Shown here piece by piece: positions 1 to 64,000 of a stretch of 64,000 nucleotides of DNA. The notes below the pieces were generated by a model that was not told where the DNA came from, did no database searches, and was given only the letters and a program-made list of their open reading frames with translations. Each line of letters begins with the position of its first letter. The first letter of the stretch is position 1. Source of the stretch: Candidatus Aminicenantota bacterium (GTDB taxonomy: Bacteria > Acidobacteriota > Aminicenantia > Aminicenantales > UBA4085); contig PLMN01000010.1 of NCBI GenBank assembly GCA_003141555.1, positions 1 through 64,000 of the forward strand. Reading direction: 5' to 3'. A program made the position numbers and the translations under genes.

Positions 1-1
1 C

Positions 2-13
2 ATCCTGGAGTGA
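2..13 (+). CDS. tuf: Probable last codons of tuf (EF-Tu), truncated by window edge
   Basis: The first bases read ATC CTG GAG TGA, giving Ile-Leu-Glu-stop. Many bacterial EF-Tu proteins end in a short hydrophobic-Glu tail of this kind, and tuf commonly sits just upstream of rpsJ. Only three codons are visible, so the call rests on position and this tail alone. Confidence 0.35.
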   Translation: MLE

Positions 14-179
14 CCGCGGACGGAAGGCCGGGATCGAAGAGAGAAGAACCGATGTCGCTGCGTGCTCGGGAAGCATGGGGAACTCGCGGAATGTCGGCGA
101 GATTGCCACGGCGGACGCGCGCCGCGCGGCGGCCCGGACGGAAGGCATCATTTTAGCCGAAAGGACCTAGGACTATCCC

Positions 180-497
180 ATGGAAAAAATCAGAATCCGA
201 TTGAAATCGTTCGACCATCGGCTGCTCGACCAGTCCGTCAAGGACATCGTCGTCAAGGCCAAGCGGACCGGAGCCAGCATTTCGGGGCCCATCCCCTTGC
301 CGACGCGCATCCATCGCTTCTGCGTCCTGACCTCGCCCCACGTGGACAAGAAGGCCCGGGAGCACTTCGAGATGCGCGTCCACAAGCGGCTGATCGACAT
401 CAGCGAGTACAACAACGAAACGATCGAAGAGCTCCAGAAGCTCGACCTGCCCGCGGGCATCGACGTCGAGATCCAGGCATTCGGCGCGGGAGAGTAA
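180..497 (+). CDS. rpsJ: 30S ribosomal protein S10
   Basis: S10 belongs to the head of the 30S subunit and also acts as NusE in transcription antitermination. The 105-residue product opens with [13 protein letters not shown] and carries the family pattern GPIPLPT and [13 protein letters not shown]. Length is typical. An AGGAC ribosome-binding site lies 6 nt before the ATG. It is the first gene of a run of tightly packed ribosomal genes on the + strand, and rplC follows after 3 nt. Confidence 0.98.
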
Positions 498-500
498 GAC

Positions 501-1124
501 ATGCTGGACGCTCTCATCGGCAAGAAAATCGGCATGACCCAGGGCTTCGACGCCGAGGGCAATGCGGTCCCGCTGACCGTCCTCCAGGCCGGCCCCTGCA
601 CGGTCATCCAGAAGAAGATCAAGGACAAGGACGGCTACGACGCCCTCCAGGTCGGGCTCGTCGAAGCGACGCCCGTCCGCAAGGCGTCGAAGGCCAAGGC
701 CGGGCACTTCAAGAAGTCCGGCTCGCCCCTGACCCGGCAGCTCCGGGAATTCCGGACGGACGGGACGGGCGAGGTCAAGGAAGGCGATCAGTTCTTCGTC
801 GACATGTTCAAGGTCGGCGAAAAGGTCCACGTCACGGCGACGAGCAAGGGCAAAGGGTTTCAGGGCGTCGTCAAGCGCCACCATTTCCGGGGCGGCGCGG
901 ACTCCCACGGCTCCATGTTCCACCGGGCCCCGGGTTCGATCGGCGCGTCGTCTTACCCCTCCCGGGTCGTCCGCGGGCTGCGGATGGGCGGCCGGATGGG
1001 CGGCGACCGGGTGACCGTCCGGAACCTGAAAGTCTTCCAGGCGGACAAGGACAACAATCTCCTCGTCGTAGTCGGGGCCGTCCCCGGGGCCAACGGGAGT
1101 TACGTCCTCATCAAGAAAGCCTGA
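501..1124 (+). CDS. rplC: 50S ribosomal protein L3
   Basis: L3 is an early-assembly 50S protein near the peptidyl transferase centre. The 207-residue product begins MLDALIGKKIGMTQGF and contains the conserved stretch VTATSKGKGFQGVVKRH followed by the HGSMFHRAPGSIG region that reaches into the catalytic core. Full length for a bacterial L3. It lies 3 nt after rpsJ and 14 nt before rplD, in the usual S10-operon order. Confidence 0.98.
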   Translation: MLDALIGKKIGMTQGFDAEGNAVPLTVLQAGPCTVIQKKIKDKDGYDALQVGLVEATPVRKASKAKAGHFKKSGSPLTRQLREFRTDGTGEVKEGDQFFVDMFKVGEKVHVTATSKGKGFQGVVKRHHFRGGADSHGSMFHRAPGSIGASSYPSRVVRGLRMGGRMGGDRVTVRNLKVFQADKDNNLLVVVGAVPGANGSYVLIKKA

Positions 1125-1138
1125 GCAAAGGGACGATC

Positions 1139-1759
1139 ATGGCAAAAACGCAGGTCTTGGATAAACACGGAAAAGCGACGTCGGAGATCGAGCTTCCGGA
1201 CGCCGTGTTCGGCTATCCGGTGAAGTCCCACCTCCTCTACGAGGCGGCGATCTCTTTTGAAGCCAACCAGCGGCGCGGGACGGCCTCGACGAAGACCCGG
1301 GCCGAAGTGAGCGGCAGCAACCGCAAGCCCTGGCGGCAGAAGGGCACGGGCCGGGCCCGGGCCGGAGCCACCCGCTCGCCTCTATGGCGGCACGGCGGCA
1401 CGACCTTCGGCCCCCGGCCCAAGGACTACGGCTACGAGCTCCCGGCGGCGGCCCGGCGGAACGCCCTGAAGTCGGCCCTGGCGGCCAAGCAGGCCGAATC
1501 GCGCCTCCTCATCCTCGAGGACCTGAAGCTCGGAGCGGCCAAGACCAAAGAGGCCGCCGCCCTGCTCAAAGGCCTCAAGATCGACGCCGGGCTCCTGGTC
1601 GACGGCAGGGACAACGCCGTCCTCTTCATGGCCGTCCGGAACATTCCCAAGGTCAAGGCCGTCGCCTGGCAGCGGATCAACACCCACGACGTCCTGGCCG
1701 CCAAGTGGCTGGTCATCAGCGCCCCGGCCTTCGCCGCATTGATGGAGAAATTGAAGTGA
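1139..1759 (+). CDS. rplD: 50S ribosomal protein L4
   Basis: L4 binds 23S rRNA and lines the exit tunnel. The 206-residue product starts MAKTQVLDKHGKATSEIEL and shows the tunnel-loop motif RPWRQKGTGRARAG-like (here KPWRQKGTGRARAG) and SPLWRHGGTTFGPRP. In E. coli L4 also autoregulates the operon, but no leader structure was identified here. The ATG at 1139 is chosen because the frame upstream of it only overlaps rplC and does not look like L4. Confidence 0.97.
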   Translation: MAKTQVLDKHGKATSEIELPDAVFGYPVKSHLLYEAAISFEANQRRGTASTKTRAEVSGSNRKPWRQKGTGRARAGATRSPLWRHGGTTFGPRPKDYGYELPAAARRNALKSALAAKQAESRLLILEDLKLGAAKTKEAAALLKGLKIDAGLLVDGRDNAVLFMAVRNIPKVKAVAWQRINTHDVLAAKWLVISAPAFAALMEKLK

Positions 1760-1761
1760 GC

Positions 1762-2052
1762 ATGGATCCCTATACGATCATCCTCCGGCCCGTCATCACC
1801 GAGAAGAGCACGGCCCTGAGGGAGCAACACCGGGAAGTCTGTTTCGAGGTGGCCCTCCACGCCAACAAGAGCGAGATCAAGAAGGCCGTCGAGCACCTGT
1901 TCAAGGTCAAGGTCGCCGACGTCCGGACGCAGATCAAGCACGGCAAGGAGCGGAAGGTGGGCCGCAGCTCCGGGATGACCCGGACCTGGAAGAAGGCCGT
2001 CATCCGCCTGCGCGAGGGCGAAAAGATGATCGAATACTTCGAGGCGGTTTAA
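1762..2052 (+). CDS. rplW: 50S ribosomal protein L23
   Basis: L23 sits at the tunnel exit and docks trigger factor and SRP. The 96-residue product contains the family signature [15 protein letters not shown] near the N terminus, then [16 protein letters not shown]. Two starts are possible: GTG at 1756, which overlaps the rplD stop, or ATG at 1762. The ATG gives the normal L23 N terminus and is used here. Confidence 0.95.
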
Positions 2053-2053
2053 C

Positions 2054-2881
2054 ATGGGCATCAAGACCTACCGACCACGCACCGCGGGCCTGCGCCACCG
2101 CACCGGCCTGACGTTCGACGAGCTGACCACGGACCAGCCCCACAAGCCGCTGGTGAGCCGCCTCCCCAAGTTCGGGGGGCGCAACAACAAGGGCCACCTC
2201 TCGATGCGCAACCGGGGCGGCGGAGCCCGGAAGATGTACCGCCAGATCGACTTCCGGCGGGACAAGCTGGACATCCCGGGCGTCATCGAGACGCTCGAGT
2301 ACGACCCCAACCGCTCGGCCTTCATCTCCCTCGTCAAGTACGCGGACGGGGAGCGGCGCTATATCCTGTCGCCCCTCGACGTGAAGGTCGGCCAGACGAT
2401 CGTCTCCTCGGACAAGGTCGTGGACATCGTCCCGGGCAACGCCACCCTTCTCCGGAACCTGCCCCTCGGCACGATCATCCACAACGTCGAGCTCCAGAAG
2501 CACAAGGGCGGCCAGATCGTCCGGACGGCCGGCGCGGGCGCCCAGATCCTGGCCAAGGAGGGGATGTATGCCCAGTTGCGCATGCCTTCCTCCGAGATCC
2601 GGAAGGTCCACATGGACTGCCGGGCGACGATCGGCCAGATCGGCAACCTCGACCACCAGAACATCAGCATCGGCAAGGCCGGCCGGTCGCGCTGGATGGG
2701 CTGGAAGCCTCACGTCCGCGGCACGGCCATGAACCCGGTCGACCACCCGCACGGCGGAGGCGAGGGCAAGTCCAAGGGCGGGCGCCATCCGGTCAGCCCC
2801 GAGGGGATCCCGACCAAGGGCTACAAGACCCGGTCGAACAAGCGGACCCGCGTCTTCATCATCAAGAGAAGGAGTAAGTAA
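2054..2881 (+). CDS. rplB: 50S ribosomal protein L2
   Basis: L2 is needed for subunit joining and peptidyl transfer. The 275-residue product has the RNA-binding region [18 protein letters not shown] in the N-terminal third and the highly conserved C-terminal segment [18 protein letters not shown], which includes the histidine linked to peptidyl transferase activity. Normal length. The start codon lies 1 nt past the rplW stop, implying translational coupling. Confidence 0.99.
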
Positions 2882-2883
2882 CC

Positions 2884-3174
2884 ATGGGCAGGTCGCTGAG
2901 CAAAGGTCCATTCGTCGATACCCACCTGATGGACAAGATCAAGGCCCTGGAAGCGCAGGGCGAGAAGCGCAAAGTCGTCAAGACCTGGTCCCGGCGGTCG
3001 ACGGTCCTTCCCGAGTTTGTGGGCCTGACCATCGCCGTCCACAACGGGCGGAAGTTCATCCCCGTGTTCGTCACCGAGAACATGGTGGGCCACCGCCTGG
3101 GCGAGTTCTCCCCGACGCGCACGTTCAGGGGGCACACCTCCAAGGCGGCCAAGGCGGTCAAGGTGGCGAAGTAA
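2884..3174 (+). CDS. rpsS: 30S ribosomal protein S19
   Basis: S19 contacts S13 and the A-site side of the 30S head. The 96-residue product begins [15 protein letters not shown] and ends in the typical [13 protein letters not shown] signature followed by a lysine-rich tail. It starts 2 nt after rplB. Confidence 0.98.
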
Positions 3175-3175
3175 C

Positions 3176-3538
3176 ATGGACGCGCCGACCTATCTCGCCC
3201 ATGCGTCCACGCGTCATACCCGCGTGTCCGCCCAGAAATGCCGTCTGGTCGCGGACCTCGTCCGGGAGCGGTTCGTGGGCGAAGCCCTGACCATCCTTCA
3301 TTTCAACGCCAAGAAGAAAGCCAGCCAGATCGTCGAGAAGACGCTCCGCTCGGCGATCGCCAACGCCCAGCAGAAGCAGCCCGAGGTCGATGTCGACACG
3401 CTCGTCGTGGCCAAGATCCACGTCGACGAGGGCCCGTCCTGGAAGCGGATCCGGCCGGCCCCCATGGGCCGGGCCTTCCGGATCCTGAAGCGGACGAGCC
3501 ACGTCCACATTTACCTCGACGAAAAGAAAGGGAGATAG
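3176..3538 (+). CDS. rplV: 50S ribosomal protein L22
   Basis: L22 forms part of the exit-tunnel constriction. The 120-residue product has the family features RVSAQKCRLVADLVRE, an alpha/beta core, and the beta-hairpin signature KRIRPAPMGRAFRILKRTSH near the C terminus. It starts 1 nt past the rpsS stop. Confidence 0.98.
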   Translation: MDAPTYLAHASTRHTRVSAQKCRLVADLVRERFVGEALTILHFNAKKKASQIVEKTLRSAIANAQQKQPEVDVDTLVVAKIHVDEGPSWKRIRPAPMGRAFRILKRTSHVHIYLDEKKGR

Positions 3539-3541
3539 ACC

Positions 3542-4210
3542 TTGGGACAGAAGACACATCCGCACGGTTTCCGGTTGGGGTTCAACAAAAATTGGAACTC
3601 GCGCTGGTTCGCCAAGGGGCCGGAATACGCCCGCCTCATCCATGAAGACCTGGCGATGAAGAAGGCGATCAAGGACAAGTACTACCACGCCGGCATCTCC
3701 GAGGTGGCCATCGAGCGGGTCGGGCCGAAGATCCGGGCCATCATCCACACCGCCCGGCCGGGGATCATCATCGGCCGCGGGGGCAAGGAGATCGAGAGCC
3801 TGAAGGTTCTCCTGGAAAAGATCGCCAAGCGGGAAGTGTACGTGGACATCCGCGAGGTGGACAAGCCCGAGCTCAGCGCCCTGCTCGTCGGGGAGGGGAT
3901 CGGGATCCAGCTCGAGAAGCGCATCGCTTACCGCCGGGCCATGCGCAAGGCGGTGGAGCTGGCTCTCAAGATGGGGGCCAAGGGCATCAAGGTCATGTGC
4001 TCGGGCCGGCTGGGCGGCGTGGAAATCGCCCGCTCGGAATGGTACCTGCGCGGCCAGCTGCCCCTCCAGACGCTCCGGGCCGACATCGACTACGGCTTCA
4101 CCGAAGCCTTTACGACCTACGGCCAGATCGGCATCAAGGTCTGGATCTACCGGGGCGACGTGGAGAAGCCCAAGATGACGTCTCAGACGGCGGAGGTTGA
4201 GGAGATCTGA
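3542..4210 (+). CDS. rpsC: 30S ribosomal protein S3 (TTG start)
   Basis: S3 lies at the mRNA entry tunnel and contributes to helicase activity. The 222-residue product starts with TTG, then [12 protein letters not shown], the invariant S3 N terminus, so the TTG start is firm. A KH domain is visible around residues 40-110 with the loop [10 protein letters not shown], followed by the C-terminal domain with [16 protein letters not shown]. It follows rplV after 3 nt. Confidence 0.98.
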
Positions 4211-4212
4211 CC

Positions 4213-4635
4213 ATGTTGATGCCGAAAAAAGTCAAATTCCGCAAGAGCCATCGGGGCCGGATGCGGGGTCAGGCCCTGCGGGGAAGCACCCTGTCGTTCG
4301 GCGCTTACGGCCTGCAGGCTCTCGAGCCGGGCTGGCTGACCGCCCGCCAGCTCGAAGCCGGCCGCATCACGATCACCCGGTACATCAAGCGCCGGGGCAA
4401 GCTCTGGCTGCGGGCCTTCCCCTGGAAGCCCGTCACCAAGAAGCCGACCGAGGTCCGCATGGGCAAGGGGAAGGGCGACCCGGAGTTCTGGGTCGACGTC
4501 ATCCGCCCCGGCCGCGTACTGTACGAGCTCGAGGGCGTCACGGCCGAGGTGGCCAAGGAAGCCATGCGGCTCTGCGCCCACAAGCTCCCGGTCAAGACCC
4601 GGTTCATATCCCGGGAAACGAGAGAACTCCGATGA
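4213..4635 (+). CDS. rplP: 50S ribosomal protein L16
   Basis: L16 organises the A-site tRNA region of the 50S subunit. The 140-residue product has [12 protein letters not shown] at the N terminus and [18 protein letters not shown] in the middle, both family hallmarks. It starts 2 nt after rpsC and its stop overlaps the start of rpmC. Confidence 0.98.
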
Positions 4636-4838
4636 AAGCCCAGGAAATCCGAGAGATGGAAGAGGACGGGCTCGACCAGAAGCTGGTCGAACTCAAGGAC
4701 CAGCTGTTCAAGCTGCGGTTCCAGAACGAGCTGGGCCAGCTCGAAAATTCGGCCAAGATCCAGAACATCCGGAAGGACATCGCCCGCATCGAGACGATCC
4801 TGACCGAGATGAGAGCCAAGGCGCAAGCCAAGGCCTGA
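4632..4838 (+). CDS. rpmC: 50S ribosomal protein L29
   Basis: L29 is a small two-helix protein at the tunnel exit next to L23. The 68-residue product begins [20 protein letters not shown] and contains [19 protein letters not shown] and [10 protein letters not shown], the family pattern. The ATG overlaps the rplP stop in an ATGA arrangement. Confidence 0.97.
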
Positions 4839-4851
4839 AGGACGATATCCT

Positions 4852-5157
4852 ATGGACGCACCCAAGAATTCCCGCAAGACGACGAAAGTCGGGACGGTCA
4901 TCGGAACCAAGATGAAGAAGACGGTCACCGTCCGGGTCGAGCGCCAGGTTCGGCACCCGCTCTATAAAAAGACGATCCGGACGCGCGAGACGTTCCTGGC
5001 CCACGACGAATACGAGAAGTGCAAGGTCGGAGACGTGGTCGAAATCATCGAGACCCGGCCCCTGAGCAAGCTCAAACGGTGGCGGGTCGTGACGATCGTC
5101 GGGCTGGCCGCCGCCGGCGGTCCGGGCGAACCCGAGGTCGGAGAGGCCAAGTCATGA
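4852..5157 (+). CDS. rpsQ: 30S ribosomal protein S17
   Basis: S17 is a primary 16S-binding OB-fold protein. The 101-residue product shows [20 protein letters not shown] and the signature [18 protein letters not shown]. About 15 residues at the C terminus (rich in Ala, Gly and Glu) extend beyond the usual end of the family. The stop overlaps the rplN start by 4 nt. Confidence 0.98.
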
Positions 5158-5522
5158 TCCAACAGTACACCCTCCTCAAGGTCGCGGACAACTCCGGGGT
5201 CCGGCGGATCCGGGCCATCACCCCCCTCGGGGGCAACGTCGGCCTGGTCTGCTCCATCGGCGACGTCATCTCGGCCAACGTCCGGGAGGCCGAGCCCGAG
5301 AGCAAGATCCCGAAGGGCAAGGTCATCCGGGCCGTGGTCGTCCGGACGCGGAAGGAGGTCCGCCGCAAGGACGGCTCCTACATCCGCTTCGACGACAACG
5401 CGGCGGTCATCATCGACAAGGCCGGCGAGCCGGTCGGGACCCGCGTCTTCGGGCCCGTCGGCCGCGAGCTGCGGGAGAAGAAATTCATGAAAATCGTATC
5501 CCTGGCGCCGGAGGTGCTGTGA
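5154..5522 (+). CDS. rplN: 50S ribosomal protein L14
   Basis: L14 forms intersubunit bridge B8. The 122-residue product begins [20 protein letters not shown] and carries [20 protein letters not shown] and [19 protein letters not shown], all characteristic. The ATG overlaps the rpsQ stop (ATGA), which fixes the start. Confidence 0.98.
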
Positions 5523-5854
5523 TGGGCGCTCCCAAGATCCGAAAGAACGACATCGTCATCATCAAACAGGGCAAGGACAAGGGCAAGACGGGCAAGGTCC
5601 TGGTCGTCATTCCGGAGAAGCGCAAGGCCATCGTCGAGCGGATCAACTTCGTCAAGGAATTCATCAAGCCCGACCGGAGCAAGAACAAGCAGGGCGGGAT
5701 CATGGACAAGGAGGCGGCCCTCCCCCTGTCCCGGCTCATGCTCTACTGCGAGGACTGCCAGCAGGGCGTCCGGGTCCGGGCCAAGGTCCTGGAGGACGGG
5801 ACCAAAATCCGGGTCTGCCCGAAGTGCGACAACAGCCTCGAGAACCAGAAGTGA
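5522..5854 (+). CDS. rplX: 50S ribosomal protein L24
   Basis: L24 initiates 50S assembly. The product has the KOW motif near the N terminus ([16 protein letters not shown]) and a C-terminal segment with two CxxC-like pairs (CEDCQQG and CPKCDNS), suggesting a zinc-ribbon form. GTG at 5519 and ATG at 5522 are both in frame; the GGAGG at 5510-5514 is spaced 7 nt from the ATG, so 5522 is preferred (110 residues). Confidence 0.97.
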
Positions 5855-5864
5855 GGAACCTCCC

Positions 5865-6410
5865 ATGAGCCGTCTCTTCGAACGCTACAAAACCGAGATC
5901 ATCCCCGAGCTCCAGAAGGAATTCGCCATCGCCAACGTCAACGCCGTCCCGCGCCTGGGCAAGATCGTCATCAACGTCGGCGTGGGCGAGGCCATCCAGA
6001 ACGCGAAGCTCCTCGACACGGCCAAGGCCGACCTGGCCATGATCACCGGCCAGCAGCCGGTCATCAGCCGGGCCAAGAAGTCCATTTCGGCCTTCAAGCT
6101 GCGCAAGGGCGTGGCGATCGCCTGCTTCGTGACCCTCCGCGACAAGCGGATGTACGAGTTCTTCGACCGGCTGGTCAACATCGTCCTGCCCCGCGTCCGG
6201 GACTTCCGGGGCGTTTCGCCCAAGGGCTTCGACGGCCGGGGCAACTACACTCTCGGCCTCCGCGACCAGCTCGTCTTCCCCGAGATCGACTACACCAAGG
6301 TCGAGAAGCCCCGGGGGATGAACATCACCATCGTCACCTCGGCCCGGACCGACAAGGAAGCGGCCGCCCTCCTCAAGAAGCTGGGCATGCCCTTCCGGGA
6401 CTCCCAATAA
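5865..6410 (+). CDS. rplE: 50S ribosomal protein L5
   Basis: L5 binds 5S rRNA and contacts P-site tRNA. The 181-residue product has [16 protein letters not shown], the signature [21 protein letters not shown], and [20 protein letters not shown] near the end. Normal length and position between L24 and S14. Confidence 0.98.
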
Positions 6411-6422
6411 AGGAAGGACACT

Positions 6423-6608
6423 ATGTCGACGACATCGGCTTTCGCCAAGTACCTCCGCAAGCCCAAATACGCGGTCCGCACCCGGAAGCGCTGCCGGATC
6501 TGCGGCCGGTCCCGGGCCTATTACCGGAAATTCGATATGTGCCGCCTCTGCTTCCGGGACCTGGCCCACCGGGGCGAGATCCCGGGCGTCGTCAAGGCGT
6601 CCTGGTAA
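6423..6608 (+). CDS. rpsZ: 30S ribosomal protein S14, zinc-binding type
   Basis: The 61-residue product is the short, zinc-binding (C+) form of S14. Two CxxC pairs are visible, CRIC around residue 20 and CRLC about 16 residues later, and the C terminus [11 protein letters not shown] is the family consensus. The zinc form needs zinc for stability. Located between L5 and S8 as in most bacteria. Confidence 0.97.
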
Positions 6609-6628
6609 GCGGCGGAAAGGACAAGACC

Positions 6629-7027
6629 ATGAGCGTATCGGATCCCATCGCGGATTTGCTGACCCGGATGCGGAACGCGTCCCTGATCAAGCGCAAGGAC
6701 GTCAGCCTGCCCTCCTCGAAGGTCAAGGTGGAGATCGCCAAGATCCTGAAGGACGAGGGCTTCATCAAGAATTACAAGGTCGCCGACGACGGCAAGCAGG
6801 GGATCTTGAGCATCACCCTGAAATACACGGACGCGAACCAGGGCGTCATCACCGGTCTCCGCCGGGTGAGCAAGCCCGGCTGCCGGATCTACTGCACCAA
6901 GGACAGCCTGCCCAAGGTCCTGGACGGCCTGGGCGTGGCGATCATCTCGACCTCCCGCGGGCTGGCCACCGGCCGCAAGTGCGCCGAGTGGGGCGTCGGC
7001 GGCGAGGTCGTATGCACCGTCTGGTGA
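6629..7027 (+). CDS. rpsH: 30S ribosomal protein S8
   Basis: S8 is a central-domain assembly protein and, in E. coli, the spc operon repressor. The 132-residue product starts MSVSDPIADLLTRMRNA and ends GGEVVCTVW, with STSRGLATGRKC near the C terminus. The ATG at 6629 is chosen over an upstream in-frame ATG inside rpsZ because it gives the invariant S8 start and follows a GGAAAGGA site. Confidence 0.98.
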   Translation: MSVSDPIADLLTRMRNASLIKRKDVSLPSSKVKVEIAKILKDEGFIKNYKVADDGKQGILSITLKYTDANQGVITGLRRVSKPGCRIYCTKDSLPKVLDGLGVAIISTSRGLATGRKCAEWGVGGEVVCTVW

Positions 7028-7052
7028 GCGGTCCGAAGGAAAAGGTCACACC

Positions 7053-7598
7053 ATGTCTAGAGTAGGAAAGAAACCGATCGCGGTCCCGGCGGGGGTGACG
7101 GTCGTCCTCCTGGCCGACAGGATCGAGTTCGAGGGCAAGAAGGGCAAGCTCGCCTCTCCCCTCCACGAGGGCATCACCGCCCGGACCGAGGGCGGAACCC
7201 TGGTCCTGGCCCGCAAGGACGACTCGAAAAGCCAGAAGGCCTTCCACGGCCTCTGCCGGGCCCTCGCGGCCAACTGCCTCCAGGGCGTGACGCAGGGCTA
7301 CCAAAAGCAGCTCGAGATCGTCGGCGTCGGCTACAAGGCCAAGCTCGACAAGGGCGTCCTCGAAATCTCGTTGGGCTATTCCAAGCCGATCCTTTACCCG
7401 GTGCCGGCCGACGTCGAGATCGTCGTCGAGAAGCCGACGCTCCTCACCATCCGGGGCATCGACAAGCAGAGGGTGGGCAAGGTGGCGGACGACATCCATC
7501 GCCTCCGCAAGCCCGATCCCTACAAGCTCAAGGGCGTGCGCTACGTCGGCGAGAAACTGGTCAAGAAGGAGCGGAAAGCGGGGGTCAGCGGTGCTTAA
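7053..7598 (+). CDS. rplF: 50S ribosomal protein L6
   Basis: L6 lies at the GTPase-associated centre. The 181-residue product begins MSRVGKKPIAVPAGV and carries the second-domain signature LRKPDPYKLKGVRYVGE near the end. Both L6 repeats are present. Its 3' end overlaps the GTG start of rplR by 8 nt. Confidence 0.98.
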   Translation: MSRVGKKPIAVPAGVTVVLLADRIEFEGKKGKLASPLHEGITARTEGGTLVLARKDDSKSQKAFHGLCRALAANCLQGVTQGYQKQLEIVGVGYKAKLDKGVLEISLGYSKPILYPVPADVEIVVEKPTLLTIRGIDKQRVGKVADDIHRLRKPDPYKLKGVRYVGEKLVKKERKAGVSGA

Positions 7599-7965
7599 AG
7601 ACAAACAGAAAGCCAAAGCGGAAACCAGGATCCGGATCCGGCGGCGGATCCGGAAGACCGTCCGGGGCACGGCCGAGCGGCCGCGGGTGTTCGTGTTCAA
7701 GTCGAATCGCTACATCTACACCCAGGCGGTCAACGACGACGTCGGACAGGTGCTCGCCTCGGCCTGCACCCTGGAGAAGGGATTCCGGGAGATCGCCAAG
7801 AACACCAAGAATCTCCAGAGCTGCGAGAAGCTCGGAGAGATTATGGCTCGGCGCCTCAAGGACAAGAACATCGACAAGATCGTCTTCGACCGGGGCGTGT
7901 ATCCGTATCACGGCCGGATCAAGGCGCTGGCCGAGGCCATGAGAAAGGGCGGGCTGGTCTTCTAA
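7591..7965 (+). CDS. rplR: 50S ribosomal protein L18 (GTG start)
   Basis: L18 binds 5S rRNA together with L5. The 124-residue product has [20 protein letters not shown] and ends [20 protein letters not shown], the family pattern. The GTG start at 7591 overlaps the last codons of rplF. Confidence 0.97.
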
Positions 7966-7987
7966 GGCCGTCCGGACAGGAGGAATC

Positions 7988-8527
7988 GTGCAAGAGGAAC
8001 ATACCAAACCCGCCGGCGCGAACACGCCCCCGGATGCGTTCGACGACTTCGCCGAGCTCAAGGACCAGGTCATCAACATCCGCCGCGTGTCCAAGGTCGT
8101 CAAGGGCGGCAAAAACCTGAGCTTCGCCGCGCTCGTGGCCGTAGGCAATGAGCACGGGACGGTCGGCATCGGCAAGGGCAAGGCCCGCGAGGTGCCGGCG
8201 GCCATCGCCAAGGCGGTCGAGAACGCCAAGAAACACCTGATCCGGGTCAACCTCGCCGAGACGACCATCCCCCATTTCGTCCGGGGCGAGGCCGATGCGG
8301 GCGTCGTCGTCCTCCGGCCCGCCTCCAAGGGGACCGGGGTCATCGCCGGCGGCGCGGTCCGGGTCATCCTGGAGCTCGCCGGCGTCAAGGACATCCTGAC
8401 GAAGTCTCTCCGGAGCAGCAACCCCATCAGCGTGGCCCACGCCACTCTCGACGCCCTGAGGCGCCTGAAGGATCCGGCTAACGTGTCCAAGAACCGGGGC
8501 AAGGCGAAGGAGGCGATATGGCAGTGA
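7988..8527 (+). CDS. rpsE: 30S ribosomal protein S5 (GTG start)
   Basis: S5 influences decoding accuracy and mRNA unwinding. The 179-residue product has an acidic N-terminal extension, then [20 protein letters not shown] and [15 protein letters not shown], the S5 signature region. The GTG start follows an AGGAGG-like site with good spacing. The 3' end overlaps rpmD by 10 nt. Confidence 0.97.
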
Positions 8528-8718
8528 CATCGGCCGCTTTGAAGATCACCCTCGTCCGGAGCCTGATCGGCTACCCCGAGCCCCAGCGGGTCGTCGCCCG
8601 CAGCCTGGGGCTCCGCAAGCCGAATGACTCGGTCGTTCGGCCGGATAGGCCGGAGATCCGGGGCATGGTCCGGAAGATCCCCCACCTCGTCCGCGTCGAG
8701 GTCTTGGAGAAATCATGA
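8518..8718 (+). CDS. rpmD: 50S ribosomal protein L30
   Basis: The 66-residue product contains [16 protein letters not shown], then [20 protein letters not shown] and a C-terminal [12 protein letters not shown], matching the short bacterial L30. It overlaps rpsE at the 5' end and rplO at the 3' end, so translation of the three genes is probably coupled. Confidence 0.96.
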
Positions 8719-9158
8719 GTCTCAGCAACCTCCATCCCGCTAAAGGCTCCCGCAAGGACCGGCTCCGCGTCGGGCGCGGGCCCGGCTCGGGCCGCCAGAA
8801 GACGTCGGGCAAGGGCAACAAGGGCCAGTTGGCCGGCGCCGGCTTCACCCGGACGATCGGCTACGAAGGCGGCCAGATGCCGCTCCACCGGCGGCTGCCC
8901 AAGCGCGGCTTCACCAGCCTCTTCCGGACGGAGTACGCCGAGGTGAATTTGGACCGCCTGGACGCGATCGCCAAGGCGGAGATCACCCCCGAGGACCTGC
9001 TCGCCGCCGGCCTTGTCCGTAAGTCCGGCCTCAAGATCAAGATCCTGGCCAGGGGCGAGGTCACCTCGGCCAAGTCCGTCCACGCCCACAAGTTCTCGGA
9101 GGCGGCCCAGGCTAAAATTGAGAAGGCCGGCGGCAAAGCCGTCCTCATCGGACGCTGA
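8715..9158 (+). CDS. rplO: 50S ribosomal protein L15
   Basis: The 147-residue product begins [20 protein letters not shown], the N terminus of L15, with the glycine/arginine-rich segment GRGPGSGRQKTSGKGNKGQ and GYEGGQMPLHRRLPKRGF. Its ATG overlaps the rpmD stop and secY follows after 2 nt. Confidence 0.97.
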   Translation: MSLSNLHPAKGSRKDRLRVGRGPGSGRQKTSGKGNKGQLAGAGFTRTIGYEGGQMPLHRRLPKRGFTSLFRTEYAEVNLDRLDAIAKAEITPEDLLAAGLVRKSGLKIKILARGEVTSAKSVHAHKFSEAAQAKIEKAGGKAVLIGR

Positions 9159-9160
9159 CC

Positions 9161-10543
9161 ATGCTCGACAGCGTCCGCAACATCTTCAGCATCCCCGAGC
9201 TGCGGAAGCGGGTCATTTTCACCCTGGCCCTGCTGGCCATCTACCGGGCCGGCGGCCAGATCCCCAACCCCGGCATCTCGGCCGACGCCCTCAAGGAATT
9301 CTGGCAGGCCCAGTCGAGCACGATCCTGGGCTTCATCGACCTGTTCTCGGGCAGGTACATGTCCCGGATGACGATCTTCGCCCTGGGCATCATGCCCTAC
9401 ATCAGCGCTTCGATCATCCTCCAGCTCCTCCAGGTCGTCTGGCCGTACCTCGAGCGGCTGAGCAAGGAAGGCGAGCTCGGGCGGAAGAAGATCACCCAGT
9501 TCACCCGCTACGGCACCATCGTCATCTGCGTCATTCAGGCCTGGGGCATCGCCCTCTTCCTCCAGGGCCTCCGCAGCCCCGGCGGGGCGCGGATCGTGCC
9601 CTCGCCCGGCCTGCCCTTCCAGCTCCTGACCGTCCTGACCCTGAGCACGGGGACGGTCTTCGTCATGTGGCTCGGCGAGCAGATGTCCGAGCGCGGGATC
9701 GGCAACGGGATCTCGCTCATCATCTTCGCCGGCATCGTGGCCCGCTTCCCGTCGGGCCTGATGAGCATCGTCACCGGAATGAAGTCCGGCACGTGGGATC
9801 CGCTCAAGCTCATCGTCATGGGGGCCATGATGCTGGCCGTCATCGCCTTCATCGTCTTCGTCGAGCGCGGCCAGCGCCGGATCCCGGTGTCGTATGCCAA
9901 GCGCGTCGTCGGCCGCAAAGTCTACGGCGGCCAGAGCACCCACCTGCCCCTCCGGGTCAACACCGGGGGCGTCATCCCGATCATCTTCGCCGCGTCGATC
10001 ATCACCATCCCGGCGACCGTCGCTCAGATGATCAAGGTCCCCCTCATCCAGAACACCGCCAAGCAGTTCCAGATGGGCATGCCCCTCTACAATCTCCTCT
10101 ACGTCGCGGCGATCATCTTCTTCACCTACTTCTACGTGTCGATCATCTTCAACCCGGTTGATGTCGCCGACAACCTCCGAAAGTACGGCGGGTTCATCCC
10201 CGGCATCCGCCCGGGCAAGAACACCTCGGATTATATCGATTCCATTCTGTCCCGGATCACGCTCGTCGGGGCCGTCTACCTGGCCCTGATCGCCATCCTG
10301 CCGGAATTCCTGACCACGGGCTTCAAGGTCCAGTACCTGCCCCTCATCGGCAACTTCCTCGAGACCAACCTGCCCAAGTGGGTCACCCAGGGCTTGAACG
10401 TCGACTTCTACTTCGGCGGGACGTCGATCCTGATCGTGGTCGGCGTGGCCATGGACACTCTCCAGCAGATCGAGGCCCAGCTCGTCATGCGCCACTACGA
10501 CGGCTTCATGCGGCACGGCCGGATCCGGGGGAGGCGCGGGTGA
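9161..10543 (+). CDS. secY: Protein translocase subunit SecY
   Basis: SecY is the pore of the Sec translocon in the inner membrane, working with SecE/SecG and SecA. The 460-residue product shows the conserved first segment IPELRKRVIFTLALLAIYR, the plug-region context, and many hydrophobic segments consistent with ten transmembrane helices; GEQMSERGIGNGISLIIF and FVERGQRRIPVSYAKR are family signatures. Normal length and place at the end of the spc block. Its stop overlaps the GTG of adk. Confidence 0.98.
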   Translation: MLDSVRNIFSIPELRKRVIFTLALLAIYRAGGQIPNPGISADALKEFWQAQSSTILGFIDLFSGRYMSRMTIFALGIMPYISASIILQLLQVVWPYLERLSKEGELGRKKITQFTRYGTIVICVIQAWGIALFLQGLRSPGGARIVPSPGLPFQLLTVLTLSTGTVFVMWLGEQMSERGIGNGISLIIFAGIVARFPSGLMSIVTGMKSGTWDPLKLIVMGAMMLAVIAFIVFVERGQRRIPVSYAKRVVGRKVYGGQSTHLPLRVNTGGVIPIIFAASIITIPATVAQMIKVPLIQNTAKQFQMGMPLYNLLYVAAIIFFTYFYVSIIFNPVDVADNLRKYGGFIPGIRPGKNTSDYIDSILSRITLVGAVYLALIAILPEFLTTGFKVQYLPLIGNFLETNLPKWVTQGLNVDFYFGGTSILIVVGVAMDTLQQIEAQLVMRHYDGFMRHGRIRGRRG

Positions 10544-11199
10544 GGATCATCCTCTTCGGCGCGCCGGGCAGCGGCAAGGGGACCCAGGGGGACATCCTCG
10601 GGAAGCGGACCGGCTTCCCCCGGATCTCCACGGGCGACCTCCTCCGCCTGGCCGTCCGAGAACGGACGCCCCTCGGCCTCCGGGCCGAGGCGGCCATGGC
10701 CGAGGGCCGGCTCGTCAGCGACGAGATCGTCGAAGGGCTCGTCCGGGACCGGATCGCCGCGGCGGACTGCCGGGCGGGGTATATCCTGGACGGCTTTCCC
10801 CGAACCGTGGTCCAGGCCGAAGCCCTGGCGGCCATGGACGGGGCCCGGCCCGAGATCGTGATCGGGATCGAGGTCGATCCCGAGGTCCTGGTCGAGCGGC
10901 TGTCCGGACGACGGGTCTGCCCCTCCTGCCAGGCGGTCTACAACCTCAGCGCCCAACCGCCGGCCCGGCCGGGCGTCTGCGACGGCTGCGGCGCGGCGCT
11001 CGTCCAGCGGCCCGACGACGCGGCCGAGGTGGTCCGGACCCGGATCGCGGTTTACCTTCGGGAAACCGCGCCTCTGAAGGACTACTATCGGCGGAAGAGC
11101 GTCTATCGGCCCGTCGACGCCCGGGGGACGATCGACGAGATCGCCCGGGCGATCGCCCTGGTCCTGGACCCGAAAACGGCGGGGAGGACACCGGCATGA
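10540..11199 (+). CDS. adk: Adenylate kinase, zinc-lid type (GTG start)
   Basis: Interconverts AMP, ADP and ATP in the cytoplasm. The 219-residue product opens RIILFGAPGSGKGTQ (P-loop), followed by ISTGDLLR and ILDGFPRT, which bind nucleotide and AMP. The lid domain has four cysteines in two CxxC pairs (CPSCQ and CDGCG), so it is the zinc-binding long form. The GTG at 10540 overlaps the secY stop (GTGA) and gives the exact family N terminus; an earlier in-frame ATG would lie deep inside secY. Confidence 0.97.
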   Translation: MRIILFGAPGSGKGTQGDILGKRTGFPRISTGDLLRLAVRERTPLGLRAEAAMAEGRLVSDEIVEGLVRDRIAAADCRAGYILDGFPRTVVQAEALAAMDGARPEIVIGIEVDPEVLVERLSGRRVCPSCQAVYNLSAQPPARPGVCDGCGAALVQRPDDAAEVVRTRIAVYLRETAPLKDYYRRKSVYRPVDARGTIDEIARAIALVLDPKTAGRTPA

Positions 11200-11990
11200 T
11201 CGTCTACAAGACCGAGGACGAGCTCCGGCGCATGCGCGAGAGCGCGGCGATCGTGGGGACGATCCTGAAGGAGCTGCGGCCGCTCGTCAAGGCCGGAGCC
11301 CGGACCCTCGACCTCGACGCCTACGCCGAGCGCCGGACGAGGGAGCTCGGGGCCAAGCCCGCCTTCAAGGGCTATCGGGGCTACCCGGCCACGCTCTGCG
11401 TCTCGGTCAACGAGGAGATCATCCACGGCATCCCCTCGTCGCGCGCCCTCCGGGACGGGGATGTGGTGAGCGTCGATTTCGGCGTCGTTTACGGCGGCTT
11501 CTACGGCGACGCGGCCCGGACCTACGCCGTCGGCGAAGTCACGGCCGCCGCCCGGAACCTGATCGGGACGGCCGAGGCCTCGTTCCGCCGGGGCGTGGAG
11601 CAAATGGCCGAGGGCAACCGCGTCTCGGACATCTCCGCCGCGGTCCAGGCCTGCGTCGAAGCCCAGGGGTTCGGAGTGATCCGATCGTTCGTCGGCCACG
11701 GCATCGGGCGGGCACTCCACGAGGATCCCCAGGTGCCGAACTTCGGGCTCCCCGGCCGCGGGCCCAAGATCCGCCGCGGGCTCGTCCTGGCCATCGAGCC
11801 GATGATCGCCGCCGGCGACTGGGAAGTCGAGATCCTGGCCGACGGCTGGACGGCCGTAACCCGGGACCGGAGCCTGGCCGCCCACTTCGAGGAGACCGTG
11901 GCCGTCACGAAGCGGGGAGCCGAGATCTTGAGCGCCGAGGACGGGAGCGGGACTCCGGCGGGGTCCCCAAAGGAGCAGCCGCATGCCTAA
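11196..11990 (+). CDS. map: Methionine aminopeptidase, type I
   Basis: Removes the initiator methionine from nascent proteins. The 264-residue product shows the pita-bread fold markers: the catalytic His region [19 protein letters not shown], the metal ligands Asp in [17 protein letters not shown], His in [13 protein letters not shown], Glu in LAIEPM and Glu in HFEETVAV. It overlaps adk by 4 nt and infA by 8 nt, the usual adk-map-infA arrangement. Confidence 0.97.
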
Positions 11991-12201
11991 AGAGGATGTG
12001 TTCGAGGCCGAGGGCACCGTCCTGGAGACGCTGCCCAACGCCATGTTCCGGGTGGAGCTGGCGAACAAGCACCGGATCCTGGCCCACATCTCGGGCAAGA
12101 TGAGGAAGCATTTCATCCGGATCCTCCCCGGCGATAAGGTCCTCGTCGAGATCTCGCCGTACGATCTGACCAAGGGACGGATCACGTATCGATTCAAGTA
12201 A
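11983..12201 (+). CDS. infA: Translation initiation factor IF-1
   Basis: IF-1 occupies the ribosomal A site during initiation. The 72-residue product is a complete S1/OB-fold protein with [36 protein letters not shown] and [12 protein letters not shown]. It overlaps the end of map, and rpmJ follows after 20 nt. Confidence 0.98.
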
Positions 12202-12221
12202 CGAGGAAAAGGAACGCGCAC

Positions 12222-12335
12222 ATGAAAGTCAGAGCATCGGTCAAGAAAATCTGCCGCAACTGCAAGATCGTCCGGCGGAAGGGCGTCGTCCGCGTGATCT
12301 GCTCCAATCCCAAGCATAAGCAAAAACAAGGGTAA
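12222..12335 (+). CDS. rpmJ: 50S ribosomal protein L36, zinc-binding type
   Basis: A 37-residue product beginning [17 protein letters not shown]. The zinc ligands are visible as CRNC (11 and 14), Cys27 and His32 in CSNPKHKQ. An AGGAAAAGGA site lies upstream of the ATG. Position between infA and rpsM is the normal one. Confidence 0.97.
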
Positions 12336-12346
12336 ACGAGGTCAAC

Positions 12347-12721
12347 ATGGCACGCATCGCAGGCATCACACTTCCCCAGGAGAAGCGGATCGAGATCGGG
12401 CTGACCTACATCTTCGGCATCGGACGGTCCAAATCGATCAAGATCCTGGCCGAGGCCAAGATCGACAAGGACAAGAAGGTCAAGGCCCTGACCGAGGAAG
12501 AGGTCAACAAAATCCGCCAGATCATCGAGAAGCGCGAGAAGATCGAGGGCGATCTGCGCAAGGACATCAGCCTAAACATCAAGCGCCTGATCGACATCGG
12601 CAGCTACCGAGGCATGCGCCACAAGCGGAAGCTGCCCGTCCGGGGCCAGCGGACCAAAACCAACGCCCGGACCCGCAAGGGGCCGCGCGGGCACACGATC
12701 AAGAAGATCAATAAAGGGTAA
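12347..12721 (+). CDS. rpsM: 30S ribosomal protein S13
   Basis: S13 contacts the P-site tRNA and the 50S subunit. The 124-residue product begins [20 protein letters not shown] and has the helix-two-turn-helix motif, then [20 protein letters not shown] and a lysine-rich tail. Family length. Confidence 0.98.
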
Positions 12722-12744
12722 TCTACCGACGAAGGGAGCCGAAC

Positions 12745-13146
12745 ATGGCCACGACGAAACCCAAGAGCAAGGTCAAATCCAAGAAGAAGGTGCGCAAGGA
12801 CATCGGCTACGGGGTGGCCCATATCCAGTCGACGTTCAACAACACGATCATCACCATCACCGACGGTCAGGGCGCGACGGTCTGCTGGACGAGCGCCGGC
12901 ACGGCTGGGTACAAGGGCGCCCGCAAGGGGACTCCCTTCGCCGCCCAGCTGGCCGCCAAGGAAGCGTCCAACCGGGCCCGAGACTTCGGCGTGCGCTACG
13001 TCGACGTCCGGATCAAGGGCCCCGGCGCGGGCCGCGAGTCGGCCATCCGGGCCCTCCAGTCCGCCGGGATCGAGGTCCGGTCCATCAAGGACGTGACGCC
13101 GATCCCCCACAACGGCTGCCGCGTCTGCCGCCGCCGCCGCGTCTAA
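12745..13146 (+). CDS. rpsK: 30S ribosomal protein S11
   Basis: S11 shapes the 30S platform and mRNA exit. After a lysine-rich N terminus the 133-residue product has [20 protein letters not shown], then [20 protein letters not shown] and [17 protein letters not shown], the S11 C-terminal signature. Confidence 0.98.
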
Positions 13147-13156
13147 GGAGTTCACG

Positions 13157-13783
13157 ATGTCGAGATACCGAGAACCGATCTGCCGGCTCTGCCGGGTGGA
13201 AAAGGCCAAGCTCTTCCTCAAGGGCAACAAATGCCTGACCGACAAGTGCCCGATCGAGCGCCGGGCCTACGCCCCCGGCCAGCACGGGCGGAGCCGGCGG
13301 CGGATCCTGGGCTACGGGATCCAGCTCCGGGAAAAGCAGAAGATGAAGCGCTACTACGGGATGTCCGAGAAGCAGTTCCACCTGTTCTTCGAGCGGGCGG
13401 AGCGGCAGAAGGGCATCACCGGCGAGACGCTCCTCTCGATGCTCGAGCGGCGCCTGGACAACGTTGTTTTCCTGTCGGGCTTCGCCCATTCCCGGGCCCA
13501 CGCCCGCCAGCTCGTCAACCACGGCCACTTCGTCGTCAACGAGACGCGGGTCACGATCCCGTCGGCCCTGGTCAAGCCGGGCGACGTCGTGTCGTATCGC
13601 GACCGCTCGGCCAAGTCCGAGGAGGTGAAAGCCCTCCTCGACTTCCACAAGACCAAGGCCCTGCCCGGCTGGCTCGAGATCGACAGCGCGGCGGCCAAGA
13701 TCCGGATCACGGCCCTGCCGACCCGGGCCGACGTCCAGCTCCCCGTCGAGGAGCACATGATCGTCGAGCTGTATTCGAAGTAA
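13157..13783 (+). CDS. rpsD: 30S ribosomal protein S4
   Basis: S4 nucleates 30S assembly. The 208-residue product carries a cysteine-rich N terminus (CRLCRVEK...CLTDKCPIERR) suggesting a zinc-binding form, YAPGQHGRSRRR, and the S4 RNA-binding domain with LERRLDNVVFLSGFAHSRAH. In many bacteria S4 is a translational repressor of the alpha operon. Confidence 0.98.
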   Translation: MSRYREPICRLCRVEKAKLFLKGNKCLTDKCPIERRAYAPGQHGRSRRRILGYGIQLREKQKMKRYYGMSEKQFHLFFERAERQKGITGETLLSMLERRLDNVVFLSGFAHSRAHARQLVNHGHFVVNETRVTIPSALVKPGDVVSYRDRSAKSEEVKALLDFHKTKALPGWLEIDSAAAKIRITALPTRADVQLPVEEHMIVELYSK

Positions 13784-13798
13784 GGGGATTCCCTCCCG

Positions 13799-13816
13799 CC
13801 CCGCCGCGCGGCGGGG
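13799..13816 (+). repeat. 18-bp perfect GC palindrome between rpsD and rpoA
   Basis: CCCCGCCGC followed by GCGGCGGGG forms a self-complementary element in the 77-nt gap before rpoA, one of the longer gaps in the superoperon. There is no T-run after it, so it is not a normal intrinsic terminator; an RNA processing or pausing site is possible. Confidence 0.6.
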
Positions 13817-13860
13817 CCGGAGGACGCTCCGATAAATTCGCATCCTCAAAAGGAGGAACA

Positions 13861-14892
13861 ATGATCGAGACAGTTTTTCAGAGGCCCAAGTACCTCGAAT
13901 GCGACTATGAGTCCCTGACCGCCACCTACGGGCGCTTCACGGCCCAGCCGTTCGAGCGGGGATTCGGCGTCACCGTCGGGAACGCCCTCCGTCGCGTGCT
14001 GCTGTCGTCCATCAAGGGGGCGGCGATCACGGCCGTCCGGATCCAGGGCGTCCTTCATGAATTCTCGACGATCCCCGGGGTCGTCGAGGACGTGACCGAC
14101 ATCCTTCTCAACCTGAAAAGCATTCCCCTCAAGCTCAACGGACCCGGCCCGAAGACGATGACCCTCAAGAAGGAAGGCCCGGCCACGGCCAAGGCCTCGG
14201 ACATCGTCCACGACGCCGACGTCGAGATCCTCGACAACGAAATCGCCATCGCCTCGCTCGACCGGGACGGGAAGCTCGACATCGAGATGATCGTTGAGAA
14301 CAACCACGGCTACATCACGGCCGACGTGAACTTCGACGAGACGCTCAGTCTCGACTACATTCCCCTCGACTCGTCCCATTCGCCCATCAAGAAGGTCAAT
14401 TACCGGGTCGAGGCGGCCCGCGTGGGCAAGCGAATCGACTTCGAGGGCCTGACCCTCGAGGTCTGGACGACGGGGGCCATCGCCCCGATCGAGGCCATCT
14501 CCCAGGCGGCCAAGATCCTCCGCGATCACATGATCATCTTCATGAACATCGCCGACGAGCCTCTGGAGAAGGAGCAGGTCGTGGCTAAGCGTGAGATCCC
14601 GTTCATGGGCCAGGCCGACATCCTATCCAAGCCGATCGAGCATCTCGAGCTCTCGGTCCGGTCCAACAACTGCCTCCGCTCGGCGGGGATCGAGAAAATC
14701 TACGAGCTCGTCCAGAAAAGCGAAGAGGATCTCCTCAAGACCAAGAACTTCGGCCGCAAGTCCCTGAGCGAGATCAAGGAGACGCTGTTGAACCTCGGCC
14801 TGGGCCTCAGCCTCGACCTCAACCCCAAGCTGTTGGAGAGGATCAAGGGCGAGACCAAGACCGAAACTCCGGTCAAGGAGTTTGAGGCATGA
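13861..14892 (+). CDS. rpoA: DNA-directed RNA polymerase subunit alpha
   Basis: The alpha subunit dimerises to start RNA polymerase assembly, and its C-terminal domain contacts UP elements and activators. The 343-residue product has the N-terminal signature [18 protein letters not shown] and a C-terminal domain with [18 protein letters not shown] and [15 protein letters not shown]. An AAAGGAGGAA site lies just before the ATG at 13861; the frame upstream is antisense-like sequence over rpsD and is not part of the gene. The stop overlaps rplQ by 4 nt. Confidence 0.98.
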
Positions 14893-15317
14893 GGCACCTG
14901 GCTCAAGGGAGAAAGCTCGGCCGGACCACGGCCCATAGGCGGGCCCTGCTCCGCAACCTGGTCACGTCCTTCCTCGAGAAGGAGCGGGTCGTCACGACCG
15001 TGGCCAAGGCCAAGGAGGCCCGGCCCCTGGCCGAAAAGATGATCACCCTCGCCAAGCGGAACACGCTCCACACGCGGCGCCAGGCCTTGGCCTTCGTGAC
15101 CAAGGAATCGGTCGTCCGCAAGCTGTTCGACAAGCTCGGGCCCCGGTTCTCGGAGCGGCCCGGCGGTTACACCCGGATCATCAAGACCGGGCCGCGCGCG
15201 GGTGACGGGGCGGACATGGCCGTGCTGGAGATGGTCGGCACGGAGTTCAAGCTTAAGGAAAAGAAGAAGAAGGACGTCAAGGAGAAGGCGAAGGCCGCGG
15301 CCGCGGCCAAGAAATAG
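14889..15317 (+). CDS. rplQ: 50S ribosomal protein L17
   Basis: The 142-residue product begins [20 protein letters not shown] and contains [22 protein letters not shown] and [21 protein letters not shown], as in other L17 proteins. The C terminus adds a lysine/alanine-rich tail of about 25 residues that most L17 proteins lack. Last gene of the superoperon; an intrinsic terminator follows. Confidence 0.98.
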
Positions 15318-15350
15318 CGGTCCGGGCCTCGCGAATTTCGTCCCAAGCCA

Positions 15351-15381
15351 CGGGGGATCGAAAGATCCCCCGTTTTTTTTT
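15351..15381 (+). terminator. Intrinsic terminator of the ribosomal superoperon
   Basis: A perfect 9-bp stem, CGGGGGATC pairing with GATCCCCCG, closed by a GAAA tetraloop and followed by nine T. It lies 33 nt past the rplQ stop. Confidence 0.95.
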
Positions 15382-15424
15382 AGGGCCGCGGCCGGCCGGA
15401 GGGTGGGAAGGGGGAGCGAGGCGC

Positions 15425-16858
15425 TCAGACGCCGCGGCGCGGGATCTTGAGGGCCTGGCCCGGGTAGATCAGGTAGTTGGTCCTCAGCCCGTTCACCTGG
15501 ATGAGGGTCTGGACCGCCGTTCCATACCTCTGGGCGATGGCGCCCAGCGTGTCTCCCGACCGGACGATGTAGGTCTCGTACTCGGGGGGGAGGTATTTAG
15601 GGACGGCGGCGATGGCCTGGAGGGCCTTATCGCCATAGCCTACCGGCACCCGCAGGTCGTAGTCCCGGTCCGGCGTCAAGTCCTGCCTCAGCTCGGGGTT
15701 GAGAGAGGTCAGGTCCGACGTTTCGAGCCCCAGAGCCTTGGCCAGGGCGGAAAGCTTCGTGGGCTTGTTGATCTTCGCCACGTCGAAGGCCAGCGGCGGC
15801 AAGGGCTCGGGGAACGTTATCCCGTATTTAGCCGGGTCCTTGATGATGGAGACGACGGCGATGAACCGGGGGACGAACCGGGCCGTCTGGTTCGGAAGGC
15901 GCTGGAAGAGGTCCCAGAAGTTATCCAGGTAGTTGATGTTCTGGGTGGCGATGGCCCGCTGGACGGCGCCCTCTCCGCAATTGTAGGCGGCCAAGGCGGA
16001 CATCCAGTCTCCGAAGAACGAATGGAGCTGGTTGAGGAACTTGATGGCCGCCTTCGTGGATTTGAACGGGTCCATCCGATCGTCGACGAACCGGTCCTGG
16101 GACAGGCCGTAGATGTAGCCCGTCGAGGCGATGAACTGCCACATGCCGAGGGCCCGGGCATAGGACAGCGCGCGCGGCCGGAACCAGCTCTCGACGACCG
16201 GCAGCCAGCAGAGCTCTTCCGGCATGCCCTCCTTGCGGAGCTCGCTCTGGATCCATTCCCGGTACAGCCCGGACTGCCGGTAGGCGTCTTCGAAGGCCTT
16301 CCGCTCGACTCCGGTGAAGAGGCTGATTTCATAGTCGACCCATTTGTTCTGGGTCAGGGGGATCGCTTTCTCGTTTCCGTTGACGGGGTTGCGGCGGACC
16401 GCGTAGATCTCCTGGATGCGCTGGGCGATGAGCAGGCGGAGGTTGTCCTTGTCCTGGTTGAGGGGCGAGTCGGCCGGGATCCTGACCTTGAGGATGAGGC
16501 CGTAGGCCTCGTCCAGCATCTTCAGGGCCGAGACGAGGTCCCCGCTTTCCTTGGTCTGCTTGGCGTCTTCATACAGCTTCAGGGCGGCCTCGAGGGAAAC
16601 CGTGGTTTCGTCCTTGTCCTGGGGGACCTTGTCCTGGAGCGAGGTCGCTTCCGTCCTTCGATCCTCGGGCGGGATGGCGGTTTTGTCGGGCGCGGTGTCC
16701 GGCTTCGCGACGGAGCCCGAAACCTGGCCCGGGTCGGGTGTTTTCGGCTTGGGCTTCTCGATCTGCTGGGCCGGTCGGGGCGCCGACGAACAGCTCCAAG
16801 CCAAGAGCGAGAGGAGGGCCAGGACGAAGACGAGGCGGCCTTTTTTTCGGTGAATCAT
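15425..16858 (-). CDS. MltD-like membrane-bound lytic transglycosylase with LysM
   Basis: Cleaves peptidoglycan glycan strands in the periplasm. The N terminus has a hydrophobic segment and a lipobox ending LAWSC, so it is a probable lipoprotein. The SLT domain lies in the middle: WLPVVESWFRPRALS holds the catalytic Glu, then GMWQFIASTGYIYG and AAYNCGEGAV. A LysM domain (YIVRSGDTLGAIAQRYGT) closes the protein, with a degenerate LysM-like stretch before it. A start at 16858 (477 residues) is supported by a -35/-10 promoter whose -10 ends 9 nt before this ATG, which rules out the upstream in-frame starts. Confidence 0.93.
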   Translation of the reverse strand: MIHRKKGRLVFVLALLSLLAWSCSSAPRPAQQIEKPKPKTPDPGQVSGSVAKPDTAPDKTAIPPEDRRTEATSLQDKVPQDKDETTVSLEAALKLYEDAKQTKESGDLVSALKMLDEAYGLILKVRIPADSPLNQDKDNLRLLIAQRIQEIYAVRRNPVNGNEKAIPLTQNKWVDYEISLFTGVERKAFEDAYRQSGLYREWIQSELRKEGMPEELCWLPVVESWFRPRALSYARALGMWQFIASTGYIYGLSQDRFVDDRMDPFKSTKAAIKFLNQLHSFFGDWMSALAAYNCGEGAVQRAIATQNINYLDNFWDLFQRLPNQTARFVPRFIAVVSIIKDPAKYGITFPEPLPPLAFDVAKINKPTKLSALAKALGLETSDLTSLNPELRQDLTPDRDYDLRVPVGYGDKALQAIAAVPKYLPPEYETYIVRSGDTLGAIAQRYGTAVQTLIQVNGLRTNYLIYPGQALKIPRRGV

Positions 16859-16867
16859 TAAGCCCAT

Positions 16868-16897
16868 TTTATACCATGCCGGGCGCCGATGCGTCAA
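16868..16897 (-). promoter_or_regulatory. Sigma-70-type promoter of the lytic transglycosylase gene
   Basis: On the minus strand TTGACG (16897-16892) and TATAAA (16873-16868) are separated by 18 nt. The -10 ends only 9 nt before the ATG at 16858, so the transcript is probably leaderless or nearly so. Confidence 0.6.
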
Positions 16898-16988
16898 CCG
16901 GGGAAACGTCGGCGCCCTCTCCGCGGCCTTCCGCCCGGCCGGATGCTTTTTTCCCCGGCTTGTGCTATGAACGGATGAGGAGGACGCG

Positions 16989-19900
16989 ATGAAGCGGAAG
17001 CTCGGTTCCCTTTTGTCGGTGCCGGCCCTGGTCCTTGCCGCCCTGGCCGCGGGAAGCTTGCGCGCGGGCCCGCTTCCGGGACGGGCGGAATCTCCCCGGC
17101 CGGCCGCGGGCCGCGATTTTGTCTACGTCTGCAAAGACGGAGGGGCGGGCGGCTACGAAGCCTTTCCCGACGTCTGCCGCCTGGCCGATGGCCGCCTTAT
17201 GGCCGTGTTCTACGCGGGATACGACCACGTCAGCCTGCCGAGCCCGGCCTGGCCGAAAGGCGGCCGGATCGACGCCGTCTTCTCGAGCGATGAGGGCCGG
17301 ACCTGGGGCCCGCCGGGCACGGTCTTCGACGGGCCCGATGACGACCGCGACCCGTCCATCGTCCAGCTCCCCTCGGGGAAGCTGCTGTGCAATTTCTTCA
17401 CCTTGAGGAGGGACCCGGCCGCGCCGCGCGGGCTGGGCGGCCTCGGCACGCGCCTCGTCGAGTCGGATGACGCGGGGGCGACCTGGTCCGAGCCGCGGAC
17501 GATTTCCTCCGAATATTATTGCTGCTCGCCCATCCGGCACCTCCCTGACGGGGGGCTCATGCTGGGCTTGTACAGGGAGGAAAACGGGAAGAGCCGGGGG
17601 GCGGTCGTCCGGAGCGACGACGGAGGCCGGACCTGGGGGCCGGTCATCGAGATCCCCAACGGCGGATGGAAGCTCGACGCCGAAACCGACGTCACCGCCC
17701 TTCCCGACGGATCGCTGCTGGCCGTCGAGCGCGAGCCTTCGGTCAGCATGTGCTCTTCGATCTCCCGGGACGGCGGCCGGACGTGGAGCGTTTCCCTGCC
17801 GCTGGGCTTCCCGGGGCATTGCCCCTACCTCCTGCGGACACGGGACAACGCCCTTCTCTTGGCCCACCGCCTGCCGCAGACCTCGCTTCACGTCAGCTGG
17901 GACGACGGCCGCCATTGGAGCGGGAACGTGCTCGTCGACGACGTCCTCGGCGCCTATCCCTCCATGGTCGAGCTCCGGGACGGGTCTGTGCTGATCGTTT
18001 ATTACGAAGAAGGGGCGGGATCCAACATCCGCGCCCGGAGATTCCGGGTCAGCCCGTCGGGTGTCGAATGGCTGACCTTTGACGGGAGTCCGGCCCCCCC
18101 GGCCTCGCCGGCCGGCGCGAGCGGAAGCCCCGCCGCGCGCGTTTCGCGGGACGGCCGCCTTTGGAAGATCGAAGGGCGCCGCAACGGCGTGGCCATCGAT
18201 CTCGAGACGCTGGCCATGACGGTCCGGACGCCGGCCGCGGCCTGGGCCATGCTCCCGTCGTCCGAGGGCGATTTGACGCTGGGGACGCCGGACGGAAAGG
18301 AGATCGGCCGCTTCCGGCTGTCGGATGCCGTCCGAAAGGCCGGGGCCCCCTGTCTCACGGGCATTCAGGCGGGCGTCGCCATTTCTCTCCGGGGATTCCG
18401 GCCTCCCTCGGGAGATGAGATCGACGCTCGGCTCGATCTCTTCATCGGACTCGAAGGCGCGGACGAGGATCTCGTCTGCCGCATTCAAGCCGAGGATGGG
18501 GGAGCCCGCGTCCGCGAGCTCCTTTGGCCGGGATCGTTCGGGCCCGGCTCGTTCGATGCCTCGGTCGTCCCTTTCATGCAGGGCATGCTCCTCCCCAAGA
18601 CGTGGCCGCGCCAGGTTTCGCTCTATGAACCGCTCAGCTACGGCCGCGGGCTCTACATGCCCTGGTGGGGATACCAGCAGGGCCGGTCGGCGGCTCTCGT
18701 CCTTCTCGAGACGCCGGCGGACGCCGGCGTCCGATTCGCCCATCCGGCGGGCGGCCCCACGCGCCTCGACGTCCGCTGGGTGCATTCCCTGGGCCGCTGG
18801 GCGTATCCGCGCCAGGTCCGGATGTGTTTCCTGGACGAGGGAGGCTACGTCGACCTGGCCAAGCGCTATCGCCGATTCGCCATCGAGAGCGGGACGTTCG
18901 TGTCCCTCAAGGAGAAGATCGCCCGCAATCCGCTCGTCGCGAAGCTCATCGGCGCGCCCATCGTCCATACGAGCATCCTCTATCACATCCAGCCGGCGTC
19001 GAGCTATTACGATAAAAAAGATCCGGCCAAGAACCACCAGCTCACGACCTTCGACGCGCGGGCGAAAGACCTTCGCGCCCTCGCCGCGAAAGGCGTCGGA
19101 CGGGCCTATGTCCATCTCGACGGCTGGGGATTCCGGGGCTACGACAATCTGCATCCCGACGTCCTGCCGCCCTGCCCCGAAGCGGGCGGCTGGGAGGGGA
19201 TGAAGCGCTTCGCCGACGCGCTCGATGCGCTGGGCTTCATCTTCGCCATCCACGACCAATACCGCGACTATTACCTGGACGGACCGACCTACAATCCCCG
19301 CCAGGGCGTGATCAACGAGGACGGCGGCCGATCGCTCCACAGCACCTGGTACGGGGGCGTCCAGACATTTCTCTGCCCGAGCCTGGCTTTAAGCTACGTG
19401 AAAAGAAACCACGCGGAGATCCTGGCCCATGGGGTCAAGATGCGGGGCGCCTATCTGGACGTGTTCTCGGTCGTCCCGGGCGACGAGTGCTACGATCCCG
19501 AGCATCCCGCGACGCGCGGCCAGAGCCTGGCCTATCGCGGCGCCTGCTTCGATTACGTGAGGTCGTGGGGCGGGATCGTCAGCAGCGAGGAGCCGGCGGA
19601 CTGGGCCGTGCCCCATCTCGATCTCGTCCACCACGGCCCGTTCGCCCTTGATCCCAATCCCGGGGCGGGGCCGGCGATGGGGATCCCCATCCCTCTGTTC
19701 GATCTTGTCTACCACGACGCCATCCTTCTGCCCTGGTCGCTGGGCCGAGGCGCCTGGGGGATCCCGGAAAACGACCTCGGCTTTCTGCACGGGCTGGGCA
19801 ACGCGGGCCTCCCTTATCTCCCGATCGCCCCCTCGGACGAGGAGCTGAGGCAGGTCAGGACGATGTGCGCCCTGAACGTCCGGGTGGGGCTGCTCGAGCT

Positions 19901-20045
19901 CGTCGGGCACGAGTTCCTGGACGGCTCCCGGCGGAAGCAGAGGTTCACGTATGCGGATGGGACAATCGTAACCATCGATTTGGAGGCCGGGACGTTCGCG
20001 ATCTCCCCCGAGCTCGCGGTTCCGGAGGCGATCCGCCGTCCCTAG
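16989..20045 (+). CDS. Secreted sialidase-type beta-propeller fused to TIM-barrel glycosidase-like domain
   Basis: A 1018-residue exported protein; residues 1-26 form a signal peptide. Residues 40-356 hold five Asp-box (BNR) motifs of the SxDxGxxW type, at about 99, 159, 209, 259 and 304 (for example SSDEGRTWG and RSDDGGRTWG), as in exo-sialidase beta-propellers. From about 440 the sequence changes to a region resembling TIM-barrel glycosidases of the DUF5696/GH101-like type, with HLDGWGFRGYDN, FAIHDQYRDYY, GAYLDVFSVVPG and SSEEPADWAV; the Asp and Glu in the last two are candidate catalytic residues. The substrate is not known; a mucin-type or sialylated glycan is a reasonable guess. The stop overlaps that of galE on the other strand (CTAG). 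Confidence 0.75.
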   Translation: MKRKLGSLLSVPALVLAALAAGSLRAGPLPGRAESPRPAAGRDFVYVCKDGGAGGYEAFPDVCRLADGRLMAVFYAGYDHVSLPSPAWPKGGRIDAVFSSDEGRTWGPPGTVFDGPDDDRDPSIVQLPSGKLLCNFFTLRRDPAAPRGLGGLGTRLVESDDAGATWSEPRTISSEYYCCSPIRHLPDGGLMLGLYREENGKSRGAVVRSDDGGRTWGPVIEIPNGGWKLDAETDVTALPDGSLLAVEREPSVSMCSSISRDGGRTWSVSLPLGFPGHCPYLLRTRDNALLLAHRLPQTSLHVSWDDGRHWSGNVLVDDVLGAYPSMVELRDGSVLIVYYEEGAGSNIRARRFRVSPSGVEWLTFDGSPAPPASPAGASGSPAARVSRDGRLWKIEGRRNGVAIDLETLAMTVRTPAAAWAMLPSSEGDLTLGTPDGKEIGRFRLSDAVRKAGAPCLTGIQAGVAISLRGFRPPSGDEIDARLDLFIGLEGADEDLVCRIQAEDGGARVRELLWPGSFGPGSFDASVVPFMQGMLLPKTWPRQVSLYEPLSYGRGLYMPWWGYQQGRSAALVLLETPADAGVRFAHPAGGPTRLDVRWVHSLGRWAYPRQVRMCFLDEGGYVDLAKRYRRFAIESGTFVSLKEKIARNPLVAKLIGAPIVHTSILYHIQPASSYYDKKDPAKNHQLTTFDARAKDLRALAAKGVGRAYVHLDGWGFRGYDNLHPDVLPPCPEAGGWEGMKRFADALDALGFIFAIHDQYRDYYLDGPTYNPRQGVINEDGGRSLHSTWYGGVQTFLCPSLALSYVKRNHAEILAHGVKMRGAYLDVFSVVPGDECYDPEHPATRGQSLAYRGACFDYVRSWGGIVSSEEPADWAVPHLDLVHHGPFALDPNPGAGPAMGIPIPLFDLVYHDAILLPWSLGRGAWGIPENDLGFLHGLGNAGLPYLPIAPSDEELRQVRTMCALNVRVGLLELVGHEFLDGSRRKQRFTYADGTIVTIDLEAGTFAISPELAVPEAIRRP

Positions 20046-21013
20046 GCCTTTTCGTGCCAGCGGCGGGCGGTCTCGATGATCGTTTCGAGATCGGAATAGC
20101 GGGGCGCCCAGCCCAGGACCTTTTCGGCCTTCTCCTTGGAGGCGAGGAGGACGGGGACGTCGCCTTCGCGGCGGGGCCTCATCCGGACCGGCACCTTGCG
20201 CCCGGTGAGGCGTTCGGCCTCGGCCACGACCTCCCGGACGGAATAGCCCCGGTTCGTTCCCAGGTTGATGAACTCGCTCCGCCGGAGGCGGCCCAGCGCC
20301 CCGAGGGCCAGGACGTGGGCGATCGCGAGGTCGGAGACATGGATGTAGTCCCGGACCGCGGTCCCGTCCGGCGTCGGGAAGTCCTCCCCGTAGATCTCCA
20401 GGGCCTCCTGCCAGCCCGAAAGCGCCCGGAGGATGTTGGGGATGAGATGCGTCTCGGGATTGTGGCATTCGCCCAGGGTGCCGTCGGGATCGGCGCCCGA
20501 GGCGTTGAAGTAGCGGAGGGAGATGAACTTCAGGCCGTAGGCCCGGTCGTAGTCCTGGAGGATGCGCTCGACCATGAGCTTGGTCCAGCCGTAGGGATTG
20601 ATGGGGGCCGTGGGGTGGTCCTCGTCGAGCGGCGTTCTCCGCGGGATGCCGTAGACCGCCGCGCTCGAGGAGAAGATGAATGCCTGGACGCCCGCGTCGA
20701 TCACGGCATCGAGCAGGTTGAGGCTGGTGACGAGGTTGCGGCCGTAGTATTTGCGGGGGTGGACGTAGGACTCGCCGACTTGGATGAGGGAGGCGAAATG
20801 GAGGACCGCGGCGATGTCCCTTCCCCGGAACGCGGCCCGGACGGCCTCCCTGTCCATCAGGTCGCCGACGATGAGCTCCGTGTCCCGAACGAAATCCCGC
20901 CGCCCGTTCGAAAGATCGTCGAAGACGACCACGTCGTACCCGCGCGCGCGGAGCTCCTTGACGGTGTGCGAGCCGATGTACCCCGCCCCGCCCGCGACCA
21001 GGATCTGGCTCAT
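20042..21013 (-). CDS. galE: UDP-glucose 4-epimerase
   Basis: Interconverts UDP-glucose and UDP-galactose for glycan synthesis. The 323-residue SDR-type product begins MSQILVAGGAGYIGSHTVKE (NAD-binding GxxGxxG), has the catalytic Ser-Tyr-Lys region SSSAAVYG and NPYGWTK, and LRYFNASGADPDG and TAVRDYIHVSDL, all GalE hallmarks. Its ATG overlaps the stop of the upstream nucleotidyltransferase gene (ATGA), implying a two-gene operon. A longer in-frame extension upstream is arginine-rich and lies inside the neighbouring gene; it is rejected. Confidence 0.96.
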   Translation of the reverse strand: MSQILVAGGAGYIGSHTVKELRARGYDVVVFDDLSNGRRDFVRDTELIVGDLMDREAVRAAFRGRDIAAVLHFASLIQVGESYVHPRKYYGRNLVTSLNLLDAVIDAGVQAFIFSSSAAVYGIPRRTPLDEDHPTAPINPYGWTKLMVERILQDYDRAYGLKFISLRYFNASGADPDGTLGECHNPETHLIPNILRALSGWQEALEIYGEDFPTPDGTAVRDYIHVSDLAIAHVLALGALGRLRRSEFINLGTNRGYSVREVVAEAERLTGRKVPVRMRPRREGDVPVLLASKEKAEKVLGWAPRYSDLETIIETARRWHEKA

Positions 21014-22452
21014 GGCGTCCCTCCGACGAGCGATTTCGCGATCTTGAGCCCCTTGGCCCGGGTTTGGAATTCGTTGTCCAGCTGCCGCCGGTAGAGCTCG
21101 TCGAGCATCCGGCCCATGCCCGGCCCGGGCGCGACTCCCAGCCCGATCAGGTCCCGCCCCAGGACGAGCGGCCGGATCGTCGTCCGGCTGACGCGCAGCT
21201 CCTCGAACTTGGCCAGCAGCCATTTTCCCTCGCGGTCCAGCCCGCGGACGGGCCGCCCGCCGCGGCCCGCCCGGTCGGCCGCGTCCAGGTAGACCGCCAG
21301 CTCAATCTCGCCGCCCGTGTCGGCGGCGAAGCGGTTGAACGCCTTGCGGGTCACGGACTCCCGGCGGAGCCAGAGATCGGAGGCGCGGTGGTGGGTCTTG
21401 ATCAGCATGAGGACGGTCTTGCGGAGCGGATAGCCGTTCCAGGAGAAGATCCGGAACCGGGTGAAGATCTTGCGGGCGAGGCGCTCGCTCGCCCCGTCGT
21501 GCCCGGCGCTCGTGATCACCATCCGGCCGCGCTTGAATTCCCACTGGGTCGTCTCCGCCTTCCCGATGTCGTGGTAGAGCGCGGCGAGATCCAGGGCGAG
21601 CGACGGGCCGGGGGCGAGCTTGAACAGGCGGGCCAGGCGCGCCGCCTGGTCGACGGCGAGGCGGGTGTGGTGCCAGACCGTGTGGTGGCCGAAGTCGTCC
21701 TTCTCGGGGTGGAAGAGCGAGTCCTGGATGACCAGGGTCAGGGCATAGAGCTCCGGAAAGAGCCGGCGGAGGGCGCCGAGCTTGAACAGCTCCTCGAGGC
21801 CGAGGGAGGGCCGCTCGGAAAGGAGGAGGATCTTGAAGAGCTCCTCGTTGACCCTCTCGACGCTGAGCCCGGCGAGATCGACGTCGCGGGCCAGGGGATA
21901 GACGGCCGGATCGACGGCAAAGCCCAGGACCGAGGCGAAGCGGGCCGCCCGCAAGACGCGCAGCGGATCCTCGGGGAAGGCCCGGGGGTTTGTGACCCGG
22001 ATGACCTTGGATTTGATATCGGCCGCCCCGCCGAACGGGTCCACGAGGCGGTCGTCGGAGAGGCGGAAGGCGATGCTGTTGCACCGGAAGTCGCGCCGCT
22101 CGAGGTCGGCCTCGATGGGCAGGTTGGGATCGGCCAACACCCGGATGTCCTTGTGGCCGCGGGCCCCGTCGCCGATCGGCCGGTCGATCCGGGGCAGAGC
22201 GACGTCGTAGGTCTTGCCCCGGATAGTGAATTTGATGATGCCGAAGCTCCGGCCGACGAGGTCCACCTTGCCCTGCGGCTCGAGCCGGGCGATGATCTCC
22301 TCGAGCGGATGCCCGGCCACGAGGATGTCCACGTCCCCGGCGGGGATTCCGCGGAGGAGGTCGCGGACGAAGCCGCCCACGGCGTAGACGTCGGGGCCGA
22401 AGAGCTCCACGAAGAGAGCCTTGTCGGGGAATTCAGCCTTGAGGGCTTTCAT
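21010..22452 (-). CDS. CCA-adding enzyme / tRNA nucleotidyltransferase with HD domain
   Basis: Adds or repairs the 3' CCA end of tRNAs. The 480-residue product has the class II nucleotidyltransferase head: YAVGGFVRDLLRG, then the DxD metal motif GDVDILVAG, RRDFRCNSIAF (here ERRDFRCNSIAFRL) and RVLRAARFASVLGF. The C-terminal half carries an HD phosphohydrolase motif (HHTVWHHTRLAVD...LYHDIGKAETT), as in the E. coli Cca type. A poly(A) polymerase role cannot be excluded. A TATAAT box ends 9 nt before the ATG. Confidence 0.9.
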   Translation of the reverse strand: MKALKAEFPDKALFVELFGPDVYAVGGFVRDLLRGIPAGDVDILVAGHPLEEIIARLEPQGKVDLVGRSFGIIKFTIRGKTYDVALPRIDRPIGDGARGHKDIRVLADPNLPIEADLERRDFRCNSIAFRLSDDRLVDPFGGAADIKSKVIRVTNPRAFPEDPLRVLRAARFASVLGFAVDPAVYPLARDVDLAGLSVERVNEELFKILLLSERPSLGLEELFKLGALRRLFPELYALTLVIQDSLFHPEKDDFGHHTVWHHTRLAVDQAARLARLFKLAPGPSLALDLAALYHDIGKAETTQWEFKRGRMVITSAGHDGASERLARKIFTRFRIFSWNGYPLRKTVLMLIKTHHRASDLWLRRESVTRKAFNRFAADTGGEIELAVYLDAADRAGRGGRPVRGLDREGKWLLAKFEELRVSRTTIRPLVLGRDLIGLGVAPGPGMGRMLDELYRRQLDNEFQTRAKGLKIAKSLVGGTP

Positions 22453-22461
22453 GGCGCCCTC

Positions 22462-22467
22462 ATTATA
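22462..22467 (-). promoter_or_regulatory. -10 box in front of the CCA-adding enzyme gene
   Basis: A perfect TATAAT on the minus strand, 9 nt before the ATG at 22452. The -35 region (TTCAAT at 17-nt spacing) is poor, so the assignment is tentative; if right, the mRNA has almost no leader. Confidence 0.4.
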
Positions 22468-22680
22468 AATGATTTCCGGGGCCGATTGAAAACTTGCTTT
22501 TGCCCGGAATCCGAATTAATATTATTCTCAAAAGAGGATTATCCGTGCTTGACGGGGGCGATTTTTGCCGTTCGGGGAAAAGGGCGTTCCTCGCGAGCTC
22601 GTCGCTATCTAATCGCCGAAGGAAGATCTCGCGGTTCGGACTGCCGGATACGGTGGGAAGATGATCATGGGAAAGGGCGC

Positions 22681-25047
22681 ATGAGGCCCCCCAAGAAAAA
22701 AAACGTTCCTCCCGATGCCGTCCCTCCGGCGGCGGGCTCGCCCGGGGCTGCGTCACCTGCGCAAGCAGGTTCTGGAATGCGCAGGCAGGCGGAGGAGATC
22801 GCCCGGACAAAAGACGCCCCGTCCCGGGAAAGCCTCGAGGCGCTGTCGCCCGAAGAAGCGCGGCGGACGCTCCATGAGCTGCGGGTTCACCAGATCGAGC
22901 TGGAGATGCAGAACGAGGAGCTGCGCCGGACGCAGGCGGAGCTGGACACCGCGCGGGCGCGCTATTTCGACTTGGACGACCTGGCCCCGATGGGCTATTG
23001 CACCGTCAATGAGCAAGGGCTGATCCTGGAGGCCAACTTCACGGCCGCGATTTTGTTGGGCGTAGCCCGGGAGGCGCTGGTCAAGCAGCCGTTCTCCCGG
23101 TTCGTCCTCAAAGAGGACCAGAGTGCCTTCTTCCGGCTCTACAAACAGCTCTTTGAGACCGGCGCGCAGGTCTGCGAATTGAGGATGCTCCGTCGGGACG
23201 GCCCTCATTTCAGGGCGCGGATCATGGCGACCGCCGCTCGGGACGCCGCGGGGGCATCCGTGTGCCGCGTCGTGTTGAGCGACATCACCGCCCAAAATAT
23301 TATCCTGGAAGCGTTCCATCGGAAAGGGCAGGAATCGCGGGAGACGAACGGCGATGGGATCCATTTCGACCGTGCCGTCGCGCCCGATCCGCAAAGTCCG
23401 CCGGTCAGGGGTTCCGAAGAGCCCCTCGACATCCTGCTCTTGGAAGACGAACCGCCGCACGCCGAATCCATCAAACGGGCGTTCCTTGATGCCGATCTGA
23501 AGACGGCCATCCGCTGGGTCCAGACTCTGAGGGATTATCACGCCCTCGTGGCCGATCACCCGCCGGATATCGCCATTGTCGATATCGAATTGCCGGACGG
23601 GAATGCGACGAACGTTCTGACCTCGCCGCCTGCGGCCGGCCCCTTCCCCATTCTGATCTTGAGCGGCCACGGCGATGAGCGGATTGCGGTGGAGGCGATG
23701 AAGGCGGGCGCGATCGATTATGTCGAGAAGTCCTCCGGGTCTTTTGCCGACATCCCCCATATCGTCGAGCGTTCCCTTCGCGAGTGGGATCTGCTCCAAG
23801 CCCGCAAACGGGCGGAAGAGACGCTGCGCCGGATGGAAGAGAATTTTCGCTGCTCGCTGGACGATTCGCCGCTCGGCGTGCGGATCATGACCGCGAACGG
23901 CAAGACGCTGTACGCCAACCGGGAGCTGCTGGACTATTATGGCTTCGACCGCTTCGAGGACTTCGACAAAAAATCCCTCCGGGAGCGCTACACGCCCCAG
24001 AGCTATGCCGAGTTCCAAATCCGGAAGCAAGTCCGGGAACGGGGTGAGTTCGGCCCGACGGAATATGAAATCTCCATCGTCCGGACAAACGGCGAGATCC
24101 GCCATCTCCAGGTTTTTCGCAAAGAGGTCTTTTGGAACGGCGAACGACAGTTCCAGGCGCTCTATCGCGACATCACCGAGGAGAAGAAGCGAGGCGAAGC
24201 CCTGAGGCTGTCCGAGGAGACGATCCAGGGCCAAAAGACGCTCTTGGAGCGGCAAAGCATATCCGTGGAAGAACTGATCGGCCGATTGACCCGCTCCCGG
24301 GAAGACCTCGCCGCTTCGTACGCGGCCTTGAAGGCGAACAAAGACGAGCTGGTTCGTTCGGAGAAGCTCGCCTTTACCGGCCGGATGGCGGCCGGCATCG
24401 CCCATGAGATCCGAAATCCCCTGACCAACATCGTTTTATCTCTTCGCCAACTCCAGAAGGCGGGCCGAATAAAGCCGGAGAATCTTCCCTATGCCGAAAT
24501 CATGGAGAGAAATTCCCGGAGGATCGAATATCTGGTCACGGAACTTCTGAACTGCGCCCGTCCGATAAAACTGGACCTTCTGCCTTGGGATATCCATCGG
24601 ATCATCGAAGATGCCCTGAATCTTCTGAACGTCAGGCAAAAAATGCAGAGGATCATCGTGACGAAGAGCCTGACCGATCAGCCCTCGATCCTGCCCGCGG
24701 ACAAGGAATATCTGGGGCGCGTTTTCCTGAACATTCTCAGCAATGCGATCGAGGCCATGCCCCACGGCGGCGCCTTGTCGATCGACACGATTCGAGATGC
24801 GGACTATTTCCGGATCCGGATCCGGGATGAAGGAATCGGCATACCGGAAAAGAACCTGATCCGGATCTTCGATCCTTTCTTCAGCACCAAGAAAGGAGGC
24901 ACGGGTTTGGGATTGTCCACCTGTCAAAATATCGTGACCAGCCATGGGGGCTTGATCGAGGTCGAAAGCGCTTGGAGGAAAGGATCCACCTTCACGGTTT
25001 CCCTACCGCTCGGATTCAAGCCGCTCGATCGCAGCCAAGATCTTTGA
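22681..25047 (+). CDS. Hybrid sensor histidine kinase (PAS-REC-PAS-HisKA-HATPase)
   Basis: A 788-residue soluble kinase with no transmembrane segment, so probably a cytoplasmic sensor. Order: coiled coil ~45-95, PAS ~92-210, receiver ~249-365 with phospho-acceptor Asp301 in IVDIELPDG, PAS ~385-500, a long helix, HisKA with His575 in AHEIRNPL, N box NILSNAIEAM, and ATP lid DEGIG and GTGLGL. An internal receiver upstream of the kinase core is unusual. ATG 22681 follows GGGAAAGG; the frame is open far upstream but that part is antisense to the CCA-enzyme gene. It heads a kinase-receiver-NtrC set directly before the gas vesicle genes and probably controls them. Confidence 0.92.
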   Translation: MRPPKKKNVPPDAVPPAAGSPGAASPAQAGSGMRRQAEEIARTKDAPSRESLEALSPEEARRTLHELRVHQIELEMQNEELRRTQAELDTARARYFDLDDLAPMGYCTVNEQGLILEANFTAAILLGVAREALVKQPFSRFVLKEDQSAFFRLYKQLFETGAQVCELRMLRRDGPHFRARIMATAARDAAGASVCRVVLSDITAQNIILEAFHRKGQESRETNGDGIHFDRAVAPDPQSPPVRGSEEPLDILLLEDEPPHAESIKRAFLDADLKTAIRWVQTLRDYHALVADHPPDIAIVDIELPDGNATNVLTSPPAAGPFPILILSGHGDERIAVEAMKAGAIDYVEKSSGSFADIPHIVERSLREWDLLQARKRAEETLRRMEENFRCSLDDSPLGVRIMTANGKTLYANRELLDYYGFDRFEDFDKKSLRERYTPQSYAEFQIRKQVRERGEFGPTEYEISIVRTNGEIRHLQVFRKEVFWNGERQFQALYRDITEEKKRGEALRLSEETIQGQKTLLERQSISVEELIGRLTRSREDLAASYAALKANKDELVRSEKLAFTGRMAAGIAHEIRNPLTNIVLSLRQLQKAGRIKPENLPYAEIMERNSRRIEYLVTELLNCARPIKLDLLPWDIHRIIEDALNLLNVRQKMQRIIVTKSLTDQPSILPADKEYLGRVFLNILSNAIEAMPHGGALSIDTIRDADYFRIRIRDEGIGIPEKNLIRIFDPFFSTKKGGTGLGLSTCQNIVTSHGGLIEVESAWRKGSTFTVSLPLGFKPLDRSQDL

Positions 25048-25072
25048 GGGGAGTCCAGCCGGGGGGAACGGA

Positions 25073-25729
25073 ATGAAGGCCGACGCGAGGTGGGATATCA
25101 AATTGGGCGGCAGCGTCTATCACCATGTCCCGAACGCCCGCCTGAGGCGCTGGATCAAGACCGGCAAGATCAAAGTCGGCGAAGCGGTCGTCTGCCTCGC
25201 CGATTCGTCCGACTGGCGCAAACTCGAAGACATGGACGACCTTCGGCCTTTAATTAAGCTTCAGGCTACGGCCTCCAAGAAAAGAAAAAGGTCCTTGTCG
25301 GCGGAAAAGGCCGGCCCCGGGCGGAAGCGGATTCAAAGCATTCTGCTCATCGACGACGAGAAGGACTTGTGCGCTCTGTTGGGGAATGCCCTCAGCTCTC
25401 GGGGCTTCCAGATGGAGTACGCCCATACGCGCGGAGAGGCGCTGAAGTGCCTGGCCGGGCGGCGGCCGGACCTTATTTTGTTGGATCTCAGTCTCCCCGA
25501 CGGCGACGGCCTGGCGTTGCTGTCCCATTTACGGAAAACGAGGCCCGCGCCCGCCGTCATCATCACGACCGCCTTCGGCAGCGAAGAAGTCCGGAGCGAA
25601 GCCGAGAAATTGGGCGCCTCGGGCTTTCTGGACAAGCCGTATGATGAAGAGGACGTCATTCGCAAGATACGAAAGATCGGCATTCCGGACGGCCAATGGG
25701 GCCCCCGCGGCGCCGAAACGGGTGGATGA
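25073..25729 (+). CDS. Response regulator receiver with N-terminal GYF-like domain
   Basis: A 218-residue protein. The N-terminal 60 residues (VYHHVPNARLRRWIKTGKIK...WRKLEDMDDL) resemble small GYF_2-like modules seen in bacterial signalling proteins; this is a loose match. A lysine-rich linker leads to a receiver domain from ~88 (SILLIDDEKDL), phospho-acceptor Asp138 in LILLDLSLPDGDG, and the conserved Lys in FLDKPYDEED. No output domain follows. It sits between the hybrid kinase and the NtrC-type regulator and overlaps the latter (ATGA), so it may be a phosphorelay intermediate. Confidence 0.85.
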   Translation: MKADARWDIKLGGSVYHHVPNARLRRWIKTGKIKVGEAVVCLADSSDWRKLEDMDDLRPLIKLQATASKKRKRSLSAEKAGPGRKRIQSILLIDDEKDLCALLGNALSSRGFQMEYAHTRGEALKCLAGRRPDLILLDLSLPDGDGLALLSHLRKTRPAPAVIITTAFGSEEVRSEAEKLGASGFLDKPYDEEDVIRKIRKIGIPDGQWGPRGAETGG

Positions 25730-27096
25730 AAATGGAAACCATTCTCATTGTCGATGATGATCAGGATTTCCGATTCAATCTGTCCACGATTTTGACGGGC
25801 GCGGGATATGAAGTCCGGACCGCGTCCACCGGCCATCAGGCGATCAAGGACGTCGCCCGATGCGCCCCCAGCCTCGCCTTATTGGATTTCCGGCTTCCGG
25901 ATATGGACGGGATCAAAGTCTTTGAAGGGATGCGAAAAATCGATCGGGATCTGATCGCCATCATGGTGACCGGCTATGGCGACGTCAAGGGCGCGGTCTT
26001 GGCCATGAAAATGGGGGTCCATGACTATATCGCCAAGCCCTTTGATGAGGAAGAGCTGATCTTGATCATTCAAAAGGCCTTGGAGACCCGGAGCCTGAGC
26101 CAGGAGGTGGAGAGATTACGGACCCGCCTGGGAGAAAGCCGGGATGTCGAGGATTTCATGGGCAAGAGTCCCCGAATTCAACAGATCCTGAAACAGGTTG
26201 AGATTATCGCCCCGACGAACATGACCGTCGTCCTTCAGGGCGCCAGCGGAACGGGCAAAGAGCTGATCGCCCGGCGGATTCATTACTTGAGCCGGCGTCG
26301 GGATCGGCCTTTCGTAGCCGTCGATTGCGGCGCATTGCCCGAGACGCTGATGGAGAGCGAATTCTTCGGCTATGAAAAGGGCGCGTTCACGGGAGCCGAT
26401 GGCCGAAAAGACGGCCGGTTCGAGCAAGCCCAAGGCGGGACGCTTTTTTTGGATGAAATCGCGAATCTTTCCGAGGCCATCCAGATGAAGCTCCTTCGGG
26501 TTCTCCAGGAACGAAAAGTCCGGCATTTGGGCGGCCAGAAAGAAATCAACGTCGATGTGCGCATTCTCGTGGCCTCCAATTTTCTTCTCTCGGAGCAAGT
26601 CCGCCTGGGACGATTCCGGGAGGACCTCTTTCATCGGCTCAATGAGTTTCAAATCGCGCTGCCTCGATTGACCGAACGGATGGAGGACATTCCCGTTCTG
26701 GCGAAGTACTTCCGGGAGGGGGCGAACCGCGAGTTTCACAAGGACGTCAAGCATTTTTCGCCGGAGGCCATGAAAGGCATCCTGCATTATGCCTGGCCGG
26801 GCAATGTCCGGGAGTTCATGAACATCATCCGCCGCGCGGTCCTGCTGGCGGACTCGGACACGATCGAGCTCGACCAGCTGTTCATGAATCCGATCCCTTC
26901 GACGAGCGGGGCGAATGATGAGACCGCGAAGCCCCTGGACAAGGGCGCGTCTTTCGAGGAGATCACCCGGAATTTTGAGATGGACGTCATTCGGAAGGCC
27001 TTGAAGGAAGCGGGCGGGAAAAAAGCAAAGGCGGCGGAGCTTTTGAAGCTGAATAAAAAAACCCTCTATCGCAAACTCAAAAGCATGAATATATAG
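25726..27096 (+). CDS. NtrC-family sigma-54-dependent response regulator
   Basis: A 456-residue enhancer-binding protein. Receiver 4-118 with phospho-acceptor Asp54 (LLDFRLPDMDG); sigma-54 AAA+ domain ~145-370 with Walker A GASGTGKE at 172-179, the sigma-54-contacting GAFTGA loop at 219-224 and Walker B TLFLDEIA; Fis-type helix-turn-helix at the C terminus (AAELLKLNKKTLYRKLKS). The ATG at 25726 overlaps the previous stop. Two near-perfect -24/-12 promoters lie downstream in the gas vesicle operons and a third before the OMP gene at 43740, so this protein is the obvious candidate activator. Analogous NtrC-like control of gas vesicles is known in Serratia. Confidence 0.95.
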   Translation: MKMETILIVDDDQDFRFNLSTILTGAGYEVRTASTGHQAIKDVARCAPSLALLDFRLPDMDGIKVFEGMRKIDRDLIAIMVTGYGDVKGAVLAMKMGVHDYIAKPFDEEELILIIQKALETRSLSQEVERLRTRLGESRDVEDFMGKSPRIQQILKQVEIIAPTNMTVVLQGASGTGKELIARRIHYLSRRRDRPFVAVDCGALPETLMESEFFGYEKGAFTGADGRKDGRFEQAQGGTLFLDEIANLSEAIQMKLLRVLQERKVRHLGGQKEINVDVRILVASNFLLSEQVRLGRFREDLFHRLNEFQIALPRLTERMEDIPVLAKYFREGANREFHKDVKHFSPEAMKGILHYAWPGNVREFMNIIRRAVLLADSDTIELDQLFMNPIPSTSGANDETAKPLDKGASFEEITRNFEMDVIRKALKEAGGKKAKAAELLKLNKKTLYRKLKSMNI

Positions 27097-27109
27097 ACAA
27101 TTCTGCCCT
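27094..27109 (+). promoter_or_regulatory. Candidate upstream activator site 1 (gvp operon 1)
   Basis: TAGACAATTCTGCCCT. Its reverse complement, AGGGCAGAATTGTCTA, matches the dyad at 30394-30409 (AGGACAGAATTGTCCT) in 13 of 16 positions. A further ATTGTCCC lies at 27125-27132. The site is about 160 nt upstream of the predicted start of transcription, a normal range for a sigma-54 activator. It begins at the last codon of the NtrC gene. Confidence 0.55.
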
Positions 27110-27212
27110 TTTTCTTGTCTCACGATTGTCCCTTTCCAGCTCAATCTGTCCGTCACGACTAAATAGACGGGCAAGATCGGGTCCTATAACGTTTATTCAC
27201 AGCGAGTTACGC

Positions 27213-27229
27213 AATTCCGGAGCGGAATT
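27213..27229 (+). repeat. Inverted repeat just upstream of the -24 element
   Basis: AATTCCG and CGGAATT flank a 3-nt centre (GAG), a perfect 7-bp dyad ending 7 nt before the -24 box of operon 1. An operator for a second regulator is possible; nothing else supports it. Confidence 0.45.
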
Positions 27230-27236
27230 CGCGGGT

Positions 27237-27252
27237 TGGCACCGTTATTGCT
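27237..27252 (+). promoter_or_regulatory. Sigma-54 promoter of gvp operon 1
   Basis: TGGCACCGTTATTGCT carries the invariant GG and GC at the correct 12-nt offset and the TGGCAC/TTGCT consensus. Predicted transcription start near 27262, about 50 nt before the GTG of the first gvp gene. Confidence 0.88.
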
Positions 27253-27312
27253 AATAAGATAAGAGTCCGGGCGGTGGCAAGTGTTTTATGCCGCCGGGAA
27301 AGAGGGTGCCGG

Positions 27313-28128
27313 GTGGAAGGCTTCTATTTGTATTGCGTGAGGAAGAGCGGCGGGCCGTCTGTCGGCTTCGCCACCAAAGGCATCGATGAAAAGGGAGAGG
27401 TCTTCACCCGGACTTTTCAGGGATTGGAGGCCGTCATCAGCCGGGTGCCCTTGGAGGAATTCGATTCCGATATCGTCCGAAACAAGGCCCGAAACGATCT
27501 CTCCTGGATCAAGAACATGGCCGTTCTTCATGAGGCGGTCATCGAAGAAGCGATGAGAGGGCCCGGGGAAATCTTGAGTTTGATCCCCTTGAAATTCGGG
27601 ACGATATTTAAAGACGAGCATGCGCTCGAAGCAACCTTGGCCGAACACTACGAACAATTCCAGGAGACGTTGGATCGGCTGACGGGAAAGCAGGAATGGG
27701 GCGTCAAGGCGTATTTGACGGATCAACAAATGTTCGAGCAGTCGGTCAAGGAGGACAATGCGGCCATCCGGAAAAAGGCGGGAGAAATGGCGGGGCTGCC
27801 GGAGGGCATGGCTTTTCTGATGGAGGAAGAGTTCAACGACTTCGTTTCCCGCGAAGCGAACAAGGCCTTGGATCTTCTGGCCGAGGGCTTGACCGAAAGC
27901 TTAGGCCGGTATGCCGAAGCCGTGGTCCTGAGTCCCAGTTTGGGGAAGGAATTGACGGGCAAGCGCGAGCCCATGGTGTTCAATGCCGCCTGTTTGGTCC
28001 GGAGCGGGACCATCGAAGAATTTCGAGAAGCGGCCCGCCAACTCCTGGGGGAAATCCGGGAAAAAGGACTGGACCTCGAGGTCAGCGGTCCCTGGCCGGC
28101 CTATCATTTCGCGACGCTCGAAAAATAG
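27313..28128 (+). CDS. gvpF: Gas vesicle protein GvpF/GvpL family (GTG start)
   Basis: GvpF/L proteins are minor shell or assembly factors that interact with GvpA. The 271-residue product opens GFYLYCVRKSG, the family start, and has the conserved middle region LHEAVIEEAMRGPGEILSLIPLKFGTIF and C-terminal LEVSGPWPAYHFA. GTG 27313 is preferred because a GAGGG site lies 6 nt before it; a GTG at 27274 is in frame but lies only about 12 nt after the predicted transcription start. It heads operon 1 and is one of four family members in the cluster. Confidence 0.9.
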   Translation: MEGFYLYCVRKSGGPSVGFATKGIDEKGEVFTRTFQGLEAVISRVPLEEFDSDIVRNKARNDLSWIKNMAVLHEAVIEEAMRGPGEILSLIPLKFGTIFKDEHALEATLAEHYEQFQETLDRLTGKQEWGVKAYLTDQQMFEQSVKEDNAAIRKKAGEMAGLPEGMAFLMEEEFNDFVSREANKALDLLAEGLTESLGRYAEAVVLSPSLGKELTGKREPMVFNAACLVRSGTIEEFREAARQLLGEIREKGLDLEVSGPWPAYHFATLEK

Positions 28129-28137
28129 GATACAAGG

Positions 28138-28680
28138 ATGAGTCATTCGACTTCCCGTGATGAGTCCGTCGGGCTGGTTGACGCCTTGGATCGAGTCTTG
28201 GATAAAGGGGCGATCGTCCAGGGCGACATCGTCCTCCAGGTCGCGGACGTCGACCTTGTCTATTTGGGCTTGCGACTGATTTTGACCTCGGTCTCCCGGG
28301 CGGAAGAGCTCTCCGGCAAGAATTTCGGCCATCCGGAACGGGCGTTGACCCCAGAGGACATGGCTTATATCGAGAACCTGCAAAGGGAGATCCGAAGAGC
28401 GGAGGAGAACATCCCCAAGCTCATCGACTTGGGCCATCCCAAAAAGGCCGAGGCGGGGTTGGCCAAATTGGTTTTGACCCTCGTCGAACTGATCCGGAAG
28501 CTCATGGAGAAGGAAGCTTTTCGGAGAGTCAAGAAGGGGACCCTGTCTTCCGGCGAAATCCAAAAGCTGGGATTGAGTCTGAAAGCGGTCAAGAAAAAGA
28601 TTCAAGAAATCCAAACGATTTTCGGTCTCGAGGACGAAGACCTGGACCTGGATTTGGGACCGTTGGGAAATTTGATGTGA
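28138..28680 (+). CDS. gvpK: Fused GvpJ/GvpA-like and GvpK gas vesicle protein
   Basis: A 180-residue protein with two parts. Residues 10-58 (LVDALDRVLDKGAIVQGDIV...VYLGLRLILTSV) match the GvpA/GvpJ shell-protein fold. After a charged linker, residues 105-178 match GvpK: KLVLTLVELIRKLMEKEAFR, GTLSSGEIQKLGLSL, FGLEDEDLDLDLGPLG. GvpK alone usually lacks the first part, and in haloarchaea gvpJ and gvpK are adjacent separate genes, so this looks like their fusion. The reading frame is continuous with no frameshift signs. Lies 9 nt after gvpF. Confidence 0.85.
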   Translation: MSHSTSRDESVGLVDALDRVLDKGAIVQGDIVLQVADVDLVYLGLRLILTSVSRAEELSGKNFGHPERALTPEDMAYIENLQREIRRAEENIPKLIDLGHPKKAEAGLAKLVLTLVELIRKLMEKEAFRRVKKGTLSSGEIQKLGLSLKAVKKKIQEIQTIFGLEDEDLDLDLGPLGNLM

Positions 28681-28702
28681 CGAGAATAAGGAGAGCCATC
28701 CC

Positions 28703-28999
28703 TTGACCCAACAACAAATGATGCATGCCACGAATGCCACGAATCTGGCGGATATCCTTGAGCGGGTCCTGGACAAGGGCGTCGTCATCGCCGGAGACAT
28801 CAAAATTCAGATCGCTGATATCGACCTGCTCACCATCAAGATCCGGCTCTTGGTGGCGTCCGTGGACAAGGCCCTGGAGATGGGGATCAATTGGTGGCAG
28901 ACGGATCCCTATCTTTCCTCCAAAGCTCAAGACGCGGAGAACGCGGACAGAATCAAGAAGCTCGAAGACGAAGTCCACAAATTGAAAAGCGAAGCGTAG
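28703..28999 (+). CDS. gvpJ: Gas vesicle protein GvpJ (GvpA family), TTG start
   Basis: A 98-residue minor shell protein of the GvpA/J/M family. NLADILERVLDKGVVIAGDI and LTIKIRLLVASVDKALEMGI match the amphipathic shell core, and the WWQTDPYLSS extension and acidic/lysine-rich tail are typical of GvpJ rather than GvpA. The TTG at 28703 has an AAGGAGAG site 7 nt upstream; an in-frame ATG at 28718 would shorten it by five residues. Confidence 0.88.
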   Translation: MTQQQMMHATNATNLADILERVLDKGVVIAGDIKIQIADIDLLTIKIRLLVASVDKALEMGINWWQTDPYLSSKAQDAENADRIKKLEDEVHKLKSEA

Positions 29000-29014
29000 C
29001 TCGCCGAGAAACAA

Positions 29015-29704
29015 ATGAGAACTCTTCTTTGCGTTCCGATCATCCACACGAGCGCCGATCTGGGCTCCCTGGCCCCCGAGGTCCATCGAAGAGGCCTTGA
29101 AAATTTCGGCGAAGACACGTGGAGAGATCATTTGGAGACGATCGACGGCTTCTGGGACGCGCTCTCCGCCTACTTCGACTCGATCCCCGTCTCCGGGGCG
29201 AAGATTTTCCAGGACGGCATGATCGCGGATGGGGAATTGGGTTTGAAGATCGTCCAGGAAGTGGAAAAGGCGGGCAGCAAAAATCACCGATTGATTTCCC
29301 GGCTTCTTCAGAAAGGGGCGATCTTGATGAGGACGGAAGATTTCGCCCTGGTCAAGAAAGAGCGGGACCATCTGCTGAAAATCATCCAGGCCAAAACGAC
29401 CGTGCGGAAATTCCTCGCCTTGATCGTCTACAAGCTCAGTAAGAAAAGGCTTTTGAGGCAAAGGGACGCGTCCATCGCCCAAAGGATCGACCAGGCTTTG
29501 GGGGAGGGCGAAACCGGGATCCTCTTCATCGGCGCCTATCACAACATCATGCCGAGGCTTGCCCGGGACATCCGCATCCAAGAAATCAGGGACGTCCGAA
29601 AAATCAGGGAATACCAATCCCTCCTGTCCTCCTATCCGAAGCATCAAAAACGGTTCGCGGGCTTGAGCCGGTATCTTATTTCCAAGGTTGGAGAGGGAGC
29701 ATGA
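29015..29704 (+). CDS. Conserved protein of unknown function in gvp operon 1
   Basis: A 229-residue soluble protein. The start MRTLLCVPIIHTSADLGSLA and a late GILFIGAYHNIMPRLARDI are reminiscent of the His-containing strands of the TraB/PrgY-type fold, but the match is too weak to name. It has no signal peptide or transmembrane segment and is rich in charged helices. Placed between gvpJ and a receiver protein, with ATGA overlap to the latter, it is surely co-expressed with gas vesicle genes. Not a recognised Gvp protein. Confidence 0.75.
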   Translation: MRTLLCVPIIHTSADLGSLAPEVHRRGLENFGEDTWRDHLETIDGFWDALSAYFDSIPVSGAKIFQDGMIADGELGLKIVQEVEKAGSKNHRLISRLLQKGAILMRTEDFALVKKERDHLLKIIQAKTTVRKFLALIVYKLSKKRLLRQRDASIAQRIDQALGEGETGILFIGAYHNIMPRLARDIRIQEIRDVRKIREYQSLLSSYPKHQKRFAGLSRYLISKVGEGA

Positions 29705-30156
29705 GCGAAAGAAATCCCTTCAACATCATGTTGATCGAAGACGACCCGGCGCACACCGAGATCGTGGCGCGCAAGCTCCAGGACTTTCCCGTCGCGAACC
29801 GCTTCTTTCCGGTCAAAGACGGGCGGAAAGCGCTGGACATTCTTTTTCGCAACGGCGCCGGCGCCGATCCCGAAGCCGTCCCCCAGCCGGACTTGATCCT
29901 CCTGGATAAGTGCCTGCCCAAAGTAGACGGCCTGGAAGTGCTGCGGCTGATCAAGAATGATGCGAGCCTCAAGCGGATTCCGGCGGTCATGCTGACGACG
30001 TCCGACGACATGGTGGACATCGAGGCCGCTTACGGCGTGGGCGCCGGCAGCTACCTGATCAAGCCCGCCAATTTCGAGAAATTCGACAAGCTCCTGGACG
30101 CTTTATGTTCTTACTGGCTGACCTGGAACAGAATCTCGGGTCGCAACGGGGGCTGA
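29701..30156 (+). CDS. Single-domain response regulator (Rcp1/CheY-like)
   Basis: A 151-residue receiver with acidic pair in IMLIEDDPAHTEIV, phospho-acceptor Asp in LILLDKCLPKVDG, Thr in VMLTTSDD and Lys in YLIKPANFEKF. The extra loop before the Asp (about 10 residues) is typical of Rcp1-like receivers that work with phytochrome-type or other soluble kinases. Last gene of gvp operon 1; ATGA overlap with the unknown gene. No output domain. Confidence 0.92.
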   Translation: MSERNPFNIMLIEDDPAHTEIVARKLQDFPVANRFFPVKDGRKALDILFRNGAGADPEAVPQPDLILLDKCLPKVDGLEVLRLIKNDASLKRIPAVMLTTSDDMVDIEAAYGVGAGSYLIKPANFEKFDKLLDALCSYWLTWNRISGRNGG

Positions 30157-30161
30157 AAGAC

Positions 30162-30509
30162 TCAGATCCGTTTTTCGATCGTGACCCCGTAACGATAGGC
30201 CTTTAGGATTTCTTGGCAGGTCGCGCCTTTCCGGGCCATGAGGAACGCTCCGGCTTGACACAGCCCGGCGCCGTGCTCCCGGCCCCTCCTCGAAAAAATA
30301 ATATGGGTGATCCGGTAAATGGAATAACGTCCTTCCCGGTCGACGAGATGGATGGACGTTTCCGGAGATGGGACATTATTGGGGTGGCGCCAGAGGACAG
30401 AATTGTCCTCATTCCCGTCCTTCTCCGGCAAAACGTCCCCCGCTGAGGGAGGGCAGAACCAGAACTCCAATTTAATTAACGGGTTAGGGGATAGCTTCAA
30501 CAAGGTCAA
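30162..30509 (-). pseudogene. Remnant of a SpoIID/LytB-domain protein
   Basis: The last 60 residues on the minus strand resemble the C terminus of SpoIID/LytB domains, which usually read roughly G-R-G-x-G-H-G-V-G-L-C-Q-x-G-A then an MA-x-x-G and IL-x-x-YYPG. Here we see GREHGAGLCQAGAFLMARKG and CQEILKAYRYGVTIEK, with the pattern partly eroded. The N-terminal two thirds of a normal SpoIID domain is absent, and the frame upstream (to 30509) runs through the gvpA enhancer region. Most likely a decayed gene end; a short functional protein cannot be excluded. Confidence 0.5.
30394..30409 (+). promoter_or_regulatory. Candidate upstream activator site 2 (gvpA operon)
   Basis: AGGACAGAATTGTCCT has 6-bp arms AGGACA/TGTCCT around GAAT. 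Centred about 138 nt upstream of the predicted gvpA transcription start; the same element recurs before operon 1 and, in part, before the OMP gene. Confidence 0.6.
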
Positions 30510-30513
30510 GGTT

Positions 30514-30529
30514 TGGCATGGATATTGCT
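30514..30529 (+). promoter_or_regulatory. Sigma-54 promoter of the gvpA operon
   Basis: TGGCATGGATATTGCT with GG and GC correctly spaced. Predicted start near 30540. The 30157-30611 interval, the only gene-poor stretch over 300 nt, holds the SpoIID remnant, an activator site, this promoter, a palindrome and the gvpA ribosome-binding site. Confidence 0.88.
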
Positions 30530-30540
30530 ATTAAGGAAAG

Positions 30541-30550
30541 TGTCGCGACA
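30541..30550 (+). repeat. 10-bp palindrome at the gvpA transcription start
   Basis: TGTCGCGACA is self-complementary and coincides with the predicted transcription start or the first transcribed bases. It could be a repressor operator or simply chance. Confidence 0.35.
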
Positions 30551-30611
30551 AAGAGGTTGACCGCTCCTCGATCGGCAAAGCGGAATTCAGAACGAAAGGA
30601 GGTGAAATAAC

Positions 30612-30818
30612 ATGGCCGTAGAAAAAGCGATCGGATCTTCCAGCTTGGTTGAGGTTATCGACCGGATCCTGGACAAGGGAGTGGTTGTGGACGCATGGGT
30701 GCGCGTGTCCCTGGTCGGGATCGAGATCCTCGCCGTTGAGGCGAGAGTCGTCATCGCGTCGGTGGAGACGTACCTGAAGTATGCTGAGGCGATCGGTTTG
30801 ACCGCAACCGCCGCGTAA
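30612..30818 (+). CDS. gvpA: Major gas vesicle shell protein GvpA
   Basis: GvpA polymerises into the hollow gas-permeable ribs of the vesicle. The 68-residue product begins [20 protein letters not shown] and continues [20 protein letters not shown] and [20 protein letters not shown], close to the consensus along its whole length. The ribosome-binding site AAAGGAGGTGA (30595-30605) is the strongest in the cluster, fitting very high expression. First gene of operon 2. A long inverted repeat follows it. Confidence 0.98.
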
Positions 30819-30832
30819 GGGTCAAGGACCCG

Positions 30833-30903
30833 AAAGGATTCTTGCCGAATCATCCTTCATCCGCCGAACGCCGGATAAAAGCATGATCCGCCAAGAATCC
30901 TTT
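30833..30903 (+). terminator. 12-bp inverted repeat after gvpA, possible partial terminator
   Basis: AAAGGATTCTTG (30833-30844) pairs perfectly with CAAGAATCCTTT (30892-30903) across a 47-nt loop that holds a smaller CGGAT/ATCCG hairpin. Only a weak T-rich stretch follows. It lies in the 113-nt gap between gvpA and the next gene and may stop or stabilise part of the transcript so that gvpA mRNA exceeds that of the downstream genes. Confidence 0.5.
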
Positions 30904-30931
30904 ACTTTCCGAGGATGAAAGAACCCCTAAA

Positions 30932-31663
30932 ATGCCTTCAACCCAACCGATGGAAAATGTCACCGGGAATATGGTCGCGTCCTTTGAGGCGGGCAGCCAG
31001 AGCATTGAATCCCTTTTCGACGCCGCCCACCAAATCCTCGAAGGCTTCCAGAACTCCTTCTTCGATACACGCCAGGAAAGGGAACACATCAACGCCCAGC
31101 TGCGGGAGAATCTCACGGCCAATGAATCCCTCCGCCGAAAAGATTTCGATCTGATGATGCAGGACATTCTTTCCGCCCAGGAAGACAGAGAACGGCATGT
31201 CCGGGAGGAGCTGAACATGTACCTGGCCGATCAGAGGGAGATGATCCGCTCGTTGGGTGAGAACTTGGCGAAGTTCAAGGACGCCCTGGCCGGAGGCGAG
31301 GCCCAAAGGGTCAAGGAATTCCAGACCTTGCTGCAGGGGATCCTGGCTGCCCAGGACGAGCGAAAGAACAAAGTGACCTCGGAGCTGAAGGAATTCCAAA
31401 TCCAACAACAGGAGCTGGCTATAACGCTCAAAGGGCTATTGGCCAAGGGCCGGGAGCTTCGGATCAAGGACCTGAAAAGGATGCTGGGGGAATTCCGGTC
31501 ACAGCGCCAGGAGCGCATCGTCGCGCAGGGAGAACGCCGGAAAGGCGTTCGCGACATGCTGGAGGAAAGCCAAAAAGAACGGTCCGCCGAGGCCAAGAAC
31601 CGGCAGGAGCTGCAAAAAAAGGCGATTCAAGCCAGAACCAGTCCGGACGGACCGGGAAAATAG
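30932..31663 (+). CDS. Coiled-coil repeat protein, possible GvpC-like shell or assembly factor
   Basis: A 243-residue, almost wholly alpha-helical, Gln/Glu/Arg/Lys-rich protein. A motif of the form R-x-K-D/E-F/L-x-x-L/M-L/M recurs at about 68, 126 and 177 (RRKDFDLMMQDILSAQ, RVKEFQTLLQGILAAQ, RIKDLKRMLGEFRSQ), so the protein is built of three ~50-58-residue units. It follows gvpA directly, where gvpC lies in cyanobacteria. It is not a confident GvpC; the next gene fits that better. The start is uncertain: ATG 30932 or ATG 30950. Confidence 0.7.
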   Translation: MPSTQPMENVTGNMVASFEAGSQSIESLFDAAHQILEGFQNSFFDTRQEREHINAQLRENLTANESLRRKDFDLMMQDILSAQEDRERHVREELNMYLADQREMIRSLGENLAKFKDALAGGEAQRVKEFQTLLQGILAAQDERKNKVTSELKEFQIQQQELAITLKGLLAKGRELRIKDLKRMLGEFRSQRQERIVAQGERRKGVRDMLEESQKERSAEAKNRQELQKKAIQARTSPDGPGK

Positions 31664-31704
31664 ATGCATCAAAAATGCGAATTCAAAAACCAAGGAGAGA
31701 CAAT

Positions 31705-32439
31705 ATGGGAATGGTCGAAGATTTTGGAATACTCACGAACGATATCGTGAAGTCGTATAATGTCCGGATCATGGGCTTGGGGGCGATCGCCGACGGGACG
31801 CGCGCCTTGGCCAAGAATACCCAGGGCATGCTCAAGCGGTTCCACGCCGAGCATCAGGACATGTCCGCCCGCCAGGCTAAGGCCTTGGGCGGATTCATGA
31901 GCGACCTGAAAAAGAGCGTGGACGGCATGCTCAAGCGATTCCGGACTAAGCATCAGGACATGTCCGCCGAGCAAGCCAAGGCGCTGGCCGGCTTCATGTC
32001 CGGCTTGACGGCAAACCTGGGCAAGCTGATGAAGAAATTCCAGAAAGAACACCAGATCATGACCGCCGGGCTTGACGTCAGCGCCGTGGCGCTCAAGAAG
32101 AGCCTGGCGAAAAGCACCCGGGACCTCGAGACGTCCGTTAAAAGCTGGCTCCAGGAATTTTCCGACGCCCATGCGGAGATGAGCGAAGGGCTGAAGAGCG
32201 ATCTGGCCAAATACGTGGCGGATCTCGTGAAGGGGACCCAGGGGCTGTTGGGGGAGTTTCTCAACAACCGGGAGAATATGGCGGCTCAGTGGCGGGCTAT
32301 GGCCTCGACGCTGGCTCATAAGCGGGGCGCGGCGGCGGTCGACGTGGCGGGCGCTGAGACCGTGAAGACCGTGAAACAAGCCATCAGAAAACCCGTGGTC
32401 CGAAAAGCCGGGACAAAGGGCAAAGGGAAAAAGTCCTAA
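31705..32439 (+). CDS. gvpC: Candidate GvpC: five 33-residue helical repeats
   Basis: A 244-residue protein. From residue 41 it consists of repeats of exactly 33 residues: 41-73, 74-106, 107-139 (then a 7-residue insertion), 147-179 and ~180-210. Repeats 1 and 2 are nearly identical, each starting GMLKRF and containing HQDMSA and QAKAL. Residues 8-40 may be a degenerate sixth unit. GvpC of cyanobacteria has 33-residue helical repeats and binds the outside of the GvpA shell to strengthen it; period, composition and position after gvpA fit. The tail is lysine-rich. ATG 31705 has an AAGGAGAG site upstream. Confidence 0.75.
   Translation: MGMVEDFGILTNDIVKSYNVRIMGLGAIADGTRALAKNTQGMLKRFHAEHQDMSARQAKALGGFMSDLKKSVDGMLKRFRTKHQDMSAEQAKALAGFMSGLTANLGKLMKKFQKEHQIMTAGLDVSAVALKKSLAKSTRDLETSVKSWLQEFSDAHAEMSEGLKSDLAKYVADLVKGTQGLLGEFLNNRENMAAQWRAMASTLAHKRGAAAVDVAGAETVKTVKQAIRKPVVRKAGTKGKGKKS
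31825..32334 (+). repeat. 99-bp tandem repeats inside the gvpC candidate
   Basis: Units at 31825-31923, 31924-32022, 32023-32121, 32143-32241 and 32242-~32334. The first two are similar at DNA level, the rest mainly at protein level, which suggests an old internal duplication with one recent copy. Confidence 0.8.
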
Positions 32440-32473
32440 GCGCCCCCGTCGGGACGGCCGCCGAGGAACGAAG

Positions 32474-32716
32474 ATGGATGTCCGATCGATCCCCTGTGCC
32501 TTCTGCAAGGGCGAGGGGGTCTATTCCCACACCCAGATCACCTGCACGGTTTGTCACGGCCAGGGCCGGGTGTCGGTCGAAGGACCGACCGTCGAGTGTC
32601 CGCAATGCCGGGGCACGGGCATGGAAGCGAAAAGCCGCCTGCCTTGTCTGGGATGCGGAGGCTTCGGCGTTCTGCCCCTGAAACAAGAAAAGGGAAGGCT
32701 GCCTCGAATTTCCTGA
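32474..32716 (+). CDS. Stand-alone DnaJ-type zinc-finger protein
   Basis: An 80-residue protein made almost only of four CxxCxGxG motifs: CAFCKGEG (8), CTVCHGQG (24), CPQCRGTG (42) and CLGCGGFG (58), the pattern of the DnaJ central domain that binds two zinc ions and helps hold unfolded substrates. No J domain or substrate-binding domain is attached. A J-like domain occurs on the GvpL protein encoded at 37034 in the same operon, so the two could act together. Confidence 0.85.
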   Translation: MDVRSIPCAFCKGEGVYSHTQITCTVCHGQGRVSVEGPTVECPQCRGTGMEAKSRLPCLGCGGFGVLPLKQEKGRLPRIS

Positions 32717-32736
32717 GCGTGGCCAAGAGAGGAACA

Positions 32737-33732
32737 ATGAGCGATGAGATGACGACGGTCCTGCAGCCGAGTCCGTTGCCGGACTTCGTGGAAACGCAGT
32801 ATATCAAGGATATCACCGGGCGGGCGCTATGCTATGTTCAGGCCGGCTTCCCGGTGCATTTCCGGGGCGTCTCCGGCACGGGCAAGACGACGCTCGCCCT
32901 GCATCTCGCGAGCAAAATCAACAGGCCGGTGGTCATGCTTCACGGCGACGATGAATTCACCACGTCCGATCTGGTCGGCGGCGAATACGGCTATCGGATC
33001 CGGAAGATCGTGGACCGGTTCGTCTCCCGCGTGACCAAGATGGAAGAGGATATGGTGAAGCGCTGGGTCGACAATCGCCTGACGGTGGCCTGCAAGCATG
33101 GGTTCACTCTGATCTATGACGAGTTCACCCGTTCGCGGCCCGAAGCAAACAACATCCTTCTCTCCATCCTGCAGGAGAAGATGATGGATCTGCCGGCGGG
33201 CCGGGGCGGAGACGAGCCGTACCTGAAAGTCCACCCGAATTTCACGGCCATCTTCACGTCGAACCCCGAGGAATATGCCGGAGTCCATCGGAGTCAGGAC
33301 GCTTTGAGGGACCGGATGATCACGCTCGACGTGGACCACTTCGATTATGAGACGGAGGTGGCCATCACCCAGGCCAAGTCCAAGCTTCCGACGGCTCAGG
33401 TCAAGCTCATCGTCAACATCGTCCGGGGGCTCCGGGACTCCGGGAAGTCGGAGTTCGAGCCCACGGTCCGGGGCTGCATCATGATCGCCAAAACCCTGAA
33501 AGTCCAGGGCCTGGCGCCTTCTCCCTCCGAATCCTTCTCGAGGATGTGCCAGGACATCCTGGCCTCGGAGACGAGCCGGGTCGGCTCGAAGACAAACCAG
33601 GCTCGGGTCAAGGACATCGTCAAGGAGATCGTGCAAAGCGAGATGGGCCAGGCTTCCCGGGCCAAGAGCGGGAAGATGGACGGGCCTCCCAAGACGGCCG
33701 CGGCCGTCCCACCGAAAGCGGCCGTCATGTAG
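32737..33732 (+). CDS. gvpN: Gas vesicle AAA+ ATPase GvpN
   Basis: GvpN is a MoxR-related AAA+ ATPase needed for vesicles to grow beyond small bicones. The 331-residue product has Walker A GVSGTGKTTLALHLA at about residue 45, the family stretch LHGDDEFTTSDLVGGEYGY, Walker B FTLIYDEFTRSRPEANN, and a sensor-1 region FTAIFTSNPEEYAG. A long alanine/proline-rich tail is extra. ATG 32737 follows AAGAGAGGA. Confidence 0.96.
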   Translation: MSDEMTTVLQPSPLPDFVETQYIKDITGRALCYVQAGFPVHFRGVSGTGKTTLALHLASKINRPVVMLHGDDEFTTSDLVGGEYGYRIRKIVDRFVSRVTKMEEDMVKRWVDNRLTVACKHGFTLIYDEFTRSRPEANNILLSILQEKMMDLPAGRGGDEPYLKVHPNFTAIFTSNPEEYAGVHRSQDALRDRMITLDVDHFDYETEVAITQAKSKLPTAQVKLIVNIVRGLRDSGKSEFEPTVRGCIMIAKTLKVQGLAPSPSESFSRMCQDILASETSRVGSKTNQARVKDIVKEIVQSEMGQASRAKSGKMDGPPKTAAAVPPKAAVM

Positions 33733-33786
33733 ACGGAGACAGCGATCTCCGTTATCGCGGATGAAAGAAAAGACGAGGTGAAGGCA

Positions 33787-33990
33787 ATGGCTCTGATACG
33801 AGTGACGTCCAAGGTGGACAAGAACGGCCGGATCACGCTGCCGATCAATCTTCGGCGGGCGGCGGGTTTGGAGGAAGGCCGGTGGGTGGAGATGAAAATC
33901 GGGGGTTCCAGCCGAAAACCGGACATTCGGCTGACGCCGCGGAGGGCCGTCGGGAGGCGCTTGGCTACGTCTCCGAGGAGAGAGAAATAA
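33787..33990 (+). CDS. Small AbrB/SpoVT-like DNA-binding protein
   Basis: A 67-residue protein whose first 45 residues (IRVTSKVDKNGRITLPINLR, then AAGLEEGRWVEMKI) match the AbrB/MazE swapped-hairpin DNA-binding domain. Antitoxins and transition-state regulators have this fold; no toxin is adjacent. ATG 33787 is better spaced from GAGGTGAAGG than GTG 33778. Its stop overlaps the next start (TAATG), so it is co-translated with gas vesicle genes and may regulate them. Confidence 0.75.
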   Translation: MALIRVTSKVDKNGRITLPINLRRAAGLEEGRWVEMKIGGSSRKPDIRLTPRRAVGRRLATSPRREK

Positions 33991-34304
33991 TGGTCAAAGG
34001 AGGCGTGGAGCTGAGAGGGCTGAAGGAAATGAGGACGATGCAGGGCTCCCAAAAGAGATCCATGCCTCGGGTGAAAAGTTCGGCCTATTTGGATTTGTTC
34101 ATTCTGGGGAAGGAAAAGGACAGGCTGCTCAAGGAGCTGTCCGTGATGGCGAAACGGAAGGAAAGTCTGGACAAAAGGCTCGCGGAGATCGCCGTCGAGT
34201 GGAAGAAGCTCGAGGAGGCGAAAATCCGGGAACGCCGGGCTCCGTCCGGGGAACCCGACGATCTGCGGCCCAAAGACTGGAAAAAGGTCCCGGTATCCTA
34301 CTAG
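33990..34304 (+). CDS. Small coiled-coil protein of the gvp operon
   Basis: A 104-residue protein with a basic N-terminal third (MRTMQGSQKRSMPRVKSSAY), a conserved-looking LDLFILGKEKDRLLKELSVM and a heptad-rich helix. Comparable short proteins recur in bacterial gas vesicle clusters without a firm name. The start overlaps the stop of the AbrB-like gene. Role unknown; a structural or scaffolding part is likely from the helix content. Confidence 0.7.
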   Translation: MVKGGVELRGLKEMRTMQGSQKRSMPRVKSSAYLDLFILGKEKDRLLKELSVMAKRKESLDKRLAEIAVEWKKLEEAKIRERRAPSGEPDDLRPKDWKKVPVSY

Positions 34305-34322
34305 GAATCAAGGAGCAAGCTC

Positions 34323-34856
34323 ATGGGCGAAGAAAAAAAGAAGAGAGATAAAGAGAAGGTGAACGTCGATTTCGGATTGGGAACGCTGGGCCTGGGAGGG
34401 CTATTCCAGGGCATCGAAAAATTGGTGGACTTGGCCGCGGACCTGAATGAGAAAGGCGGCGCCATCCATAAAGAAGGGGAGATCGACCTCGGCCATCTGA
34501 AGGAAGGCATGAAGGGGGTGTTCGGCTTTTCCATCAAGAGCGCCATCGGCGGAAAACCGATCGTGGAATCCTTCGGCAACATCAAGAAAACGCCTCAGGG
34601 GCCCAAGATTGAAGAGGAACGGGAACCGATCACCGACGTTTTCGATGAGAAGGGAGAAGTCGTGGTGATGGCCGAGATGCCGGGCATTCGGGACGAGGGG
34701 ATTTCCGTCGATTTGAAGGGAGATATCCTGGCCATCAAGGGAACGAACAAACACCGGAATTATTATAAGGAAGTCCTCCTCCCCGCCAAGGTCAAGCCGG
34801 GGACCCTGACCTCGAATTACAAGAACGGCGTGTTGGAAGTCAGGATCAAGAAATGA
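34323..34856 (+). CDS. gvpH: Hsp20-like gas vesicle protein GvpH
   Basis: A 177-residue protein. The N-terminal half ([20 protein letters not shown]) resembles the Gvp-specific part of GvpH; the C-terminal half is an alpha-crystallin/Hsp20 domain: [40 protein letters not shown] and [10 protein letters not shown]. GvpH is a small heat-shock-like accessory protein in gas vesicle clusters. AGGAG site before the ATG. Confidence 0.88.
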
Positions 34857-34878
34857 CGCTCTCAGGCGGATGGCCCTC

Positions 34879-37041
34879 ATGAGTCCCAAGAAGGACGACA
34901 TCACCCTCACCCTGAAAGTGCAGGAAGCGCTCTCGAAGGATGTGGGCCGGGCGATCGCCCGGATCGATCCGGAAGACATCAAGGCTCTCGGATTGGCGGT
35001 GGGCGATATCATCGAAATCGACGGGAAGAGGAAGGCCCCGGCCAAGATCATGCCCTGCTATGCCGAAGAGAGGGGCAAGAAGATCGTCCAGATCGACGGC
35101 CTGTTGCGGGAAAACGCCCAGATCGGGCTGGACGAGAAGGTCCGGATTCGCGGCATTTCTTCGCAACCCGCCGGGAAAATCGTCCTCTCGCCCCTCACCC
35201 TGTCCGGCCTTCCGCAGAAGGACAGCGACACGAAATATATCGGGTCGCTGATGGAAGGGCTTCCGGTGACGACCGGGGACCGCATTCGAGCGACGCTCTT
35301 TGGATCCCGATCATGCGATTTCAAGGTCGTCGATACGACCCCCGGGGGCGTGGTGTCGATCAGCGCCGCAACGTCCATCCGCATGGAGACCGGCAAAAAG
35401 GGAGAGGCCAAGGCGGCCCGGATTTCCTATGAGGACATCGGCGGACTCGGCCAGCAGATCCAGAGAATCCGGGAGATGATCGAGCTCCCGTTGAAATACC
35501 CCCAGGTGTTCGAACGCCTGGGGATCGATGCCCCCAAGGGCGTCTTCCTCTATGGGCCTCCGGGCACGGGCAAAACCCTGATCGCACGGGCGGTGGCCAA
35601 CGAGACGGACGCGTACTTCACCCACATCTCGGGCCCCGAGATCATGGGCAAGTTTTACGGCGAAAGCGAAGGCCGCCTGCGAAGCCTCTTCGAGGACGCG
35701 CAAGCCCACGCCCCGGCCATCATTTTCATCGACGAAATCGACGCGATCGCGCCCAAGAGGGAGGAGATGGGCGGGGAGAAGCAGGTGGAGAGGCGCGTGG
35801 TGGCCCAGCTCCTGTCCCTCCTCGACGGCTTGGAGTCGCGCGGCCAGATCATCGTCATCGGCGCGACGAACATTCCCAACACCATCGATCCCGCGCTGAG
35901 ACGGCCCGGTCGGTTCGACCGGGAAATCTCGATTCCCATCCCCGACAAAAACGGGAGATTGGAAATTCTCGGCATCCACACCCGGGGGATGCCCCTCGCG
36001 GGCGACATCCGCCTCGAAAAGCTGGCCGAGATCACACACGGATTCGTCGGAGCGGATCTCGAGGCCCTGGCCCGGGAGGCCGCGATGTCGGCCCTGCGCA
36101 AGGTCCTGCCCCAGATCGATTTTGAAATGGCCGAAATCCCCTATGAAATCATGACGAATTTGGAAGTCGTCATGGACAACTTCCTGGAAGCGATGAAGGA
36201 AGTCGAGCCTTCGGCCATCCGCGAAGTCTTCGTCGAGGTTCCGGACGTCAAGTGGAGCGACGTCGGCGGCTTGGGAAGCATCAAGGAGGAGCTGAAAGAA
36301 GCGGTGGAGTGGCCGCTCAAATATTCCGAGATCTTCAAAAAGGCCGGCACGAATCCCCCCAAGGGGATGCTTCTCTACGGCATTCCGGGAACGGGCAAGA
36401 CGCTCCTGGCCAAGGCCGTCGCCACGGAAAGCGGAGTCAATTTCATCTCCGTCAAAGGCCCGGCCCTGATCTCCAAATTCGTAGGGGAAAGCGAAAAGGC
36501 GATCCGCGAGGTCTTCAAGACGGCCAAGCAGGCTTCGCCCACGATCCTGTTCTTTGACGAGATCGACAGCCTGGTCCCCCGACGAGGCTCGAGCTCCACG
36601 GACGCCCATGTCACGGAGCGGGTGATCAGCCAATTCTTGACCGAGATGGACGGGATCGAGGAGCTCAAAGGCGTGATCGTCCTGGCCGCGACCAATCGAA
36701 TGGACCTGATCGACCCGGCGCTCCTGCGGAGCGGCCGGTTCGACCTCCTGCTGGAGTTGCCCAAGCCGGACGTCCAGGCCCGGGAGGAGATCTGGAAGAT
36801 CCACACCCGGAACAAGCCGCTGGACAAGGATGTGGATCCCCGGCAAATGGCCGAAGACAGCGACGGCCAGGTCGGGGCCGATATCGAATTCGTCTGCCGC
36901 AAGGCGTCGATGCTCGCGATCCGGGAATATATCGAGAATCAGAAATCCAAGACCAAGGCCTCCAAGGCGGACCTCCGAATCTCGAAAAGGCATTTCCAGG
37001 AGGCCTTGAAAATCATGGCTCGGAGGAAGTCCCATGGCTGA
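34879..37041 (+). CDS. CDC48/VAT-type double AAA+ ATPase in gvp operon
   Basis: A 720-residue protein with the CDC48 N domain ([20 protein letters not shown], double-psi barrel) at 1-~180, a first AAA domain with Walker [16 protein letters not shown] and Walker [16 protein letters not shown], and a second with [15 protein letters not shown] and [15 protein letters not shown]; arginine fingers lie in [10 protein letters not shown] and [10 protein letters not shown]. Hexamers of this family unfold or remodel protein complexes; full-length CDC48 homologues are common in archaea and less so in bacteria. The start may be ATG 34870. It overlaps gvpL by 8 nt, so a role in vesicle assembly or turnover is likely. 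Confidence 0.93.
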
Positions 37042-38089
37042 GAGCGGGAAATACATTTACGGGATCATCAATTCCAATACCCGTGTCCAGCTGACGATCC
37101 CGAAGTCGTTGCTGCCCGAGGCGAACGATGAGCCGGCGGCCGCGTACACGATTCCCCATCAGGACCTGGCGGCCCTGGTCCGGGATTGCGCCGACGCCGG
37201 CCCCCTCCCCCGGACCCAAGAGACGCTGGCCCGGCTGCTCGTCGGCCATCAGGCGGTGATCGAAAAAATCATGGCCCAAGGGACGACCGTCATTCCCATG
37301 AAATTGGGCACCTATGCCCGCGATGAAAGCGAGGTCAAGGCGATTCTGGATAAGGGATATCCCCTGCTCAAAGAGATCATGACCAAGATCGTGGACAAGA
37401 TCGAAATCGACGTCGTCGCGACGTGGAGCCATTTCAACTCCCGGGTCAAAGACGCGGGCGAAGACAAGGAGATCAGGGAATTCAAGGAAAAGCTCCTGAG
37501 CCAGCCCGGCGGACCGACCGTGAATGACCAGATGAAGATCGGGCTCATGATCAAGAAGGCCCTGGATGAAAAGCGGGCCGGCGTGACCCGGGACATTCTG
37601 GATCGCCTTCAAGCCATCAGCGAGGAGGTGCGGATTCACGACCTGATGGATGACCGGATGGTGATGAACGCCGCTTTTTTGATCGCCCGGGTCAGGCATC
37701 AGGACTTCGAGGCCAAGGTCGAAGAGCTCAACCGGACCTCGCGGGAGGAGCTCGATTTCCGGTGCGTCGGCCCGCTTCCTCTCTACAGCTACTATACCCT
37801 CGAGGCTAAAAAACTGCGCTATGAGGAAATCGAGCGGGCCCGGAGGATGCTCGGACTTCTCCAGGAGACAGCCACCCGGGGCGAGATCAAAAACGCGCAT
37901 CGGGCCCTGGCGTTTTCCTCCCATCCCGACACCCGGTCCGACGCTCCCCCCTTCGAAGGGAAATTTGATGAGATCACCCGGGCCTATCACCTCTTGTCGG
38001 AATATTGCCGGACGGAGAGCTGTTCGTTCAAGGAGGCTGAATTCCCCCAGAATGCCCTGGTGATCAAAGTCCTCGGCTCTCCGTCCTGA
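37034..38089 (+). CDS. gvpL: GvpL/GvpF gas vesicle protein fused to a J-like domain
   Basis: A 351-residue protein. Residues 5-260 are a GvpF/L domain: [11 protein letters not shown] at the start, [18 protein letters not shown], and a C-terminal [16 protein letters not shown]. Residues ~270-330 then read like a J domain: two helices around [17 protein letters not shown], with the HPD tripeptide at 297-299, followed by [14 protein letters not shown] domains stimulate Hsp70; if functional it would recruit DnaK to the vesicle assembly site. Strong GGAGG site before the ATG. Confidence 0.82.
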
Positions 38090-38104
38090 AGCATCAGGAT
38101 CCCC

Positions 38105-38875
38105 ATGTCCCAAGACGGCTATTATATCTACGGCATCATCCGTTCAGCCCAGGATCGATATTTCGGCCCGATCGGCATCGGCCCCCGGGGCGACGAGGTC
38201 CGGACGATCGGGGCGGACAATTTGAGCATGGTGGTCAGCCACCATCCCCTGGCCAAATTCGCGGTCAGCCGGGAGAATCTGATCGCCCACGAACGGGTGA
38301 TCGAAGAGGTGATGAAGGAGTTCGACAGCGTGCTGCCCGTCCGGTTCGGGACGATCGCTTCGAGCGCCGATGAAGTTCGGAATCTCCTGGAGCGAAGATC
38401 CGGAGAGTTCAAGAATCTCCTGAACGCCGTGGACCATAAGATCGAATTGGGCGTGAAGGCGATCTGGAAGGACCTGAAGACGATTTACCGGGAAATTGCC
38501 GTCGAAGACAAGGACATCAAGCGGGCCCAGGAAGAGCTCAGGAACGCCAAGGGGAAAAGGAATTTCGGGGTCCAGCTCGAAATAGGCAAGCTCGTCGAAG
38601 ACGCCCTGGCGAGGAAAAAGGAAAAAGAACGAGACGGCGTGGCCCAGACCCTCCGAAAGATCGCCTTCGACTGCAAGCTGACGAAGACGTCCGGCGAGGC
38701 GATGTTCATGAACGCCTCCTTCCTGGTCAATAAAGGCCGGGAAAAGGAATTCGACAACCTCATGGAGGATCTGACCGATCTCCATCGCGGCCGGATCCAG
38801 TTTCTCTATGCCGGGCCCTTGCCGGTCTTCAATTTCGTCAACGTCGAGATCCATCCCGAGGAGTGGGAAAAGTGA
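38105..38875 (+). CDS. gvpF: Gas vesicle protein GvpF/GvpL family
   Basis: A 256-residue family member: YYIYGIIRSAQDRYFGPIGI, then HERVIEEVMKEFDSVLPVRF, FNEPLM-type helix region (FDNLMEDLTDLH) and GRIQFLYAGPLPVFNFVNVE at the end. Closely related to the next gene, so tandem duplication is likely. The stop overlaps the GTG start of that gene. Confidence 0.93.
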   Translation: MSQDGYYIYGIIRSAQDRYFGPIGIGPRGDEVRTIGADNLSMVVSHHPLAKFAVSRENLIAHERVIEEVMKEFDSVLPVRFGTIASSADEVRNLLERRSGEFKNLLNAVDHKIELGVKAIWKDLKTIYREIAVEDKDIKRAQEELRNAKGKRNFGVQLEIGKLVEDALARKKEKERDGVAQTLRKIAFDCKLTKTSGEAMFMNASFLVNKGREKEFDNLMEDLTDLHRGRIQFLYAGPLPVFNFVNVEIHPEEWEK

Positions 38876-39624
38876 CCGGCCAATACATCTACTGCATCAT
38901 CGGATCCGGCCGGCCGGAGTCGTTCGGCCCTTGGGGGATCGGCGCCCAGGGCGAGGAGCTGACCACGGTCTGCCGTCAGGATATCGCCGCGGTCGTGAGC
39001 CGTTCCCCGATGATCAAATACGCCCTCTCCCGGGACAACATGATCGCCCATGAAAAAGCCATCGAGGAGGTCATGAAGCGCCACGACGTTCTGCCGGTCC
39101 GGTTCTCCACGATCGCGGAGGATGAGGGGAAAATCGGCCGGATCCTGGAGAAAGAACACGACCGTTTCGCGGAGCTGTTGAAGACGATGACCGGGAAAAC
39201 GGAGCTGAGCGTCATCGCCATCTTCAAGGAAGACGTCGTCTACAAGGACATCGCCGAGAACTATCGGGACATCCGCGCCTTCAAGGAAAAAATCGCCGGA
39301 CTTCCACCCGAGAAGGCCCGCGGACCGCTGATGGAAATCGGGCGGAGGGTGGAAGCCGCCCTGGGCCGGGAAAGGGAGATTTACAAGGACGAGATCCTGA
39401 AGGCGTTGACGGCCTTGTCCTGCGACGTGAAGGTCAACGACAACTATGGGGAGCTGATGATCCTCAAGGCCGCTTTTTTGGTCGAGCGGCGCCGGGAAGC
39501 GGAATTCGACCGGGCGGTGAATGACTTGGCCGAGAAATACGCGGGCAAAATCCGGTTCAAATACGTCGGGACGCTGCCGCCGTTCAATTTCGTGAACCTG
39601 GCGATCGATACGGGGAATTACTGA
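38872..39624 (+). CDS. gvpF: Gas vesicle protein GvpF/GvpL family, GTG start
   Basis: A 250-residue paralogue of the preceding protein: GQYIYCIIGSGRPESFGPWG, HEKAIEEVMKRHDVLPVRFS and KIRFKYVGTLPPFNFVNLAI. GTG 38872 overlaps the previous stop and has GAGGAG 7 nt upstream, so it is preferred over GTG 38863. GvpF/L proteins in other species bind GvpA and may keep it soluble or nucleate shells. Confidence 0.93.
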   Translation: MTGQYIYCIIGSGRPESFGPWGIGAQGEELTTVCRQDIAAVVSRSPMIKYALSRDNMIAHEKAIEEVMKRHDVLPVRFSTIAEDEGKIGRILEKEHDRFAELLKTMTGKTELSVIAIFKEDVVYKDIAENYRDIRAFKEKIAGLPPEKARGPLMEIGRRVEAALGREREIYKDEILKALTALSCDVKVNDNYGELMILKAAFLVERRREAEFDRAVNDLAEKYAGKIRFKYVGTLPPFNFVNLAIDTGNY

Positions 39625-39626
39625 CG

Positions 39627-39869
39627 ATGTTTATCCTAGACGACATCCTGCTGGCGCCGCTCCACGGCTTGGTCTGGCTCGGTCGAAACATCCAAGATAT
39701 CATCGACCGCGAGCTCTTCGACGAGGAACCGATCAAGGAAAAGCTCCTGGAATTGCAGTTCAAGCATGAATACGAGTTGGAACTCATGAGCGAGGACGAG
39801 TATCGCGTCCGAGAAACGGAGCTCCTGGAGCGATTGAACGCCGTCCGCAACGCGAAAGAGGAGGCATGA
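39627..39869 (+). CDS. gvpG: Gas vesicle protein GvpG
   Basis: An 80-residue protein opening MFILDDILLAPLHGLVWLGR and ending in a charged helix (EDEYRVRETELLERLNAVRN), which is the GvpG layout. GvpG is an essential minor assembly protein that works with GvpF/L. Starts 2 nt after the last gvpF, and its stop is close to gvpO. Confidence 0.9.
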   Translation: MFILDDILLAPLHGLVWLGRNIQDIIDRELFDEEPIKEKLLELQFKHEYELELMSEDEYRVRETELLERLNAVRNAKEEA

Positions 39870-39871
39870 TC

Positions 39872-40135
39872 ATGGCTGACATCCAAAAGGCCGGAGACGT
39901 TGTCCGCGAATTTTTAAAAAAAGTCCTGGGGGCCAAAAAAGTCAAGATCGTCAGGGCGGCCAAGGTCGAGGACGGTTGGGAAGCCGAGGCCGAGGTCTAC
40001 GAGGAAAGCTCCTTCATCAAGTCTCTGGGGCTCCCGACCCGCGTCACGGACCGGAACGTTTATGAGGTCAAGCTGAACGATGCGCTGGAATTGAAATCCT
40101 ATGAGTGCCGGGGACAGATGGCTGCCCAAGATTGA
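39872..40135 (+). CDS. gvpO: Gas vesicle protein GvpO-like
   Basis: An 87-residue protein with GWEAEAEVYEESSFIKSLGL and VYEVKLNDALELKSYECRGQ, the beta-strand pattern of GvpO, a small accessory/regulatory Gvp protein. ATG 39866 overlaps the gvpG stop, but ATG 39872 is 7 nt from AGAGGAGG and is preferred. Last recognisable gvp gene. Confidence 0.82.
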   Translation: MADIQKAGDVVREFLKKVLGAKKVKIVRAAKVEDGWEAEAEVYEESSFIKSLGLPTRVTDRNVYEVKLNDALELKSYECRGQMAAQD

Positions 40136-40224
40136 GGAAGCGGCCCCCTGCCTTTCGGCTCCTTTGAACGGCTCGACCCGGCGCCGGAGAACGAGAGCGG
40201 AGGATCGCCCAGGAGAGAACCGCC

Positions 40225-41607
40225 GTGAATACGGGAAACACGATCCTGCTCGTGGAGGATGAGCCGGCCCACGTCGAAGCCGTCCGGCGAGCTTTTAAAA
40301 AAAGCGGCAACGGCGCCAAGATCCGCGTGGCCGGAACACTCCGGGAATATCGCGCCGCCATAGCCATGGAGGCGCCCCGAATCGCCATCCTGGACCTCGG
40401 CCTGCCGGACGGCGACGTCTCGGAAACGGTGGTCGAGCTGCTGAAACCCCGATCTTTTCCGATCTTGATCCTGACGGGCAACGGCCGTGAATCGGCGGCC
40501 GTCGCGACGATGAAGGCGGGCGCCCTGGATTACATCGTCAAGTCGGCCGAAGCGTTCGTCGGGATGCCTCATAGCGTGGACCGCGCCTTGCGAGAATGGG
40601 ATCTCCTTCAGGATCGTCGGACGGCGGAGATCGCCCTGAAAGAGAGCGCCGAGAAATATCGGAGTCTCGTGGAATCCATCAGCGACACCATCTACGCCCT
40701 CGATGCCCGCGGCGCCATCTCCTACATCAGCCCGGTCGTCAAGAAAAGCCTGGGGTACGAGCCCGAGGAGCTCATTGGCCGGCCGTTTATCGAGATCGTC
40801 GCGAAAGACGACCAGCCCGATGTCGCGAAGAGATTCATCGGCCTTAGGGCCGGGGATCTCAAATATTTCGAATATCGGATCGTCGCCAAGCAGGGCGATC
40901 TCCGGTGGGTGAGGACCCTGACCAATCCCGTCTTCGAGGCGGGGATCTTTGCCGGAGCCCGCGGGGTCCTCGTCGATATCAGCGAACGCAAAAAGGCCGA
41001 AGACCTCCTTCGGCGAACCCTCGGCGATCTATCCAATGCCCTCGGCGGAGTCATCCATGTTCTGGCCGCGATCGCCGAAAAGCGGGACCCCTACACGGCC
41101 GGGCACCAAAGACGGGTGGCGGATCTGGCCCAGGCCATAGGACATGAAATGGGATTTGCCGAGCATCGGGTGGAAGGGATGCGCATCGCCGGGATCATCC
41201 ACGACATCGGGAAGATCTCCATCCCCTCCGAAATCCTGAGCAAACCGGCCCGCTTGACCGAAATCGAATTCGAGATCATCAAATCCCATCCCCAAGTCGG
41301 TTGTGATATCCTCTGCGACGTCGCCTTCTCCTGGCCTCTCGCCGAGATGGTTCTCCAGCATCACGAACGAATGGACGGATCCGGGTATCCCCGGGGGCTG
41401 AAGGGAGAAGACATCCTCCTCGAAGCCCGGATTCTGGCGGTTTCCGATGTGGTTGAGGCCATGGCCTCCCACCGGCCCTATCGTCCTTCTTTGGGAATCG
41501 ATGCCGCGCTCACGGAGATCGAAAACGGCCAGGGGACCCGCTACGATCCCGCGGTCGCATCGGCCTGCCTGAAGCTGTTCCGGGAGAAAAGGTTCGCCCT
41601 CGCGTGA
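40225..41607 (+). CDS. Response regulator with PAS and HD-GYP c-di-GMP phosphodiesterase domain (GTG start)
   Basis: A 460-residue protein. Receiver 5-125 (ILLVEDEPAHVE, phospho-acceptor Asp in AILDLGLPDGDV), PAS ~145-265, then HD-GYP: HQRRVADLAQ, GIIHDIGKISIPSEIL and HHERMDGSGYPRGLKGEDI with the intact HD and GYP residues, so active c-di-GMP hydrolysis is likely. The receiver is a close paralogue of those at 22681 and 44763. GTG start with AGGAGAG 7 nt before it. It lies 89 nt after gvpO, with no terminator between them, and may be co-transcribed with the vesicle genes. Confidence 0.93.
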   Translation: MNTGNTILLVEDEPAHVEAVRRAFKKSGNGAKIRVAGTLREYRAAIAMEAPRIAILDLGLPDGDVSETVVELLKPRSFPILILTGNGRESAAVATMKAGALDYIVKSAEAFVGMPHSVDRALREWDLLQDRRTAEIALKESAEKYRSLVESISDTIYALDARGAISYISPVVKKSLGYEPEELIGRPFIEIVAKDDQPDVAKRFIGLRAGDLKYFEYRIVAKQGDLRWVRTLTNPVFEAGIFAGARGVLVDISERKKAEDLLRRTLGDLSNALGGVIHVLAAIAEKRDPYTAGHQRRVADLAQAIGHEMGFAEHRVEGMRIAGIIHDIGKISIPSEILSKPARLTEIEFEIIKSHPQVGCDILCDVAFSWPLAEMVLQHHERMDGSGYPRGLKGEDILLEARILAVSDVVEAMASHRPYRPSLGIDAALTEIENGQGTRYDPAVASACLKLFREKRFALA

Positions 41608-41716
41608 CGCTCCGGGGCGGGGCTCAAATCGGCTTTCCCTGCGGCCCGATTCGAAAGGCTTTCCCCGCCTGGCTTGGCGCGTATCTTCCGGGGGAGGGAT
41701 CGAAGGAAGGCTTGGA

Positions 41717-41869
41717 ATGAGAAGCCGAAAAAAATGGCGGTCGTCCGTCGCCGGCAGGATGGAAAAAGCGGGCCGGGCCGGTCAATTTGAAGAAATCGCC
41801 GTCCTCCTGCCCGAGCTGGAGCGGCACTTCGATCTCCTGAGAGCGAAAATGCGGGAGGAGACGACATGA
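41717..41869 (+). pseudogene. Short Hpt-like fragment
   Basis: A 50-residue open frame. RMEKAGRAGQFEEIAVLLPE followed by LERHFDLLRAKM resembles the last two helices of histidine phosphotransfer domains; the helix holding the phospho-His is absent, and nothing similar is found in the preceding 109 nt. Its stop overlaps the next ATG (ATGA). Probably the end of a decayed Hpt gene kept for coupling, or a very small protein. Confidence 0.4.
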
Positions 41870-42777
41870 AAATCCTCATCGCCGATGACGACTCCATCTC
41901 GCGCGTTATCCTGACCGCGGTCCTGAAAAAATGGGGATTTGAACCCGTCGCCGCGGTGGATGGCGGCGCGGCCTGGGATATCCTCCAACGGCCCGAGGCC
42001 CCCGGGCTCGTCATCCTCGATTGGAACATGCCGGGCCTCGCCGGCTTGGAAATCTGCCGCCGCTTGAGGAAGCTCGATTCGCGCAATCCTCCGTATGTCA
42101 TTCTGCTGACCGCCCGCGGCGATAAGAGCGACATCGTCCGGGGCTTGGAGGCGGGGGCCAATGACTACGTGTCCAAGCCCTACGACCACGAGGAACTTCA
42201 AGTCCGGATCGGAGTGGGGCGGCGAATGCTGGAGCTGCAGTCCCATCTGCTGGAAGCGCAGGATGCCTTGTCTCATCAAGCCGCCCACGATTTCCTGACC
42301 GGCATCTTCAACCGAGGGGCGATCCTGGACAGGCTCGCCCAGGAGATTTCGCGGGCAAAGCGGGACCAGGGAGCTCTCAACATCGGAATGTGCGACATCG
42401 ATCATTTCAAGTACATCAACGATGCCCATGGCCACCAGGCAGGGGACAAAATGCTGGTCGCTTTCGCCCGGTGCATTCAAGGCCGGCTGCGGGACTACGA
42501 CAGCTTCGGCCGGTATGGGGGAGAGGAATTCCTCGTGATCGCCCCCGGGTCCGTGGGGCACGGCGGCGAGAGCCTGTATGAACGGCTGCGCGCCGGAGTC
42601 GCGGACACCAATATCCCGACGAACGCGGGGACCGCCTCTTTGACGGTCCGCATCGGAGTGGCGGCGGGAACGGGCCGGAGCACCGTGGACGCTCTTCTCG
42701 CCGCGGCGGATGCCGCGCTTTATAAAGCCAAGGCCGACGGGCGAAACCGCGTCGTCTACGCGAGTCCCTCCTTGTGA
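41866..42777 (+). CDS. Response regulator diguanylate cyclase (REC-GGDEF)
   Basis: A 303-residue PleD/WspR-like protein. Receiver 1-120 with acceptor Asp in LVILDWNMPGLAG and Lys in YVSKPYDHEE; GGDEF domain from ~135 (HDFLTGIFNRGAILDRL) with active-site YGGEEF and, five residues before it, an intact RxxD inhibitory site (RDYD). It should make c-di-GMP when phosphorylated, opposing the HD-GYP protein just upstream. Confidence 0.95.
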   Translation: MKILIADDDSISRVILTAVLKKWGFEPVAAVDGGAAWDILQRPEAPGLVILDWNMPGLAGLEICRRLRKLDSRNPPYVILLTARGDKSDIVRGLEAGANDYVSKPYDHEELQVRIGVGRRMLELQSHLLEAQDALSHQAAHDFLTGIFNRGAILDRLAQEISRAKRDQGALNIGMCDIDHFKYINDAHGHQAGDKMLVAFARCIQGRLRDYDSFGRYGGEEFLVIAPGSVGHGGESLYERLRAGVADTNIPTNAGTASLTVRIGVAAGTGRSTVDALLAAADAALYKAKADGRNRVVYASPSL

Positions 42778-42782
42778 AAAAA

Positions 42783-42811
42783 CGGCCCCTTCGCCCTTTG
42801 ACCGGGGGCCG
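42783..42811 (-). terminator. Hairpin with T-run on the minus strand
   Basis: CGGCCCC and GGGGCCG make a 7-bp stem around a 15-nt loop; on the minus strand it is followed by six T. No minus-strand gene ends here, so it could stop antisense transcription coming from the OMP gene at 43740-44519. Weak. Confidence 0.35.
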
Positions 42812-42847
42812 GGCTTAGGGTAAACTAGCGCCTCAAAGACGTGCCCG

Positions 42848-43711
42848 ATGAAGAAACGACGACTTCCCGCCCTCGCTTGTTCCGCAGCGATCTGCCTGGG
42901 TTGCGCCTCGGCGCCCGTCCAGGCCGCGCCCCAGCAGAAATCCGACGTCGAGATCACCGTCCTCGAGAAAAGAATCGCCGACCCGACTCCTCAAGGGGTG
43001 ACCCTGGTGTTCGTCCTGAGCGTGAAAAATCTCCTGACCATCCCCAAGGTGCTGTCGCGCTATGATTATCGGGTGGTCATCGAGGGCCTCGAATTTCTCA
43101 ACCTGCAGACCGCGCTCGATGCGCCGATCCGGATTGAGGGCCGCGAGGAGGCCCGCCTCGCCCTCCCGATCAAGATCACGTACGACTACCTGTATGCCGT
43201 CGTCCCCGCGCTTAAGGGACGCGACCAGGCGGGCTGCTTCATCTCGGGCGAGATGTGGTTCCAGGACGACCGGGGCAAGGAAAAGCGGGCGCCCCTCTCG
43301 TTTTCGGGGGAATTCCCCATCTTCAGGGGCATGGAGATCGGCTTCCTGCCGGTCGAAGCCCGGGATCTGACCGTCGGCGGGGCTGACCTCGTCGTCAAAG
43401 CGACGGTGGGAAATCCCAACGGCTTTCCCTTCACGATCGACCGGCTGAGCTTCCGGCTCGAGCTGGTGGGAGTGGCAGTCAAGGAGGGCGTCGCCGGACA
43501 AGGCGCCACGGTTGAGGCCCACGGTGAAAAAGCCGTCGCCATCCCGCTGCTCCTGGATTTCTTCGAGCTCGGCCGGCCGCTCTATGACGGCCTCTCCCAG
43601 CCGCCCGTCGCCGTGCGGCTGGTGGGAGAGGTCGAGATGAGCTCGATCTGGGGGACGTTCACCATCCCCTTCGACCGGAGCGCCAAGATCGCCGTGGCGA
43701 AGGTCTCCTGA
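42848..43711 (+). CDS. Lipoprotein with LEA-type (WHy) domains
   Basis: A 287-residue probable lipoprotein: the N terminus MKKRRLPALACSAAICLGC ends in a lipobox Cys. The rest shows two LEA14/WHy-like beta-sandwich units, the second clearest in DLVVKATVGNPNGFPFTIDR, a pattern seen in LEA type 2 proteins found in the envelope. Function in bacteria is unknown, possibly stress protection. Convergent with the OMP gene that follows. Confidence 0.75.
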   Translation: MKKRRLPALACSAAICLGCASAPVQAAPQQKSDVEITVLEKRIADPTPQGVTLVFVLSVKNLLTIPKVLSRYDYRVVIEGLEFLNLQTALDAPIRIEGREEARLALPIKITYDYLYAVVPALKGRDQAGCFISGEMWFQDDRGKEKRAPLSFSGEFPIFRGMEIGFLPVEARDLTVGGADLVVKATVGNPNGFPFTIDRLSFRLELVGVAVKEGVAGQGATVEAHGEKAVAIPLLLDFFELGRPLYDGLSQPPVAVRLVGEVEMSSIWGTFTIPFDRSAKIAVAKVS

Positions 43712-43739
43712 TCCCGCCGCAGCCGGCGCGTTCGCCGTT

Positions 43740-44519
43740 TTAGAACCAGTAGTTGAACCCCAGGGAGAACGTCACGCCCCCGAGGTCCAACGGGGCGAAT
43801 CCCGTGAAGCCGTTGTTGGGGTCGGTCCCCATCTTTCCCTTGGCGTAGCTGTACTTGCCTTCGATATCGAGCGTCAGGCGGTTCGCGATTGGGATCTCGA
43901 TCCCGGCGAAGCCCTGGAAGCCGATCGCGATCCGGCCTAAATTCCCGCCTTCCCAGGCGTCCACGGGATAGATCGGATATATGGTGTCGACATATCCGTC
44001 GGAGCTGGTGTAGCTCCACGGATCGCTGAAGTCGACAAGGTCCCCCTGCATTCGGAGGCTCCAAAGGTAGACGCCGACCCCCGCGCCGACGTACGGGATG
44101 ATCTTGGCCCGGCGCCCCAGGGGCGCGATCTTGAGCGAAAATTGGATCGGGGTCACGGACACCCTCAGGTTATGGGCGGGCGTGTAGTCGCCGTTGTAAT
44201 ATGCGGCCGGGAAGGCGAAATCGCCGTCGCTGAACTGGATGCCGACGTAATCGCGGTAATATCCGGTCCTGGTCTTGGTGTAGTTTTCGACGCCGATGAC
44301 GAGGCTCAGCTCCGGGGTCAGGAAGGCTTCATAGGCAAAGGAAAAAGTGGCGCCCTGGAAATCCGATTTCCTGAAGTCCATGTTGGCCAGCTCGTTGGCC
44401 CAGAAATCGCTCTTGAGGCCGGGGACGAAGTAGCCCACCTTCAAGGAGATCGTGTCCGCGAATGCGAGACTGCCGACCGCGATAAGGGCCGCGAGGGCTA
44501 TGATGATTCGTTTTCTCAT
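43740..44519 (-). CDS. Outer-membrane beta-barrel protein, sigma-54 controlled
   Basis: A 259-residue exported protein; signal peptide MRKRIIIALAALIAVGSLAFA then alternating beta strands (YVGAGVGVYLW, LDIEGKYSYAKG) and a terminal aromatic, GFNYWF, typical of outer-membrane barrels of the OmpW/opacity type. ATG 44519 has GGGAGGA upstream. The promoter at 44545-44560 matches the two gvp sigma-54 promoters. The ligand is unknown. Confidence 0.8.
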   Translation of the reverse strand: MRKRIIIALAALIAVGSLAFADTISLKVGYFVPGLKSDFWANELANMDFRKSDFQGATFSFAYEAFLTPELSLVIGVENYTKTRTGYYRDYVGIQFSDGDFAFPAAYYNGDYTPAHNLRVSVTPIQFSLKIAPLGRRAKIIPYVGAGVGVYLWSLRMQGDLVDFSDPWSYTSSDGYVDTIYPIYPVDAWEGGNLGRIAIGFQGFAGIEIPIANRLTLDIEGKYSYAKGKMGTDPNNGFTGFAPLDLGGVTFSLGFNYWF

Positions 44520-44544
44520 GTTGTCCTCCCACACCTAAAATAAA

Positions 44545-44560
44545 TGCAAGAACCATGCCA
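44545..44560 (-). promoter_or_regulatory. Sigma-54 promoter of the OMP gene
   Basis: On the minus strand TGGCATGGTTCTTGCA, with GG and GC in register and the TGGCAT/TTGCA halves. It starts transcription near 44535, about 15 nt before the ATG at 44519. Confidence 0.85.
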
Positions 44561-44611
44561 AATTATTCGGCCTGGCCTCCGGGGGAGGACCTTTTCCCTG
44601 TGTGGCGAAAA

Positions 44612-44626
44612 AGGGTCAATTGTCCT
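44612..44626 (-). promoter_or_regulatory. Candidate upstream activator site 3 (OMP gene)
   Basis: On the + strand AGGGTCAATTGTCCT; shares AATTGTCCT with the dyad in front of gvpA. It lies about 85 nt upstream of the predicted start. Only one arm is well kept. Confidence 0.45.
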
Positions 44627-44664
44627 CTTTTTTCGGACTTCACTCCCTAGTTTATGCCCGCGGC

Positions 44665-45284
44665 TTAGGGTTGTAAAGGCAAGCGGGGAGAAGAGCGTGT
44701 TAAGATGCGCTTCGTCGAGATCCTATCCGTCTTTTTGATCTCGGTGATGTGGCGATAAAGGGTTAAGAACCGTTTCCCTCCATCTCCCGGGATTTCCTTC
44801 CGGAAAACCTGGAGATAGCCGACTCCCGGCGTAGTGCTTTTTCCGCCCGCCCGCGGGCTTGTAACAGGTCCCACTCGCGAAGGCAGCGCTCGACGGTGCG
44901 GGGCATATCGGCGAACGCGGCGGAAGACTTCATGATGTACTCGATCGCGCCCGCCTTCATCGCCTCGACGGCGACGCGCTCGTCGCCGAAGCCGGTCATG
45001 ATCAGAACGGGGAAGGGGGCGGCCTCCACCGGCGATGTCAGAAGATCCACCGCATTCCCGTCGGGCAATTGGAGGTCCGCGATGGCGATCGCCGGCGTTT
45101 GCGCGGCCACGAAGGCCTTGTACTCCCCTAGAGTTCGGGCCCAACGGATCACGGAGTTCATGCCGGAATCCAGGAAAGCCCGCTGAACGGCTTGGGCGTG
45201 CGCCGGATCGTCTTCCAAGAGCAGGATATCGACGCGCTCTCCCGGCCCGCCGTCCTGGCGCAGCATTTTCGTGGTTGCCATCAT
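44665..45284 (-). pseudogene. Receiver followed by frameshifted, truncated kinase remnant
   Basis: A receiver domain (ILLLEDDPAHAQAVQRAFLD; acceptor Asp in IADLQLPDGNAV) is intact from 45284 to 44763 as a 173-residue frame, very similar to the internal receiver of the hybrid kinase at 22681. Just after ALRRESA the frame breaks; in another frame, to 44665, one reads YLQVFRKEIP and LTLYRHITEIKK, matching the later PAS (LQVFRKEV and LYRDITEEKK) of the same kinase. So about 100 codons were lost in between and the kinase core is gone. The receiver itself might still be made. Confidence 0.6.
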
Positions 45285-45425
45285 TTTTTCCTTTCCCGGA
45301 GCCCCCCCGTTTGGATGCCGTTTCTCTCCAGGTCCTCCGGATGAGGATATATTGTCAAAAAGGCGCGCGGCCGCTAATCGCCTCCAAGAATGAACCGGGG
45401 GGTGATTTTTCGGGCGCTCTAATAA

Positions 45426-45460
45426 CCCCTATAGGGGATAGGCCCGAACCGCGAGGTTCG
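45426..45460. repeat. Two palindromes in the gap before the receiver remnant
   Basis: CCCCTATAGGGG (45426-45437) is a perfect 12-bp palindrome and CGAACC/GGTTCG (45445-45450, 45455-45460) form a hairpin with a GCGA loop. They lie in the 248-nt gap 45285-45532, which holds no gene. Confidence 0.5.
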
Positions 45461-45532
45461 CGATTCTTTATAAGTACCGCCTGCGCGCCGGCGCCGAGTT
45501 TGCCCTTCCTGCTCGGTTTTCCTTTTTGTCGG

Positions 45533-48277
45533 TCATCCGTCGACCCCGGGGAGTTTCAGCTGCGTCTCCCCGGCGCCCTGGCGTCTCGTCTTCGCCAGGG
45601 TGAACCGGAAGGTCGTGCCCTTGCCGGGGCCTTCCGATTCCACCCAGATCCGGCCGCCGTGCAGCTCCACAATCCGCCGCACCAATGCCAACCCGGTGCC
45701 CGTGCCCTCCGTTTCGGGATCGAGCTTTTTGAACAGGCTGAACATCATCGGCTGCGCTTGCGGATCGATTCCGATTCCGTTATCGCGGACGAAGAGCACC
45801 ATCTCCTCGCCGGCCTGCTCCACGCCGATCTCTATGTGAGGCGCCGGCTCGTCGCCCATGAACTTGGCGGCGTTGTCCACGAGGTTCTGGAAGACTTCCA
45901 CCAAGCGCATCCGATCGCCCCAGAGCACGATCGGCTCCTCCGTGATATCGACCCGCACCCCTCGCTCCGCGATGCGCCCCGCCACCAGATCCAAGGCCTC
46001 TTGGACGATCGCCTGCAGGGGAGCGTCCTCCGGGGAGTGGACGATAATTCCGATCCGAGATAACCTTTGGATCTCATCGAAAAGGCGGCCGATCCTGTCG
46101 GCCGCGTTGCGGATATAGTCTAAATCCTTTTTGATGCGCTCCCCGTCTTGGCTCCGTATGTCTCGTTCCAAAAATCCCTGGAACGTCTGGATCGTGATCA
46201 ACGGGCTTCTCAGGTCGTGCAAGACGGCGGCGGTGAAGCGGGTCAGCTCGTCGTTTTTCTCCTGCAGGCCTTTCGCCATCCGGCGGAGCTCTTCCTCCGC
46301 CCGCTTGCCCTCGGTGATGTCGATCCCTATTCCCCGCACACCGATCGGGACTCCGTCTTTTAGAATCGAGGTCGCGTGGATCAACACCGGGAATATATTC
46401 CCGTCTTTCTGGATCATCCGATACTCTTGGGCCGCGGATTCTGAGCCTTTCAAGATCTCTTGAATCCTCTTTCCAACGATTTCGCGGTCTTCCGGGGGGA
46501 TGAACGTGAAGATAGTGAGTCCGGACAGAGAATCTTCGGGAGAATGGCTCATATACTTGAGCCCGTGCTGATTCGCAAACGTGAGATTCCCTTGAATATC
46601 CGTTTCAAATACGATTTCGGGCAGGAGGTCGGAGAGCTGTCGGAACCGCTCCTCGCTCTCTCGCAATGCGTCGTGCGTCCGCTTGCGTTCGGTGACGTCG
46701 ACCGCGACGCCGACGATCCCGGCCGCGTTCCCGTCCGCGTCGATGAGAGGGCCGATGTAGTTCTCGAAGCAGACTCCGCGGAGCTCGTCCTGGGCGATCA
46801 CCGTCTCTCCGGCGTAGGCGCGGCGGATGACATCCCGGCCCGTGATGACCGCGCCCGTCCGATCGACGAAAGAAAGCGCATCATAGAGGTCGGCCGCCGG
46901 GACGCCGACATTTTCGCCGGGCTTCAACCCGACGTTTTCCAGGGCCTTGCCTTCAGACAATGTGAACCTGCCTTGGCGATCCATGGCAAAGATCATAAGG
47001 GGGGCGCTGTTCAAGACGGCGCGCAAGAGCGATTCGGATTTGCGCAGCGCTTTTTCCGCCTGCTTGCGCTCGGTGATATCATTGTTGAAACCATACCAGG
47101 TTATGCTGCCATCAGCCGATTTTTCGGGTGTTGATTTGCCGAAAACCCATTTGATGGACTGGCCGGGAATTTGGACTCGATATTCACATGTCCAGATCGT
47201 CAGATGTTCGGCTGAGAATTCAATGGAGCCGGTGACTTTATCGAGATCCTCGGGCAATATGACTCTGGTTATCGGAGAAAAATCTTCGCGTACCTCTTGG
47301 GGCGTACATCCAAAAATACCCTCGATAGCATCGGTGGTGAAAGGTACACAATATGTCCCATCAGGCTTCTTCGTAAACTGATATATCATTCCGGGCACCC
47401 AGGAAGACAGTTTCTTGAATTGGATGTCACGTTCCTGCAGTACCGCCTCAGCCTGCTTCTGCTCCGTGATGTCCATATGCGTGGCCTGGTAAGAGAGCAG
47501 TTTGCCGTTCGGGTCCTTGACGGCGCGCGCCGAGACCAGGGCCGCGAACTGCGTCCCATCCCGGCGGATCAACTGAAACTCCCGCGGCTCCATGAAGCCC
47601 TTTTCATTGAGGATTCTGAGGACCTCATGGCGATCCTCGGGATGGGCATAGAGACAACGGAAATCGTTGACGTCCGCGATCATCTGCTCCGGGCTCTCAT
47701 AGCCGTACATTCGGGCATAGGTCTTGTTCGCCCGGATCAGGCGTCCATCCGGAGCGGCTTGCGAGATGGCGAGTATCGAATCCTCGAAAAGACTGCGGTA
47801 CTCGGCTTCCGATTCCCGTAGTTTTTCCTCCGCGCGCTTGCGCTCGGTGAGGTCCCGGATGATCGTGACCGTGCGTTCGGCGCCCTCCGAATCCCTGAAG
47901 ATAGTCGTCGAGATTTCCCCGGGAAAGACGGTCCCGTCCTTTCGAACAGCGCCGATTTCCCCGGCAAATTTGCTTGTCCTGCGCCATTCTTCGATGATGG
48001 CAGGGATGCGGCGATCTTTCGGATCCACGGTCCCCGTCCCCCCGATCGTCCTGAATTCGGCTTCGGTTCTCCCGAACATGCGGCAGGCCGCGGGATTGGC
48101 TGCGGAGATTTTCCCGTCGGGGTATGTCAGGAAGATGGCGTCGCCGCAGTTTTCGAAAAGAAGCCGGAACGGCCTTTCGTCGCCGGAGAGCGCAACGCCG
48201 GCGGCTCCCTTTGTGCGAGAAGGCGGGACTCCGGCGCTTTTCTTCAGTTTTTTGAGCTTCGGCTTGACTGTGCCCAT
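45533..48277 (-). CDS. Five-PAS sensor histidine kinase
   Basis: A 914-residue soluble kinase with no transmembrane segment. Five PAS domains in a row (for example FENCGDAIFLTYPDGKISAA and FEDSILAISQAAPDGRLIRA), each joined by a D-x-TERK-like linker (IRDLTERKRAEE, NNDITERKQAEK), then HisKA with VLHDLRSPL, N box NLVDNAAKFM and ATP-lid elements DNGIGIDP and GTGTGLALVRRI. Multi-PAS kinases usually sense redox or small ligands; the ligand is not visible. The start at 48277 is supported by GAGGG and by a sigma-70-type promoter 28 nt before. No partner regulator is adjacent. Confidence 0.93.
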   Translation of the reverse strand: MGTVKPKLKKLKKSAGVPPSRTKGAAGVALSGDERPFRLLFENCGDAIFLTYPDGKISAANPAACRMFGRTEAEFRTIGGTGTVDPKDRRIPAIIEEWRRTSKFAGEIGAVRKDGTVFPGEISTTIFRDSEGAERTVTIIRDLTERKRAEEKLRESEAEYRSLFEDSILAISQAAPDGRLIRANKTYARMYGYESPEQMIADVNDFRCLYAHPEDRHEVLRILNEKGFMEPREFQLIRRDGTQFAALVSARAVKDPNGKLLSYQATHMDITEQKQAEAVLQERDIQFKKLSSWVPGMIYQFTKKPDGTYCVPFTTDAIEGIFGCTPQEVREDFSPITRVILPEDLDKVTGSIEFSAEHLTIWTCEYRVQIPGQSIKWVFGKSTPEKSADGSITWYGFNNDITERKQAEKALRKSESLLRAVLNSAPLMIFAMDRQGRFTLSEGKALENVGLKPGENVGVPAADLYDALSFVDRTGAVITGRDVIRRAYAGETVIAQDELRGVCFENYIGPLIDADGNAAGIVGVAVDVTERKRTHDALRESEERFRQLSDLLPEIVFETDIQGNLTFANQHGLKYMSHSPEDSLSGLTIFTFIPPEDREIVGKRIQEILKGSESAAQEYRMIQKDGNIFPVLIHATSILKDGVPIGVRGIGIDITEGKRAEEELRRMAKGLQEKNDELTRFTAAVLHDLRSPLITIQTFQGFLERDIRSQDGERIKKDLDYIRNAADRIGRLFDEIQRLSRIGIIVHSPEDAPLQAIVQEALDLVAGRIAERGVRVDITEEPIVLWGDRMRLVEVFQNLVDNAAKFMGDEPAPHIEIGVEQAGEEMVLFVRDNGIGIDPQAQPMMFSLFKKLDPETEGTGTGLALVRRIVELHGGRIWVESEGPGKGTTFRFTLAKTRRQGAGETQLKLPGVDG

Positions 48278-48311
48278 GCTTTCCCTCTGCTTATCCTTGT
48301 TGTTATTCCGG

Positions 48312-48340
48312 ATTATAATTACGGGGCGCCGCCAAATCAA
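48312..48340 (-). promoter_or_regulatory. Sigma-70-type promoter of the five-PAS kinase
   Basis: Minus strand TTGATT (48340-48335), 17-nt spacer, perfect TATAAT (48317-48312). Start predicted near 48305. Confidence 0.6.
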
Positions 48341-48572
48341 GCGGATGAATCGAATCCAATGGATTGTCGCCGGCCGCTCGGCGGAAGCGATCTTCCCCTC
48401 CGGGTTGGCTCTTTTGTCATCATAATGTCCAGCCCCCTTCTTGGCAACCCCCTCTTGGAGTGATAAGGGCGATGATTATGAGCGGCCGTGACTAGCCCCC
48501 AGCGGGATCGCCCTATCCTCCCCGAGTTGACTTCCGCTGATGGGCTCCTCTAACATGGGGGTCAAAGAGCCG

Positions 48573-49241
48573 ATGAAGATGGCCGAAGCGACGCTTATCC
48601 TGAAAATCGATCCGACCGCCGACGACGCGGCGGCCTTCGCTCCGGCCGCGGCCGCGCTCCGGGCGGACGGCCTGATGGCCTTTCCCACCGAGACGTTCTA
48701 CGGGCTGGGCGGGCTTGCGTTTTCGGCCCGGGCGGTCGAGCGGATTTACGCCCTGAAGCGGCGCGACCGGGGGAAACCCCTTTCGGTCGTAATCGCCGAT
48801 CTGGACATGGCCGATGAGATCGCCGGTCCGTTGTCCCCTCTTTTCCTGGACCTTGCGCGCGCGTTCTGGCCGGGGCCGCTGACGCTCATTGCCCGCGCCC
48901 GGCCGCTCTTCCCGCCGGCCATGCTCGGGCCGGGCGGATCGCTGGCCATGCGCGTCCCCGGGGCGAATTGGCTTCGGGGATTTCTCCGGATGCTGGGCGC
49001 TCCGGTGACGGCGACGAGCGCCAATCTGTCCGGGGAGGCGGAGATTTCGCGGCCGGAGGAGATCATCGGACTGTTCCGGGGGAAAGTGGAGATCATCGTC
49101 GACGGAGGCCCCACGCCCGGCGGCCTGCCCTCGACGATCGTGGATCTGACCGCGGCCCCGCCCCGGTTGCTTCGGGCCGGCGCGGTCCCGGAAGAAGCCC
49201 TCCGCCCCTTCCTCGGCCCCGCTTCCGCGGCGCTTACTTGA
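48573..49241 (+). CDS. tsaC: Threonylcarbamoyl-AMP synthase (Sua5/YrdC/TsaC)
   Basis: Makes the threonylcarbamoyl-AMP used for t6A37 of ANN-decoding tRNAs. Family residues: MAFPTETFYGLGG at the substrate cleft, KRRDRGKPLSVVIADLDMAD, FWPGPLTLIARAR, and TSANLSG. About 222 residues, close to the short TsaC form with a modest C-terminal tail. The start could be 48540, 48555, 48573 or 48579; none has a clear ribosome-binding site. Convergent with metG and overlapping it by 8 nt. Confidence 0.92.
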   Translation: MKMAEATLILKIDPTADDAAAFAPAAAALRADGLMAFPTETFYGLGGLAFSARAVERIYALKRRDRGKPLSVVIADLDMADEIAGPLSPLFLDLARAFWPGPLTLIARARPLFPPAMLGPGGSLAMRVPGANWLRGFLRMLGAPVTATSANLSGEAEISRPEEIIGLFRGKVEIIVDGGPTPGGLPSTIVDLTAAPPRLLRAGAVPEEALRPFLGPASAALT

Positions 49242-51166
49242 CGGTCGAGCCGGGCGCGATCTCGCCCTCGAAGAAGGGGATCACCGCCTTGTCGCCCGCG
49301 ACCGCCGCCAGGATCATGCCCTGCGATTCGACGCCGCGGATGATGGCCGGCTTGAGGTTGGCCACGAGGATAAGCTTCTTCCCGACCAAGTCCTCGGGCT
49401 TGTAGCTCTCGGCGACGCCGGCCACGACCTGGCGCTGCTCGGTCCCGAGATCGACCTTGAGCTTCAGGAGCTTCGTGGCGCCCTGGACCTTCTCGGCCTC
49501 CAGGATCAGGGCCACCTTGAGCTCGATCTTCTTGAATTCATCGTACGTGATCTGGTCCATCCGATCCTCCCTCGCTTCCGGCCCGGCCGCCTTCACCGCC
49601 GCGCTCCCGGCATCCGCGGCCAGAAATTCCTTGAGATCCACCCGTGGGAATAGGGGCGTGGGCTCCGCGATTTCCCGCCCCGCGTCGAAGTCCGCGAACG
49701 CCAGCCCGGCGAACGGGACGTCCTCGATCGCGCCCGGCTCTCCCAGCCAGGCCCACACCTTCCGAGCCGAGCCCGGCATTACGGGATAGACGAGATAGAT
49801 GACGCCCCGGATCGCGGCCGCGGCCTGATAGAGGACCCGGGCGAGCCGCGGCCTCTCGTTCGGATCCTTGGCCAGCTTCCAAGGCGCGCTGTCGGCCAGG
49901 TACTTGTTGACCGCGGTGATATAACCCCAGGTCTCCTCCAGGGCTTTGTTCAGGGCGTAGGCTTCGTAATGGGTATGGACGGCCGCCTTCACCCTGCCGA
50001 AAGCCTCCCGGATCGCGGCGTCCTCGGCGGTCTCCGCCCCGGGGGCGGGCAGCCGCCCGCCGAAATAGCTCCGGATCATGGTCAGCGTCCGGTGGACGAG
50101 GTTGCCCAGGTCGTTGGCCAGGTCGGAGTTTGTCCGGTGGATGAACCCCTCGTGGGAGAAGTTCCCGTCGTGGCCGATAGGGACCTCGCGCAGCAGGAAG
50201 TAGCGGAGCGGGTCGGCGCCGAAGGCGTTGATGATGACGTACGGGTCGAGGACATTGCCCTTGGACTTGGACATCTTGGCGTCGTCCTTGAGCCACCAGC
50301 CGTGGCCGTAGACGCACTCCGGGAGGGCGAAGCCGCCGGCCATGAGGAACGCCGGCCAGAAGACCGCGTGGAAGCGGAGGATGTCCTTCCCGATCAGGTG
50401 GACGTTGGCCGGCCAGAATTTCCGGAAGCGGTCCATGTCTCCGTCGTAGCCGATGCCGGTCAGGTAGTTGTGCAGGGCGTCGAACCAGACGTAGATCGTG
50501 TGGGCCGGGTCACCCGGCATGGGGATGCCCCAGTGGACCGTGGTCCGCGAGATGCTGAGGTCCCTAAGGCCGCCCTTGACGAAGCTCACGACCTCGTTCA
50601 TCCGCCCCTGCGGCCGGACGAAATTCGGATGGGCCTCGTAGAACTCAAGAAGCGGCCGGGCGTAGGCCGACAGCCGGAAAAAGTAGGTCGACTCCTCGAC
50701 CAGCGTCGCCGTCCGGCCGCAGTCGGGACAGACTTTGGTCCCGTCGGGCCCGGCCGGCGCGTCCTCGGAGAGGAAGTTCTCCTCGCCGACGCAGTACCAG
50801 CCCTGGTAGGTGCCTTTGTAGATGTCGCCCTTCTCGAGCAGCCGGGCGAAGATCTTCTGGACGCCGCGCTCGTGGGCGGGGTCGGTCGTCCGGATGAAGC
50901 CGTCGGGCTCGATGCCGAGGGCGGCCCACAGGTCCTTGAACCGGACGACCACCTTGTCCGCGAGCTCCTGGGGCTTCAGCCCTTTCGCCGCCGCGGCCTT
51001 CTCGACCTTCTGGCCGTGCTCGTCCGTCCCCGTCAAGAAAAACACGTCGTAGCCGTCAAGCTTCTTGAAGCGGGCCAGGGCGTCGGCGATGATCGTCGTG
51101 TAGGCGTGCCCGATGTGGGGCACGTCGTTGACGTAATAGATCGGGGTCGTGATGTAAAAGGTCGGC

Positions 51167-51183
<17 letters not shown>
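49234..51183 (-). CDS. metG: Methionyl-tRNA synthetase
   Basis: A 649-residue class I synthetase. [20 protein letters not shown] holds [17 protein letters not shown] holds KMSKS; a zinc-finger region with [12 protein letters not shown] and [13 protein letters not shown] lies in the CP insertion. The C terminus is an EMAP/Trbp-type tRNA-binding domain ([20 protein letters not shown]). It overlaps folE by 17 nt at its 5' end. Confidence 0.98.
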
Positions 51184-51784
<601 letters not shown>

Positions 51785-51789
51785 GGTTG

Positions 51790-52959
51790 TCACTCCTGCC
51801 GGCCATAGGCCGCGAGGGCCAGGCGGAGGACATCCTTCACCGGGACCTTGTGTTTGCGGGCTGCGGCCAGGCAATCCGAAAACTCCGGTTGGGCGTTCAC
51901 CGGCTCGCCGCCGAGGGACGCGACCTTGATCCCGACCGGCTCGCCCAGGACGCGGACCTTGGTCACGGTCCGGTCGAGCGCGCGCCGCTCGACGGGAAAA
52001 TAGCGGACGCCGATCGAGCTCGTCTCGCGGAACACGGCCGCGATGAGGGCGTCCAGCTTGTCGCGCCCGGCGAGGAGGGTCATCTTCGTCGCCAGGCGGT
52101 TCTTCTTCATGACGATCGGCGTCAGGTAGACGTCGATCGCACCGAGCTCGAGCGCGGTCTCGAGGAAGGCGGCCAGGACTTGGGGGTTGGCGTCGTCGAT
52201 CGTGGCCTCGACGACGTGGACCTGTTTGTCCGGGGCGAAGCCGCTCTCCTCGCCGTAGAAGGCGCGGAGGATGTTCGGCAGGCCGGGCGTATCGCGGCTG
52301 CCCGCGCCGTAGCCGATCCTGTCGTAGACGAGCTCGGGAAACGGGATGAATTTGGCAACGAGCGTCTTGACGATCGCCGCCCCGGTCGGCGTGACCAGCT
52401 CCTCGCGCGCGTGGGCCGAGTAGACCGGCACGCCTTTGAGGATCTCGGCGACGGCGGGCGGCGGGACGGGGAGGACGCCGTGCGAAGTCTTCACCCAGCC
52501 CTCGCCCACATTGAGCGGCGAGGCGTAGAATGCCCCGATGCCGAGCTCCTCGGCGAGCCAGGCGCACCCGACGACGTCGATCAGGGCGTCGTCCGCGCCG
52601 GCTTCATGAAGGTGCGTCTTGTCGAAAGAGCAGCCGTGGACCTTGGATTCGGCCTCGAACAGGGTCCGGAAGATCGCCAAGGCGCGGTCCTTGACGGCCG
52701 CGTTGAAGTCCGCCTGCTTGATCAAGGCGGCGATGTCCTTCCAGTGCCGGGCGGGAGAGGCTTTTCCCCTGATATGGACGTCGACTTTCAGCCCCCGGAA
52801 ATGGGAGCGCTCGGTGTCGCCGATGTCGATCCGGATGGGCAGGCCGAGCTTGGCCATGGCGGTCCGGAATTTGGCTCGGGAGATCCCGAGGTCAAGGAGG
52901 GCTCCGAGGATCATGTCGCCGCTCAACCCGGATTTGCCGTCGAAATAGATATATTTCAT
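51790..52959 (-). CDS. larC: Nickel insertion protein LarC family
   Basis: LarC inserts nickel into the pincer cofactor of lactate racemase-type enzymes by a CTP-dependent reaction. The 389-residue product starts [20 protein letters not shown] and has the family motif [18 protein letters not shown] and [16 protein letters not shown]. No larA, larB or larE is in the window, so the partner genes must be elsewhere. First gene of the larC-folE-metG run, 5 nt before folE. Confidence 0.93.
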
Positions 52960-53142
52960 CGTTGCGCGTTCCTAGGCAGGGTCGCTTAACTTGTCTGAAT
53001 ACAATAGCATAATGGCCGGGGATTTCCTAGAGGCGGCGTCCGGGGTGGCCGGGTCCCCGGCCCGGAACGATCTCCCCAATCCCTCCGGGCTCCGAAAATC
53101 AAGCGTGGGAGGCGGTCTCGCGGAGAAAGAAGCTTCCGGACG

Positions 53143-54414
53143 TCAAGGCCGGCGTCGGAACGGATGGGTGACGAAATCCCGGAACAGGGCCTTAACCAGG
53201 AATTCCGGAGCGGCGGTCGCCTTGCAGGCGTCCAATCCTCGTTGATAGCAGGCGACCGCCTTGTCGCGCTCTCCCAACAGGTCGTGGCAAAGCCCGAGAT
53301 TGCGGTCGATGGTCCGCTTGACGAAATCCCGATAGGATTCGGGAATGACATCGAGCCGGTCGAGGATGTTCTCGAAATGAGTGATGGCCGGCCGATATTC
53401 CGCGGCCAGGAAATCGACCCAGCCGGCCTCGTACCGGGTCAGCACGGAATTCGGGCTCGCGGAGTGCCACTCCGCGATCAGGGCCTTGGCCTTCGGCAGG
53501 TTTTGGAGAGGGATCTTCTCCGGGAAGAAATCCATGTTCGGCCCGTGGACAAGCGGCATGAGGGCGCCCATGTAAAGCATGTCCACTCCTCCGGGCTCGG
53601 ATTCGTCGAAATACCCCTTGGCCAGGTTGTCCGCGACGAATCGCGCGATCGACGGATCGGGCGGTGCAGGGTGGAGGGGCAATATGTCCGCGAGATTCGA
53701 AACCTCCACTCCCGGCAGACCGGTCAGGGCCCGGTCGAAATAATGCTTGTGTTCGGCGCCGGTCAGGACGACGATCCGGCGGCCGGAATTTTCGGCCAGG
53801 GCTTGCTTGATCAGATCCATCATTTTGTCGTTGCGCGTCTTGTAAAACAGGTTCATGGGGCCGTCGCCGTACACGGCCATGGAGACCTTGTACATTTCCT
53901 CGACATATCGATTGTAGGCCGCCCCGTTGTAAAACTCGTATCCGGCCTCGTTCTTTTTCCAGATCTCGTCGAGATCGCCGTAGGTTTTAATGAACGTCTG
54001 CATCGAAACGTTCTTGGCGATGAGGTCGTTTTCCTCTTTTTCTTTCGCCTTGTATTCCGGCGTGGCCATATAAGCGGCTCGTTGGGCCCGGCCGCCGTCG
54101 TCGGTCCACCAATCCACGGGATAGACTTTGAGCCCTCGATTCCGCCCGAAAATCGTGGCCATCATCATCTCTTTGAGATAACTCTGCTTGCGGAAATCCT
54201 GGGGACGGATTTCGACGCAGAGGACGTCCGGGGCGAATCCGGCGAGCATGTCGAGGAGGTGCTGGTACAAGTAATTCGGGTTCTTTCCATGCATGTCGTG
54301 AATCGTCCCTATCACGAGCACTCGGGACGGCCCCGCCGCGCAAAGGGTCTGGACCGATAGGCCGAAAGCGATGAGGGCTGCCGCTATCGTCCATTTTCGG
54401 GAAGCTCTGATCAT
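53143..54414 (-). CDS. Secreted TraB/Tiki-like protein with C-terminal TPR-like helices
   Basis: A 423-residue exported protein with signal peptide MIRASRKWTIAAALIAFG. SRVLVIGTIHDMHGKN near the start and VVLTGAEHKHYF in the middle, plus VLCVEIRPQDFRK, are the spaced His/Glu elements of the TraB/Tiki (EreA/ChaN-like) fold, seen in membrane-associated metallopeptidase-like proteins. The last 100 residues look like TPR helices (LGERDKAVACYQRGLDACKA). Function in bacteria is not settled. GGAG site before the ATG. Confidence 0.65.
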   Translation of the reverse strand: MIRASRKWTIAAALIAFGLSVQTLCAAGPSRVLVIGTIHDMHGKNPNYLYQHLLDMLAGFAPDVLCVEIRPQDFRKQSYLKEMMMATIFGRNRGLKVYPVDWWTDDGGRAQRAAYMATPEYKAKEKEENDLIAKNVSMQTFIKTYGDLDEIWKKNEAGYEFYNGAAYNRYVEEMYKVSMAVYGDGPMNLFYKTRNDKMMDLIKQALAENSGRRIVVLTGAEHKHYFDRALTGLPGVEVSNLADILPLHPAPPDPSIARFVADNLAKGYFDESEPGGVDMLYMGALMPLVHGPNMDFFPEKIPLQNLPKAKALIAEWHSASPNSVLTRYEAGWVDFLAAEYRPAITHFENILDRLDVIPESYRDFVKRTIDRNLGLCHDLLGERDKAVACYQRGLDACKATAAPEFLVKALFRDFVTHPFRRRP

Positions 54415-54523
54415 GGCAAACTCCTTTCTTAGATATACGGGCGGGGGGTGGTAAAGGTTATCTTTTTGGAAATCGACGTAGCGCTCGCGGGAGCGAATCT
54501 GGCGTTCGCCCCGTTTTCGAATC

Positions 54524-54552
54524 TTGACTTGGTGCGGCGATCATTATATATC
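54524..54552 (+). promoter_or_regulatory. Sigma-70-type promoter before MTA phosphorylase
   Basis: TTGACT (54524-54529), 17-nt spacer, TATATC (54547-54552); a TATATA overlaps it at 54545-54550. Confidence 0.5.
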
Positions 54553-54576
54553 AATCCTTCACCCACAGGAGGGCCC

Positions 54577-55506
54577 ATGGCCGCCAGAAAACCGCTCAAG
54601 AAGACCGCGAAGAAAGCCGCTCCGAAGCGCGCGCTCAAACTCCCCCAGGCCGAGATCGGCATCCTCGGCGGGACGGGGCTCTACGAGATCGACGGGATCG
54701 CCGACGTCCGCGAGGTCAAGCTCCGGACGCCGATGGGCGACCCGTCGGACGCTTATATCGTCGGGACGCTCGAGGGCCGGCGCGTGGCCTTCCTCAGCCG
54801 CCACAGCCGCGGCCACCGCATCCTGCCCCAGGAGATCAACAACCGGGCCAACATCTACGGCTTCAAGATGCTGGGGGTGACCAAGATCATCTCGGCCAAT
54901 TCCTGCGGCTCGCTCAAGGAGGAAATCCGGCCGCGGGACATCGTCTTCGCCGACCAGTTCTTCGACCGGACGCACCGGGTCAACACGTTCTTCGGCGGCG
55001 GGATCGTGGCCCACGTCGGCGTGGCCCAGCCCGTCTGCCCCGACCTGTCCAAGTTCCTCTACGACACGGCCGTCTGCCTCGGGGTGCGGGCCCGCCTCGG
55101 CGGGACCTACATCTGCATCGAGGGTCCGGCCTTCTCGACCAAGGCCGAGTCCGAAATTTACCGCTCCTGGGGCTGCTCCGTGGTCGGGATGACCGCTCCC
55201 ACCGAGGCCAAGCTCGCCCGCGAGGCCGAGATCTGCTACGCGACCATGAACCTGGTCACGGACTACGACGTCTGGCGCGCCGAGGAGGAGGACGTCTCGG
55301 TCGAGCTCGTCCTCGAGAACCTGCGGCTCAACATCCACAACGCCAAGGCGATCATCAAGAAGGCCCTGGCCACGATGCCTCCCGAGCTCGAGGGCGAGTG
55401 CGCCTGCAACGAGGCCCTCCGGAACACGATCATGACCGACCCCCGTCTCATCCCCGCCGCCCGGAAGCGGGAGCTGGCCCTGATCATCGGCCGGTACGTC
55501 AAGTGA
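54577..55506 (+). CDS. mtnP: S-methyl-5'-thioadenosine phosphorylase
   Basis: Splits methylthioadenosine into adenine and methylthioribose-1-phosphate, recycling a polyamine by-product. The 309-residue product has EIGILGGTGLYEID (phosphate loop), SRHSRGHRILPQEINNRANI, ISANSCGSLKEEIRPRDIV and GTYICIEGPAFSTKAES. A lysine/alanine-rich 24-residue extension precedes the domain. ATG 54577 has AGGAGG upstream, so the extension is real. A purine nucleoside phosphorylase role is less likely given SANSCGS. The PfkB-type kinase follows closely. Confidence 0.93.
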   Translation: MAARKPLKKTAKKAAPKRALKLPQAEIGILGGTGLYEIDGIADVREVKLRTPMGDPSDAYIVGTLEGRRVAFLSRHSRGHRILPQEINNRANIYGFKMLGVTKIISANSCGSLKEEIRPRDIVFADQFFDRTHRVNTFFGGGIVAHVGVAQPVCPDLSKFLYDTAVCLGVRARLGGTYICIEGPAFSTKAESEIYRSWGCSVVGMTAPTEAKLAREAEICYATMNLVTDYDVWRAEEEDVSVELVLENLRLNIHNAKAIIKKALATMPPELEGECACNEALRNTIMTDPRLIPAARKRELALIIGRYVK

Positions 55507-55522
55507 GCGGCGGGACACGGTC

Positions 55523-56425
55523 ATGAGCCTCGTCATCGTCGGATCGGTTGCCTTCGACACCATCGAGACGCCGTCCTGCCGCAAGGAGCGGATCGTTGGC
55601 GGATCGTGCACGTTCTGCGCCCTCGCGGCCAGCTACTTCGTCCGGCCGGGCATCGTGGCCGTGGTCGGCGAGGACTTTCCCAAGGCGACGATCGACTTCT
55701 TCAAGAAGCGGAAGATCGATCTGCGCGGCCTCAAGGTCATGCCGGGGGAGAAGACGTTCCACTGGCAGGGCCGTTACGGGGAAGACCCCAACCAGCGGAC
55801 GACGATCTGCACTGACCTCAACTGCTTCGAGAACTTCCGGCCCGAGATCCCCGCGGCCTATCGCGAAGCCGACATCCTCCTCCTGGCCAACATCGACCCC
55901 GACTTGCAGGAGAGAGTCCAGGAGCAGGTCCGCAAGCCCAAGCTCACGGCTATGGACACGATCCTGCTCTGGATCAACACCAAGCGCGAGGCCCTCCTCA
56001 AAGTCCTGAAGAAGGTCGACGTCTTCTTCGCCAACGACGAGGAGATCCGGATGATCACGGGCGAGCGGAACCTGATCAAGGCGGCCCAGCACGTCCTGAG
56101 GCTCGGCCCGAAGGTCCTCGTCCTCAAGAAAGGCGAGCACGGCGTTCTCGTCTTCGGCAAAGACCTTCAGTTCGGCGTGGTGGCCTTCCCGACCGAGACC
56201 GTCGTCGATCCCACGGGCGCGGGCGATACCTTCGCCGGCGGATTCCTGGGCTACCTTGACAAGGTCGGCCGGATCACGCCGACCGAGATCCGGCGGGCGG
56301 CCGTCTACGGGAGCGTGATGGCCTCGTTCACGATCGAGGACTTCGGCATCGGGCGCTACTTGACGCTGACCGGGCGCGACGTCCGGTCGCGGTTCGCGGC
56401 CTTCAAAAGGCTCGCGGCGTTCTAG
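55523..56425 (+). CDS. PfkB-family carbohydrate kinase
   Basis: A 300-residue kinase of the ribokinase/adenosine kinase group. SLVIVGSVAFDTIE, VGGSCTFCALAASYF and the PfkB signature DPTGAGDTFAGGFLGYL with its catalytic Asp near the C terminus. Substrate unknown; placement behind MTA phosphorylase suggests a nucleoside or a ribose-derived sugar. Confidence 0.93.
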   Translation: MSLVIVGSVAFDTIETPSCRKERIVGGSCTFCALAASYFVRPGIVAVVGEDFPKATIDFFKKRKIDLRGLKVMPGEKTFHWQGRYGEDPNQRTTICTDLNCFENFRPEIPAAYREADILLLANIDPDLQERVQEQVRKPKLTAMDTILLWINTKREALLKVLKKVDVFFANDEEIRMITGERNLIKAAQHVLRLGPKVLVLKKGEHGVLVFGKDLQFGVVAFPTETVVDPTGAGDTFAGGFLGYLDKVGRITPTEIRRAAVYGSVMASFTIEDFGIGRYLTLTGRDVRSRFAAFKRLAAF

Positions 56426-56468
56426 GGCCGCGTCATCCATTCATTATCATCCATACGGAGTGCGCGTC

Positions 56469-57851
56469 ATGAGCAGATTCAAATCCCCCGCCGAGCCTTT
56501 CCGGATCAAGGTCGTCGAGCCCCTTCGCCGCTCCACGCGCGCGGAGCGGGAAGCGGCTCTGAAGAAGGCCGGCTACAACGTCTTCGGCGTGCCGGCCGAG
56601 AAGATCGCCATCGATTTCCTGACCGATTCCGGGACATCGGCCATGAGCGACGCCCAGTGGGCCGGGATCATGATGGGCGACGAGTCCTACGCCGGCGCCC
56701 GGAGCTTCTTCCGGTTCGAGAAGGCGGTTAAGAATCTCTTCGGCTTCACCCACGTCATTCCCGCCCACCAGGGACGGGCCGCCGAGCGCATCCTCTTCGA
56801 AACGATCCTCAAGAAGGGCGACGCCGTGCCGAACAACATCCATTTCGACACGACCCGGGCCAACGTCGAGGTCCGCGGGGGAGTCGCCGTCGATCTCGTC
56901 AAGGACGAAGCCTACGACCCCGACATCGACCTGCCGTTCAAGGGCGACATGGATACGGCCAAGCTCGACGCATACCTCGCTAAGAACAAGGGCCGCGTCC
57001 CCGTCGTCATGCTGACCGTGACCAACAACAGCGGCGGCGGCCAGCCGGTCTCGATGGCCAACATCAAGGCCGTCAGCGCCGTCTGCCGGCGTCACAAGGT
57101 GCCGTTTTTCTTCGACGCCTGCCGCTTCGCCGAGAACGCCTGGTTCATCAAGCGCCGTGAGCCGGGCTACGCCCGCAAGAGCGTGGCGTCCATCGCCCGG
57201 GAGATGTTCTCCCACGCCGATGGGGCGACGATGAGCGCCAAGAAGGACGCCCTGGTCAACATCGGCGGCTTCATCGCCCTGAACGACGACGATCTGGCCT
57301 CGCGCCTCAAGACGACGCTCATCGTCGGCGAAGGCTTCCCGACCTACGGCGGCCTGGCCGGCCGCGATCTCGAGGCCATCGCCCAGGGCCTGGCTGAGGT
57401 CGTGGAGGAGGCCTACCTCGAATATCGGACGGCCCACGTCGCCTACCTCGGGCGGCTCCTGGACGAGGCCGGCGTGCCCATCTTCAAGCCGGTGGGCGGC
57501 CACGCCGTCTACCTGCTGGCCGACCGCTTCCTGCCCCACATTCCCCGGGATCAATATCCCGGCTGGGCCCTGAGCGTCGCCCTTTATCGGGAGGCGGGCA
57601 TCCGGGCGGCGGAGATCGGCGGGGTGATGTTCGGGAAGCTCGATCCCAAGACCGGCCGCGAGATCTTCCCCCCGCTGGAAATGGTCCGGCTGGCGGTCCC
57701 GCGGCGCGTCTACACGGCCTCCCACCTCGAGGCCGTCGCCGAGGCGCTGATCGCCCTCCACAAGAAGCGCGAGGCCATCAAGGGCTTCCGGATCGTGGAG
57801 CAGACCCTCCACCTCCGCCACTTCACGGCGCGGCTGGAAGAGCTGAAGTAA
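56469..57851 (+). CDS. tnaA: Tryptophanase / tyrosine phenol-lyase family
   Basis: A 460-residue PLP beta-eliminating lyase. Features: FLTDSGTSAMSDAQWAGIM, GDESYAGARSFFRFEKAV, VMLTVTNNSGGGQPVSMANI, FFDACRFAENAWFIK, and the PLP lysine in ATMSAKKDALVN. It would turn tryptophan into indole, pyruvate and ammonia; tyrosine phenol-lyase is the alternative and cannot be told apart by eye. ATG 56469 is 8 nt from ACGGAG and preferred over GTG 56460. No tnaC leader or tnaB was seen. Confidence 0.9.
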   Translation: MSRFKSPAEPFRIKVVEPLRRSTRAEREAALKKAGYNVFGVPAEKIAIDFLTDSGTSAMSDAQWAGIMMGDESYAGARSFFRFEKAVKNLFGFTHVIPAHQGRAAERILFETILKKGDAVPNNIHFDTTRANVEVRGGVAVDLVKDEAYDPDIDLPFKGDMDTAKLDAYLAKNKGRVPVVMLTVTNNSGGGQPVSMANIKAVSAVCRRHKVPFFFDACRFAENAWFIKRREPGYARKSVASIAREMFSHADGATMSAKKDALVNIGGFIALNDDDLASRLKTTLIVGEGFPTYGGLAGRDLEAIAQGLAEVVEEAYLEYRTAHVAYLGRLLDEAGVPIFKPVGGHAVYLLADRFLPHIPRDQYPGWALSVALYREAGIRAAEIGGVMFGKLDPKTGREIFPPLEMVRLAVPRRVYTASHLEAVAEALIALHKKREAIKGFRIVEQTLHLRHFTARLEELK

Positions 57852-57862
57852 AGCTCCGAGAC

Positions 57863-57892
57863 AAAAAGCGGGGGGGACGCGGCGTCCCCCCC
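57863..57892 (-). terminator. Intrinsic terminator of the tricorn-like peptidase gene
   Basis: GGGGGGGAC pairs with GTCCCCCCC around GCGGC (57870-57892). On the minus strand the hairpin is followed by GCTTTTTG, so it terminates the peptidase transcript; the stem lies just 4 nt past that gene's stop codon. The + strand has no T-run, but the hairpin may also affect tnaA. Confidence 0.75.
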
Positions 57893-57896
57893 CATG

Positions 57897-60800
57897 TCAC
57901 TTCTTCGGGTATGCCGGCTGAGGAGCGAATTTCAGCGGGTTGTTCTTGATCTTGTCCAGGATCACCTCAATCGCCTTCTCCAGCTGAAGGTCGCGGCCCG
58001 CGACCGCCGAGGCCGGGTCGTTGTCGATCAGGTAATCCGGGTCCGCCCCGTGGTTCTCGATGAGCCACTTGCCCTCGCGGCCGTAGAAGGCGTTGTTCGA
58101 CTGCTCGACCGTCCCGTTGTCGATCGTCACCTGCTGGTTGAGGATGCCGACCAGGCCGCCCCACGACGGGACGCCCACGACGGGTCCGAGCTTGCGGGCC
58201 TTGAAGTCCTCGACGAAAGCCTCGCCGTCCGAGCCATTGTTCTCGTTGGAGATGAGGACGTAGTTGCCGTTCGAGGCCGCCCCGGGGTAGCGGAAGGGGA
58301 CCATGCCCCGCAGGACGTTGAACGCCGTCATCTGGCGCTCGAGCTTGTCGATCAGGAAGTACTCGGTCCAGCCGCCCGAGTTGCGGCGCACGTCGACGAT
58401 GATCCCGTCCTTGTAACGGAAGGCGCGCCAGAACTTGTCGAACTCGCCGATGCCGCCCCCGCCCATGGCGTTGATGTGCATGTAGCCGACCTTGCCGCCC
58501 GTGGCCGCGTCGATTTTCTTGATGTTGTCCGCCAGCCAGCGGTTATAGCGCAGCGCCGAATCGCTCCGGATCGGCTCGACATCGTAGGTCTTCGCCCCTT
58601 CGGCCGTGGGCTTGGCGTTGACCGTGACCTTGATCCTGCGGCCCGGCGTCACCTGGAGGAGCTTGTAGTAGTCGACGTCCTTCGAGACGGTCACGCCGTC
58701 GATCGCGATCAGGTAGTCGCCCTCCTTGACGGCGATGTCCGGCCGGGAGAGCGGGGCCTGGAGGCTGAGGTTGATATCGGTCGGGCCGTAGATCTTGGCG
58801 AACTTGTAGAAGCCCGCTTGGGGGTCGGTGACGAGGTCCGCCCCGAGGAGGCCGGTGAACACGGGCGAGGAGGGCGTGGCCATCGGCCCCATGTCGCCCC
58901 CGCCGATGTAGGTGTGGGAGACGCAGATCTCGCCGACCATCTGGGACAGGACCCAGTTGAGCTCCTCGCGCGACGAGAGCTGGGGGATGTAGGCCCGGTA
59001 TTTGTCGCCCATGGCCTTCCAGTCGCGGCCGTGGAAGTTGGCGTCGTAGAAGAAGTCCCGATACCAGCGCCAGGCGTCGTTGAAGATTTGGAGCCATTCC
59101 TTCTGGAGGTCGACGGTGTAGATCAGGCCCTGCAGGCCGATCCGCTCGCCGAGGGCCTTGGAGCCGAAGGCCTTGTCGACGGGCGTCGTGAACACGTCGC
59201 CGTCCTTGCGAACGATGAGCTGCTCGCCGTTCGTCGAGAGCCCGAACTCGCGGACCTTGTCGGTCAGGCTGACCTCGCGGCGGTCGGCCATGTCGAAAAT
59301 GTGGAGCGACCACTTGGTCGCGCCCTTGGGCTTGAAGATCTCCTCATACTCGTCCTCGGTGAACTGGTCCACGGAGGCCCAGAGGACTTTGCCCTTGCCG
59401 GCCTTGAGATAGAAATAGTTGCCCGGCTGGACAGGGAGGGCGAAAGTGCGTTTCTGCAAGCCCTGGACGTCGATTCGCATCGGCTCGGAGCCGGCGGCCT
59501 TGACCTGGGGGGCGCCCGCTTTTTCTGCGGTCGGAGCCCCTGCGCGTGCCGAAGCGGGCGCTTCCGGGACAGCCGAAACTGCGGCACTTTCAGCCGCAGT
59601 TTCGGCGAACGGCGGCTTTTCGCCGTCGCGGAGCTGGATTACCATGACCTGTTGCGGCGTCCCAATGATGTGGTTGTCCTCGTAGAAGTCCATCACCAGG
59701 TCGAAGTTCCGGCTCGAGACGTAGTAGAGGTATTTGCCGTTGGCGTCGAACGCGGGATAGAGGTTGTCGTAGAAGTCGTCCGTCACCGCGTATTTCTTGC
59801 CTTGGGCCAGATCGTAGATGAAGATCTGGCTGTTCCGGTTGTACTGGACCAGGCTGTAGCAAACCCAGTTGGAATCCGGGGCCCAGCTGTAGTCGTCGAT
59901 CATCCAGGTAAACTCGTCGTTCTTCATCTGGTGGGACTCATCGATCTTCGTCAGGGCTTTGGTGGCCAGATCGACGACGAAGATGGCGTAGTCCTTGTTG
60001 CCGAAGAGGATCCTCTTGCCGTCGGGCGACCAGAGGAGCTTGTAGACGGCCCGGTTCAGGGTCGTCGTGATCGGGGTCCAATCGCCGCCCTCGATTTTCT
60101 GGGTATAGAGCTGGTAGTCCCCGGTCTTGTCGGAAAAGAAAGCCACGGTCTTGCCGTCCGGCGAGATGGCGGGAAACATCTCATGCGTTCCGGGCGTCTT
60201 GGAGAGATTGGCGGTCGCGCCGTGCCCCGCGGGCACGGCGAAGACGTCGCCCCGGGCCTCGAGGATCACCGACTTGCCGTCGTTCGAGACATTGAAGCTG
60301 TGGATGTAGTCCCGGGGATTGATCGTCCGGGAGCGCAGCGCCCAGCGGTCGGAGGGGACCGTCACCGTGATCTTACGGGCCTGGTTGGTCTTGACGTCGA
60401 GGAGGTGGAGATACCCGTCCTGGACGTAGATGATGGTCTTCCCGTCGGTGGACGGCATCATGACGTCGAAGTCGGCGTAGCTCGTGACCGGCTTCACGTC
60501 CTTGGCCCCGATCTTTTGGGCGTAGAGGTTGGAGATGCCGTTGGTCCGGTCCGAGACGAAGTACATCGTCTCGCCGACCCACATCGGGTAGGCGTTCTTG
60601 CCCACGTAGTCCGAGACCGGGGTGTAGGTCTTGGCCGGCCCGTCGTACAACCAGATGTCCTGATACTGGCCGCCCTTGTAGCGCTTCCAGTAGTATTCCT
60701 CATTGCCTCGCCGGGCGTAGAGGAATTTGCGCCCGTCGGGCGAGAAGCTGACCAGGACGCCGCGGTCGAGAGGGAAGCGGCGGGGGGCGCCGCCCTTGAC

Positions 60801-61223
60801 GCCCACGGAGTAGAGGTTTGGATCGCGGCCGACGACGTTCTCGAACATCGACCGATACACGACGTCCGCCCCGTCCGGCGTCCAGGCCACGACCTGGGCG
60901 GCACCGGGGCTGTAGCTCAGGCGGACCGGGGCGCCGCCCTCGGCCGGCATCAGGTAGACGGCCTGCGCGCCGTCGTAGGTCGCCGTGAAGGCGATCCACT
61001 TGCCGTCGGGCGAGAACTTGGCGAACGTCTCGACCCCGGGGAAGGTGGTGATGCGGGCGGCCGCGCCGCCCTGCGCGCCGACGAGCCAGAGGTCTCCTTC
61101 GTAGGTGAAGACGATCTTGTCGCCGCTGACGCTCGGATAGCGGAAGAACCGGCCTTCCTCGGCGGCGAGGCCGAGTCCGGCGGCGAGCGCGAGCAGGCAG
61201 AGAACGGACAGGGTTTTTTTCAT
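57897..61223 (-). CDS. Tricorn-like S41 peptidase with beta-propeller domains
   Basis: A 1108-residue exported protease. Signal peptide MKKTLSVLCLLALAAGLGLA, then a six- or seven-bladed TolB/WD40-like propeller (KFSPDGKWIAFTA, SFSPDGRKFLYAR), a second propeller region, a PDZ segment (GDYLIAIDGVTVSKDVDYYK) and the S41 domain with IVDVRRNSGGW and NNGSDGEAFVEDFKA, the latter holding the candidate catalytic Ser. Tricorn cores degrade peptides from the proteasome in archaea; bacterial homologues are periplasmic. An alanine-rich linker (ETAAESAAVSAVPEAPASAR) sits between the halves. Start 61223 has AGGAGGG; an upstream ATG at 61268 lacks a site and adds no signal peptide. Confidence 0.92.
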   Translation of the reverse strand: MKKTLSVLCLLALAAGLGLAAEEGRFFRYPSVSGDKIVFTYEGDLWLVGAQGGAAARITTFPGVETFAKFSPDGKWIAFTATYDGAQAVYLMPAEGGAPVRLSYSPGAAQVVAWTPDGADVVYRSMFENVVGRDPNLYSVGVKGGAPRRFPLDRGVLVSFSPDGRKFLYARRGNEEYYWKRYKGGQYQDIWLYDGPAKTYTPVSDYVGKNAYPMWVGETMYFVSDRTNGISNLYAQKIGAKDVKPVTSYADFDVMMPSTDGKTIIYVQDGYLHLLDVKTNQARKITVTVPSDRWALRSRTINPRDYIHSFNVSNDGKSVILEARGDVFAVPAGHGATANLSKTPGTHEMFPAISPDGKTVAFFSDKTGDYQLYTQKIEGGDWTPITTTLNRAVYKLLWSPDGKRILFGNKDYAIFVVDLATKALTKIDESHQMKNDEFTWMIDDYSWAPDSNWVCYSLVQYNRNSQIFIYDLAQGKKYAVTDDFYDNLYPAFDANGKYLYYVSSRNFDLVMDFYEDNHIIGTPQQVMVIQLRDGEKPPFAETAAESAAVSAVPEAPASARAGAPTAEKAGAPQVKAAGSEPMRIDVQGLQKRTFALPVQPGNYFYLKAGKGKVLWASVDQFTEDEYEEIFKPKGATKWSLHIFDMADRREVSLTDKVREFGLSTNGEQLIVRKDGDVFTTPVDKAFGSKALGERIGLQGLIYTVDLQKEWLQIFNDAWRWYRDFFYDANFHGRDWKAMGDKYRAYIPQLSSREELNWVLSQMVGEICVSHTYIGGGDMGPMATPSSPVFTGLLGADLVTDPQAGFYKFAKIYGPTDINLSLQAPLSRPDIAVKEGDYLIAIDGVTVSKDVDYYKLLQVTPGRRIKVTVNAKPTAEGAKTYDVEPIRSDSALRYNRWLADNIKKIDAATGGKVGYMHINAMGGGGIGEFDKFWRAFRYKDGIIVDVRRNSGGWTEYFLIDKLERQMTAFNVLRGMVPFRYPGAASNGNYVLISNENNGSDGEAFVEDFKARKLGPVVGVPSWGGLVGILNQQVTIDNGTVEQSNNAFYGREGKWLIENHGADPDYLIDNDPASAVAGRDLQLEKAIEVILDKIKNNPLKFAPQPAYPKK
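59573..59605. repeat. 13-bp perfect inverted repeat within the peptidase gene
   Basis: CCGAAACTGCGGC and GCCGCAGTTTCGG are separated by a 7-nt loop. It encodes part of the alanine-rich linker, and it may be an inserted palindromic element. Confidence 0.8.
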
Positions 61224-61355
61224 GAAGGCCCTCCTGGTGTTGATGATATCGACCGCGGTCGAAAACATGAGAGGGAATTATAGCACATTCTCGACCGGCG
61301 TTCCGAGCCGCGGCGAATGTGTCTGCCCTCCGACTCCCCGGATGGCGAGCCGTTC

Positions 61356-61377
61356 AATTGATTGACAATTGATTGAC
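61356..61377 (+). repeat. Tandem 11-bp repeat in the TA promoter
   Basis: AATTGATTGAC occurs twice in direct succession. The first copy supplies the TTGACA -35 box (61362-61367). Confidence 0.75.
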
Positions 61378-61391
61378 AATCGTCATATGAT
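61362..61391 (+). promoter_or_regulatory. Promoter of the toxin-antitoxin pair
   Basis: TTGACA, 18-nt spacer, TATGAT (61386-61391), located inside the tandem repeat. Autoregulation by the antitoxin at the repeats is the usual pattern for TA modules. Confidence 0.65.
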
Positions 61392-61426
61392 ATTCCCTTG
61401 AGAAGCGAGCCGAGAGGAGGATGCCT

Positions 61427-61711
61427 GTGCGTTATATTACTGTCCGGGAATTGAATACGAAGCCCAAGGAAGTCTGGGACAAGGTCAAAGAGGCCGACGT
61501 CGTCGTCACGTCGAACGGCAAGCCGATCGCCATCCTGACCGGAGCCAGCGAAGCCACCCTGGATGTCCAGTTGTGCGCCCTGCGGCGCAGCCGGGCTTTC
61601 ATGGCTCTTGAGAAAATGCAGCGGGAAGCAGTTGCGAAGGGGCTCGACCGTTGGCCGGAGAAGCGGATCGGGGACGAGATCCGGGCTGTCCGCAAGGGCC
61701 GGCGAACATGA
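61427..61711 (+). CDS. Phd/YefM-type antitoxin (GTG start)
   Basis: A 94-residue protein whose first half (RYITVRELNTKPKEVW, VVVTSNGKPIAILTG) matches the Phd/YefM DNA-binding domain that represses its own operon; the basic tail (LDRWPEKRIGDEIRAVRKGR) would wrap the toxin. GTG 61427 is preferred over ATG 61421 because AGAGGAGG ends directly at 61420, leaving a usable 6-nt spacing only for the GTG. The stop overlaps the toxin start (ATGA). Confidence 0.85.
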   Translation: MRYITVRELNTKPKEVWDKVKEADVVVTSNGKPIAILTGASEATLDVQLCALRRSRAFMALEKMQREAVAKGLDRWPEKRIGDEIRAVRKGRRT

Positions 61712-62115
61712 TCGTCGTCCTCGACACGAATGTCCTTGTCGCCGGGCTCCTGAAGCCGTTCGGTCCTTCCGCCGCAGTCGTGCGTTTGGCGGTCGCAGGT
61801 CGGATCCGGATCGCTCACGATTATCGGATCCTGTCCGAATACCGCGATGTCTTGCTCCGGCCCGCGTTCGGCTTCGACCTGGCCTCGGTCGATGCGCTCC
61901 TGGTCCAGCTGGAGGAGGACGGCCTCGCCGTCACCCCGCCGCCTACGGCCGAGCGTCTGTCCGATCCCACGGACGCGCCGTTCTGGGAAGCGGCGGAGGC
62001 GTCCCGGGCCGAAGCCCTGATTACGGGGAATAAGCGGCATTTTCCCCTGAAGTCCGACGAAACGCGAGTCCTTTCGCCCTCCGAGTTTCTGGAGGCCTTC
62101 GGCTTCGGGGGCTGA
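61708..62115 (+). CDS. PIN-domain toxin (VapC-like ribonuclease)
   Basis: A 135-residue PIN-domain protein. IVVLDTNVLVAGLLKPFGPS carries the first acidic residue, SEYRDVLLRP the second region and DAPFWEAAEAS with EALITGNKRHF the remaining acidic and core strand, as in toxins that cut RNA in a Mg2+-dependent way. The ATG overlaps the antitoxin stop. Confidence 0.88.
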   Translation: MIVVLDTNVLVAGLLKPFGPSAAVVRLAVAGRIRIAHDYRILSEYRDVLLRPAFGFDLASVDALLVQLEEDGLAVTPPPTAERLSDPTDAPFWEAAEASRAEALITGNKRHFPLKSDETRVLSPSEFLEAFGFGG

Positions 62116-62140
62116 GGGGAGCGCCCGCTCGATGACGGGA

Positions 62141-62485
62141 TTATGTGATCCGGTAGAACCACATCAGCGGCAGCCACAGCTCGTGGGCATAGGGCAGCTT
62201 CTTGTGGTTGACCAGGATCTCGGTCGATTCCCCCCAGTCGTGGACGAGGTTGAAGAGCTGGAAGAGCTCCTCGACCTCGGCGGGGGTGTAGACCGCCGAG
62301 TGGCGGATCCATTCTCCGTCGCCTTCGGCCTTGTAGGTCGGGTTGCGGCGGGCGATGGCCACGGCCTTCTTGTACTCGGGCGTCATCCGGTAGCCGAAGC
62401 TCACCGTGATCCGGAAGGTTTTGGCGGCGGTGCTGGGAGTGAGGATGTCTTCGAGCTTGTCCCGGGCGGCGAGGTCATCGGCCAT
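62141..62485 (-). CDS. Hypothetical protein
   Basis: A 114-residue protein not recognised. It has few low-complexity stretches and a mix of aromatic residues (LWLPLMWFYRIT end; HDWGESTEILVNHKKLPYAH) typical of a real, folded protein. No signal peptide or transmembrane helix. Its ribosome-binding site is weak. Neighbours (a TA toxin, convergent, and an acyl-CoA synthetase upstream) give no hint of function. Confidence 0.6.
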   Translation of the reverse strand: MADDLAARDKLEDILTPSTAAKTFRITVSFGYRMTPEYKKAVAIARRNPTYKAEGDGEWIRHSAVYTPAEVEELFQLFNLVHDWGESTEILVNHKKLPYAHELWLPLMWFYRIT

Positions 62486-62508
62486 GCGGTTACTCTACCA
62501 CAAGAGGC

Positions 62509-62540
62509 GCCGGGCGTTCAAACGCGTTCGATCGCCCGGC
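62509..62540. repeat. 8-bp hairpin between the hypothetical gene and the acyl-CoA synthetase gene
   Basis: GCCGGGCG and CGCCCGGC flank a 16-nt loop. No T-run on either strand, so it is only a weak terminator candidate. Confidence 0.4.
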
Positions 62541-62607
62541 CGGACCTAGCGGTCAGGGGGTGCGTGGATAGGCCAAATCACTTTCCCGGGGCGGCCGTGG
62601 TCCTTCC

Positions 62608-64000
62608 TTACTCCAGCCGGCCGATGATGGTCAGGTTCTGGTGGTTGACGATGTCCTTGCCTTCGGCCGTGAAAAGGTAATCCAGGCGGGCCTTGTAGAA
62701 GTCCGTGATCCGGCGCCGGACCATTTTCAGCTGGGAGTTCAACATGCGGTTCTCTTCCGTGAATGGCTCGCCGAGGACGGCGATCGCCGCCGGGAGCCAG
62801 CGCCCGGGGAACATGCCCGCCTCCGTCCCGCCTTCCTTGTAGGCCGCGATCTCGCCTTCGATCAGCCGGAGCGCGGCCTCCTGGCCGTCCCGGCTCTTGA
62901 GATCCAGGCCTTTGTCCTTCATCGTCCCGAGGATCGCCTCGCGGTTGGGCACGACCAGGGCCACGGTGTAGGGCGACTGGGCGTTGTAGAGTATGATCTG
63001 ATCGATGAACCTCGTCTTTTCGGTAAGGGTCTCCTCGATAACCTCGGGGCTGTATTTCTCGCCGTCGTCGGCGATGAGAAGGCTCTTCGCCCGCCCGAGG
63101 ACGAAGAGGAACCCGTCCGCGTCGAGATAGCCCAGATCGCCGGTGTAGAGCCAGCCGCCGCGGAGCGTCTCGGCCGTGGCCCGCTCGTTCTTCCAATAGC
63201 CGGCCATCACGTTTTCGCCGCGGATGACGATTTCGCCCGGATGTCCGGCCGGAACCGCGTCCCCCTTATCGTCGCAAATCCGGAGCTCGATCCCGGGCGC
63301 GACGCGCCCCGAAGATCCGAACTTGTGGCAGGCGGGGGAGTTGGAGGAAATGACCGGCGCCGCTTCGGAGAGGCCATAGCCCTGGTACATCGGCATCCCG
63401 ATCGCGCAGAAGAAGCGCTGGAGCTCGATGTCGAGGAGCGCCCCGCCGCCGACGATGTATTGGACGCGTCCCCCGAAATTGGCCCGGATCTTACTGAAGA
63501 TCAGCCGATCGTAGAGGGCCAGGGCGGGCTTGTGAAGCTTGCGGACGCCCTTCCCCCGATTCCAGCCGTCGCCATGGTAGGCGTAGGCGGTCTTCAGCGC
63601 CTTCCGGAACATGGCCTCGGCCCTTGGGCCCTTGTCGCGGATGCCCTTTTCGACGCCTTTCCGGAAATTCTTGGCGATGGCCGGCACGCTCAGGAGGACA
63701 TGCGGCCGGGTCTCCTTGATGTTCAGGACGATGTTCTTGAGCGATTCCATGTAGGACCGGGCGCGTTGGGGGGAGGCGATGACCCCGCCCGTCTTGAAGA
63801 GGGTGTACAAGCCGCATGTATGGGCGAAGGCGTGGTCCCAGGGCAGGAAGATGAGCGCGCACCAGCCGGGCTCGAACCGGACCAGCCCGTGCGACTGCTC
63901 GATGTTGGCCGTGTAGTTGCGGTGGGTGAGGATGATCCCCTTCGGGTCGGCCGTCGTTCCGGACGTATAACAGATGTTCGCCGGGTCGTCTTCGTAGACG
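62608..64000 (-). CDS. Long-chain fatty acid-CoA ligase (AMP-forming), 5' part beyond window
   Basis: Activates fatty acids via an acyl-adenylate. The visible C-terminal 464 residues read from the AMP-binding signature ICYTSGTTADPKGIILTHRN, then YQGYGLSEAAPVISSNSP, RPGEIVIRGENVMAGYWKNE (here GEIVIRGENVMAGY), WLYTGDLGYLDADGFLFVLGR with the motor Asp, and ILYNAQSPYTVALVVP. The end VRRRITDFYKARLDY is typical of the FadD15/AMP-ligase group. The frame is open to the window edge, so the start lies outside. Medium-chain specificity cannot be excluded. Confidence 0.9.
   Translation of the reverse strand, partial: VYEDDPANICYTSGTTADPKGIILTHRNYTANIEQSHGLVRFEPGWCALIFLPWDHAFAHTCGLYTLFKTGGVIASPQRARSYMESLKNIVLNIKETRPHVLLSVPAIAKNFRKGVEKGIRDKGPRAEAMFRKALKTAYAYHGDGWNRGKGVRKLHKPALALYDRLIFSKIRANFGGRVQYIVGGGALLDIELQRFFCAIGMPMYQGYGLSEAAPVISSNSPACHKFGSSGRVAPGIELRICDDKGDAVPAGHPGEIVIRGENVMAGYWKNERATAETLRGGWLYTGDLGYLDADGFLFVLGRAKSLLIADDGEKYSPEVIEETLTEKTRFIDQIILYNAQSPYTVALVVPNREAILGTMKDKGLDLKSRDGQEAALRLIEGEIAAYKEGGTEAGMFPGRWLPAAIAVLGEPFTEENRMLNSQLKMVRRRITDFYKARLDYLFTAEGKDIVNHQNLTIIGRLE

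Follow-up and report, generated by a model that had tools for sequence, protein, structure and literature searches.

Candidate sigma-54 promoters and a linked NtrC-type activator at the gas vesicle operons of a Candidatus Aminicenantota bacterium

We analyzed a stretch of 64,000 nucleotides (the window) from contig PLMN01000010.1 of a Candidatus Aminicenantota bacterium. It holds a gas vesicle cluster in which gvpA, gvpN, gvpF/L, gvpG, and gvpK are all present, preceded by genes for a histidine kinase, a stand-alone response regulator, and an NtrC-type activator. The features, in window coordinates, are as follows.

22675–25047, + strand: sensor histidine kinase with PAS, receiver, HisKA, and HATPase domains (Pfam, H-box AHEIRNPLT, open reading frame; start codon uncertain)
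25073–25729, + strand: stand-alone response regulator RR1 (Pfam Response_reg; same gene order in relatives)
25735–27096, + strand: NtrC-type activator with receiver, sigma-54 interaction domain, and Fis-type helix-turn-helix, NKKTLYRKLKSM (Pfam, motifs, gas-vesicle-linked clade)
27096–27132, - strand: proposed enhancer of the gvpF promoter, -167 to -131 from the predicted start (block conserved in relative G022)
27237–27252, + strand: predicted sigma-54 promoter of the gvpF operon, predicted start 27263 (kept in G022 as TGGCACTGTTTTTGCT)
27313–28128, + strand: gvpF/L-type gene (Pfam PF06386)
28138–28680, + strand: GvpA-like domain fused to GvpK (Pfam PF00741 and PF05121)
28703–28999, + strand: GvpJ/GvpA-like gene (profile matches)
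29015–29704, + strand: gene without a family match in profile searches that recurs in other gas vesicle loci
29701–30156, + strand: single-domain response regulator (Pfam)
30370–30407, + strand: proposed enhancer of the gvpA promoter, -170 to -133 from the predicted start
30514–30529, + strand: predicted sigma-54 promoter of the gvpA operon, predicted start 30540
30612–30818, + strand: gvpA, 68 amino acids (Pfam PF00741)
30932–32439, + strand: two coiled-coil-like genes recurring behind gvpA (profile search and locus comparison)
32474–32716, + strand: CxxCxGxG zinc-ribbon gene (sequence motif)
32737–33732, + strand: gvpN (TIGR02640, above cut-off)
34323–39869, + strand: remaining cluster, comprising Hsp20/GvpH, a CDC48-type ATPase, three gvpL/F genes, and gvpG

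An earlier note on this DNA had placed sigma-54 promoters with the invariant GG and GC, correctly spaced, just ahead of gvpF and gvpA. Both 16-mers lie on the + strand where it put them, TGGCACCGTTATTGCT at 27237–27252 and TGGCATGGATATTGCT at 30514–30529, and in each the GG and GC stand 10 nt apart within TGGCAC-N5-TTGC. The first site is followed by the GTG of gvpF at 27313, with GAAAGAGGG as its ribosome-binding sequence, and the second by the ATG of gvpA at 30612, with AAAGGAGGTG. Taking C27251 and C30528 as -12, we predict starts at 27263 and 30540, compared with 27262 and 30540 in the earlier note. A consensus scan agreed with its reading: the strict pattern TGGCAYNNNNNTTGCW has 3 window matches where 0.03 are expected, and none of 100 shuffles reached 3. 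The third match is at 44545–44560 on the minus strand, ahead of another gene. A loose scan of the window allowing 2 mismatches returned 27 matches against 39.8 expected; as this is no enrichment over chance, only the strict sites are informative, and the loose scan was dropped in favor of the strict pattern. Scored with sigma-54 consensus weights, the 30514 site (21.8) exceeds the 27237 site (20.3). A scan of 27000–31000 returned no sigma-70-like site of the kind sought. Terminator-like sites numbered 8 (6.0 ± 2.5 in shuffles), none of them between 30156 and 30612, so that transcription of the first operon may continue into gvpA. An inverted repeat directly before the first promoter, AATTCCGGAGCGGAATT, was rejected as a candidate operator because it is not kept in G022. 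Judged from the sequence, both gvp operons begin with convincing sigma-54 promoters.

The genome as a whole also appears to use sigma-54. It carries one rpoN (a single Sigma54_DBD match) with the RpoN box ARRTVAKYR, and has 14 matches to Sigma54_activat, one of them weak. Across its 3.79 Mb, the strict -24/-12 pattern occurs in 25 places, compared with 3 for a reversed control pattern. According to our own simple gene caller, which missed gvpA (its start lies 84 nt beyond its -12), 24 of the 25 sites are intergenic and precede a gene of matching orientation, and one (L028) is inside an open frame. Judging by position, we take the strict sites of this genome to be real promoters. Many of their target genes look exported.

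NtrC-, AtoC-, and ZraR-type two-component activators combine a receiver, an AAA+ domain with GAFTGA, and a Fis-type helix-turn-helix, and act from a distant paired enhancer. The gene at 25735–27096, which ends 140 nt before the first promoter site and which the earlier note had placed immediately upstream, encodes a protein that resembles them in domains: a receiver, an AAA+ domain with Walker A and GAFTGA, and a Fis-type helix-turn-helix, which together mark an NtrC-type enhancer-binding protein. It falls below the NCBIfam cut-off of every named family among the 25 best listed, including NR(I)/NtrC proper (TIGR01818; 399 vs 558.6 bits). The order of kinase, stand-alone regulator, and NtrC gene is also found in relatives.

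Upstream of both promoters, the intergenic sequences share an element, GGGACA-N17/18-RGGRCAGAATTGTC, in opposite orientations. This composite pattern occurs in exactly 2 places in the 3.79-Mb genome, both at these promoters, a count that is partly circular because the pattern was drawn from these two sites. Compared directly, the two window regions are not significantly alike, as their pairwise match was reached by 67 of 300 shuffles with 14-mers and by 35 of 200 with 20-mers; a general tandem-dyad score also fails for both (200/200 and 83/200 shuffles). The case for an enhancer therefore draws on the genome-wide count, a cross-locus scan, and the comparison with G022. The scan covered 1,424,442 partly redundant bases of other fetched loci, excluding 10 loci that overlap the window sites. 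In it, the window-pair pattern reached 18 of 20 letters at 2 distinct sites only (three rows), the next best being 17. Both sites belong to an Omnitrophota genome (G105), directly behind the NtrC genes of its two gas vesicle clusters, whose products share 62% and 58% identity with the window NtrC and are the top two in the protein comparison once the window's own genome is set aside. In G022, from the same order and another family, kinase, regulator, NtrC gene (84% identical), TGGCACTGTTTTTGCT, and gvpF stand in line. Identical columns in the alignment number 32/41 in the enhancer pair, 32/70 in the middle, 20/26 in the promoter, and 26/57 in the leader. At each promoter, the paired element is a likely docking site for the neighboring activator. 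A simpler dyad, GGRCANNNNTGTCC, was ruled out as a specific marker by its 22 strand matches in the genome. With the tandem-dyad score, simple repeats account for the 0/200 result at locus L092, and in L044, L045, and L047 the top-scoring pairs are not those picked by eye.

Similar switches are predicted ahead of the gas vesicle genes of many bacteria from distant lineages, based on a survey of the best 80 of 475 confirmed candidate gvpA loci, 76 of which have at least 100 nt of upstream sequence (61 non-cyanobacterial and 15 cyanobacterial). Within 1,500 nt, sites scoring at least 19 were present on the right strand in 23 of these 61 non-cyanobacterial loci, compared with 2 for the other strand, 2 for the reversed sequence, and 1 for the complement. 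The 15 cyanobacterial loci gave 0 on the right strand and 1 on the other. Among 65 non-cyanobacterial loci of the best 80, there were 30 right-strand sites scoring at least 16.5 at 50–199 nt upstream, compared with 2 on the opposite strand. RpoN was detected in 41 of 48 genomes with gvpA, selected from the same set for this test. Genome G110 (locus L050) has a good site and a putative enhancer and no RpoN match, perhaps because its assembly is partial. Across the 58 non-cyanobacterial loci of the best 80 with at least 200 nt upstream, a site scoring at least 19 within 400 nt of gvpA was not associated with an upstream NtrC gene (9/27 vs 8/31; P = 0.57). In several surveyed loci, other genes stand between promoter and gvpA, and some loci begin at contig ends.

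Among proteobacterial plasmids, we read 5 loci out of 43 records with a match, and 2 of the 5 have an annotated sigma-54 regulator together with a site-like sequence near gvpA. The Methylosinus sp. C49 and Methylocella tundrae plasmids that carry gas vesicle genes resemble the window in having an annotated sigma-54-dependent regulator, and their genes line up as regulator, GvpF, kinase or PAS protein, response regulator, and gvpA. Site-like sequences, one of them weaker, lie 89 and 96 nt ahead of gvpA. They differ from the window in that the regulators are ~42% identical and the kinase stands behind gvpF. The stretches read from the Spartinivicinus, Thiodictyon, and Octadecabacter plasmids hold no annotated sigma-54 regulator; of these three, Thiodictyon alone has a site-like sequence, at -207.

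Gas-vesicle-linked activators also group by descent. In a tree of 59 NtrC-type proteins, 29 of them labelled gas-vesicle-linked, the label changes 2 times, compared with 9.9 in shuffles; because the rows were chosen by similarity to the window NtrC, this demonstrates clustering and not exclusivity. One clade (16 rows; support 100/100) comprises Bacteroidota, Ignavibacteriota, and a spirochaete. The other (20 rows; support 100/99) contains the window NtrC, with 13 labelled and 7 unlabelled rows, and the genome's own NtrC paralogs fall outside both. Additional flank was read for the unlabelled rows L135, L137, L138, L139, L142, and L152, with L154 left out. This linked L135, L139, and L152 to gvpA; the contigs of L138 and L142 end before gvpA could be seen, and L137 has no gvpA within the 16 kb read. 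Among 99 relatives, five have a match to the window NtrC at 1e-118 or better: its own genome, G022, G039, G098, and G030. A gvpA match of at least 90% is present in its own genome and G098, G022 has a weak gvpA-like match, and G039 and G030 have none. The G039 regulator sits at the end of its contig and is followed by a sigma-54 site. In G030, two regulators of this type come with promoters, although the genome lacks a gvpA match.

We consider it very likely that transcription of the two gas vesicle operons relies on sigma-54 RNA polymerase and is turned on by the neighboring NtrC-type activator. What the sequence itself holds is two predicted promoters, RpoN, an activator with all its catalytic parts, and a paired element at about -170 to -131 of both promoters. 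The earlier note had read sigma-54 control from the promoters and the adjacent NtrC-type gene. Its reading gains support from RpoN, the enriched and well-placed genome sites, GAFTGA in the activator, the retention of site and putative enhancer in a relative, and the recurrence of the arrangement across phyla. Counting against sigma-54 control by the adjacent activator are the non-significant enhancer comparisons within the window, the missing association between promoter site and upstream NtrC gene in the survey, G110 with its lack of an RpoN match, and G030, where regulators and promoters occur without a gvpA match. In the proposed mechanism, the histidine kinase (22675–25047) would pass a signal to the activator, perhaps via the stand-alone regulator. 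The activator would then bind the paired sites at both promoters, oligomerize, contact the closed sigma-54 complex via GAFTGA once the DNA has looped, and open it by ATP hydrolysis. One signal may thus start the assembly factors of the gvpF operon and the shell protein of the gvpA operon together. By analogy with Serratia, our guess for that signal is low oxygen.

Other explanations are less probable to differing degrees. It is unlikely that the gvpF promoter alone matters, with transcription continuing from the first operon through gvpA and the 30514 site playing a secondary part. The genes all run in one direction and the terminator-free interval before gvpA would permit this, but the 30514 site matches the consensus more closely under the weights used, has its own putative enhancer at the same distance as well as its own leader and ribosome site, and is of a kind common directly ahead of gvpA elsewhere. 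We give still less weight to the idea that the promoters depend on sigma-54 while another activator of the genome drives one or both and the adjacent NtrC serves something else. The many paralogs indicated by the activator-domain matches favor it, as do Chlorobiota loci with TGGCACACTATATGC-type sites and no NtrC within the fetched flank, which suggest that activators elsewhere can routinely be unlinked. However, the window NtrC belongs to a gas-vesicle-linked clade apart from its own paralogs, and the putative enhancer lies directly behind its gene and recurs with its orthologs. A decayed-looking cluster in a relative could hint that the sites are relics or chance and that another sigma factor drives the operons; this seems very improbable given the excess of strict matches over expectation and shuffles, the conservation in G022, and the lack of a sigma-70-like site of the scanned kind in 27000–31000.

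As far as we found, sigma-54 control of gas vesicles has so far been shown in one enterobacterium, Serratia sp. ATCC 39006. In the published accounts, the mapped gvpA1 start lies behind a sigma-54 consensus and gvpA1 requires GvrA, an NtrC-like protein; disrupting rpoN by insertion stops gas vesicle production and reduces gvpA1 transcription (PMC4982088, PMC11778176). The window resembles Serratia in its sigma-54 consensus and cluster-encoded NtrC-like protein. The Serratia regulators lie in a second operon under a sigma-70-type promoter (PMC4982088), whereas the window has its kinase-regulator-NtrC set upstream and sigma-54 sites at both operons. Since sigma-54 control of gvpA was already known in Serratia, the window adds a specific putative enhancer and a wide comparative frame. 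A literature search of titles and abstract openings, with subscription papers and preprints outside its scope, returned no cross-phylum account of sigma-54 gas vesicle control. The same logic is predicted here for this lineage, with start sites, putative enhancers, and the activator named, and by comparison for many phyla. Gas vesicle regulation thereby becomes testable beyond cyanobacteria, haloarchaea, and Serratia, and a candidate promoter-activator pair is on offer for expressing gas vesicles under one signal.

With somewhat more confidence than doubt, we propose that gas vesicle genes in many phyla carry their own sigma-54 switch, made up of a kinase, a regulator, an NtrC-type activator, a paired enhancer, and a -24/-12 promoter, that this switch travels with them, and that recognition helix and enhancer have diverged in step to give at least three classes, forming a readable protein-DNA code. 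K-type helices (NKKTLYRKLKSM in the window, HRKALYRKMKSL in L045, and NRKALYRKMKSL in L177) pair with GGGACA/GTCCC. The S-type helix (DR[MT]TLYSKI) pairs with GTAGRAA..TYCTAC in L046 and less clearly in other loci. The Y-type helix (DYKTLxxKIK) pairs with TATGGAAN4TTCCATA; for this pairing, the L094 helix is masked and the L093 regulator was not found on its stretch. The Y-type element, a motif taken from L039, has 13 matches of 13–14 of 14 letters in 1.53 Mb (7 distinct sites in 5 loci), and each of them precedes a gvpA sigma-54 site. Methylosinus, with a DYKT-kind helix, has no TATGGAA element in the short stretch before gvpA. Both G030 regulators, read after the motif had been fixed, have the DYKTLYNKIKEY helix and elements close to TATGGAAN4TTCCATA.

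Between the sigma-54 site and gvpA there is often a response-regulator-like gene (gas vesicle loci L044, L045, L046, L092, L177, L178 and L181), and this placement suggests feedback on the phosphorelay. Chlorobiota loci L054, L056, L057, L070, L075 and L104 have in common sites of the type TGGCACAnnATnTGC approximately 90 nt 5' of gvpA, and no NtrC gene was found in the fetched flank of any of them.

Two features of the window lie next to gvpA:

30162-30509, minus strand: ORF containing the proposed gvpA enhancer
30932-32439: two coiled-coil-like proteins, after gvpA

The ORF looks like a gene remnant. Its final 47 residues resemble the C-terminal end of SpoIID/LytB, with a score far under the cut-off. 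Neither coiled-coil-like protein matched a Pfam family over the cut-off; the pair is also present behind gvpA in many other phyla, and a role in strengthening the shell is possible.

The gas vesicle cluster of the relative G022 (L188, L189) looks decayed: the gvpF match falls in two pieces, the GvpJ-like gene is broken across two frames, and an ATPase-like gene occupies the expected place of gvpA to gvpN. The genome of another relative, G030, yielded no match to gvpA and contains two gas-vesicle-type regulators (L191, L192) with a predicted enhancer and sigma-54 site; a CxxCxGxG protein is located downstream of one of the two.

The window contains a third strict sigma-54 site:

44545-44560, minus strand: TGGCATGGTTCTTGCA, immediately 5' of the gene at 43740-44534 (minus strand)

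By appearance, this gene encodes an outer membrane beta-barrel protein. Genes downstream of most of the 25 strict sites in the window's own genome (L005-L029) look, in our reading, to encode exported products, including pilin-like, receptor-like and signal-peptide proteins.

Follow-up and report, generated by a model that had tools for sequence, protein, structure and literature searches.

A GvpC-like protein with five 33-residue helical repeats, divergent from cyanobacterial GvpC, in an aminicenantial gas vesicle cluster

GvpC determines how strong and how wide gas vesicles are and how they respond to ultrasound, and the open reading frame at 31705-32439 of the window (the whole stretch of 64,000 nucleotides analysed here) raises the question whether its 244-residue product is such a protein. 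The answer put forward here is that it very probably functions as the GvpC of its gas vesicle cluster and is probably a GvpC by distant descent, too. The frame itself, taken as a gene in the original prediction, is real: the ribosome-binding-like sequence AAGGAGAG lies just ahead of it and spacing to both neighbours is tight, the frame starting 41 nt past the upstream stop and ending 34 nt ahead of the next start. Around it, a complete gvp cluster was found, comprising GvpL/F, GvpK, a GvpJ/S type protein, GvpA, GvpN, an Hsp20/GvpH-like protein, CDC48 and more GvpL/F:

27274-28128, forward strand, GvpL/GvpF (profile match)
28138-28680, forward strand, GvpA-like domain fused to GvpK (profile match)
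28703-28999, forward strand, GvpA-family minor protein of GvpJ/GvpS type (profile match)
30612-30818, forward strand, GvpA shell protein (alpha-2 identical to Anabaena in 10 of 11 residues)
30932-31663, forward strand, second helical repeat protein, 243 aa, lag 58/51 (a 46% identical relative adjoins gvpA in contig L003)
31692-31699, forward strand, ribosome-binding-like sequence
31705-32439, forward strand, GvpC-like repeat protein, 244 aa (ORF, repeat, helix and register analyses)
32474-32716, forward strand, small zinc-finger protein of DnaJ type, separating the gvpC-like gene from gvpN (present in relatives, too)
32743-33732, forward strand, GvpN AAA ATPase (TIGR02640, 331.6 bits)
34323-34856, forward strand, Hsp20/GvpH-like protein (profile match)
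34870-37041, forward strand, CDC48-type AAA ATPase of the cluster (profile match)
37034-39624, forward strand, three more GvpL/GvpF-like genes (sequence; relatives in gvp clusters)

With the order gvpA (30612), 243-residue helical protein (30932), GvpC-like protein (31705), zinc finger (32474) and gvpN (32743), the gene occupies the place between gvpA and gvpN that is the gvpC slot of Nostoc and Halobacterium, and it shares with cyanobacterial GvpC the adjacency to these two genes inside a gvp cluster. The closest gvp genes seen belong to a Nitrospirae MAG, L004 (GvpN 82%, CDC48 80%), and to the Bacteroidetes-filed contig L003 (GvpA 95%). Elsewhere in the cluster, the GvpA-like domain at 28138-28680 is N-terminal to GvpK, while the same two gvp genes are separate in, e.g., Spartinivicinus. 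A 229-residue protein at 29015-29704 has no significant family match; it reappears in the gvp clusters of several genomes and in those of Methylosinus and Methylocella. The zinc-finger protein at 32474-32716 carries the DnaJ-type CxxCxGxG motif, with relatives in L004 (several matches), L029, L032 and L034. Ahead of gvpA, response regulators, of NtrC type among others, are encoded along with a histidine kinase (21064-30156), a regulator-gvpA layout similar to that in L003, L008 and L020.

The five 33-residue repeats with one 7-residue insertion, as originally described, were recovered, with starts at residues 32, 65, 98, 138 and 171 and, hence, spacings of 33, 33, 40 and 33:

31705-31797, forward strand, N-terminal segment, residues 1-31 (xxDxxxLxxDIxxSYxxR, common to relatives)
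31798-31896, forward strand, repeat 1, residues 32-64
31897-31995, forward strand, repeat 2, residues 65-97
31996-32094, forward strand, repeat 3, residues 98-130
32095-32115, forward strand, 7-residue insertion, residues 131-137
32116-32214, forward strand, repeat 4, residues 138-170
32215-32313, forward strand, repeat 5, residues 171-203 (holds the shared LLxxFxxxRExxAAxW motif)
32314-32436, forward strand, basic tail, residues 204-244, with 12 K/R and 2 D/E (a winged-helix-like domain instead in four relatives)

Self-identity at lag 33 amounts to 23.7% (z = 9.5; 0 of 3000 shuffles, with all lags considered). Significant values were also obtained at lags 66 and 73 (33 + 40). Repeats 1 and 2 are identical in 21 of 33 residues (64%) and every other pair in 6-11 (18-33%), and repeats 3, 4 and 5 each beat all 20,000 permutations in their fit to the profile of the first two. 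Tandem repeats of this length are a trait of cyanobacterial GvpC. Since the insertion corresponds to about two helical turns, the hydrophobic face is kept roughly in phase across it, and uneven spacing is no obstacle to a GvpC reading, as haloarchaeal GvpC repeats range from 32 to 40 residues (PMC9501494). The period as such, however, is weaker evidence than register and helical phase because it varies among relatives. Two of these were recognised by sequence (L003, 34%; L004, 32%) and further ones via their alignment. The two closest have repeats of 51 residues, while the lengths are 18 (and multiples) in L009 and L032 and 40/65 in L010, so that 33 is not a hallmark of the family. The argument that an exact 33-residue period proves a GvpC was dropped on account of these other periods.

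A more telling comparison is afforded by the register. Nine repeat positions, 4, 11, 12, 15, 19, 23, 26, 30 and 33, are conserved in more than 90% of 91 GvpCs and make up the face binding helix alpha-2 of GvpA, and stabilisation is abolished by alanine changes of F, L and R residues of GvpC (Huber et al., PMC9994262). In the protein studied here, the hydrophobic columns of the repeat are 1, 4, 8, 11, 12, 15, 22, 26, 30 and 33, and at the nine positions, in the order given, the five repeats read LLLLL, MMLWL, LLMLL, FFFFF, HHHHR, SSTSA, QQLLW, LLALA and FFLYL. The cyanobacterial GvpA-binding register is thus shared at L4, 11/12, 15, 26, 30 and 33. For the face L4, F11, L12, R19, Q26, L30 and F33, 17 of 35 residues are identical and the rest mostly conservative; the conserved Arg19 is replaced by His in four of the five repeats, and Gln26 is retained in two. 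Phase 0 of the 33 possible is the unique best fit to the GvpC register (2.09 vs 0.54 for the runner-up). With all five repeats, the fit reaches p = 0.002 by column permutation and p = 0.017 when the hydrophobicity class is kept, while the three contiguous repeats alone give only p = 0.07-0.09 by class-preserving column permutation. Hence, the significance of the register is moderate.

The helical phase points in the same direction. Computed for residues 5-205, the hydrophobic moment has its maximum at 98.75°, or 3.65 residues per turn (0 of 2000 shuffles), exactly as in Nostoc GvpC, and at the coiled-coil angle it is about six times lower. The protein thus displays the single-faced amphipathic helix with a continuous hydrophobic stripe at 3.65 residues per turn, as required of a straight helix that rests on a surface. 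AlphaFold, proposed earlier as a check and supplied with a three-sequence alignment, returned an all-helix model at a mean pLDDT of only 45, a quality insufficient for fold searching, and hhalign placed repeat 5 in register (E = 0.013) with a probability of only 3%, three sequences giving it little power.

It is very improbable that the protein is a general amphipathic helix, phasin- or apolipoprotein-like or a coiled coil, that does not act on the vesicle. Searches of Pfam, NCBIfam and PDB returned sub-threshold amphipathic-helix matches only; the top Pfam match is Apolipoprotein with E = 7e-5, yet it scores 23 bits against a cut-off of 90, and Nostoc GvpC, too, has a sub-threshold phasin match of similar strength. 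The stripe, moreover, repeats at 3.65 and not 3.5 residues per turn, and relatives are confined to gvp-bearing genomes: in the phylum sample, they occur in 6 of 9 GvpN-positive and 0 of 387 GvpN-negative genomes (hypergeometric p ~2e-11, hand-computed), located in gvp clusters and for the most part flanked by, or adjoining, gvpA and gvpN. Helical angle and this gvp-only distribution were the grounds for dropping the apolipoprotein and coiled-coil readings.

The presumptive partner surface is conserved as well. Alpha-2 of the GvpA at 30612-30818 equals that of Anabaena apart from V61I and retains Glu52 and Glu59, the residues at which GvpC docks according to the published model. In B. megaterium, an organism without GvpC, the corresponding GvpA stretch reads VDTWLRYAEAV.

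Direct similarity to known GvpCs is faint. Neither PF01304 nor the NCBIfam GvpC models match the protein (PF01304 has a curated cut-off of 21 bits; the same tool gives Nostoc GvpC 160 bits), nor does the haloarchaeal repeat model PF05465; a PF01304 search of the whole genome gave a single 9-residue chance match elsewhere than the GvpC-like gene. With no curated model matched, the protein is filed as GvpC-like and not as a member of PF01304. Nostoc GvpC, taken as query from a plasmid record in which it was located with an Anabaena GvpC probe sequence, found the GvpC-like gene as sole match at E ≤ 10 in the whole 3.8-Mb genome, a weak match (E = 1.15) that is informative by rank and not by significance. 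In genome G015, the sole match of this query is the gene in the corresponding slot (E = 0.058). Smith-Waterman comparison of Nostoc GvpC with the 31705-32439 protein gave z = 8.2 against shuffles and 5.3 against class-preserving shuffles (0 of 300). No matches were obtained in a plasmid search with the GvpC-like protein or in a scan of viral contigs with Nostoc GvpC.

A GvpC-like identity is thereby well supported: the gene slot, a repeat in register, a helix with a single hydrophobic face, the conserved GvpA alpha-2 surface and the strict gvp linkage all speak for it. To this extent the original prediction of a candidate GvpC has held, while its appeal to a matching period has lost weight, 33 not being conserved in relatives. 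The PF01304 signature is absent. Descent from cyanobacterial GvpC is probable, though not proven. Convergence, i.e., an amphipathic helix binding the GvpA shell as a functional analogue without such descent, is possible but on balance somewhat doubtful: it would account for the absence of a curated family match and for relatives with repeats of 18, 40/65 and 51 residues, and amphipathic helices also resemble the apolipoprotein and ApoLp-III models at sub-threshold scores, but it sits less well with the match to the GvpC consensus register, the unique whole-genome rank and a gene slot that is the same in distant groups.

The second helical repeat protein at 30932-31663, overlooked in the original prediction, offers another candidate. 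Directly following gvpA and repetitive at lag 58 (z = 7.3), it belongs to a family better conserved between clusters (46% to L003; LRKKDFDxMM motif), and might be the main shell-stiffening GvpC, leaving the 31705-32439 protein an accessory role, e.g., at the tips or with GvpN during growth; haloarchaeal GvpC contacts GvpN, GvpO and GvpF, too (PMC9501494). This assignment is unlikely, however, as the hydrophobic moment is weak in this copy (p = 0.54), the match to Nostoc GvpC is poorer (class-shuffle z of 2.4 vs 5.3 for 31705-32439) and G175 has a copy of the family far from gvpA. Members of this neighbouring family have repeats of 33, 51 or 58 residues; the family (LRKKDFDxMMxxIL) recurs in other gvp clusters, in some of them across gvpA on its other side.

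With the 31705-32439 protein as GvpC, it can be stated with high confidence, by analogy, that it would work as a shell-reinforcing protein. The analysis itself showed the position of the gene, its repeats with their register and helical phase, the conserved docking surface on GvpA and the restriction to gvp-bearing genomes; binding to GvpA, wrapping and stiffening are inferred by analogy with Anabaena (PMC9994262, PMC10185304) and Serratia (PMC4982088). The protein would form an amphipathic alpha-helical rod, ~170-200 residues long and almost unbroken, and its hydrophobic face would follow the alpha-2 helices that successive GvpA subunits of a rib turn outwards. With 49.5 Å of helix, one 33-residue repeat would span about four GvpA subunits and the five repeats about 20-25, and a rod following the ribs would render the shell thicker and stiffer and raise the collapse pressure.

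Compared with cyanobacterial GvpC (Anabaena, Nostoc; PF01304), the protein has in common the 33-residue helical repeats (five in Anabaena), the register at 4, 11, 12, 15, 26, 30 and 33, the 3.65 residues per turn, the gvpA-gvpN slot and the matching GvpA alpha-2. It differs in lacking a PF01304 match, in the mostly His-substituted Arg19, in the strong divergence of repeats 3-5, in the 7-residue insertion and Lys-rich tail, and in an N-terminal segment with DIxxSYxxR, for which Nostoc GvpC shows no counterpart. Haloarchaeal GvpC (PF05465) shares the gvpA-gvpC-gvpN order and helical repeats of uneven spacing (32-40 residues, PMC9501494), and its extra C-terminal domain is paralleled in some relatives of the present protein; in contrast, there is no sequence match, its composition is acidic and it ends in a zinc finger, where a basic tail or a winged helix is found in the family described here. 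The GvpC of Serratia ATCC 39006 and other proteobacteria, likened here by published function, likewise occurs outside cyanobacteria and haloarchaea and raises collapse pressure, which drops from 0.43 to 0.14 MPa upon loss of gvpC in Serratia (PMC4982088). As GvpC had thus already been shown by mutant in Serratia, and gvpC homologues have been listed in seven proteobacteria (PMC4982088), the suggestion that the present protein would extend the range of GvpC beyond cyanobacteria and haloarchaea was overstated. Within the reach of the tools used, three things are new: the occurrence in other bacterial groups of a divergent family of GvpC-like proteins with variable repeat length, the paired second helical protein and the winged-helix-like tails on some members.

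Standard annotation calls this family hypothetical, and its varied repeat lengths on an almost unchanged GvpA represent natural variants for engineering as well as a direct test of the proposed rule of one 33-residue repeat per four GvpA subunits. The relatives have in common DIxxSYxxR in an N-terminal segment and, as terminal motif, LLxxFxxxRExxAAxWRxM. The slot genes of Methylocella and Methylosinus are annotated as hypothetical, and their products resemble the GvpC-like protein in the core FxxDLxxxVxxL and the terminal motif A-x-x-W. A tentative and rather doubtful extension is that a large, unrecognised GvpC superfamily resides in the gvp clusters of non-cyanobacterial bacteria, with repeat length as a changeable ruler and DNA-binding-type tails on some members, tails which GvpC-type rods may have gained repeatedly. 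Lengths of 18, 33, 40, 51 and 58 residues would correspond to about 2, 4, 5, 6 and 7 GvpA subunits at 12.1-12.7 Å, a weak argument from arithmetic on five lengths; with repeats near whole subunit numbers and the face roughly in phase, the ruler reading would be that of one rib geometry with different step sizes.

Three minor observations concern individual genes. On a plasmid of Octadecabacter arcticus (L019, 5121-5948), an unannotated helical ORF lies between gvpA and gvpN, overlapped by the gene that is listed there, which has the opposite orientation. The zinc finger at the C-terminus of Halobacterium GvpC matches ROS_MUCR above cut-off. Winged-helix-like C-terminal domains with weak MarR matches, absent from the 31705-32439 copy, are found in L003 (6001-6900), L004 (141-1034), L032 (6302-7525) and L035 (11127-11543).
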